This document shows positions 1 to 30,620 of a stretch of DNA of 30,620 nt, piece after piece. A program made the position numbers and the translations under genes. Source of the DNA: a virus; the IMG/VR virus record IMGVR_UViG_3300006086_000023, positions 1-30,620 of that record. One strand, written 5' to 3'. The notes beneath the pieces are model-generated. The model was given only the letters and a program-made list of their open reading frames with translations, was not told where the DNA came from and ran no database searches. Every line of letters starts with the position of its first letter. The first letter of the stretch is position 1.

Positions 1-1
1 G

Positions 2-370
2 GCACGTGTGTATTGGGCGCATCAATTAGTAGATGAGCTTATGCATTGTACAGACGGCGCAGACACGATTGCGCTCACGCAAAAGGCCCGCGTTTGGAGC
101 GACAATGCGAAATGGGTTGCGAGTAAAATGAATCCCGCGAAGTACGGCGATAATCTAAACATCAACGTAACTCATTTAGATCTATCCAGCGTTCTCCTTG
201 CCGCGGAAAATCGTGTCATGTCTGTTATATCGACTAAGAGCACTACTGCCGAACATGCTACGGCCAGCATTGATGTGGAAAGTCGGCTCATATCGAATCC
301 TGGAGCGTCACTTTCTTCGAGTTTGGAAAGTCTCGGCGATATTCCCGCAGAACTAGAAGACTTGATATGA
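2..370 (+). CDS. terS: Terminase small subunit, C-terminal part (5' end outside window)
   Basis: The frame is open from base 2, so the gene begins to the left of the window and the GTG at 8 is probably an internal valine. What remains is about 122 codons. The visible segment with charged helices followed by KWVASKMNPAKYGDN matches the 'R.WVASKL.PKKYGDK' region near the C-terminus of many phage terminase small subunits, which bind the packaging start site and load DNA onto the large subunit. The tail after it is serine-rich and ends in an acidic stretch. The large subunit lies downstream, with an HNH endonuclease gene between them. The N-terminal DNA-binding domain cannot be seen. The assignment rests on this one motif plus position. 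Confidence 0.75.
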   Translation, partial: ARVYWAHQLVDELMHCTDGADTIALTQKARVWSDNAKWVASKMNPAKYGDNLNINVTHLDLSSVLLAAENRVMSVISTKSTTAEHATASIDVESRLISNPGASLSSSLESLGDIPAELEDLI

Positions 371-528
371 TTGCACGAAGGAATCCTTAGACCCCGGGGG
401 TGGTAGTGGGCGTACCCCAAGCTTTTGGCCGCTGCCCTATTAACCTTACCTTTGCCTAACAAATGTTTAATTTTTCTGATTAGCCGAGTTTCCAAAAATT
501 TTTGAAAATTTTTTGGTATAAGGCCCAG
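371..528. other. Non-coding gap between terS and the HNH gene with an AT-rich inverted repeat
   Basis: This 158-base gap is long for this tightly packed genome. Its left part is G/C-rich (a CCCCGGGGG run at 392-400 and a CCCC at 415-418 that could pair with it). Its right part is A/T-rich and ends in a near-perfect inverted repeat, CCAAAAATTTTT at 492-503 against AAAATTTTTTGG at 505-516, just before the HNH ribosome binding site. No convincing -35/-10 pair was found. It may be flanking sequence brought in with the HNH gene, or hold packaging-site DNA; neither is shown. Confidence 0.4.
520..523 (+). promoter_or_regulatory. Ribosome binding site that fixes the HNH start
   Basis: AAGG five bases before ATG 529. 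It directs translation to 529 and not to the in-frame TTG at 502. It lies just 3' of the AT-rich inverted repeat at 492-516. Confidence 0.5.
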
Positions 529-975
529 ATGAAGAAAAAAGGACCAAAGCCGCCGCCATTCAGCGAGCGGTACAAAGTAAACAAAAAGACCGGATGCTGG
601 ATTTGGGCGCACTTTATAAACGACGTAACGGGGTATGGAATCGTGCGCTCGCCGTTCAGCACTTCAAGACAGGCGCACCGCTACTCTTGGGAGCATAATG
701 TTGGGAAAGTTCCCGCGGGGCTTTTAGTACTTCACAAGTGCGACGTGCGAAGCTGCATAAACCCCAAACATTTGTTCCTCGGAACGTGTAAAGACAACCT
801 CCAAGACATGGCGAGGAAGGGGCGAGGAGCAAAGCAGCGAATCACGCATTGCCCCTCCGGCCACAAATACTCCGAGAAAAACACCTACCGGTACCGGAAC
901 ATGCGCCAATGTCGTATTTGCCGGGATAAACATCGAGAAGCCAATAAACGCAAAAACAATTGCCACGCCCGTTAA
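529..975 (+). CDS. HNH endonuclease (HNH_3 homing type)
   Basis: A 148-residue protein starting at ATG 529, preceded by AAGG at 520-523 with a 5-base spacer; a TTG at 502 in the same frame has no such site. It shows the phage HNH_3 layout: GCWIW (22-26), an AHRYSWE segment (49-55), then the HNH core with H69 in LHKCD, N78 in INPKH and H81, followed by FLGTCKDNLQDMARKGR, the usual 'GT..DN..DM..KGR' end. A second C-x3-H/C-x2-C zinc site follows (C108, H112, C128, C131), and the C-terminus is very basic. Such proteins nick or cut DNA and are often mobile free-standing homing enzymes; some HNH proteins beside terminases instead help cos cleavage. The position between terS and terL fits either role. 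Confidence 0.88.
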   Translation: MKKKGPKPPPFSERYKVNKKTGCWIWAHFINDVTGYGIVRSPFSTSRQAHRYSWEHNVGKVPAGLLVLHKCDVRSCINPKHLFLGTCKDNLQDMARKGRGAKQRITHCPSGHKYSEKNTYRYRNMRQCRICRDKHREANKRKNNCHAR

Positions 976-993
976 GAGTCGGCATCATGCCAT

Positions 994-2562
994 ATGGCTA
1001 ATAGAACAACCTCCACCCCCACGGTACGGCCGGAAGACACCGCCCGCATTTTAGCAAAACTGCTAAGCCCAGAAATAAAAAACGATCCGTACACGTTTTG
1101 TATGTACGCATTTCCGTGGCGAGTTAAGAACACGCCTTTAGCCAATCGGGACGGCCCCAACAAATGGCAGACCGAGGAGTTGAAGAAGCTCGGGGCGCAC
1201 ATTAGGGAAAACTTGGAGCGAGTCGCTCGCGGGGAGAACCCCACGGTCTATAAGTGCGGCGTCGCTTCCGGCCGCGGAATTGGTAAATCCGCGTTTGTGG
1301 CCATGGTCACTTGCTGGTTCATGAGCTGCGTGGTGGGCGGAACGTCGGTGATCAGCGCAAACACGGATGCCCAGCTTACCGGTAAGACCTTTGCTGAAAT
1401 CGGCAAGTGGATCAGCATGTCCATCAACAGCTACTTTTTTGAGCGGACGCAGAAAAAGATAACTCCAACCGAGTGGTTTGCGGCGGAACTTCGCAAGGCA
1501 CTCAAAATCGACTCGGGCAAGTATTTTTGCCAAGGTCTACTTTGGTCGGAAGATTCCCCGGATAGTTTCGCCGGGGAGCACTCGAGTATTGGAATGCTAT
1601 TGATTTTCGACGAGGCGTCAGGAATACCACAGAAGATTTTTGATGTATCCGATGGTTTCTTCACGGACCTTACCCCGTATCGGTTTTTCTTCTGTTTCTC
1701 CAACCCACGGAAGAACACCGGGCCGTTTTTTGAGATATTTCACAAGTACCGGAACTACTGGAACACGCGCCAAATCGACAGCCGTACCGTGGACGGCCTC
1801 GATACCGCCATTTTTGACGAGATCATCGCCAAGCACGGGGTGGATTCCGACACCGCGAAGGTAGAAGTCCTCGGGCAATTCCCCTCGCAGGGTGACAGCC
1901 AGTTTGTCAGCAGACAAGCTATCGCGGACGCGCAAATACGCGAGCTAGATCGCATGGACGATCACGCCGCGTTGGTGATGGGCGTGGACCCCGCGCGCTT
2001 CGGTGATGACGTAACCGTAATTCGTATGCGCCGCGGGCGCGATGCGCGCAGCTATCCCGTGATAGAAATGAAATCTGCCGATAACATGCGAGTAGCGAAT
2101 AAAGTCGCCGAGATGATTGACGAGTTTGAACCCGACGGGGTTTTCATCGACTCAGGGGCGGGGGCGGGGATCATTGACCGCCTCCGTGAGCGGGGGTATG
2201 TGGTACATGAATGCGGGTTTGGCACCGAGTCTAAAGATCCCACATACGTTGACCACCGCACAGAGATTTGGGCAAAGATGAGAGAATGGCTCAACGGGGC
2301 CATGATCGATTCGAATCAGTTCCTAATCACCGACCTCGCGGCGCCCGAGTATGAGTTCGTGGGCCGCGAAGACAAGATTAAGCTCGAGAGCAAGGAAAAG
2401 ATGAAGAAGCGCGGAATCGCGAGCCCGAACCATGCGGATGCATTGGCCTTGACTTTCCACTTGACGCTCGCCCGATATGACTCCAAACTTGCAAGAAAGA
2501 ATCCGGCTCGCAAGAACCGTGTAGCGAGTGGCCTAGATTACAAACTTTTTGGGGGCAAATGA
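994..2562 (+). CDS. terL: Terminase large subunit
   Basis: A 522-residue ATPase-nuclease that pumps DNA into the procapsid and cuts the concatemer. The ATPase half shows a Walker A-type loop GVASGRGIGKSA (89-100, K98), Walker B LLIFDEAS (203-209, D206/E207) and a coupling-type FSNPRKNTGPF segment near 235-245. The RNase H-fold nuclease half shows acidic D332 in VMGVDPARFGDD, D386 in VFIDSGAG and D482 in NHADALA. Length is normal for the family. The start ATG 994 has only a weak upstream purine stretch (AAGAG at 974-978, too far), so translation may depend on coupling to the HNH gene ending 18 bases upstream. The stop is directly followed by the ATG of the next gene. Confidence 0.96.
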   Translation: MANRTTSTPTVRPEDTARILAKLLSPEIKNDPYTFCMYAFPWRVKNTPLANRDGPNKWQTEELKKLGAHIRENLERVARGENPTVYKCGVASGRGIGKSAFVAMVTCWFMSCVVGGTSVISANTDAQLTGKTFAEIGKWISMSINSYFFERTQKKITPTEWFAAELRKALKIDSGKYFCQGLLWSEDSPDSFAGEHSSIGMLLIFDEASGIPQKIFDVSDGFFTDLTPYRFFFCFSNPRKNTGPFFEIFHKYRNYWNTRQIDSRTVDGLDTAIFDEIIAKHGVDSDTAKVEVLGQFPSQGDSQFVSRQAIADAQIRELDRMDDHAALVMGVDPARFGDDVTVIRMRRGRDARSYPVIEMKSADNMRVANKVAEMIDEFEPDGVFIDSGAGAGIIDRLRERGYVVHECGFGTESKDPTYVDHRTEIWAKMREWLNGAMIDSNQFLITDLAAPEYEFVGREDKIKLESKEKMKKRGIASPNHADALALTFHLTLARYDSKLARKNPARKNRVASGLDYKLFGGK

Positions 2563-2751
2563 ATGTTGATCGCGATTGTAGTTTGGCCCGCCACCGTTTT
2601 ACTTTTGGGCGCCGGCGTCTTGTGGTTTGGCACTAAAAGTGTCCGCGGAGATTTTAAACGCGAAGACAATGAACGCGATTTGAAATATCGCATTCGGCGG
2701 GTGAAGCTGGAGCACGACGCCGCCAAGCAATTGGAGCACCACGGAAAATGA
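2563..2751 (+). CDS. Small membrane protein with charged cytoplasmic helix
   Basis: A 62-residue protein whose ATG follows the terL stop with no gap. Residues about 2-23 form one hydrophobic transmembrane segment; the rest (RGDFKREDNERDLKYRIRR and onward) is a strongly charged predicted helix. The layout, an N-terminal membrane anchor plus a long charged helix, is reminiscent of inner-membrane spanins or holin accessories, but it sits between terL and the portal and no family motif was recognised. It overlaps the next gene by ATGA, suggesting translational coupling. Confidence 0.65.
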   Translation: MLIAIVVWPATVLLLGAGVLWFGTKSVRGDFKREDNERDLKYRIRRVKLEHDAAKQLEHHGK

Positions 2752-3002
2752 GTGGCACCGTATCAGCCGTGGGAGATTTCTTTCACAACGTCGGGCAATT
2801 GTTCTCCACCCCGGAGCAGCCTAAGCTTCAAGCCCCGAGCGCCCTTTCTCAAACCCCCACCCAAGCCCAAGCAAGCGCGACCGCGTCGGCCCAAACCCTA
2901 GACCAAGAAAAGCAGGCAGCCAGTACCAGTTCCGTTATTTCGGGCGGCGCCGGCGTTTTGGAACAACCGACCACTACCAGCCGAACGCTGTTGGGGAGCT
3001 AA
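2748..3002 (+). CDS. Small Q/A/S/T-rich protein preceding the portal
   Basis: An 84-residue protein, unrecognised. The first 20 residues (SGTVSAVGDFFHNVGQLFS) look like a short amphipathic helix; residues 25-60 are a low-complexity Pro/Ala/Gln/Ser/Thr stretch, probably disordered; the C-terminus reads TTTSRTLLGS. Small low-complexity proteins ending in similar 'R.LLG' tails occur just before the connector gene in other podoviruses, so a virion or assembly role is possible. Its ATG overlaps the upstream stop (ATGA), and its own stop is immediately followed by the portal ATG, so all three are probably translationally coupled. Confidence 0.65.
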   Translation: MSGTVSAVGDFFHNVGQLFSTPEQPKLQAPSALSQTPTQAQASATASAQTLDQEKQAASTSSVISGGAGVLEQPTTTSRTLLGS

Positions 3003-4703
3003 ATGCGTACAGCCGACTACCTTGCGCCGCCATCTTCGGGTTCTTTTGACCGCCAATCGTCCGAAGACGACGAATTGGTCGGTAAGTTAATTACGGATTG
3101 GCAGTACCTTTTCGGCCTGCGGGGCAATTGGAATAGCCATTGGACCGAAATCGCCCAGCGCATCTTTCCCATGGAGAGCTGGCTCTTTCAGAACTTCTCC
3201 CAACTAAACATGCAGGGAGATAAAAGGAACTTCGAGGTATACGATTCTACTGGTATTCTGGCTCTGCAACGTTTTGGAGCTATTCTCGATTCTCTTCTTA
3301 CTCCACGCGATCAGTTTTGGCACCAGATCAAACCATCCGATGATAACCTTCTCAAAGATAAAGCAACGCGTCTCTGGTACGAGCGGGCGAATAACGTCCT
3401 CTTTGAGGAACGTTATAGCCCGAAGAGTAACTTCGCCGCTCAAAACCAGGGTCAATACCTCTCACTCGGTGCTTACGGCACTGGCGTGCTTTTTATTGAT
3501 CGTCTTGCTGGTACCCCTGGCCTTCGCTATCGCCATGTCCACCTTGGCGAGTGCTATCTCCAAGAGAATCACCAAGGGCTAGTAGACCGCAATTGCCGCC
3601 ATTTCATGATGACGGCGCGCCAGGCATACCAAATGTTCGGTGACGATTGCCCGGCGAACATTATTACGGTGAAAGACCGGTTTCCCGACCGCCAGTTTTT
3701 CTTCCTCCATTGGGTCATGCCGAACGAAGACCGCGACATGGACCGCCGAGATTACAAAGGCATGGAGTACCAATCGATCTACATCTCGATCGAAGGACGC
3801 AAAATCGTAAAGCGCGGCGGGTACACCAACTTCCCCTACGCCATTTCTCGCTACTATCAGGCGCCGAATGAAGCTTATGGCCGATCAATTGCTATGGACG
3901 TACTGCCTAGCCTCAAGACCCTTAACGAACAGAAAAAGACGATGCTCAAGCAAGGGCACCGCGTGGTGGACCCGGTACTTCTGGCCCACGATGACGGCGT
4001 AATCGATGGTTTCTCTCTCGCCCCGGGCGCAATCAATGCGGGCGGCGTAAGTGCCGAGGGCCGACTCCTTATCCAGCCTCTCCCCACTGGCAACCTCGCC
4101 ATGGGTAAAGAGGTCATGGAAGATGAGCGCAACCTCATCAACGACTCTTTTCTGATTTCTCTCTTTCAGGTGTTAACCGAAAATCCGCAGATGACAGCAA
4201 CAGAAGTACTAGAGCGCACTCGGGAAAAAGGGATTCTACTTGCTCCCACTATTGGTCGTCAGCAATCGGAATATCTTGGGCCGATGATTGATCGGGAGCT
4301 CGATCTTCTCTCGGCGATGGGGAAACTTCCGCCGCAAACGGGTCTGATGAAAGAAGCGAAGGGTCAGTATAAGACAATTTACGATTCTCCTATCACGCGC
4401 ACGCAAAAAGCCGAATGGGCTGCCGGGGCTCAACGCACCGTGCAGACCCTTATGGAGCTCGCGCAAGCGACTCAAGATCCATCCTATCTTTTCTACATCG
4501 ATTTCGACATTGCGGCGCCCATAATCGCCAGCATCAACGGCACGCCGGCAAGCTGGATTCGGTCCAAAGACGATGTGGCTAAGCTCAAAGAGGAGCACGC
4601 CAAGCAGCAGAAGATCCAACAGGCTATTCAGGCCGCGCCGGCGGCGGCCGGGGTTATGAAGGCGCAAGCACAAGCGGCCCCCACCCCAACCCCGCAGGGA
4701 TAA
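3003..4703 (+). CDS. Portal / head-to-tail connector protein (podovirus type)
   Basis: A 566-residue protein that would form the dodecameric ring at the capsid vertex through which DNA enters and leaves. It resembles the podovirus head-tail connector family (T7 gp8-like): an N-terminal segment with W..ia.ri.P, the VYDSTGILALQRFGAIL helix near residues 78-95, the TPRDQFWH motif, a LSLGAYGTG stretch near 152-160, and the diagnostic ATEVLERTREKGILLAPTIG-type stem near 400-420, followed by QSEYLGPMIDREL. The C-terminal about 40 residues are Ala/Gln/Pro-rich and probably flexible. The length matches the family (about 500-570). It follows the small coupled genes and precedes the Bbp19-like and scaffold genes. 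Confidence 0.94.
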   Translation: MRTADYLAPPSSGSFDRQSSEDDELVGKLITDWQYLFGLRGNWNSHWTEIAQRIFPMESWLFQNFSQLNMQGDKRNFEVYDSTGILALQRFGAILDSLLTPRDQFWHQIKPSDDNLLKDKATRLWYERANNVLFEERYSPKSNFAAQNQGQYLSLGAYGTGVLFIDRLAGTPGLRYRHVHLGECYLQENHQGLVDRNCRHFMMTARQAYQMFGDDCPANIITVKDRFPDRQFFFLHWVMPNEDRDMDRRDYKGMEYQSIYISIEGRKIVKRGGYTNFPYAISRYYQAPNEAYGRSIAMDVLPSLKTLNEQKKTMLKQGHRVVDPVLLAHDDGVIDGFSLAPGAINAGGVSAEGRLLIQPLPTGNLAMGKEVMEDERNLINDSFLISLFQVLTENPQMTATEVLERTREKGILLAPTIGRQQSEYLGPMIDRELDLLSAMGKLPPQTGLMKEAKGQYKTIYDSPITRTQKAEWAAGAQRTVQTLMELAQATQDPSYLFYIDFDIAAPIIASINGTPASWIRSKDDVAKLKEEHAKQQKIQQAIQAAPAAAGVMKAQAQAAPTPTPQG

Positions 4704-4706
4704 AGA

Positions 4707-4997
4707 GTGAGAATCCAGGAAAAATCCAAACTCCGAGATTACTACCACGAGCGCGGAATTGCGTTCGGCCGAGTTTTCGACCCCAAAGGCCCCTTCGTAG
4801 ACATAGTTATGGCGGATTTAGCGAAATTCTGCCGGGCCAATGAGAGCACTTTTCACACCGATCCTCGAGCGCACGCTCTTATGGAAGGGCGAAGAGAAGT
4901 GTGGCTGCGAATCCAAGAATTTCTGACCATGAACGCCGATGAGCTACTTGAAAAACACGCGCGACCCGTTACGATGCAAGAAACCCCAAAACCCTAA
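4707..4997 (+). CDS. Bbp19-like phage protein
   Basis: A 96-residue protein matching the short Bbp19-like domain known from Bordetella phage BPP-1 relatives: FGRVFDP near residue 20, VMADLAKFCRANESTF (34-49), then DPRAHALMEGRREVWLRIQEFL (52-73), whose 'EGRREVWLRI' is the most characteristic part. The start is GTG 4707, supported by AGGGA at 4696-4700 with a 6-base spacer; the next in-frame ATG (4809) would remove conserved residues. The molecular role is not well known; its constant place between portal and scaffold implies head assembly. Confidence 0.85.
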   Translation: MRIQEKSKLRDYYHERGIAFGRVFDPKGPFVDIVMADLAKFCRANESTFHTDPRAHALMEGRREVWLRIQEFLTMNADELLEKHARPVTMQETPKP

Positions 4998-5021
4998 ACC
5001 CCAACCCCCGGAGCCCCAATC

Positions 5022-5963
5022 ATGAGCACCACCGCGACCCCCGCTGCACCCGCCACGCCTGCTACTGCCACGTCACCTGCGGCGCCCGCTACGCCCGCAT
5101 CCACCAGTGCCGCTATGTCGGCCACGTCCACCCAGGCCGCGCCGGCCACTACTACCGGCGCGGCTCCCGCCACCACCGAAACGGTGAATCCGGGCTCTTG
5201 GATGGCCGGGTTCAACGACGATTTAAAAGGTTACCTCGGAAATAAGGGCTTCAAAGACCCGAGTTCCCTCGCCGATGCGTATCGCAACCTCGAGAAGCTC
5301 CAAGGCGTGCCGCAAGATCGGCTTCTCAAGTTACCGGAGAGTTTCTACGATGACAAAGGGGCGCTCACGGCGGAAGGCCGAGCCATTTACGAGCGTATCG
5401 GCGCCCCGAAAGATCCCAAGGATTACGGAATCGAAATGCCTAAAGAGGGCGGCGACGCCGCGCGCCTCGAGGGTTTCCTCAAAGCCGCCCATGAAATGGG
5501 GCTCACCAAAGCGCAAGCGCAAAAGTTGGCCGCGACCGATGGCGCCTATATCCAGAAGGTAATGGAGGCGCAAAAGGCCCAAGCCACCGCCGCTTTCAAC
5601 GACCAGCAAACCGCCCTCCAGAAAGAGTGGGGCGCCGCCTACGATAGCAATCGGAACATCGCCGCCGACGCCGCGCGCCGAATGGGGCTGGATGCGAAAA
5701 AAATCGATGCTCTCTCGGCCGCTCTTGGACACGCCGACACCATGAAACTGCTCGCCTCGATTGGAAAATCGGTCGGGGAAAGCGCTTTCGTCCAAGGTCA
5801 ACGGGCGAATACGCCGCTCGAGCCCGCTTCGGCCAAATCAAGGATTTCCGAGCTCATGGCGGATAAAGATTTCGGCCAGCGTTTAATGAACGGCGAAGCC
5901 GAAGCCAAAGCTACCTGGCAGCGGCTCCACGAGCAGGCTTACCAGGGCACGGTAAATATTTAA
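5022..5963 (+). CDS. Capsid assembly scaffolding protein
   Basis: A 313-residue protein directly upstream of the major capsid gene. Residues 1-55 are an Ala/Thr/Pro-rich disordered tail. After it comes the conserved N-terminal scaffold region (WMAGFNDDLKGYLGNKGFKD, then LADAYRNLEKLQG and PESFYDDKGAL) and a long helical, charged section (about 130-300) with repeated EAQKAQATAAF-type heptads. This is the usual layout of podovirus/siphovirus scaffolds, which template procapsid assembly and then leave or are degraded. The C-terminal KATWQRLHEQAYQG is a likely capsid-binding helix. GGAG at 5010-5013 precedes ATG 5022 by 8 bases. Confidence 0.85.
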   Translation: MSTTATPAAPATPATATSPAAPATPASTSAAMSATSTQAAPATTTGAAPATTETVNPGSWMAGFNDDLKGYLGNKGFKDPSSLADAYRNLEKLQGVPQDRLLKLPESFYDDKGALTAEGRAIYERIGAPKDPKDYGIEMPKEGGDAARLEGFLKAAHEMGLTKAQAQKLAATDGAYIQKVMEAQKAQATAAFNDQQTALQKEWGAAYDSNRNIAADAARRMGLDAKKIDALSAALGHADTMKLLASIGKSVGESAFVQGQRANTPLEPASAKSRISELMADKDFGQRLMNGEAEAKATWQRLHEQAYQGTVNI

Positions 5964-6158
5964 TTCACGCGGCCTATTGACTCGGGGTGGGGATGTGCCT
6001 CATCCTGAGTTTACTTTCAAGCCGATAAGGGTTAAGCGCCCCGGCTGACCGTCCCGAATAGTGGGATACCGCTCCGCCGGTATGCGCGGAATAAAGTCGG
6101 CCCCGCAAGGATAAGCCTCTTTTTGGAACCAATAATTGTTTCAAAAATGGAGGCCACA
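5964..6158 (+). promoter_or_regulatory. Structured leader upstream of the major capsid gene
   Basis: A 195-base non-coding stretch, the longest in the window, with several adjacent complementary segments on the sense strand: ACTC 5980-5983/GAGT 6007-6010 enclosing GGATG 5991-5995/CATCC 6001-6005; AGCCG 6020-6024/CGGCT 6042-6046 with GGG 6029-6031/CCC 6039-6041 inside; TCCC 6052-6055/GGGA 6063-6066; ATACCG 6066-6071/CGGTAT 6078-6083; GCGG 6086-6089/CCGC 6103-6106. The third and fourth share base 6066, so they would compete there. No T-run follows, so it is not a plain terminator, and no clear promoter boxes were found. It may be an mRNA leader that boosts or times capsid synthesis. Confidence 0.45.
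6149..6153 (+). promoter_or_regulatory. Strong ribosome binding site of the major capsid gene
   Basis: GGAGG five bases before ATG 6159. It overlaps an in-frame ATG at 6147 and shows that 6159, not 6147 or the TTG at 6123, is the real start. Confidence 0.8.
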
Positions 6159-7061
6159 ATGGCCGGTGTAAATTCTGGGATTCCGCTCTTCTACGTTGAG
6201 CAATTTAGCTCCAACATCCAACTCAAGCTCCAGCAAAAAGGCAGCCGCCTTTCGATGGCGGTAATGAGCGGCAACCACGTCGGTTCGCAGGCGTCCCCTG
6301 TTGACCAGTTCGGCGCGATCAACGCGAACAAAGTGACCGGCCGCTACCAGCCGATCAGCCCCACGGACGCTCCTACCGACCGTCGTTGGGTTTTCCCCCA
6401 GGATTACGATCTTGCCCAGCTTCTCGATTCTTTCGACAAGCTTCGCCTCTTGATCGATCCCATGAGTTCCTACGTGACCAACAGCGTTTACGCTATGGGT
6501 CGCGCTAAGGACCAAGAGATCCTCAACGGCCTGCTTGGTGCTAACTACACCGGCAACAACGGCACCACGTCGGTTTCGGTTCCTTCGAGCCAAATCGTAT
6601 CGGTGGCCCAAGGCGCCGCTTCCGCTACCAACCTCACGGTGGCCAAGCTTCGTAAAGCCAAGCAAATCCTCATGAGCAACTACGTGGACCTCGACGCCGA
6701 CGCCATCTACATGGCGATCAACGGCGTGAACCACGACTCGCTCCTCGCGGAAGTGCAAGTGATCAGCACCGAGTTCAACGACAAGCCGGTAATGGTGGAA
6801 GGCAAAATTACGCGCTTCCTCGGTATCGATTTCATCCATACGGAGCTGGTGAGCACCGGCGTGGACGATTTGTCGGGCACTTCGACCATGCTCCCCGTGT
6901 GGGCTAAGTCGGGCGCTTACGCCGGTATCTGGATGGACATGGTGACCGACGTGTCCCAGCGCAAAGACCTTCGCTCCCTCCCGTACCAAGCGTACGTGAT
7001 GGGCACCTTCGGCGGCACGCGCCTCGAAGAGAAAAAAGTTGTTCAAGTTTGGGCTCGCTAA
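6159..7061 (+). CDS. Major capsid protein
   Basis: A 300-residue protein from ATG 6159, chosen because GGAGG lies at 6149-6153 with a 5-base spacer. The sequence fits the HK97-fold capsid family of BPP-1-like podoviruses: an N-terminal FYVEQFSSNIQLKLQQKGSR helix, the DRRWVFPQDYDLAQLLD segment, YAMGRAKDQEILNGLLG (a typical spine-helix signature), ADAIYMAING, an FLGIDFIHTE strand, and the C-terminal AYVMGTFGGTRLEEKKVVQV. It follows the scaffold gene and a long structured leader and precedes the probable decoration protein, as expected for the most abundant virion protein. A 301-codon open frame runs antisense to it but has no coding features. Confidence 0.92.
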   Translation: MAGVNSGIPLFYVEQFSSNIQLKLQQKGSRLSMAVMSGNHVGSQASPVDQFGAINANKVTGRYQPISPTDAPTDRRWVFPQDYDLAQLLDSFDKLRLLIDPMSSYVTNSVYAMGRAKDQEILNGLLGANYTGNNGTTSVSVPSSQIVSVAQGAASATNLTVAKLRKAKQILMSNYVDLDADAIYMAINGVNHDSLLAEVQVISTEFNDKPVMVEGKITRFLGIDFIHTELVSTGVDDLSGTSTMLPVWAKSGAYAGIWMDMVTDVSQRKDLRSLPYQAYVMGTFGGTRLEEKKVVQVWAR

Positions 7062-7084
7062 TTTAGGCGAAGGAGAATTTTAAT

Positions 7085-7621
7085 ATGTCTAGCTTCAATC
7101 TAAAATCTACGGTCATCTCGAACCGGGACGCGGTTCCGAAAATCCTCACCGATGCCTACGTTGACGGGGGCGAAATTCTTGAATCTGAGGGTTACGTGCA
7201 ATCCGGGTCTTCGACGGACGCGGTAGGTTCTACCTATCGTCTCTGCCAAGTGCCCTCGAATGCGCGCGTATCTTCGCTCAGCTTCCAGTGCGACAGCCTC
7301 GGCGCGAGCTCGGCGGTAAACGTTGGCGTGTACTGGCCGACGTTCATCCCCGTGGGCGCGGGCCTCTCGGCCGCGAACGCGAGTGCGGCCATCTCGGCGG
7401 CGTTCTTCGCCTCGGCGCTCTCGACCGCTTCGGCCACTGGTCCCACGGATATCGTGAACCAGTCGGGCTCCAACACCATTGCTAAGCAAGAGCTCCCGCT
7501 CTGGCAGGCGATCGGTCTCTCGGCCGACCCGATGATCGATCTCGATATCGTGGTCACCGTGAGCACCATCCTCGCCGCTCAAGGGTACGTTAGCCTCAAA
7601 GCCAAATACGCCAAGCAGTAA
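7085..7621 (+). CDS. Virion protein, probable capsid decoration/cement protein
   Basis: A 178-residue protein, starting at ATG 7085 with AAGGAG at 7070-7075. It has no signal peptide or membrane segment and is rich in Ser/Ala/Val with short beta-prone blocks (STYRLCQVPSNARVSSLSF near residues 49-67, AVNVGVYW, DLDIVVTVSTILAAQGYVSL near the end). The 'YR...VPSNARV.SL' pattern recurs in proteins encoded just after capsid genes of podoviruses. Position between the capsid protein and a strong terminator suggests high co-expression with the capsid protein and so a stoichiometric capsid part. Decoration is an inference; another structural role is possible. Confidence 0.6.
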   Translation: MSSFNLKSTVISNRDAVPKILTDAYVDGGEILESEGYVQSGSSTDAVGSTYRLCQVPSNARVSSLSFQCDSLGASSAVNVGVYWPTFIPVGAGLSAANASAAISAAFFASALSTASATGPTDIVNQSGSNTIAKQELPLWQAIGLSADPMIDLDIVVTVSTILAAQGYVSLKAKYAKQ

Positions 7622-7634
7622 CGATTACGGGTCG

Positions 7635-7677
7635 CGGGCGGTGAGAAGGGCTCCAGGGGTTTCACCGCCCGTTTTTT
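7635..7677 (+). terminator. Intrinsic terminator after the capsid operon
   Basis: A perfect 10-bp stem, CGGGCGGTGA at 7635-7644 pairing with TCACCGCCCG at 7662-7671, with a 17-base loop and a TTTTTT run at 7672-7677. It lies 14 bases after the stop at 7621, so it should reduce transcription from the capsid and decoration genes into the tail genes. Confidence 0.9.
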
Positions 7678-7696
7678 ACGAGAGGACTAGTGAAAT

Positions 7697-7921
7697 ATGG
7701 CCACAAGACTTTACGGCGCCAACGCGGATTATAACCTCGAACAGGTTACCGAAGCCGTAGGCTCCGCCACCACCGCGCACGGCGTAGAACTGACCGTGGA
7801 CCTTTCGTCTGCGATCGTGAACGATTCGGGCAGCACCCGCACCATTTCCAAAAACGAAGTTTTGCTCATTCTGGAACTTTTCGAGCAGTACATTACGCGC
7901 TCGAACTGGCCGCCGGCTTAA
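7697..7921 (+). CDS. Small hypothetical protein
   Basis: A 74-residue protein with no recognised family. AGAGGA at 7681-7686 precedes ATG 7697. The sequence has a polar N-terminal half and a hydrophobic/aromatic C-terminal helix (KNEVLLILELFEQYITRSN, 52-70). It is the first gene after the capsid-operon terminator and is followed nine bases later by another small gene with its own strong ribosome site. A virion or head-completion role is possible from its place between decoration and tail adaptor genes, but nothing in the sequence shows it. Confidence 0.6.
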   Translation: MATRLYGANADYNLEQVTEAVGSATTAHGVELTVDLSSAIVNDSGSTRTISKNEVLLILELFEQYITRSNWPPA

Positions 7922-7930
7922 GGAGTAATC

Positions 7931-8224
7931 ATGGCTCGTGGTGGAGTAGCACTTTGTGTGAACGTCAACGTAGTGGCGAACCAACCGCCCATTTCATGGG
8001 TGGGTGGACGTACGACCTTGGTGATTTGCGCAACCACGTATCCCGCGGCCTGCAACCTTCAATTGCAGATGCAGAACGGGAACTGGATTAATATTACGGC
8101 CTCTAGCGTAAGCCAAGACAGCTCCACGGTGTACGATCTTCCCGCAGGCCAGTATCGCATGGCAATGGCCGGCGGAACGGCGGCCGGGCTCTACGCTTCT
8201 CTGGTATCGGTGGCGTACACGTAA
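7931..8224 (+). CDS. Small beta-rich virion-type protein
   Basis: A 97-residue protein preceded by AAGGAG at 7920-7925. The sequence alternates short beta-prone blocks: TTLVICATTY, NLQLQMQNGNWINIT, then STVYDLPAGQYRMAMAGG and a terminal LYASLVSVAYT. The 'LPAGQYR' turn is common in small beta-sandwich proteins of phage capsids and fibres. It resembles in layout, not in obvious identity, the 118-residue protein at 19048-19404. No known family can be named with confidence. The next gene starts 24 bases after its stop. Confidence 0.6.
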   Translation: MARGGVALCVNVNVVANQPPISWVGGRTTLVICATTYPAACNLQLQMQNGNWINITASSVSQDSSTVYDLPAGQYRMAMAGGTAAGLYASLVSVAYT

Positions 8225-8248
8225 GGAGGAAGGGAGCATTGATCGGAC

Positions 8249-8899
8249 ATGGCGTCTACCACAACTCAGACCACGATCATCAATCGCGCCCTTCAGCTTC
8301 TAGGCTATAAGCCGGTCGGTTCCATAAGCGACAATGACCGCGGCGCGCGCGCGATGAACCGCGCGTATTACCCCGTCCTCGAGGCCATGCTGCGCGAGAA
8401 TTTTTGGTCGTTCTCGATCAAGCGCGCCATCATCGCGGCCGCGGGCACGCCGCCCATTTTCGGCAAGGCGAATTATTTCTCCCTCCCCGGGGATTTCATC
8501 ATGATTGCGCCGCCCGATCAGTATACCTCGTACACCCTCGGGGCCATTCCCGCGGGTTTGATCCCCGGCGGCCCCAATACTGGCGTGACCTATACCGATT
8601 GGCAAATTGAGAATATGCCGGCCGGCGGACAAGCTATCGCTAGCGATCAGCAGGGGCCGCTCTACTTGCGGTACGTGAGCAGCGCGATCACCGAGGCCAA
8701 TTTCGATCCTTCTTTTGCCGAAGCTTTCGCGGCCTGCCTCGCCATGGATACTTGCGAGGAGCTCACGCAGAGCAATACCAAGATGGCTACGGCGGAGAAG
8801 ATGCACGACGACGCGATCAATCTCGCTAAGAAGCGTAACGCCTTCGAGGAAATGCCCGTACAGCCGCCGATCGACGCCTGGATACTGGTGAGGTGGTAG
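8249..8899 (+). CDS. Tail tubular protein A / head-tail adaptor (T7 gp11-like)
   Basis: A 216-residue protein. The N-terminus (INRALQLLGYKPVGSISDND, residues 11-30, then NRAYYPVLEAMLRENFWSFSIKRA) is the hallmark of podovirus tail adaptors of the T7 gp11/P22 gp4 type: 'N.AL..LG...i......d..a......y...r...L....W.fa..ra'. The centre has FSLPGDFI, a typical 'y.LP.Dfi' strand. The C-terminal AACLAMDTCEELTQ and following helix also fit. It would form the ring below the portal that receives the nozzle. The ribosome site GGGAG near 8232 is a little distant; a stop codon in frame at 8240-8242 rules out an earlier start. Length agrees with the family (about 190-220). Confidence 0.85.
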   Translation: MASTTTQTTIINRALQLLGYKPVGSISDNDRGARAMNRAYYPVLEAMLRENFWSFSIKRAIIAAAGTPPIFGKANYFSLPGDFIMIAPPDQYTSYTLGAIPAGLIPGGPNTGVTYTDWQIENMPAGGQAIASDQQGPLYLRYVSSAITEANFDPSFAEAFAACLAMDTCEELTQSNTKMATAEKMHDDAINLAKKRNAFEEMPVQPPIDAWILVRW

Positions 8900-8902
8900 G
8901 CC

Positions 8903-11455
8903 GTGCCCAAAGCCGCACTAGCACAAACCGGATTTAACACGGGGGAAGTCTCCCCGCTGTGCTATGGCGTATTTGATAACCCCCGGTACAAAAAAGGGCT
9001 CGCGGTTGGGCTAAACTATATCCCCACTCTCCAAGGGCCGATTACGCGTCGCCCGGGGACCAAATACGTTACGAACGTAAAGGATTCCTCGAATCCTCCG
9101 GTGCTCATCCCATTTTCTTTCTCTGCCACGCAGAACTACATGCTGGAGTTCGGGGCCAATTACATTCGTTTTTACGCCAACAATGGCGTAGTGGTGAATC
9201 CGGCCGCGTCTTATCGAATTTCGGGTTCGATAAGTAATTCCGGGATTACTAGCATTTTCGGGTTCAATTTTTACGCCACGCGCGCGAATACAAACCCGCA
9301 GCCTTATGAGGCTTCTTTTTCCACTACCACCGCGGTTAGTGCCGGCGCGATTTTAGAACTTCCGTCGCCATACGCGGCGGCAGACGTATCCCTCATTCGA
9401 TGGGCACAAAACGGGGACACGCTGTACCTTGTTCATCCCAATTACCCGCCGTATAAGTTGCAGCGCCAATCGCAAATCGCATGGAAGCTTCAGCGCATTT
9501 ATCTGATCGACGGCCCTTATCTCCCCGCCAATTCTTTCGCATCTATTGGGGATAGCGTTGGCACGCAGATGCAATCGCTCACGGCGACGCCCTCTTTGGC
9601 GCAAGAACAGGCCATGACGGTAGCGGCGGCGTCTGTTTCCGGCACCAGTAACGTTGGCGGTTTGATTGGCATCACGACCGCTGCTGCGCATGGGCTCACC
9701 AGCGGGCAGAACGTTTTCCTAACGGGCGTTGGCGGCACCACAGAAGCCAATAACTGGAGTTCCTTTTTCGGCCGGACGAATAGCATCGGCCCGGGGTATT
9801 GGACGATAGTTGTTACTTCTCCCACCACGTTCACGCTATTGGGGTCTGTTTACACTAATGCGTATTCTTCTGGCGGCACCGTATATCCCGCGCTTTTCGC
9901 ACTGTCTGCCGCGCAAGAGGCCGCCGGCAGTACTCCACAAGACCTTGGGCGACCGTTCGCACTGGTGCTTAGTGGTGTACGGTATTGGGGTTATATAAAC
10001 ATCGTTTATGACGCCGCCACTATTCAAGTGGCGGCCGGCGGTACGGATATTTCTTCCCCCGTTACATACCCCACCGCGGCCACCGCCACGGAATGGTTCC
10101 TCGGCACTTGGGGCGGGAATTACACTTCCGGCACGTTTAATGGCTTTGGGTACCCCGGTTGCACCGCGTTTCATCAAAACCGGCTTTGGTATGCCGGCAA
10201 CTATAATTCTCCCCAGGAAGTGGACGCCAGCGGCTCTAATTCCTTTGAGAATTTCGCTGCCTCGGATCGCACCACACTCAATGTGCGTGATAGCGACGCC
10301 ATGTCGTTTGTGCTTTCCTCGGACGATTTGAACCCCATTCGCTGGATGGCTTCTACTGCCCAAGGACTACTCGCGGGCAATTATTCCGCCGAATGGGCGA
10401 TGACACCTTCTACTGCGGCCGAGGCACTCACCCCCACCAATTTTAACGCCCAGCAAACTTCGTTCTTTGGTTCGGCCGCCATTGCGCCGGCCAAGATTGG
10501 GAACGCAGTGATGTACGTACAGCGCGCGGCCAGGAAGCTGCGCGAGATGACATATTTCTTCTATGCCGGTACTTTCCGCTCCTCCGATCTTACCGAGATT
10601 TCGGAGCATATTTCCCTCCCCGGCTTCACCAAGATCGGAGTGCAGAAAGAGACACAGCCCCTCATTTGGTGCCTGCGCAGTGACGGTATTCTCGCGTCTC
10701 TCATTTACAACCGGGATGACGTTTCTTTATCGGTCGGTTGGACCCGCCATCAATTAGGCGGAAATTCCGATTCTCTAGGAACCCCGGCCGCGGTCCATGA
10801 TTTCGGTTTTATCCCCGATCCCGCCGTATCGTTCGATCAAATGTGGATGGTGGTAAAACGCTATATCAACGGTTCTACCATTTACACCGTTGAGTACATG
10901 ACCAAGATTTCGGACGATTCCATTGCACAGGCCGACTCCTCTCAGGGAGATTGTGGCGCGACATATAATGGCGCCCCGACCACGACTATTTCCGGGCTTA
11001 GCTGGTTGGAAGGCGAAACGGTGGGAGTTCTCACAGATGGAGGCCAACATCCGGATTGCGTAGTATCGGGCGGAAGCATTACGTTGAATTACTCTGCCTC
11101 AAAAGTGCAGGTCGGATATCGCTTTAATTCCCAAGGCCAGCTTCTTAGGGCGGAAGCGGGCGCGGCCGATGGCACCTCCATTGGTAAAACGCGTCGGCTC
11201 ACGCGCGCCGCCGTACAAATGCATCGTATCGGGGATTTGGCCCTTGGCACCTCTTTCAGTAATCTTATTCCGGTTGATTTCGCGCAGGCCGATCAGAACC
11301 AGGCCGACACTGCGGTTCCTCTCTTTTCCGGCATGATTCGGGAAGGCATCGAGAGTGCCTACGATTTTGAAAGCCAGCTTTGTTTTCAGCAATCTTCCAT
11401 GCTTCCGGGTACTATCCAGTCGATTACTTCCTTCCTTGAAGAGTTTGATTTATGA
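8903..11455 (+). CDS. Tail tubular protein B / nozzle (T7 gp12-like)
   Basis: An 850-residue protein with a GTG start at 8903, three bases after the upstream stop. The first 60 residues carry the nozzle signature: FNTGEVSPLCYGV, then NPRYKKGL..GLNYIPTLQGPITRRPGT, matching 'F..GE.sP...gr.D...Y..g...l.N.ip...G...rRpGt.f'. The remainder is beta-rich, with FHQNRLWYAG near 420-430, SFENFAA and a late PVDFAQ region, as expected of the nozzle beta-propeller and platforms. The protein would form the hexameric tube that carries the fibres and closes the channel. It overlaps the next gene by ATGA. Confidence 0.88.
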   Translation: MPKAALAQTGFNTGEVSPLCYGVFDNPRYKKGLAVGLNYIPTLQGPITRRPGTKYVTNVKDSSNPPVLIPFSFSATQNYMLEFGANYIRFYANNGVVVNPAASYRISGSISNSGITSIFGFNFYATRANTNPQPYEASFSTTTAVSAGAILELPSPYAAADVSLIRWAQNGDTLYLVHPNYPPYKLQRQSQIAWKLQRIYLIDGPYLPANSFASIGDSVGTQMQSLTATPSLAQEQAMTVAAASVSGTSNVGGLIGITTAAAHGLTSGQNVFLTGVGGTTEANNWSSFFGRTNSIGPGYWTIVVTSPTTFTLLGSVYTNAYSSGGTVYPALFALSAAQEAAGSTPQDLGRPFALVLSGVRYWGYINIVYDAATIQVAAGGTDISSPVTYPTAATATEWFLGTWGGNYTSGTFNGFGYPGCTAFHQNRLWYAGNYNSPQEVDASGSNSFENFAASDRTTLNVRDSDAMSFVLSSDDLNPIRWMASTAQGLLAGNYSAEWAMTPSTAAEALTPTNFNAQQTSFFGSAAIAPAKIGNAVMYVQRAARKLREMTYFFYAGTFRSSDLTEISEHISLPGFTKIGVQKETQPLIWCLRSDGILASLIYNRDDVSLSVGWTRHQLGGNSDSLGTPAAVHDFGFIPDPAVSFDQMWMVVKRYINGSTIYTVEYMTKISDDSIAQADSSQGDCGATYNGAPTTTISGLSWLEGETVGVLTDGGQHPDCVVSGGSITLNYSASKVQVGYRFNSQGQLLRAEAGAADGTSIGKTRRLTRAAVQMHRIGDLALGTSFSNLIPVDFAQADQNQADTAVPLFSGMIREGIESAYDFESQLCFQQSSMLPGTIQSITSFLEEFDL

Positions 11456-11898
11456 GCGCGCCCTTTCAACTAATTCCGTATCGTAGTGAGCATGTTATGC
11501 CGCTCATCGAGCAATCGATGAATAGCGATATCCGGGATTCTTATGTTGGCGGCCTAGCGCAGATGCTCGAGAAGTGTGGCGGGGTAACGGGTTTGGTGAA
11601 TGGCGTCCCCATGGTTTGCGGCGGCGTGGTCACGTTATGGGAGGGGCGCGGTTGCGTGTGGACCGTGTTCAACGAAGATTCACGCCGCTGCTTTGTTCCC
11701 GTATTCCGCGGCATCCGTAAATTTTTGCAAGAGCAGTTGAAGAATTACCGCCGCCTCGAGATCGCCGTGCCGCTTAGTTTTGAAATCGGTCACCGCCGGG
11801 CAAAGATGCTGGGCTTCAAAGTGGAGTGCCATTTGGCCCGCAAATACCTCCCCAACGGCGAAGATTGCGTGCTCTACGCTATGGTCAGGGAGGGTTAA
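11452..11898 (+). CDS. gp13-like protein with GNAT-type fold
   Basis: A 148-residue protein in the usual place of T7 gp13 (DUF2833-like), between the nozzle and the internal core proteins. Beta-strand, helix and loop order recall GNAT acetyltransferases: a GGVVTLWEG strand pair near 57-65, VWTVFNEDSRR, the helix FRGIRKFLQEQLKNY (84-98), RRLEIAVPLSF, then HRRAKMLGFKVECH, the usual 'ka..wl.kLGF......' ending. The acetyl-CoA pyrophosphate loop is not clearly preserved, so enzymatic activity is doubtful and a small virion or assembly role is likely. Its start overlaps the nozzle stop (ATGA), and its stop overlaps the next start (TAATG). Confidence 0.65.
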   Translation: MSAPFQLIPYRSEHVMPLIEQSMNSDIRDSYVGGLAQMLEKCGGVTGLVNGVPMVCGGVVTLWEGRGCVWTVFNEDSRRCFVPVFRGIRKFLQEQLKNYRRLEIAVPLSFEIGHRRAKMLGFKVECHLARKYLPNGEDCVLYAMVREG

Positions 11899-12479
11899 TG
11901 GCGGCGATTGTCGGAACCGGGCTTTCCGTATACGGAGCGATCCAACAAGGTCAAATGACCTCGGACACGCTCAATACGCAGGCGCAAAATCTCGATGCGC
12001 AGGCCAAAGAGGCGGAATCCAAGGGCCAATACGATGCCATGCGCGAGCAGCTCATTTCGGGCCAGAAAATCGGCACGTCAGTGGCCGCTTACGGCGCGAG
12101 CGGCGTTGCGGGAAATTCAGGTTCGGCGCTCGATGTGATTCAAGCGTCCCACCAAAACGCCGAACTTGACCGGATGAATATTCTCCATGGCGCCGATATT
12201 CGGGCCATCAATTACGAAAACCAAGCATCTATGGATCGCTATGGTGCTCAAAGCGCGAAGCTGGGTAGCTATTGGCAAGCGCTAGGGGCGGCCTCTCAGG
12301 GCATGGTCAAGAGCGGTTTTGGACAATCTGCGGCAGCGCCTAAAGTACAAGGCGGCGAGGGCTCAGGCCTAGATATGAGTAGCGCGGATGCCTCTGCCGC
12401 GGGCGGCGGCGAAGGCGCGTCCATGGGCGAGGCGGGGGCCGGGGCGGGAGACGCGGCCAGTATGGCGGCGTTTGCATGA
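11898..12479 (+). CDS. Internal virion / ejection protein (T7 gp14-like)
   Basis: A 193-residue protein starting at ATG 11898, which overlaps the upstream stop by one base and has AGGGAGGG at 11887-11894 just before it; the frame stays open further up (to about 11826), but no such site is seen there. The N-terminus (AIVGTGLSVYGAIQQGQM) is a hydrophobic helix like that of gp14-type ejection proteins, followed by a Gln/Ala-rich amphipathic helix (NTQAQNLDAQAKEAESKG) and the family-like GTSVAAYGASGVAGNSGSALDV stretch near 54-75. The last 50 residues are Gly/Ala/Ser/Glu-rich and probably disordered. Such proteins leave the virion first and insert in the envelope to start the DNA channel. Confidence 0.8.
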   Translation: MAAIVGTGLSVYGAIQQGQMTSDTLNTQAQNLDAQAKEAESKGQYDAMREQLISGQKIGTSVAAYGASGVAGNSGSALDVIQASHQNAELDRMNILHGADIRAINYENQASMDRYGAQSAKLGSYWQALGAASQGMVKSGFGQSAAAPKVQGGEGSGLDMSSADASAAGGGEGASMGEAGAGAGDAASMAAFA

Positions 12480-12488
12480 GGAATTTAA

Positions 12489-14141
12489 ATGCCTAGAGTA
12501 CAAGAATACACACCGGAACAGGAAGCGCAGGGGCCGGTCGGGCAAACGAGCCCGATGCTCGAGCAAGTTTCTATGTTTGGGCGCGGGATCGCCGATGCTG
12601 GCCGCGATATTCAAGACGCCGGGTCAATTCTTCGTCAGCGTCAAACTCAGGCTGAAACTTCGGATGCCTACGCCTCGGTCGCGGAACAACGCGCCCAATT
12701 CATGGATCGCATCCAGGATGAAACCGCCAAGGGCACGCTGGATGTAGGCAAAGTAAAAGACGACTACCAAAAATGGGTAGAGGATCAATACGACTCCTAT
12801 GATACGCCCGGCGGTAAAGACGCGTTCACTCGCGCTTCGGCACGTACCGGCGGCGCGCTCCTTATGTCGGCCTCCCGCGGATACGCGGCGGTTCAAGGGA
12901 AAAAAGCGGCCGATAACTTGGTGACACTGACCAATACCAATTCTAATTTGGCCATGAAAGATCCCAATTCTTTCCCGGATCTTTATTCCGCACAGACGGA
13001 GGCCATTCAGGCGCAAGTGGAATCCGGGGCGCTTACCCAGACGCAGGCCGATCAGCTCCACAAATCGGCAGGCATAGAACTCGCCAAGGGCGCCGTTCGT
13101 GGGTACATGCAATCGGACTACAACAATATCAAAGCCGGTGTAGTTTCCTCAGATGGGAAAATTGATCCCAATACGCCCGCCATGAACACGGCCATTCAAA
13201 AACTCAACGGCGGCGTTTTCGACGAATTTCTCGATTCCGACCATAAGAAAGCACTCGAGCAGGAAATCCGCCAGAATCAAAGCGCCGCGCAGACCGCGGG
13301 TATACAGGCTCTTTCGGCGAAAAAACTTGCAGTGGATGCGCAAGGTGAACAATTTAAATCGCAGGCATACGAGCAGATTCGCACCGGGAAATATGATCCC
13401 GCACAATCGGTACAGGCTTTCCGCGCGGGGCTTATCACCGCCGATGAACAGCTCAAGCTTAATCATTTAGCAGATACGCAAACCGCCGACGAATCGCCTT
13501 CCAACCCGGCCGCTTTCAACTCGCTCATGCAACGAGTTCTCTCCCCCGATAATTCCCCCGGCCACATTTCTGATCCCATGCAATTGGCGTATATGGTGAA
13601 GAAAAACGCAGAGGATCTCGGGCCGGGCTCGCAATATATCGGCAAGGGCGATTTTGATAAGCTCACGCAGGCGATCGGGATGGTTCCGGCAAACAGGGTC
13701 AATAGCTATAACGAAGCGCAACTCCTGAATCGGGCCAAGGAAACCCTCGGCACCTCGGACCCTAACGCCCACTATAAGCTGATGCAGTTCACCAACGACT
13801 TGCAGATGGCCAAGCAAAACGCCTTGCAGAGCCAGCAGCCTATCGGGCCTCTCCTCGATCCTTCCTCCAAGGATTACTTTGGGAACAAACTTCAAAAGTA
13901 CCTCGCTTCGCCCACACAAATACTGGCGGCGCAGGCAGACCAGGCCCGCGGAACCACGGTCGCGCCCACCAACATTCAAACCCAACCGGGCGTAATTCCT
14001 ACGCCGTCCACGCCGCAAAAAGCGCCGGATTTCGCGTCCATGTCTCTGGATGATCTCCGTAAATTAAATCCCTCGAGCTTAAGTGTCGAGCAGCGTAATG
14101 CCGCACGCGCGCGAGCCACACAATTGCGCGGGGGTAAATAG
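12489..14141 (+). CDS. Internal virion / ejection protein (T7 gp15-like)
   Basis: A 550-residue, almost wholly helical protein. GAGGA at 12477-12481 precedes ATG 12489. Long Gln/Ala/Asp-rich helices run from about residue 30 to 350 (SILRQRQTQAETSDAYASVA, then KALEQEIRQNQSAAQTAG), and the last 60 residues are Pro/Thr-rich linker with FASMSLDDLRKLNPSSLS, a short repeat often seen in phage internal proteins. No enzymatic motif is visible. The assignment rests on helical content, size and place between a gp14-like and a very large gp16-like gene. It would line the ejection channel. Its stop TAG shares a G with the GTG start of the next gene. Confidence 0.78.
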   Translation: MPRVQEYTPEQEAQGPVGQTSPMLEQVSMFGRGIADAGRDIQDAGSILRQRQTQAETSDAYASVAEQRAQFMDRIQDETAKGTLDVGKVKDDYQKWVEDQYDSYDTPGGKDAFTRASARTGGALLMSASRGYAAVQGKKAADNLVTLTNTNSNLAMKDPNSFPDLYSAQTEAIQAQVESGALTQTQADQLHKSAGIELAKGAVRGYMQSDYNNIKAGVVSSDGKIDPNTPAMNTAIQKLNGGVFDEFLDSDHKKALEQEIRQNQSAAQTAGIQALSAKKLAVDAQGEQFKSQAYEQIRTGKYDPAQSVQAFRAGLITADEQLKLNHLADTQTADESPSNPAAFNSLMQRVLSPDNSPGHISDPMQLAYMVKKNAEDLGPGSQYIGKGDFDKLTQAIGMVPANRVNSYNEAQLLNRAKETLGTSDPNAHYKLMQFTNDLQMAKQNALQSQQPIGPLLDPSSKDYFGNKLQKYLASPTQILAAQADQARGTTVAPTNIQTQPGVIPTPSTPQKAPDFASMSLDDLRKLNPSSLSVEQRNAARARATQLRGGK

Positions 14142-17100
14142 TGCCGGGTACTCCGCTTTCAGGCGACGTTACGGGGATGGCCCCGAGCCATCCGGTTGAT
14201 CCGGCGGCGTCGTCCATTGCGGCTGATATTAAAGCGCCCAAGGGGCCGATGCCTTCCAGTAATCCCCCCGCTCCGCCGGAACCTGCTCCGGCTCCTCAAC
14301 AGCCCCAGGATCAAGGCAATAGCCTTGGCCGTGCCCCGGCATCTAGTGATGATTGGTTGGCCCAACCGCCAGAGCAGACCCCGCCTCCCGCGGCCGCGGC
14401 GCCCTCCGGGGATGATTGGCTAAATGCTCCGCCTGAAGCTAACGGCCCTCCTCCCCCGGCGCCGCCCGCCTCACCTATGCGCCAGGTGATTGATACGAAC
14501 CTCCAGGCGCATTACGCGGCGAAGCCGGAGCCAGTCCCGGGGCAGCAACAAACCGAGCTACAGCCGGAAGACTTCTACCACGATCTTGTGGGGGGTCTCG
14601 GCCTCGGGGCTCAAAATTCTGTGGAAGGGCTTAAACTCCGCGGGAAACTGCCGGATCACATTCTTCCTGAGCACGCCGACATGGCAATGCGTATCGGGAG
14701 TATGATCGGCCAGTTTGCGGGCGACCTGCCGGCGATGGCCGCGGGTATGACGTTGGGGGGCATTGGCGGGACCATGGCGGGAGCCGCGGGCGGCGGCGCG
14801 GTGAGTTTCGTCCCCGGAGCCATAGCGGGCGGCATCGCCGGAGGAACCGCCGGGGCAGCAGCGGGGGCCTTTGCTCTGCCGGCCGCAATCCGCAAAATGT
14901 ACATCGACCACTACACCAACGGGAACATCGCCGATTCGGATAATCCAGCGCGTGAGTTTGCAGCTCGTTTTATGGCGACCTCTTGGGAAGCGATCAAGGG
15001 GGGCGCCACGGGGCTTGCCGCCAACCTAACCGGCGGCCTCGTTTCCCCGGTAGCAGGTAAAATGGCGGGCGCCGCGTCCGAGCTCGTGGCCATGACTACC
15101 GTAGGGGCTGCGCTCGAGGGCCGGCTCCCCCAACCACACGAATTTCTCGACGGCGCGCTTATGGTGGGAGGCCTTCATACCCTTGGGCATGTGGCTGGCC
15201 CTGCGGATCGGGTTGGCACGGTCGAAACCAAAATAAACGCCCCGGAAACCAAGCTCCAGAATATTTACGCCGCCACGGGCGAAACCCCCGCCGAAATCAC
15301 CGAGCAGGCTAAGACCGATGTGGGGCTGCAACAAGACCTCGTGGCGGGAAATGCGCAGGAACCGCCTCAGGCTACGCCAACCAATCTTAAGCACGAAACC
15401 GTGCAAGAGGAGCTTCCCGCAGATAGCACCGAGAAGCCGGCCGTTATCGGTACGAATACCGAGCTCGAGCCCAAGACCGCGGCCGAAGTTGGCGCCGAGC
15501 GCTTACCCCCGAAACGCCCGCCCGATCTTAGTCTAGAAACCGCATCCAAAGACGCCGAAGACGATCAATACTTCGACAGCAAGATTGCGAAGAATGGGGA
15601 AGCGCCCGGGAAATCTTGGGGCGAGCTCCGCGACGAGTTTTACACAAAAGCCGTGGATTACTTATTCCCAATGGAAAAAGCGGAAGCACTCGCTAAATCT
15701 CGTGGCGCGGATATAAACCCCGAGACTAGCTCGGTGAATGAAATGCGCCAAGGTCGCGCGTTCGGAGATACCGCCAACAAAATTACGTCTGAGGGATTAC
15801 CAGATAAAGACGGAAATTTCACCGGCGACAGCCCCGATAAAATTTTTAAAGACATGGACAATGCGGGGCTGGATAAAAACCAGTTCCGTCGGTATGCCAT
15901 GGCCGCAGACGCCCTTGCCGATACCGAGCATGAATCTGGGCTAGATTTAGACCGCGCTCAACGGATTGTTCAAAAATACGAGCCACAATACAAAGAGTTC
16001 AATGACCGCCTCAATGGGTTCCGAAAACAACTTCTTCAATGGGGCGTGGATAACGGGCGGTACACTCAAGAGCAAGCGGATACTTGGAGCGCAAATGACG
16101 CCTATTCCCCACGCAAACGCGCTTTTGAAGCGGATATGTGGGGCGAGGAGCAAGGCCCCGGCGCCCGCGGCATCAAGGAGCGCGTAGGTTCCACGCGCGA
16201 TATCATAGATCCGTTGGCGCAAACTTTAGCCGATACGCAGCGCATGGTCAAAGACGTGCTCATAAATAAATCACGTAGCACCTTTGTGGGCAATATGCTC
16301 GAAGGTAATCTCGTGGACGTGGATGGTAAGTGGGCGGAAACCGCCGTTCAACCCGTTTTAAAAGTTGTAACCCAAGAGGGCGCTCTCGAGAAGAACCAAA
16401 TCGCCGTGTATCGTGACGGTGAGCGCCAGGTATACGAAGGCTCGCCTTTACTCGTAGATTCCCTAAAGCGCCTCGATGGTAATCCCGGGGCAATGGATCT
16501 TACCTCCCAAGTGCTCCGCGGGTTTACCAATCTTGTGCGATTGGGCGTGGTAAGTAATCCGGCATTTGGTGCCGCGCACTTTATCCGCGGTCAAATCATG
16601 GCGGGGGTAAATTCCACCACGGGGCTCGTTCCATTTGTCCATCCCGCGATGGCTCTCGCGGATATGATGCGAAATCCGGACGATTTCAAAAAGTTTATTT
16701 ACGAAGGTGGTGGAGGCGGGCGGTATCTCGATCAGAACGGCGGGTATTTAACTTCTGAGTTGGCAAAAGAAGATAATGTAAAGGCCCCCACATACGGCAA
16801 AGCGTGGAATAGCGCGCTCAATCCGCTCCATTGGTCGGAAGGTTTCATCCGTCTTACCGATACAGCCACTAAGTTTTCTGAATATCAACGGAGCCTTGAA
16901 GGGTACGCCACCGGCGGCGGATTTAAGGGATTGCTCAATAACGTGAAAAACGTAATTAGCGGCCCTGATGAAGCACGCGCCACCGGCCCGCAAGAGGCGT
17001 TGCAAAACTCCCGCATGGTAACTCCCGACTACTCTAACGTGGGCCTACAGCAATCCGTGCTACGCACAGGGGTGGCGTTCATTGGTGCGCACATAAACTC

Positions 17101-18178
17101 CCTCGATAATATGCAAAAAGTTTTTGAGCGCGATCCTGTGGGCGCCATGGCCCGCATGAGCGTTATCTCAGGTATGAGCGCCGCGGTTTGGTACCTCAAC
17201 CAAGGCGACGAGGCTATCGACGCCGTGCCGGATTGGCAGAAAAATACGTACTGGAATATCAACGTCAGCCGCTTTTCCCCCGACTACAAGGGCGCGCAAG
17301 ACGCTACCATCGTGCGGATACCGAAACCGTGGGCGCCAGGGATTCTATTTGGTTCGGGCGTTGAAACGGCGCTTGATTCGTATTTCAAGTACCGTCCGCA
17401 AGAGCTCCCGCACTTCGCCGAAAACCTCATGAAAAGCGTGGTTCCCGAAGTCATGCCGAACGTGTTCCAACCTGTGCTCGATCAGTACAGCAATAAGCAG
17501 GCGTTCACGGGCCGACCGTTAGTGCCCTTCTATAAAGAGAAATTGCTCCCCGAGATGCAATACTCGGCCTATACAAGTGAAACCGCTAAGGCCATCGGTA
17601 AACTTATTGGCTATGTGCCGCTCGTGAAAGACATTGGCCCAAGCACCGATACTCTCGCGAGCCCGGCCGTGGTGGAGAACTATATCCGCTCCTGGGGCGG
17701 CACTGTGGGCGGCTGGGCGCTTAAGTTGTCTGATACCGCTATCTCGAAGGCTACGGGCGCGCCGGATCGCGCCGATCCTTGGCAGGACACCCCGGTTCTA
17801 CACTCTTTCGTTTCGCGCTATCCGTCGTTTCAAGATCAGCGCATCCAAGACTTTTACGAGAATCGCGATAAAGCTGACGCGGCCTACAACTCCGCCAAAG
17901 CTGCTGCCAAGATGGGCGACTTCGATGCAGCGGAGCGTATTCGAGACGCCCACCCCGATTTCCAGGTAAGGCTCGATTCAATCGCTAAGTCGATCACTAC
18001 CGCGCGTAAAACTTACGAGAATGTGCAAGAGAATCCGAACTTACCCAACGATCAGAAGCGGCAACAGCTTGATTCCCTGCTTTTCCAAATAGGCTCCATG
18101 GCTAAAATGGGCAATCAAATGATGAGTGACTTTCACAAGGGTACAGTTCAGAATGTGGTGAAAGGGAATGGGCAGTAA
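14141..18178 (+). CDS. Giant ejection protein with LPD38 region (gp16-like)
   Basis: A 1345-residue protein, the largest in the window, with GTG start 14141 overlapping the upstream stop; GGGGG before it may serve as ribosome site. Residues 1-135 are Pro/Ala-rich and hold two DDWL-containing repeats (69-73, 91-94), common in large polyvalent proteins. Residues about 185-250 and 283-355 are Gly/Ala-rich and hydrophobic, suitable for membrane insertion. Residues about 770-1080 (RGFTNLVRLGVVSNPAFGA, HFIRGQIMAGVNS, LHWSEGFIRLTDTATKF) match the LPD38 domain. The C-terminus is helical. Unlike T7 gp16, no lytic transglycosylase motif is visible, so wall cutting must come from elsewhere. It is probably ejected with DNA. 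Confidence 0.85.
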   Translation: MPGTPLSGDVTGMAPSHPVDPAASSIAADIKAPKGPMPSSNPPAPPEPAPAPQQPQDQGNSLGRAPASSDDWLAQPPEQTPPPAAAAPSGDDWLNAPPEANGPPPPAPPASPMRQVIDTNLQAHYAAKPEPVPGQQQTELQPEDFYHDLVGGLGLGAQNSVEGLKLRGKLPDHILPEHADMAMRIGSMIGQFAGDLPAMAAGMTLGGIGGTMAGAAGGGAVSFVPGAIAGGIAGGTAGAAAGAFALPAAIRKMYIDHYTNGNIADSDNPAREFAARFMATSWEAIKGGATGLAANLTGGLVSPVAGKMAGAASELVAMTTVGAALEGRLPQPHEFLDGALMVGGLHTLGHVAGPADRVGTVETKINAPETKLQNIYAATGETPAEITEQAKTDVGLQQDLVAGNAQEPPQATPTNLKHETVQEELPADSTEKPAVIGTNTELEPKTAAEVGAERLPPKRPPDLSLETASKDAEDDQYFDSKIAKNGEAPGKSWGELRDEFYTKAVDYLFPMEKAEALAKSRGADINPETSSVNEMRQGRAFGDTANKITSEGLPDKDGNFTGDSPDKIFKDMDNAGLDKNQFRRYAMAADALADTEHESGLDLDRAQRIVQKYEPQYKEFNDRLNGFRKQLLQWGVDNGRYTQEQADTWSANDAYSPRKRAFEADMWGEEQGPGARGIKERVGSTRDIIDPLAQTLADTQRMVKDVLINKSRSTFVGNMLEGNLVDVDGKWAETAVQPVLKVVTQEGALEKNQIAVYRDGERQVYEGSPLLVDSLKRLDGNPGAMDLTSQVLRGFTNLVRLGVVSNPAFGAAHFIRGQIMAGVNSTTGLVPFVHPAMALADMMRNPDDFKKFIYEGGGGGRYLDQNGGYLTSELAKEDNVKAPTYGKAWNSALNPLHWSEGFIRLTDTATKFSEYQRSLEGYATGGGFKGLLNNVKNVISGPDEARATGPQEALQNSRMVTPDYSNVGLQQSVLRTGVAFIGAHINSLDNMQKVFERDPVGAMARMSVISGMSAAVWYLNQGDEAIDAVPDWQKNTYWNINVSRFSPDYKGAQDATIVRIPKPWAPGILFGSGVETALDSYFKYRPQELPHFAENLMKSVVPEVMPNVFQPVLDQYSNKQAFTGRPLVPFYKEKLLPEMQYSAYTSETAKAIGKLIGYVPLVKDIGPSTDTLASPAVVENYIRSWGGTVGGWALKLSDTAISKATGAPDRADPWQDTPVLHSFVSRYPSFQDQRIQDFYENRDKADAAYNSAKAAAKMGDFDAAERIRDAHPDFQVRLDSIAKSITTARKTYENVQENPNLPNDQKRQQLDSLLFQIGSMAKMGNQMMSDFHKGTVQNVVKGNGQ

Positions 18179-18180
18179 CT

Positions 18181-19035
18181 ATGGGCGTGTCTTCGACTAC
18201 CAATACTGAAATTTATACCGGGGACGGCACTACTACCGCCTTCGCCTTTCCCTTCTACTTCTTTAAAACGCTGGATCTTTACGTCTACATTTACGATCTT
18301 GTAGCGTTGACGATCACACAGCAAACCCCGGGCGTTAACTTTAGCGTTAGTGGCACCCCCAACGCACAGGGGCTTTACCCCTCCGGCGGGTTTGTGAATA
18401 TGGTGGCGGCCCCTCCCGCCACGCAGAAAGTGGTCATCAGCCGCACGCCCATTGAAACGAATGTATATGCGCTATCCCAGAATGGGATCATCTCCTCCAC
18501 GGCTATAGTTCAACAATTCGATTTCTTGACGCTGCTGATTCAATCCCTTCAAGATCAAATCAATCGCTGTCTGCAATTGCCCCCGGGATATGCGCCGGTT
18601 TTTAATCCGGATCTTCCCTCGGCCCTGCCGGCAAACTATCTTCTCGGCGTGAACGGTGCGGGTAACGGTGTCGCGGCAACTGCCGGTATCCCCGGACCTA
18701 CCGGCCCCCAAGGGCCTGCGGGGGGATCTTCGGTAGTTTTGCCCGCAACTACTAGTGTTACTCTGGCCGCGGGTTCGCCCGTGAACCAGCAATACATCCC
18801 GTGCGACGCGACTGCCGGGGCCATGAACGTGAACCTACCGGCGGCTAATTTGGCCGCAGTAGGACAAATTTTTCAAATTAAGAAAGTGGATTCCGGCGGC
18901 AACGCCGTAACCATCGTAGTTAATGGTATAGATCACATTCTAACCACTTCGCTATTGACTACCGCGCTCTTGGACTATCAAGGAAAAAGCTATTCCTTAA
19001 TTTGCCGTGCGGTTGGTTTTTGGGACGTAATTTAA
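18181..19035 (+). CDS. Tail fibre adaptor with T7 gp17-like N-terminus and collagen-like stretch
   Basis: A 284-residue protein without signal peptide. Residues about 9-39 (EIYTGDGTTTAFAFPFYFF, then LDLYVYIYD) match the virion-attachment domain of T7-type fibres ('Y.GDG.TT.F.ipF.y....dv.Vyv'). Residues 116-130 (FLTLLIQSLQDQINR) look like the trimerising helix that follows. A short collagen-like run of four G-X-Y triplets (GIPGPTGPQGPA, 169-180) links to a C-terminal beta module (about 190-284) ending FWDVI, which recurs in three downstream proteins. It is much shorter than T7 gp17 (553 residues), so it is probably a base to which other fibre proteins attach. Confidence 0.82.
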   Translation: MGVSSTTNTEIYTGDGTTTAFAFPFYFFKTLDLYVYIYDLVALTITQQTPGVNFSVSGTPNAQGLYPSGGFVNMVAAPPATQKVVISRTPIETNVYALSQNGIISSTAIVQQFDFLTLLIQSLQDQINRCLQLPPGYAPVFNPDLPSALPANYLLGVNGAGNGVAATAGIPGPTGPQGPAGGSSVVLPATTSVTLAAGSPVNQQYIPCDATAGAMNVNLPAANLAAVGQIFQIKKVDSGGNAVTIVVNGIDHILTTSLLTTALLDYQGKSYSLICRAVGFWDVI

Positions 19036-19047
19036 GGAGCCACAGGC

Positions 19048-19404
19048 ATGAGCACCACTACTCAGGAAGTAATCATATCGGCGCAAAATATGGCGTCCGA
19101 TATTATCAGCGCCGTAGTTGACCTGGGATCAGTGGATCTAGGTTCAATTCAATCCGTATTTTCTGGTTCCCCCGCGGGCTCCCTTTACCTGGAAGTGTCC
19201 AACGACATAATCGCCGTGGGATCGGACCCCAATAGCGGCGTTACCCATTGGGACACATACGGAACAGCGCAAACCATTGCGGCGGCCGGGAGTTACACTT
19301 TCAACATCTCCAACATGGGGTATAAGTGGTTGCGCTTGCACTTCGCGCATACCGGCGGTTCCTCTGGCTCGCTCACTTCCACGCTGGCGGCGAAAAATGG
19401 TTAA
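19048..19404 (+). CDS. Small beta-rich protein in the fibre region
   Basis: A 118-residue protein with AAGGAG at 19034-19039 ahead of ATG 19048. No signal peptide. Beta-prone blocks alternate with Gly/Ser turns: GSLYLEVSNDIIAVG, then THWDTYGTAQTIAAAGSYTF, NISNMGYKWLRLHFAHTGG and a terminal SLTSTLAAKNG. This looks like a small beta-sandwich, similar in pattern to the 97-residue protein at 7931-8224. No family recognised; location suggests a fibre part or fibre chaperone. Its last eight bases overlap the next gene's start. Confidence 0.6.
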   Translation: MSTTTQEVIISAQNMASDIISAVVDLGSVDLGSIQSVFSGSPAGSLYLEVSNDIIAVGSDPNSGVTHWDTYGTAQTIAAAGSYTFNISNMGYKWLRLHFAHTGGSSGSLTSTLAAKNG

Positions 19405-21805
19405 ACAACTATTGATCGCACTTCTCATTCCGCTCACCGCCTTTGCCGGTACTTCCGGAGATGTGGGCTCTCTGTCGCCTTCTCTTTTGGGCGTAGCGAA
19501 TGGTATCGCCACCCTAGACGGTACAGGCAAAGTTCCCGCTTCCCAAATCCCCGGCGGGGGCGGTGGCTCTACCGTTTGGGGCGCCATCACTGGCACCCTT
19601 TCTTCCCAGACCGATCTTCAAACCGCCCTCAACGGTAAACAAGCGTCTCTTACCGTGGGCGGCTCGAGCCAATACCTTCGCGCGGATCTCACCAATCAAA
19701 CCCTTGATACCTCCGTGGTACCGGAGAATGGGAATCTGTACTATACGGCCGCTAGGTTCAACGCCGCTTTCGGCGCAAAGACCACTGATAACCTGACCGA
19801 GGGCTCCACAAATCTCTACTACACTAACGCTCGCGCTTCCGCTGCCGCTCCCGTTCAAAGCGTGTTCGGCCGTACTGGCGTTGTAGCCGCGGCGATCAAT
19901 GACTACAACACCGCGCAGGTGACGGAATCTACCAACCTCTATTATACCCAGGCGCGGTTTGACGCCGCTTTCGCCGCTAAGTCCACTACCAATCTTACCG
20001 AAGGCACCAACCTCTACTATACCAACGCCCGAGCTTCCGCCGCCGCTCCCGTTCAAAGCGTGTTCGGCCGTACCGGCGCCGTAGTATCCGGCAGCTCTGA
20101 TTACGTCACCACCCAGGTGGCGGAAGGAACCAACCTCTATTTCACAAACGCACGCGCGCAAGCGGCGGTTAGCGCCACGCTTCCGGTGGTGGATACGGCG
20201 GGAGTATTTTCGCTCAACAACTTTACCGGCGACACCGGCACTAGCGCCGGTCTCGCTGGCGGAGTTCCAGCTCCCGCGCAGTATAGCGCGGAGTTAGGTC
20301 AAGTTCTTGGTGCGGGGGGCTCTTTTATTACCCCCGACGCTCAGAAGCTAAATAACGCGCCATTCAATTACCTAACCCAATCCTTGGGCATTTCTGGAAA
20401 CCAGAAAATGCTATATCCGCTCATGATCCAGCATGGGGGAAACACCTACGCAATCGTTGGTGGCGGAACTTCAAAAACGGTTTCCATTTATAACGTAACC
20501 GATCAAGCCGCCCCTGTTGCTCGTGGTAGCGTTACCATTGCGGGTACTTATGGCGCTTGTGGATCTAACGCCTCTTGGCCCTACGTTTTCGTTCCCGCCT
20601 CTGGTGGCCGAACGCTCACGGTCCTGAATATTACGGACCCCAACAACCCCACCACTACCGCTACGTATTCTTGGGCCGCGAATACCACTTCCGTTTATTC
20701 TTGCGCCTATGCAAACGGGCTAGTTTTCATGGCCGGGCAGAGCCACGGTCTTGGAATCCTCGACGTAGGAAACGGCGTATCAGGCGGAACTATCAGCGCC
20801 CCGGTTCTCGCTTTCGACGAGGGTACTCTCAACGGTGTAGGTCAAATTTGTAACGCCGCCAACTCTTGTAAATCTTTTGGCGTGAACGTGGACGCGGCGA
20901 ACCAAATCGTCTACGTATCGAACTATTCAACCGCCACGCCTTGGACGTATCGCCAGTTAAAAGCTTATTCCTATGCTAGTTCGATCACTTCACCGACGCT
21001 GCTTCAAAACCTAACTCTTCCGGCAAACACCAAGGCAAACGGAATCGCACTTGATCTCGTGAAGCACACCGCCTACGTGACCGACACGAATCAAAACGTG
21101 TACGACGTGGTGGACATTACAAACGTATCTACCGGGGGCATGACCAACCTCTCCACCATTCCCCTTCAAGCGAGCCGAATTACCAACTCGCAATTCATGG
21201 CCCTTCCCTCTCTCACGTCCAATTTGGTCTATGTTCCGGGGCTAAGCCAATCCGTAAATGGCGGAATCGACATTTACGATCTTTCTAACCGTAGCTCTCC
21301 CGTTTATGTGAGTAGCGTGTTAACCCCCGGCGCGCCATCGGTGGCCGGGGGTATTGCCTTTGATCCCCGCGGGGGTTACATCTACATGGCGGACTACGGC
21401 AACGGTACAACGGGATCGGCGTTGGATATTTTTTCCGCGCCATATGAAACAGCCACGGTGGGTAGTCTCACGGTTAATAATCTCACCGTAAAAGGAACAC
21501 TTACTGCCCCGGCGGTAGCGGCCACGACGAATACCGTTACCGCCAATACTACGATTCCTACGCTTACGAAAAACTATATTATCGACGTGAACACCACTTC
21601 GGGCGCGCTGGCTATCACTCTTCCGGACGCCGTGGCTTCACAGGGTTTCTGCGTGTATGGAAAAAACATCGGTTCCCCGGCCAATAACGCCACTTACGGA
21701 ACCACGTCAGCTCAAACTGTCGACACTCAGTCTACTTTCGTACAAAATACATTGAACGACGCCAACGAATTTTGCGCCATAAACGGAAATTGGTCCGTAT
21801 TCTAA
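19397..21805 (+). CDS. Exported fibre-like protein with predicted seven-bladed beta-propeller
   Basis: An 802-residue protein from ATG 19397. This start is chosen because it opens a clear Sec signal peptide (MVKQLLIALLIPLTAFA, cleavage after A17); the frame extends to 19277 but inside the previous gene. Residues about 70-290 are phage-fibre shaft repeats: NLYYTNARASAAAPVQSVFG occurs twice 66 residues apart with partial copies around. Residues about 335-685 contain seven 'h.IYD.t....P....s' strands (SIYNVTDQAAP, TVLNITDPNNP, GILDVGNG, KAYSYASS, DVVDITNVS, DIYDLSNRSSP, DIFSAP), the pattern of LVIVD-type beta-propellers. The last about 90 residues form a C-terminal beta module shared with neighbours. 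Signal peptides are not expected on virion fibres, so display on the cell surface or assembly in the periplasm is possible. Confidence 0.75.
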   Translation: MVKQLLIALLIPLTAFAGTSGDVGSLSPSLLGVANGIATLDGTGKVPASQIPGGGGGSTVWGAITGTLSSQTDLQTALNGKQASLTVGGSSQYLRADLTNQTLDTSVVPENGNLYYTAARFNAAFGAKTTDNLTEGSTNLYYTNARASAAAPVQSVFGRTGVVAAAINDYNTAQVTESTNLYYTQARFDAAFAAKSTTNLTEGTNLYYTNARASAAAPVQSVFGRTGAVVSGSSDYVTTQVAEGTNLYFTNARAQAAVSATLPVVDTAGVFSLNNFTGDTGTSAGLAGGVPAPAQYSAELGQVLGAGGSFITPDAQKLNNAPFNYLTQSLGISGNQKMLYPLMIQHGGNTYAIVGGGTSKTVSIYNVTDQAAPVARGSVTIAGTYGACGSNASWPYVFVPASGGRTLTVLNITDPNNPTTTATYSWAANTTSVYSCAYANGLVFMAGQSHGLGILDVGNGVSGGTISAPVLAFDEGTLNGVGQICNAANSCKSFGVNVDAANQIVYVSNYSTATPWTYRQLKAYSYASSITSPTLLQNLTLPANTKANGIALDLVKHTAYVTDTNQNVYDVVDITNVSTGGMTNLSTIPLQASRITNSQFMALPSLTSNLVYVPGLSQSVNGGIDIYDLSNRSSPVYVSSVLTPGAPSVAGGIAFDPRGGYIYMADYGNGTTGSALDIFSAPYETATVGSLTVNNLTVKGTLTAPAVAATTNTVTANTTIPTLTKNYIIDVNTTSGALAITLPDAVASQGFCVYGKNIGSPANNATYGTTSAQTVDTQSTFVQNTLNDANEFCAINGNWSVF
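19844..20073 (+). repeat. Direct repeat in fibre shaft, 198-base period
   Basis: A 32-base stretch at 19844-19875 is repeated without change at 20042-20073. The offset of 198 bases equals 66 codons, so the reading frame is kept and the repeat encodes the shaft unit (AAPVQSVFGRTG within NLYYTNARA... context). Flanking copies are diverged at synonymous and some non-synonymous positions. Confidence 0.85.
20400..21455 (+). other. Region coding the predicted beta-propeller
   Basis: Encodes residues about 335-685 of the exported fibre protein. Seven blade-like repeats can be counted by the hydrophobic strand ending in I-Y/L-D followed by a turn with Asn/Asp-Pro. Five cysteines fall inside (ACGSN, YSCAY, ICNAANSC), which would be oxidised if the protein is exported. 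Confidence 0.5.
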
Positions 21806-21818
21806 ACTGGAGTTTTTT

Positions 21819-22847
21819 ATGAAACTGATTCTTTCCTTGTTCTTAATCCTGACTACCGCGGCAAACGCTGCGTACGTGCAAACCCCATTTCCGATTACCA
21901 AAGGCGGCACCGGGCTTTCTACCGTTCCATCTGCGGGCCAAATTCTCATCGGTAACGCCGGAGGCACCGCATACGCGCTGGCGCTAATGAGTGGTGATGC
22001 TACCCTGGCCGCTTCCGGCGCGCTCACTATCGCCAACAGCGCGATCACCTCGGCGAAGATGGCCAATATGGCCGCCCATACCTATAAGGGGAATAACACG
22101 GGATCAAGCGCGGCTCCCGCCGACATTACTTCGACGCAACTCACGGCCGATTTGAACGCTTTTACTTCCTCACTCCAAGGTATGGCGCCGGCTTCTGGCG
22201 GCGGTAGCACGAATTTCCTTCGCGCGGATGGCACGTGGGCGGCTCCCGCGGGATCTTCTTATAGTGCAGGTACCGGCCTTACCCTTACGGGCTCGGTATT
22301 CTCGATCACTGCGCCGGTAAGCGTAGCCCTTGGCGGCACGAACAGTGCTACCGCATTGAACAGCAATCGGTTTATGGTATCGTCGGGTGGTGCGATCGTG
22401 GAAGCCGCGGCCGTAAGTGCTAACAGCGCCGTGGCTTCTGATTCCAACGGTCTGCCGGTAGCCTCCTCCACCACTGCTACCGAGCTTGGATATGTGCACA
22501 ACGTAACCTCGGCCATTCAAACCCAATTGAACGCCAAAGACCCGCTCAAATGGGCCGTAACCGACGGCGGCAACGCGGCGTACACCATTCTTTCGACGGA
22601 CATGCATGTGCGGGATACTACTACTCTCACCGCCAACCGCGCTTACACTCTGCCGGTTTGCAATGCTTCTAACATCGGCGAGCGCCACGAAGTAAAGAAT
22701 TTGCCCGCACAGACATTTCAAATTATCCTGACCGCCGCTGGGTCTGATAATATTGACGGGTCGGCAAGCGTAGCGCTCAATCCCGGCGATTCCATGCCGG
22801 TTATTTGCTCGGCTTTTGCTTCCTCTGGCACTTGGGACATTCAATAA
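21819..22847 (+). CDS. Exported fibre-like protein A (GTGLS module)
   Basis: A 342-residue protein with TGGAG at 21808-21812 and ATG 21819. It opens with a signal peptide, MKLILSLFLILTTAANA, cleavage after A17. Right behind it is a fibre module (KGGTGLSTVPSAGQILIG, about 28-45) that recurs with identical residues in the next gene. Typical phage-fibre phrases follow: SGALTIANSAITSAKMANMA, TYKGNNTGSSAAP, NFLRADGTWA (129-138), and GYVHNVTSAIQTQLNAK (about 225-241). The C-terminus (about 248-342) is the module ending in TWDIQ, containing GSDNIDG. The combination of export signal with trimeric-fibre repeats recalls the MAT fibres of Bdellovibrio, known from the literature; homology has not been tested. 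Confidence 0.75.
   Translation: MKLILSLFLILTTAANAAYVQTPFPITKGGTGLSTVPSAGQILIGNAGGTAYALALMSGDATLAASGALTIANSAITSAKMANMAAHTYKGNNTGSSAAPADITSTQLTADLNAFTSSLQGMAPASGGGSTNFLRADGTWAAPAGSSYSAGTGLTLTGSVFSITAPVSVALGGTNSATALNSNRFMVSSGGAIVEAAAVSANSAVASDSNGLPVASSTTATELGYVHNVTSAIQTQLNAKDPLKWAVTDGGNAAYTILSTDMHVRDTTTLTANRAYTLPVCNASNIGERHEVKNLPAQTFQIILTAAGSDNIDGSASVALNPGDSMPVICSAFASSGTWDIQ
21906..21995 (+). repeat. 30-codon fibre module, copy 1
   Basis: Thirty codons beginning GTGLSTVPSAG and ending LALMSG. The copy at 22971-23060 encodes the same 30 residues but differs at 15 bases, all in third codon positions. Confidence 0.9.
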
Positions 22848-22871
22848 TTTTTCTTGGCGAGGGTGAACATC

Positions 22872-24209
22872 ATGCTTATGCGACTTTTTAATACGATAGT
22901 TCTGGGGGTTTCGATCCCCACCCTCGCCTTCGCCTCGTTTTTAGGCGATCCGACCACAATTAAAGGTGGCGGTACCGGACTATCCACTGTGCCCTCCGCG
23001 GGTCAAATCCTCATCGGTAATGCCGGCGGTACCGCATACGCGCTGGCGCTTATGAGTGGCGGGGCCACGATGAGCTCTACGGGAGTTGTGACTCTCGGCA
23101 ACAGCGCGGTAACCGGCCAAGCTCTTACCGGGTATTCCGCGGGCTCTGGTACCGTAAGCGCTACTGATTCTATCCTTCAGGCCATTCAAAAAATCGTCGG
23201 TAACTTAGCCAATTATCTACCCCTGGCGGGCGGAACAATGTCGGGCGCCATTAACATGGGCTCGTTCAACATTACGAACCTCCTCGATCCAACGTCGGCG
23301 CAGATGGCCGCGACCAAAAATTACGTGGACGTGGCGATCTCTAATGAGAGTGTAGCCAAAGACGCTAGCAACTACGCAACCACTGCCGCATTAGTGGCTG
23401 TTACTTACAATAACGGCTCAAGCGGAGTTGGCGCTACCCTCACCGAAGTTGGTACCGGGGCGCTTAGTGTGGATGGCGGTTCTCCGTCGGTAGGTCAACG
23501 GGTACTCGTGAAAAATCAAGTATCCACTTTCCAGAACGGTATCTATGTTGTAACTGTGGCCGGGAGTGGGATCGCCGCTTTCGTTTTAACTCGTTCTTCC
23601 GATTATAACCAAGCCTCGGAAGCCTTGGCCGGAGCGTCCACTTACGTTCTTAGCGGTACGGTTAACGGAGCCACTACTTGGCAGCAAAGTTCTGCCAACG
23701 TAGTAACAATGGGTACCGACGCCATTACGTTTGCACAAACGGCGGGTCCGGGGAGCATTACGGCGGGAACTGGTATCACAGTGACCGGATCTTCCGTAGC
23801 TATCACCAACACGGCCGTAACCGCTGGGTCTTATACCTCGGCAAATATCACCGTGAACGCTCAGGGACAAATTACGGCGGCAGCTAACGGATCGGGCGGC
23901 GGGGGCGGTTCGGCAATGGCAGTCCTTACCAAGACTGCGAACTATACGGTAGTTACCGGAGATTTTACCGGAACGCGCCTTATGGTGGAGTGCAATGGAA
24001 GTTCCTTGATGACCATCACGCTTCCGGCGGCGAGCAATACTGGATATGATCTATTCGTGAAGAACATCGGCACGGCTGAGTGTGATGTAACTGCAGCTGG
24101 ATCGGATACAATCGATGGTGATACTACTTTACAATTAGTGCCGGGCGGCAAGCCTCGCATGGGCAATGAATTTATCGCTGACGGGAGCGCTTTATGGAAC
24201 GTGTTCTAG
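22872..24209 (+). CDS. Exported fibre-like protein B (GTGLS module)
   Basis: A 445-residue protein. Start ATG 22872 is preferred to TTG 22854 because GAGGG at 22859-22863 precedes it with suitable spacing and it begins a clean signal peptide (MLMRLFNTIVLGVSIPTLAFA, cleavage after A21). The signal is followed by the GTGLS module shared with the previous gene, then DSILQAIQKIVGNLANYLPL (about 98-117), GGTMSGAINMGSFNITNLLDP (a widespread tail-fibre phrase), ATKNYVDVAI, a middle beta-rich domain with VGQRVLVKNQ and QNGIYVV, GTGITVTGSSVAITN and SANITVNAQGQITAAANG, all usual in phage fibres. The C-terminal module has MTITLPAASNTGY, GSDTIDG and final WNVF. Its end overlaps the next gene by 16 bases. 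Confidence 0.78.
   Translation: MLMRLFNTIVLGVSIPTLAFASFLGDPTTIKGGGTGLSTVPSAGQILIGNAGGTAYALALMSGGATMSSTGVVTLGNSAVTGQALTGYSAGSGTVSATDSILQAIQKIVGNLANYLPLAGGTMSGAINMGSFNITNLLDPTSAQMAATKNYVDVAISNESVAKDASNYATTAALVAVTYNNGSSGVGATLTEVGTGALSVDGGSPSVGQRVLVKNQVSTFQNGIYVVTVAGSGIAAFVLTRSSDYNQASEALAGASTYVLSGTVNGATTWQQSSANVVTMGTDAITFAQTAGPGSITAGTGITVTGSSVAITNTAVTAGSYTSANITVNAQGQITAAANGSGGGGGSAMAVLTKTANYTVVTGDFTGTRLMVECNGSSLMTITLPAASNTGYDLFVKNIGTAECDVTAAGSDTIDGDTTLQLVPGGKPRMGNEFIADGSALWNVF
22971..23060 (+). repeat. 30-codon fibre module, copy 2
   Basis: Second copy of the module at 21906-21995. Same 30 residues, 15 synonymous differences, no amino-acid change. The copies are 1065 bases apart. Confidence 0.9.
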
Positions 24210-24718
24210 TACTTCTTATCGGCCTATTCTCTCTTCCGGCTTTAGCCGTAGTGCCTAGTGGCGTGCCTCAGGCGTTGCTGGGGGGCGCAAACGGTGTGTC
24301 CGGCGGGGCGGCCATCGCTGAATCTAGTTTAAGCACATATTTTACGCTCAATGCCGGGACGCAGAGTTCTGGGGCGAATACGTATTACGTCTTTTATAAG
24401 AACGGCACGGCCTACCAAGTAAGCAGTGGAAAGACAGCTTACTGCGTTTCCATCTCTTCCACTAGCTCCAGCCCGTTCAATACTTATCAGCTTGTTTCTA
24501 GCACAACCTCGTGGAGTAATAACGTCGGATCGCTGCCGGCGACGGCCGTTTACTCGTGCGGGGGTTCGAACTCTTATTGCCTGGGTACGGGCACCGCCGC
24601 CTTTGCCTTTAACGTAATGGGCGCCACCTATCAGTTCTCGGCCCTCACTTATCCGGGAATTGAGGTTAACCAGGCCTCTACGGTTTATTCCGTATTTCTA
24701 AATTGCAAAGAACAATAG
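24194..24718 (+). CDS. Exported small protein, four-cysteine paralogue 1
   Basis: A 174-residue protein of unknown function. GGGAG at 24183-24187 precedes ATG 24194 by 6 bases. Signal peptide MERVLVLLIGLFSLPALA, cleavage after A18, giving a mature N-terminus VVPSGVP. The mature part is beta-rich with Ser/Thr/Gly, and contains KNGTAYQVSSGKTAYC, YSCGG, YCLGTGTAA and a terminal NCKEQ. Cysteines lie at 84, 122, 129 and 171, with the same spacing, apart from one residue, as in the next protein, suggesting two disulfides in an oxidising compartment. 'Y.V.SGKTAY' recalls small receptor-binding beta domains of phages, but no family is claimed. Confidence 0.72.
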   Translation: MERVLVLLIGLFSLPALAVVPSGVPQALLGGANGVSGGAAIAESSLSTYFTLNAGTQSSGANTYYVFYKNGTAYQVSSGKTAYCVSISSTSSSPFNTYQLVSSTTSWSNNVGSLPATAVYSCGGSNSYCLGTGTAAFAFNVMGATYQFSALTYPGIEVNQASTVYSVFLNCKEQ

Positions 24719-24721
24719 GAG
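24717..24721 (+). promoter_or_regulatory. Ribosome binding site deciding a GTG start
   Basis: AGGAG lies 6 bases before GTG 24728 but directly abuts the in-frame TTG at 24722, so the GTG is the likely start of the second paralogue. It overlaps the stop codon of the first (TAG at 24716-24718). Confidence 0.65.
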
Positions 24722-24727
24722 TTGCGC

Positions 24728-25258
24728 GTGAATTTTTTCCTTATCATCCTTAGTTTATTCGTTTCCATCACTGCGCAAGCGGTCGTTCCTTCGGGAGTGC
24801 CGTCCATAACACTAGGGGGAGCCGATACTTATCCCGGAAATTTGGTAATTCCGGAATCTAATATCGGATCTACTGGCGGATATTTTACCGTAATGGCGGG
24901 TTCGGCTTCGGAAGGAGCTGGGGATTTCTATCCTTTCTGGAAGAATGGTGTCGCCTATCAGGTAACGAGCGGCAAGACCGCGTACTGTACCGCGCTGATG
25001 TTTGCTGGAGGTCAGGCGTTCAACACCATGCAGCTTGTGTCGGCGACGGCCACGTTCGCCAACGGCGCGTCCTCTCTGACGGGCGGTGTCTACTATTGCG
25101 GAGCCGCCGGTAACTACTGCCTTGGTAGCGGAACGGCGGCCAACACCTATAACCCGATGGGCGTTTCTCAGACATTTGCGGCTACCACTTGGCCCGGCAT
25201 TCAGACTCAAGCTACGGGGCAGATTTATTCCGTGCTCATGAGCTGTAAAGAGCAATAA
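24728..25258 (+). CDS. Exported small protein, four-cysteine paralogue 2
   Basis: A 176-residue protein, start GTG 24728 by its AGGAG at 24717-24721. Signal peptide MNFFLIILSLFVSITAQA, cleavage after A18, mature start VVPSGVP as in paralogue 1. The n-region has no basic residue from this start; the TTG at 24722 would add an arginine but leaves no spacer. Conserved blocks: KNGVAYQVTSGKTAYC, YYCGAAGNYCLGSGTAA, TWPGIQ and terminal SCKEQ. Cysteines 87, 124, 131 and 173 match those of paralogue 1. The pair arose by tandem duplication and then diverged strongly in the first third. The function is unknown; adhesin, fibre tip or superinfection factor are possibilities. Confidence 0.72.
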   Translation: MNFFLIILSLFVSITAQAVVPSGVPSITLGGADTYPGNLVIPESNIGSTGGYFTVMAGSASEGAGDFYPFWKNGVAYQVTSGKTAYCTALMFAGGQAFNTMQLVSATATFANGASSLTGGVYYCGAAGNYCLGSGTAANTYNPMGVSQTFAATTWPGIQTQATGQIYSVLMSCKEQ

Positions 25259-25273
25259 ATAGCAGGAGACGTT

Positions 25274-25459
25274 ATGCCCAACAAGGAACTGTTGGACTAT
25301 TACATCGAGCATACGGATAAACGCTTCGAGAGCATACACGCTAAGCTAGACGAAATATTGAAATTCCGCTGGATGCTCATGGGCGCGGCCCTCGCCATCA
25401 GCGGTACCGTAAGCGTGCTTTTTGAGGTAGCAAAGGCGTTCGCCCATGTTAGCCATTAA
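25274..25459 (+). CDS. Small membrane protein, haemolysin XhlA-like holin partner (tentative)
   Basis: A 61-residue protein with AGGAG at 25263-25267 and ATG 25274. Residues 1-30 form a charged helix with heptad-like spacing (EHTDKRFESIHAKLDEIL), then a single hydrophobic segment of about 20 residues (WMLMGAALAISGTVSVLFEV). This layout, cytoplasmic coiled coil then one membrane helix, is that of XhlA-type proteins and related holin accessories. It begins a run of small genes after the fibre block, where lysis genes are often found in podoviruses. No endolysin is next to it, so the role is an inference. Confidence 0.6.
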   Translation: MPNKELLDYYIEHTDKRFESIHAKLDEILKFRWMLMGAALAISGTVSVLFEVAKAFAHVSH

Positions 25460-25643
25460 GGCGGTGATATATGCGGGACTTCGTAATTTGGGTAATTATT
25501 GTGTTGCTTACTGCGCGCATCTGTTGGGAGTTTCTTTCTTCGTAATCGTTCACCGATTGCGCATAAGATTGCAAAAGCACGCTAAATCCGTACAATATGT
25601 GGATGTGCAAAAATCAACCCTAGATCAGGAGAATCCAAAATGA
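25446..25643 (+). CDS. Possible small membrane protein overlapping its neighbour
   Basis: A 65-residue open frame overlapping the upstream gene by 14 bases and the downstream gene by 4 (ATGA). Residues about 3-37 are fairly hydrophobic with two cysteines (NYCVAYCAHLLG, then VSFFVIVHRL), followed by a basic helix. It could be a holin or spanin part. The ribosome site is weak, and a 24-codon frame starting at 25471 in another phase uses the same bases; only one may be real. The ATGA coupling to the next gene favours this longer frame. Confidence 0.4.
   Translation: MLAIKAVIYAGLRNLGNYCVAYCAHLLGVSFFVIVHRLRIRLQKHAKSVQYVDVQKSTLDQENPK
25471..25545 (+). CDS. Possible 24-residue membrane peptide
   Basis: Too short for usual gene calls. 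ATG 25471 is preceded by AAGGCGG at 25458-25464, a better ribosome site than that of the overlapping 65-codon frame. The peptide MRDFVIWVIIVLLTARICWE followed by FLSS is one hydrophobic helix with charged ends. Small membrane peptides like this occur in lysis cassettes. It ends at TAA 25543-25545. Confidence 0.35.
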   Translation: MRDFVIWVIIVLLTARICWEFLSS

Positions 25644-25864
25644 GCCCCGCCGAACAAGCCGTACTCGCATCCCTTTCTGCCGAAGCCAAAGCCGCCGCCA
25701 AAGAACTACTTTTGGACATTATCGATAAAGAAATTCCTGCTATCGTAGCCGCCGAAGTATCCAAAATCGGCGTTTACGGCCCCATGATTCAAAGCGTAGT
25801 CGGCGGTTTCTACCCCCAAGTGGAAGCCATGGTTGACGCTAAAATCGCGGCGCTCCTGGCGTGA
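25640..25864 (+). CDS. Small helical hypothetical protein
   Basis: A 74-residue protein with AGGAG at 25628-25632 before ATG 25640. Ala/Glu/Lys-rich helices (SAEAKAAAKELLLDIIDKEI) lead to a hydrophobic second half (PMIQSVVGGFYPQVEAMVDA). No family recognised. It resembles the following protein in composition (both have 'P.I.A.i..' helices). The stop overlaps the next gene's GTG start (GTGA), so the two are probably co-translated. Confidence 0.6.
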   Translation: MSPAEQAVLASLSAEAKAAAKELLLDIIDKEIPAIVAAEVSKIGVYGPMIQSVVGGFYPQVEAMVDAKIAALLA

Positions 25865-26259
25865 CCCCTTCCACTTCGCCGCCTGCTCTGCCGACAAATT
25901 CGGCGGCACAGGCGGCGAACGCCATTATTAAGGGCATTGAAACGGCTCTCGAGCCCGAGATTCAAGCTGCGATCATCGCCGCCGTTCCCACTCTTGGCCT
26001 TCCGGTAGTAAAGCAACTCATTGATGAAATCGAAACGATCATCGAAAACAAGATCACAGTCTATCTTGAAACCGGCGCCGATTTCATTATCTACGATCTC
26101 CAGACCACAACCGAAAATATAAACGTCGTTGCCGCCCGCGCCGCATATATGCGGGCGCTTCAAAGCGGCAACCAAGCGGCAATTGCCGCGGCGAGGATTA
26201 CCTATGATCATGCCGTTTCGGCCGTTGCCAATGACGATGGCGGCGCTACTACTTCTTAG
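25861..26259 (+). CDS. Helical hypothetical protein
   Basis: A 132-residue protein with a GTG start overlapping the upstream stop. After a Pro/Ser/Thr-rich start of about 12 residues, it is predicted helical: NAIIKGIETALEPEIQAAII (19-38), VVKQLIDEIETIIENKITV (49-67), and an Ala-rich C-terminal helix (YMRALQSGNQAAIAAARITY). Moderately hydrophobic faces suggest membrane contact or oligomerisation. No family recognised. Its last 56 bases overlap the lipoprotein gene in another frame. Confidence 0.55.
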   Translation: MTPSTSPPALPTNSAAQAANAIIKGIETALEPEIQAAIIAAVPTLGLPVVKQLIDEIETIIENKITVYLETGADFIIYDLQTTTENINVVAARAAYMRALQSGNQAAIAAARITYDHAVSAVANDDGGATTS

Positions 26260-26638
26260 CTCCTGTGCCGCGCAAATCCATGACGGCCCGCTCTGTTCCC
26301 CCATTCCCACTTTGCCGGGGCAATGCCGCGGTTCGGCTGGGGCTGCCTGCGACCAGTTCCTTAATCACGCTCCCGCCGATCTCGATGCCGACCAATGGGA
26401 AGCGACCCAACAAGCGTGGGAAGACCAAGGTTGCGTCGTCATGGAAACCACGTCATGCTTCGTCAGCCAGCTCAAAGCGGAAATCGAAAAGCTCTGCACG
26501 GTAGCCTCCTGCACCGCCGCTCAAAGCGCGCAAATGGCCAAGGTAAGCGCCAATTATGATCGACTGGTAAGGGTGGCCAAGCGGGCGCGAGCTCGCGCCA
26601 AAGCGCTAGGATTAGAACTACGTGCGGAGCAACTCTAG
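26204..26638 (+). CDS. Cysteine-rich outer-membrane lipoprotein
   Basis: A 144-residue protein. Start ATG 26204 is supported by GAGGA at 26193-26197 with a 6-base spacer; the frame is open further up but without such a site. Residues 1-20 form a lipoprotein signal (MIMPFRPLPMTMAALLLLSS) ending in lipobox LSS-C21; Ala at +2 favours the outer membrane. The mature protein has seven more cysteines (LCSP, QCRG, ACDQ, GCVV, SCFV, LCTV, SCTA), and a basic helical tail (DRLVRVAKRARARAKAL). Phage lipoproteins include outer-membrane spanins and superinfection blockers; it is larger and far richer in cysteine than Rz1. Its stop overlaps the stop of the opposing primase gene. Confidence 0.65.
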   Translation: MIMPFRPLPMTMAALLLLSSCAAQIHDGPLCSPIPTLPGQCRGSAGAACDQFLNHAPADLDADQWEATQQAWEDQGCVVMETTSCFVSQLKAEIEKLCTVASCTAAQSAQMAKVSANYDRLVRVAKRARARAKALGLELRAEQL

Positions 26639-28773
26639 TTCCAATCATTTTTAAATTCGGTTTGTTCGTCCCATTCTGCACGCAATATGTCAAGTGGCGG
26701 AAATTCATACACTCGCTTGCCATCGCGGCGTTTACTTCCTCCGGCTAGCGGCGATAGGTGCTTGAATATCATGCCGGCTCCGATTCGGGTGGGCTTAGCA
26801 AATCGATTATTATCTGCATCCATTTGGCGAACAAAAGCATCGTAGAAATCACGGCAGGAAAGATACGGAAGCCATTCATCGAGCCCATGACCTAATATCC
26901 GGCCCTCTTGCAGGCATTGGAACCACCATTGTTCAAAGGTGCCCATAGAAAGAAGCTTTTGTTCTTCTAGGCCGCGGGTTTGTGGGGCGGTAAATATATC
27001 CGCCGAGGACAAATCCCACGCCATGAACCGGGCCATAAGTCGGCCGGCGCCGCCATGTTTAAAAAGCCCGTCTTTCATGGCACCAAAGAAAGCGCGATCT
27101 TGGCGGCGGTCTTCGCCCATCTTGAACACGGCAAAACGGCGCTCATCGAAGGATGCAGGAATAGCCCATTTTTCGTTGCCGATGATTATGATGCGGTCAA
27201 AAACTTCCGCGGCCCGTGAATCCACGCCCTTATTGGTGATGATTCGTGTTCGACCCGTAATCAGGTCTTTCAGCACGCCTTCGATTTGCTTATCTCCGGA
27301 CCAGAAGGCCTCGTCCATGGTGACGAGAATTTTGTCTTCCATCATGGCGTTGAAGTGGCCTAGGACATGGGCTTTGTCGGCCACGATCACCGAATTGTCC
27401 CCGATAAGGTGGTCAAGGATCATGGACACAATAGTTTTTCCTGTGCCCTTGAGCCCTTGGAACACCAGGGAAACCTCGGGTTTATCTTCCGGGCGCTGGA
27501 AAATATGGGCCATGAAAGTAACAAGCCAGGTGAAAAGGGCCTTGTCCTTTCGGCAGACATTCTTCTCGCAGTGCTCGAAAAATAATTCTACTGCTTTTTC
27601 TCCCCGCGGATCAATGGGGCCGGTATTGGGCTTCACGGCGAAGCCTTTCCAAGTGTTGTATTCGTTTGGTGCGGTGCCATTCCCCGGATCAAAACGCAAT
27701 CGATCGTAGCTACGGCGCTTTTTAGATTTCATCCACACTTGAGTAACGGGAGCCTCTTTCCCCCGGTGCAACATGGTTTCCGCGCCGTGGTTTTCATGGA
27801 AAACATAAACCGGGAAGGGCTCAAGATAAAATTTACCGCGGCGTTCGGTTTCCCAATACACCCGTGAAATACCATTCGAAGCGCAATAAAAATGATTTTC
27901 ATTTATAAGATCGAGCGGATCTTTCTCGATGGGGTCTTCAACTACGGGAAAAAGGTTTTCAGGAGCGGCAATACCGGCGGGCGTTTTAGGATACTTGAAG
28001 GCCCCGGCGATCACGGCCAGCATTTCATCATCCGAAAGAAGCGGTTCGCACTTCCAATGCGCGACCAACATGTCGAGCATTTGGCTCTGGTCAAGTCCAA
28101 AATCGCGCATTTGGGTAACAGCTTTATAACAAGCGTCGTTCCGGCCGCCCTCCGTTACGGGCTCGAGCGATTTCAGATACGCTACCGATTGGCTGAGCGC
28201 GAGGATTTGATTTGCAACGGGTTTGCCCGCGGATTTCGGAAGCGCGTGAACGGTGGCCTTTTTCTCCCACTTCGCTATCGCCCAAGCAGGAAACACAGCA
28301 ATCGGAAGATGGCGTAGCACACTATAAGGCACTCCACCAATAGTAGAACCCGGACCAACCAAATACCCACCTTCACCACGTAGGTCAATTCCTGCGCCGA
28401 GTACATTCGCCCCTTGACGGATGGGAACTGGCGACCAGAAAAGTCGATGCTCTCCGCCGCTTGGGGTTTTCTGCGACCAAGTTTCGGGAAATTCTTCGCC
28501 CAGTTCCGCCAAGAGCTCGAGTGTTTCATATCCGTTCCTTCCGTCTTTGTTGTCGATATCGAATCCAACAAGGTAAACGCCCTCGGAAACTTTTCCGCAA
28601 GCGATACCGCTATTGAAGCTTGAGTGCCCAAAGTATTCGTAAAGTTTTTCGGGATCGGAGGTGGCTTTGGTGGAGAAATCCGCAACGGCGGGAAGTTTAG
28701 AGTCGGGGCGTACCTGAAAGAAACGCACTTTTTGCTGCGCTAGTTCTAGCGCACAATCGAGAATCGCCGACAT
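26635..28773 (-). CDS. Bifunctional primase-helicase (PrimPol + SF3-like helicase)
   Basis: A 712-residue replication protein. The N-terminal domain (about 1-170) is an archaeo-eukaryotic primase-polymerase: FDIDNKDG with D72/D74, the SGGEHRLFW histidine motif (H109) and GAGIDLRGEGGYLVGPGS (D130). A linker follows to about 390. The C-terminal helicase has Walker A QGLKGTGKT (439-447, K446), Walker B ILVTMDEA (D487/E488), sensor RIIIIGN (N533) and an arginine finger region DERRFAVFKM (R545/R546), like the DUF5906/SF3 family. It would unwind the template and prime synthesis for the polymerase encoded 11 bases upstream on the same strand. A GGGGG run about 8 bases before the ATG may be the ribosome site; AAGGA directly abuts the ATG. 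Confidence 0.92.
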   Translation of the reverse strand: MSAILDCALELAQQKVRFFQVRPDSKLPAVADFSTKATSDPEKLYEYFGHSSFNSGIACGKVSEGVYLVGFDIDNKDGRNGYETLELLAELGEEFPETWSQKTPSGGEHRLFWSPVPIRQGANVLGAGIDLRGEGGYLVGPGSTIGGVPYSVLRHLPIAVFPAWAIAKWEKKATVHALPKSAGKPVANQILALSQSVAYLKSLEPVTEGGRNDACYKAVTQMRDFGLDQSQMLDMLVAHWKCEPLLSDDEMLAVIAGAFKYPKTPAGIAAPENLFPVVEDPIEKDPLDLINENHFYCASNGISRVYWETERRGKFYLEPFPVYVFHENHGAETMLHRGKEAPVTQVWMKSKKRRSYDRLRFDPGNGTAPNEYNTWKGFAVKPNTGPIDPRGEKAVELFFEHCEKNVCRKDKALFTWLVTFMAHIFQRPEDKPEVSLVFQGLKGTGKTIVSMILDHLIGDNSVIVADKAHVLGHFNAMMEDKILVTMDEAFWSGDKQIEGVLKDLITGRTRIITNKGVDSRAAEVFDRIIIIGNEKWAIPASFDERRFAVFKMGEDRRQDRAFFGAMKDGLFKHGGAGRLMARFMAWDLSSADIFTAPQTRGLEEQKLLSMGTFEQWWFQCLQEGRILGHGLDEWLPYLSCRDFYDAFVRQMDADNNRFAKPTRIGAGMIFKHLSPLAGGSKRRDGKRVYEFPPLDILRAEWDEQTEFKNDWN

Positions 28774-28784
28774 TCCTTCGCCCC

Positions 28785-30620
28785 CTACTTACGATATCTG
28801 CGGGACACGTATCCGGAAGCCTTGAGCGGGAGGGATTTGGCCCACGCTGGATTCTCGGTCATCACCGCGATCATGTTTTGCAAGGCTGCCACACCAATTG
28901 GCATTTCGCAAATTATCTCATCGTGCACGTGCGCCACGATAGAAAAACCGACCTTGTCCAATCGTAGCATCGCATCAACGAGTAAGTCCCGAGATACTGC
29001 CTGTGTGATATTCTCAGCTAAAGACCCCCCATAGGTAGTGAAACGCATCCATTTACGGCTCGTTCCGTCCTCGGCCATATAGGTAAAACCTTGCTTCGGC
29101 TTGCCCCATGGCGTCTTGACTTCTTTCACTTCCGGGTATGGGTAGCAGATAACCCCGCCACCAGGTAGCTGGCACCAAAGGAAAGACCCTGCTTTCTTGA
29201 ATCGCACATTGCCGTTACCGAAGAACTGCCCGGGGTGCATGGTCGCATTGAGTGCGGCTATTTCGAGCTCTGACCAATAATTGACGATCCTGGGATTAGC
29301 CTCGCGCCAGAAAATTTTGGTGATATCGGACGCGAGAAATTCTTCGCGGGATATTTCAAGCTCGCTCCCGGCCTTGCGCGCTTTCTCGAGGGCCGACGCA
29401 TAAGTGGCTTCGGCGCGCATACGCTGCTCGGGATTGGCGCGTAACCAAAGGTTATGGAAGGCCGGCTCCATTCGGACGCCGTATCCTTTTGCCATCGTTT
29501 GGAAAGCCCCAACTCCACCGCCATAGCCAAGAGCAAGGATTGCGACCTTGCCAACCTGACGTTGATCGTCGGTAACTGTATTCTCTGCGACACCAAAGAT
29601 CGCGCTTGCAGCGACCTTATAAATATCTTTTCCACTTCGGAACACATCGAGAACATCCTCTTGGCCCGCGAGCCACGCCAAAACGCGGGCCTCGATGGCG
29701 GAAAAATCGGCTACCATGAGCTCGTGCCCGGGGGCCGCGGTAAGGAAACTGCGGGTGCAATCCCCTAACAAACCCATTGGGGGCCCGTAACACATATCAA
29801 TCTCGGCGGCGGATGCGCCCGCGGCGATATCGTTGATAATGGCCTCAACCACATGGTGCTTAATTGTCGGCCGCTTTAAGTTGTGAAGTTGGATCCGGCG
29901 ACCCGCGAACCGGCGCGTGTTGGCCCCGCTGTACTGGAAGCACCCCCGCACGCGATTATCCGTGCCCGCACCCGCGACCATTGGGCCGAACTTTGAGGTT
30001 GCCGCCTTACCGGCTTCAGCGCGGAGCTCGAGCACTCGGCGGGCAACCGGGTCAAGATCCATTGACAAATGCCCGGCAACCGTCGTTTTATCCAACCCAT
30101 CACCCGTCACTCCGTAAAATTCGAGAAAATCTTTAATTTGTTGCACCGCGGAGCACGCGGCTACGCGGTTTCCGGTAATGGCCCGCATCTCGGTGTCGAG
30201 CCGGGCTTTCTCCGCGTCCACGAGCGCTATGGCCTTCGTTACCGCTTCCACGTCCACGGTGATGCCGCGATCGTTGATTTTCTGGTCGAGTGCCCAAACC
30301 TTCCTCTCGTACGGCGAGAGCGCCAATAGTCGCTTGCTGGCGGCCCTTTCCACCCGTACGTCCTGGCGGCAATATTCGTAGAGGCGCTCGAGCTGGTCAG
30401 GGCGGTCCCACCAGGTAAGGGGGTATTCGGTCTTGGGCTTCGACATTTGAATCATCAAACGCCCGCCGGCCATGTCCTTCTGCTCGGTAATACCGAGCGC
30501 CGCGGCACCGGCCTCGAGGGAGCCGGGAAGGCCCATGGCATAGCTTTGAACCATGGTGCAGGTCATTTGCTCCCGCGTCAGCCGCCCCCACCCCAAATGA
30601 AAACAAACTTCATTCCAAAT
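28785..30620 (-). CDS. polA: Family A DNA polymerase, C-terminal part (5' end outside window)
   Basis: The frame is open to the right edge (IWNEVCFHLGWGRL precedes a TTG codon at 30596), so the true start is outside. About 612 codons are visible. Near the start lies the end of the 3'-5' exonuclease: GLPGSLEAGAAALGI and the Exo III motif YEYCRQDV (Y75, D79 counted from 30596). The polymerase domain has GANTRRFAGRRIQLHN, motif A VADFSAIEARVLAWLAG (D297, E302), motif B RQVGKVAILALGYGGG (K350, Y358) and motif C VAHVHDEI (H558, D559, E560). Exo I and II are not seen. It is the replicative polymerase and forms an operon with the primase-helicase downstream. Confidence 0.94.
   Translation of the reverse strand: MWNEVCFHLGWGRLTREQMTCTMVQSYAMGLPGSLEAGAAALGITEQKDMAGGRLMIQMSKPKTEYPLTWWDRPDQLERLYEYCRQDVRVERAASKRLLALSPYERKVWALDQKINDRGITVDVEAVTKAIALVDAEKARLDTEMRAITGNRVAACSAVQQIKDFLEFYGVTGDGLDKTTVAGHLSMDLDPVARRVLELRAEAGKAATSKFGPMVAGAGTDNRVRGCFQYSGANTRRFAGRRIQLHNLKRPTIKHHVVEAIINDIAAGASAAEIDMCYGPPMGLLGDCTRSFLTAAPGHELMVADFSAIEARVLAWLAGQEDVLDVFRSGKDIYKVAASAIFGVAENTVTDDQRQVGKVAILALGYGGGVGAFQTMAKGYGVRMEPAFHNLWLRANPEQRMRAEATYASALEKARKAGSELEISREEFLASDITKIFWREANPRIVNYWSELEIAALNATMHPGQFFGNGNVRFKKAGSFLWCQLPGGGVICYPYPEVKEVKTPWGKPKQGFTYMAEDGTSRKWMRFTTYGGSLAENITQAVSRDLLVDAMLRLDKVGFSIVAHVHDEIICEMPIGVAALQNMIAVMTENPAWAKSLPLKASGYVSRRYRK

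Follow-up and report, generated by a model that had tools for sequence, protein, structure and literature searches.

Fibre-like phage proteins with predicted Sec signals: a five-gene cassette and its relatives in other phages

We describe five consecutive phage genes that encode fibre-like or small beta-rich proteins. The sequence confirms that their N-termini are signals of the signal-peptidase-I type; translocation and cleavage are predicted. The five proteins are very probably made late, exported through Sec to the periplasm, cleaved, folded and disulfide-bonded. A conventional virion-docking N-terminus is missing from all five, and the signal occupies its usual place. Signal-bearing tail fibres recur in many phages, a combination that seems to have gone unremarked so far. 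On balance, we believe that they represent a widespread, unrecognized class of late phage genes in which a Sec signal replaces the docking end of a fibre, the products either occupying receptors or joining particles outside the cytoplasm.

Tail fibres set host range, and on the current view both their synthesis and their attachment take place in the cytoplasm. Were the proposal true for a large class, many 'tail fibre' annotations would be misleading, host-range prediction from such genes may err, and phages would gain a new means of managing receptors at or after lysis. Extracytoplasmic docking, if true, would overturn the notion that a tailed-phage virion is completed before it leaves the cytoplasm. 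Such genes could also plausibly explain how phage fibres and surface adhesins of bacteria, the Bdellovibrio MATs among them, are linked in evolution. The cultured carriers BcepC6B, PBR31 and phi1422 make the idea directly testable.

Gene order and domain content

The window, that is, the whole stretch of 30,620 nucleotides that was analyzed, is a viral record that encodes terminase, portal, capsid and tail proteins. The genes from 18181 to 26638 described below lie on the plus strand. A signal-less adaptor or short fibre (18181..19035) has a T7 gp17-like virion-binding N-terminus (residues 1-134, the region matched by PHROG tail and tail-fibre families), a collagen-like GPTGPQGPAGG stretch and a C-terminal tip domain. 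This adaptor is 81% identical in a relative, G002, and its N-terminus is 39-45% identical to those of the fused fibres of G008-G010. Between the adaptor and the predicted exported set lies a signal-less protein of 118 aa (19048..19404), which is found at the same position in G002 (L024 15961-16314).

All five open reading frames were present at the starts given by the initial annotation (19397, 21819, 22872, 24194 and 24728), as were its A-x-A sites (AFA, ANA, AFA, ALA and AQA, in gene order) and its fibre repeats. Fibre 1 (P0001, 802 aa, 19397..21805; signal MVKQLLIALLIPLTAFA) carries NLYYTNARA shaft repeats, a beta-propeller and a C-terminal tip domain. The propeller, which is 7-bladed, of the LVIVD type and located at about residues 325-680, was absent from the earlier account. 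P0001 has a 45% identical counterpart in G002, and its body also occurs in the signal-less L127/L128 fibres (33-34% identity). Fibre 2 (P0002, 342 aa, 21819..22847; signal MKLILSLFLILTTAANA) consists of a GGTGLST module and a tip domain. Fibre 3 (P0003, 445 aa, 22872..24209; signal MLMRLFNTIVLGVSIPTLAFA) has the same module together with GTMSGAINMGS, a tail-fibre shaft domain and a tip. PHROG tail families match P0001 and P0003 (tail-fibre families in the case of P0003), and the P0003 profile matches the solved chain 9efk 'orf22' over the shaft domain only.

The last two genes encode small beta-rich proteins with four cysteines each, P0004 (174 aa, 24194..24718; signal MERVLVLLIGLFSLPALA) and P0005 (176 aa, GTG start, 24728..25258; signal MNFFLIILSLFVSITAQA). 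They are paralogues with 48% identity and matching cysteine positions, and a signal-bearing relative of P0005 (41% identical) occurs in an unrelated phage (L224 2637-3164). No homology of either to virion fibre proteins was found in PHROG tail families, and AlphaFold models of the pair had a pLDDT of 35.

The downstream small genes (25274..26638) include a possibly holin-like protein with one TM segment (25274-25459) and a lipobox protein (LLSSCA; 26204-26638) that may be Rz1/o-spanin-like; Pfam gave one weak match only in this group, DUF7201. These lysis-like genes suggest a Gram-negative host. A scan of genome contigs for the host returned a weak Kapaibacterium match and nothing else. Scans for promoters and terminators gave no more than chance-level results, so the operon structure is drawn from gene spacing only.

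Export signals, exchanged N-termini and occurrence in other phages

The five n-regions have a net charge of at least +1 with the N-terminal amine counted, the cores are uncharged with a mean Kyte-Doolittle value of 2.4-3.4, and none of the five signals contains a lipobox. Scoring was performed with a home-made scorer, not SignalP, which detects 11 of 12 known E. coli-type signals (PhoA was missed). Among 112 non-redundant upstream genes for head, tail and internal-virion proteins in related phages it gave no positive, which rules out a chance origin of the signals. Of the 156 genes with at least 150 aa in records of related phages, 10 scored positive, and eight of these are fibres. Shuffled versions of residues 2-30 matched the observed score in 1-63 of 2000 trials across the five genes.

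The hydrophobic N-termini might instead be membrane or virion anchors, or artefacts of start-codon choice, an explanation that we regard as very improbable. It draws on the shuffles of 24194 and 24728, in which hydrophobic composition alone often scores high: the N-termini are so hydrophobic that 36-43% of shuffles pass the plain threshold. For these two genes the score alone is poor at telling a signal from hydrophobic N-termini in general, and the case is therefore made on conservation, N-terminal swaps and cysteines. Artefactual starts were ruled out, since a Shine-Dalgarno-like sequence precedes four of the five genes, the 19397 start overlaps the stop of the preceding gene (ATGGTTAA) and the starts are kept in G002. 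Anchors are also argued against by the A-x-A sites, the charge asymmetry, the ribosome-binding sites and a signal-like divergence, all kept across lineages, and by the enrichment and parity of cysteines. In G002, which retains the cassette, the signals are 35-61% identical and the next 60 residues 68-95%, and all are still signals. This drift points to selection acting on signal function, not on a docking peptide.

Cysteine content was 1.31% in 25 fibres with a signal versus 0.62% in 59 without (p=0.0009). Even counts were seen in 20/25 signal-bearing versus 23/52 signal-less fibres (p=0.0035), and in all five cassette proteins. Cysteine-rich exported versions with mostly even counts are expected from oxidative folding in the periplasm.

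Closely related fibre bodies or tips occur elsewhere in phages with a conventional N-terminus in place of the signal. Over 452 aa, fibre 1 of G002 and the signal-less L127 fibre are 68% identical, and the signal-bearing L126 fibre is 47% identical to the latter. Of the 67 complete ORFs in the tip family of BcepC6B gp19, 31 satisfy a strict signal test, and the others mostly have conventional starts, such as MADTFRIIPYVVRSAGTDVPPEEVQ or MAANQNVTQL. Over 95 aa, the P0002 tip and the C-terminus of the signal-less L046 adaptor are 44% identical; a putative exported fibre and a virion adaptor thus have a tip family in common. In these BLAST comparisons, coordinates of window and G002 sequences taken from gapped alignments count alignment columns, not residues.

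Beyond the window, signal-bearing fibres or tailspikes also lie next to a short adaptor without a signal in other podoviruses. Cultured carriers of such fibres are Bdellovibrio phi1422 (gp68/gp75), Burkholderia BcepC6B (gp19), Xanthomonas PBR31 (orf035) and Shewanella QDWS. A complete signal-less spike followed by a signal-bearing gene was found in BcepC6B, PBR31 and at least six IMG/VR loci, L251, L236, L228, L300, L232 and L266. Such phage biology would be unusual, as the initial annotation had proposed, but it is not unique, given its spread over IMG/VR loci and cultured Burkholderia, Xanthomonas, Shewanella and Bdellovibrio phages. Literature searches, with few subscription journals covered, turned up no description of a signal peptide on a tailed-phage tail fibre; the PBR31 paper notes a signal on its esterase only.

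Possible roles outside the cytoplasm

The five genes would be expressed late, along with the adaptor gene and ahead of the small lysis-like genes. Sec would deliver the products to the periplasm, where signal peptidase I would remove the signals and folding and disulfide formation would follow. The five proteins probably originated by N-terminal swapping, in which an ordinary tail-fibre body acquired a Sec signal in place of its virion-docking N-terminus. The mature proteins would be soluble or envelope-associated fibres, set free around the cell during and after lysis. From outside the virion they could occupy the phage's own receptors, so that superinfection would be blocked and progeny would not be lost on debris or infected neighbors; several proteins with differing tips could address several surface targets. 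We tentatively favor this receptor occupancy by exported, N-terminally swapped fibres resembling receptor-binding proteins, because the virion-docking end gives way to the signal, often in a gene that follows a complete spike gene, while placing its likelihood somewhat below even. Neither an outer-membrane anchor nor a secretion partner could be discerned, which leaves access to surface receptors before lysis unexplained and counts against occupancy. Five different proteins also seem many for this role. The enrichment of signal-bearing fibres beside short adaptors fits virion docking better, and the exported tailspike after a tipless adaptor in G011/L080 likewise speaks against occupancy.

The initial annotation had offered two fates, both of which would follow export from the cytoplasm, a predicted step that the sequence supports well. 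One fate was attachment to virions at lysis: the products would be distal receptor-binding proteins that fold in the periplasm and dock on the adaptor at 18181-19035, placing the last assembly step outside the cytoplasm. We consider this possible but rather unlikely. Signal-bearing fibres were found beside 7/13 short adaptors versus 5/43 fused adaptor-fibres (p=0.003), in a post hoc test on related phages in which only about two of the latter five are convincing fibres. The window-type adaptor N-terminus in G008-G010 is fused straight to a long fibre, with no exported fibre set present, and the Gly-rich tip ending the fused G009/G010 fibres resembles exported protein 4 of G002. In G011/L080, a tipless 182-aa adaptor precedes a signal-bearing pectate-lyase-like tailspike, which is the clearest receptor-binding fold in the contig. 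Overlapping starts and stops hint at coupling with the adaptor gene. Against docking, the signal sits where a conventional docking N-terminus would be, the five mature N-termini (three types) have no docking module in common, the window adaptor has a tip of its own, and BcepC6B, PBR31 and others already possess complete spikes upstream.

The other fate was MAT-like display, in which an infected or lysogenized cell would be armed with surface fibres for attachment to prey or surfaces; we judge this improbable, more so than docking. Bdellovibrio MATs are signal-bearing, phage-fibre-like modular trimers with exchanged tips (PMC10769870), phi1422 gp68 and gp75 have signals while the same-group phages Aeromonas 56 and Vibrio 138 do not, and bacterial surface proteins of such make-up exist (Kapaibacterium MAG L035). 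The late position of the cassette between tail genes and lysis-like genes speaks against display, as do the tail-collar genes of Bdellovibrio phage phi1402, which have no signal, and the absence of the S74 domain from the window. A predator-only trait, raised by phi1422, was dropped on BcepC6B, PBR31, QDWS and phi1402: Burkholderia, Xanthomonas and Shewanella phages carry signal-bearing fibres too, so the trait is not predator-specific.

Comparison with known systems

BcepC6B gp19 and PBR31 orf035, annotated as 'tail fiber protein' and 'putative structural protein', resemble the window proteins in having a signal (MKKLIAILLAVPALALGA and MKKLIALFSLFCTSAFG, respectively), tail-fibre modules and a virion-fibre tip. 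Their genes lie between a tailspike on one side and a holin on the other, and the BcepC6B portal is 35% identical to that of the window. These phages differ from the window in having one signal gene instead of five, a complete adjoining spike and a different tip family. In phi1422, a signal-bearing fibre-like protein is encoded right after a signal-less 'tail fiber' gene and accompanied by a small signal-bearing protein, as in the window; unlike the window phage, phi1422 is a myovirus, and sequence comparison of gp68/gp75 with the other phages in the collection detected no similarity.

The link between the cassette and MAT adhesins is one of analogy. MATs are encoded by chromosomal genes of a predator, whereas the window genes are virus-encoded. 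A terminal S74 domain is present in 13/21 MATs, and a conserved beta-rich domain of ~130 aa directly follows their signal; no S74 (PF13884) was detected in the window. PDB sequence searches with P0001 and profiles A1 and A3 gave no MAT match, A1 matching only the 9efk orf22 shaft domain, and searches of solved structures by sequence found nothing related to P0001, phi1422 gp68 or the MW202898 fibre.

T7 gp17-type fibres and adaptor-tailspike systems have the same N-terminus as adaptor 18181, and G008-G010 carry fused forms. The distal parts of those systems lack a signal, their attachment being in cis or via a docking domain. T5 Llp and Cor are exported superinfection-exclusion proteins, small lipoproteins or periplasmic proteins that are not tail-fibre homologues. 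They parallel the role proposed here in that a phage-made, exported protein would occupy or disable a receptor. In another system, adsorption was blocked by a purified phage receptor-binding protein (PMC12946066).

The signal-bearing genes of the window phage

Gene content identifies the phage of the 30,620-base window, an IMG/VR virus record, as a podovirus, with a portal sharing 35% identity with that of Burkholderia phage BcepC6B; a longer contig, IMGVR_UViG_3300027898_000018 (43,189 bases), is near-identical to it. Its genes run in the order terminase, portal, T7-type scaffold, major capsid, tail tubular and internal virion proteins, followed at 18181-19035 by a T7 gp17-like adaptor, with primase and DNA polymerase on the opposite strand. 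The first ORF is separated from the large terminase gene by an HNH endonuclease gene (529-975), and in the 1345-aa internal virion protein (14141-18178) residues 1023-1219 form an LPD38 (large polyvalent protein) domain. The presence of a lipobox protein, encoded at 26204, points to a Gram-negative host.

Five genes, encoding P0001 to P0005, sit between the adaptor and small lysis-like genes. Sequence inspection upheld the initial annotation in that the ORFs begin at 19397, 21819, 22872, 24194 and 24728, and all five have signal-peptidase-I-type N-termini with the reported A-x-A sites. Given 12 classical E. coli-type signals, our home-made signal scorer recognised 11. It gave no positive among the 112 non-redundant genes for head, tail or internal virion proteins that precede the adaptor in related phages. 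In the records of closely related phages, 156 genes reached 150 aa or more, and of these 10 were positive, eight of the ten being fibres. For P0004 and P0005 the score by itself is not decisive, since their very hydrophobic N-termini let shuffled versions often exceed the threshold.

Cysteine content and parity provide evidence for periplasmic folding that is independent of the signal sequence. After cleavage, P0001 to P0005 retain 6, 2, 2, 4 and 4 cysteines. Mean cysteine was 1.31% in 25 signal-bearing fibres vs 0.62% in 59 signal-less adaptors or fused fibres (Mann-Whitney p=0.0009), and counts were even in 20/25 vs 23/52 (p=0.0035), p-values that are optimistic because some set members are related. 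Judged from sequence, export from the cytoplasm is very probable and forms the firm part of the proposed mechanism.

P0001 (19397-21805) carries a 7-bladed LVIVD-type beta-propeller (residues about 325-680) between shaft repeats and tip, modelled at an AlphaFold pLDDT of about 60-80 and matching YncE and WD40 propellers in Foldseek; relatives occur in L126, which has a signal, and in L127 and L128, which lack one. A GGTGLST module is common to P0002 and P0003, and each has a tip domain, that of P0002 being 44% identical to the C-terminal end of the signal-less L046 adaptor. For the shaft domain of P0003, matches were found to PHROG tail fibres and to a solved chain, 9efk orf22. P0004 and P0005 are paralogues with four cysteines each, and have a relative (41% identity) within a row of signal-bearing genes in the unrelated tailed phage L224. 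That row (1201-3605) comprises a fibre, the P0004/P0005-like gene and a probable third, with a patatin-like gene just upstream.

Conservation and spread among phages

The related phage G002, whose adaptor is 81% identical to that of the window, encodes orthologues of the three signal-bearing window fibres; in place of the two small window proteins it has a fourth exported protein, bearing a Gly-rich tip. The signals are 35, 53 and 61% identical between the two phages and the following 60 residues 68, 95 and 77%. Such drift with signal character retained is the pattern expected under selection for export; a docking peptide should keep its sequence. In G007 a short adaptor is accompanied by one signal-bearing fibre, and in G008-G010 the adaptor N-terminus is fused to a long fibre and the exported set is absent. 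Several relatives have a second site of exported proteins, where small signal-bearing or lipobox proteins lie divergently upstream of the packaging genes (L013 6187-6474 and 6508-6717, minus strand; L007 417-617; L009 6032-6235).

Signal-bearing fibres are widespread rather than confined to the window. An adaptor-alignment scan yielded 80 loci. In L046, L051, L080 and L097 the adaptor is followed by signal-bearing fibres or tailspikes, three consecutive ones in L097 and, in L080, a tailspike resembling pectate lyase (PF12708). On the L080 contig, the gene adjoining that of the terminase (L219 5509-7035) encodes a collagen-like product some 500 aa long that begins with a signal. Among non-redundant loci, including two from other searches, a downstream signal gene of at least 150 aa was present in 7/13 short-adaptor vs 5/43 long-adaptor loci (p=0.003), in a post hoc test on related loci in which the long-adaptor five include one lipoprotein and one membrane protein.

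Among cultured phages, Bdellovibrio phi1422 has signals on gp68 and gp75, and none was found among the larger structural genes examined in two members of its group, Aeromonas phage 56 and Vibrio phage 138. Other cultured carriers are Burkholderia BcepC6B (gp19), Xanthomonas PBR31 (orf035) and Shewanella QDWS. In the record of the last (OK094664, Shewanella phage vB_Sb_QDWS), two gene calls cover the signal-bearing ORF (L214, from 3776), one on the opposite strand and the other truncated. This record and OP650936 (Hujiaoplasma phage zrk29-1) are equal in length, at 47,902 bases, and show the same match with equal identity; they may represent a single phage submitted under two hosts that differ greatly. 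A signal-bearing 783-aa protein with phage-fibre modules was also seen in a Kapaibacterium MAG (L035 3216-5567; cellular gene or prophage). Annotated examples are labelled merely tail fibre or structural protein, and in the open-access literature searched, no mention was found of tailed phages whose tail fibres carry Sec signals.

Possible functions of the exported fibres

The same fibre body occurs with either N-terminus. The conventional, signal-less fibre L127 shares 68% identity over 452 aa with fibre 1 of G002, and 47% identity with signal-bearing L126. The tip family of BcepC6B gp19 has at least 550 related stretches by scan; the best loci gave 67 complete ORFs, of which 31 passed a strict signal test and about six more appeared signal-like by eye, and the remainder have mostly conventional phage-fibre N-termini. 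A complete signal-less spike lies directly 5' of the signal gene in BcepC6B, PBR31 and six further loci, of T7-gp17 type in L251, L236, L228 and L300 and of P22 type in L232 and L266. In L295 and L231 the preceding gene looks like an o-spanin gene.

In these fibre proteins the Sec signal takes the position of the virion-docking end. Because of this replacement, the complete spike often adjacent, and exported tips that belong to virion-used families, we favour receptor occupancy as the function; in another system, a receptor-binding protein in soluble form blocks adsorption (PMC12946066). The main rival, that exported fibres dock onto particles at lysis, draws on the association of signal-bearing genes with short adaptors and on the L080 arrangement.

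Display of the fibres as host adhesins would fit the analogy with the predator Bdellovibrio (PMC10769870), although neither the late gene position nor the range of hosts agrees with it. Membership of the window proteins in the Bdellovibrio mosaic adhesive trimer (MAT) family was not supported: the C-terminal chaperone domain S74 is absent from the window, and sequence searches of the PDB found no MAT tips. The likeness to MAT fibres is one of working principle.
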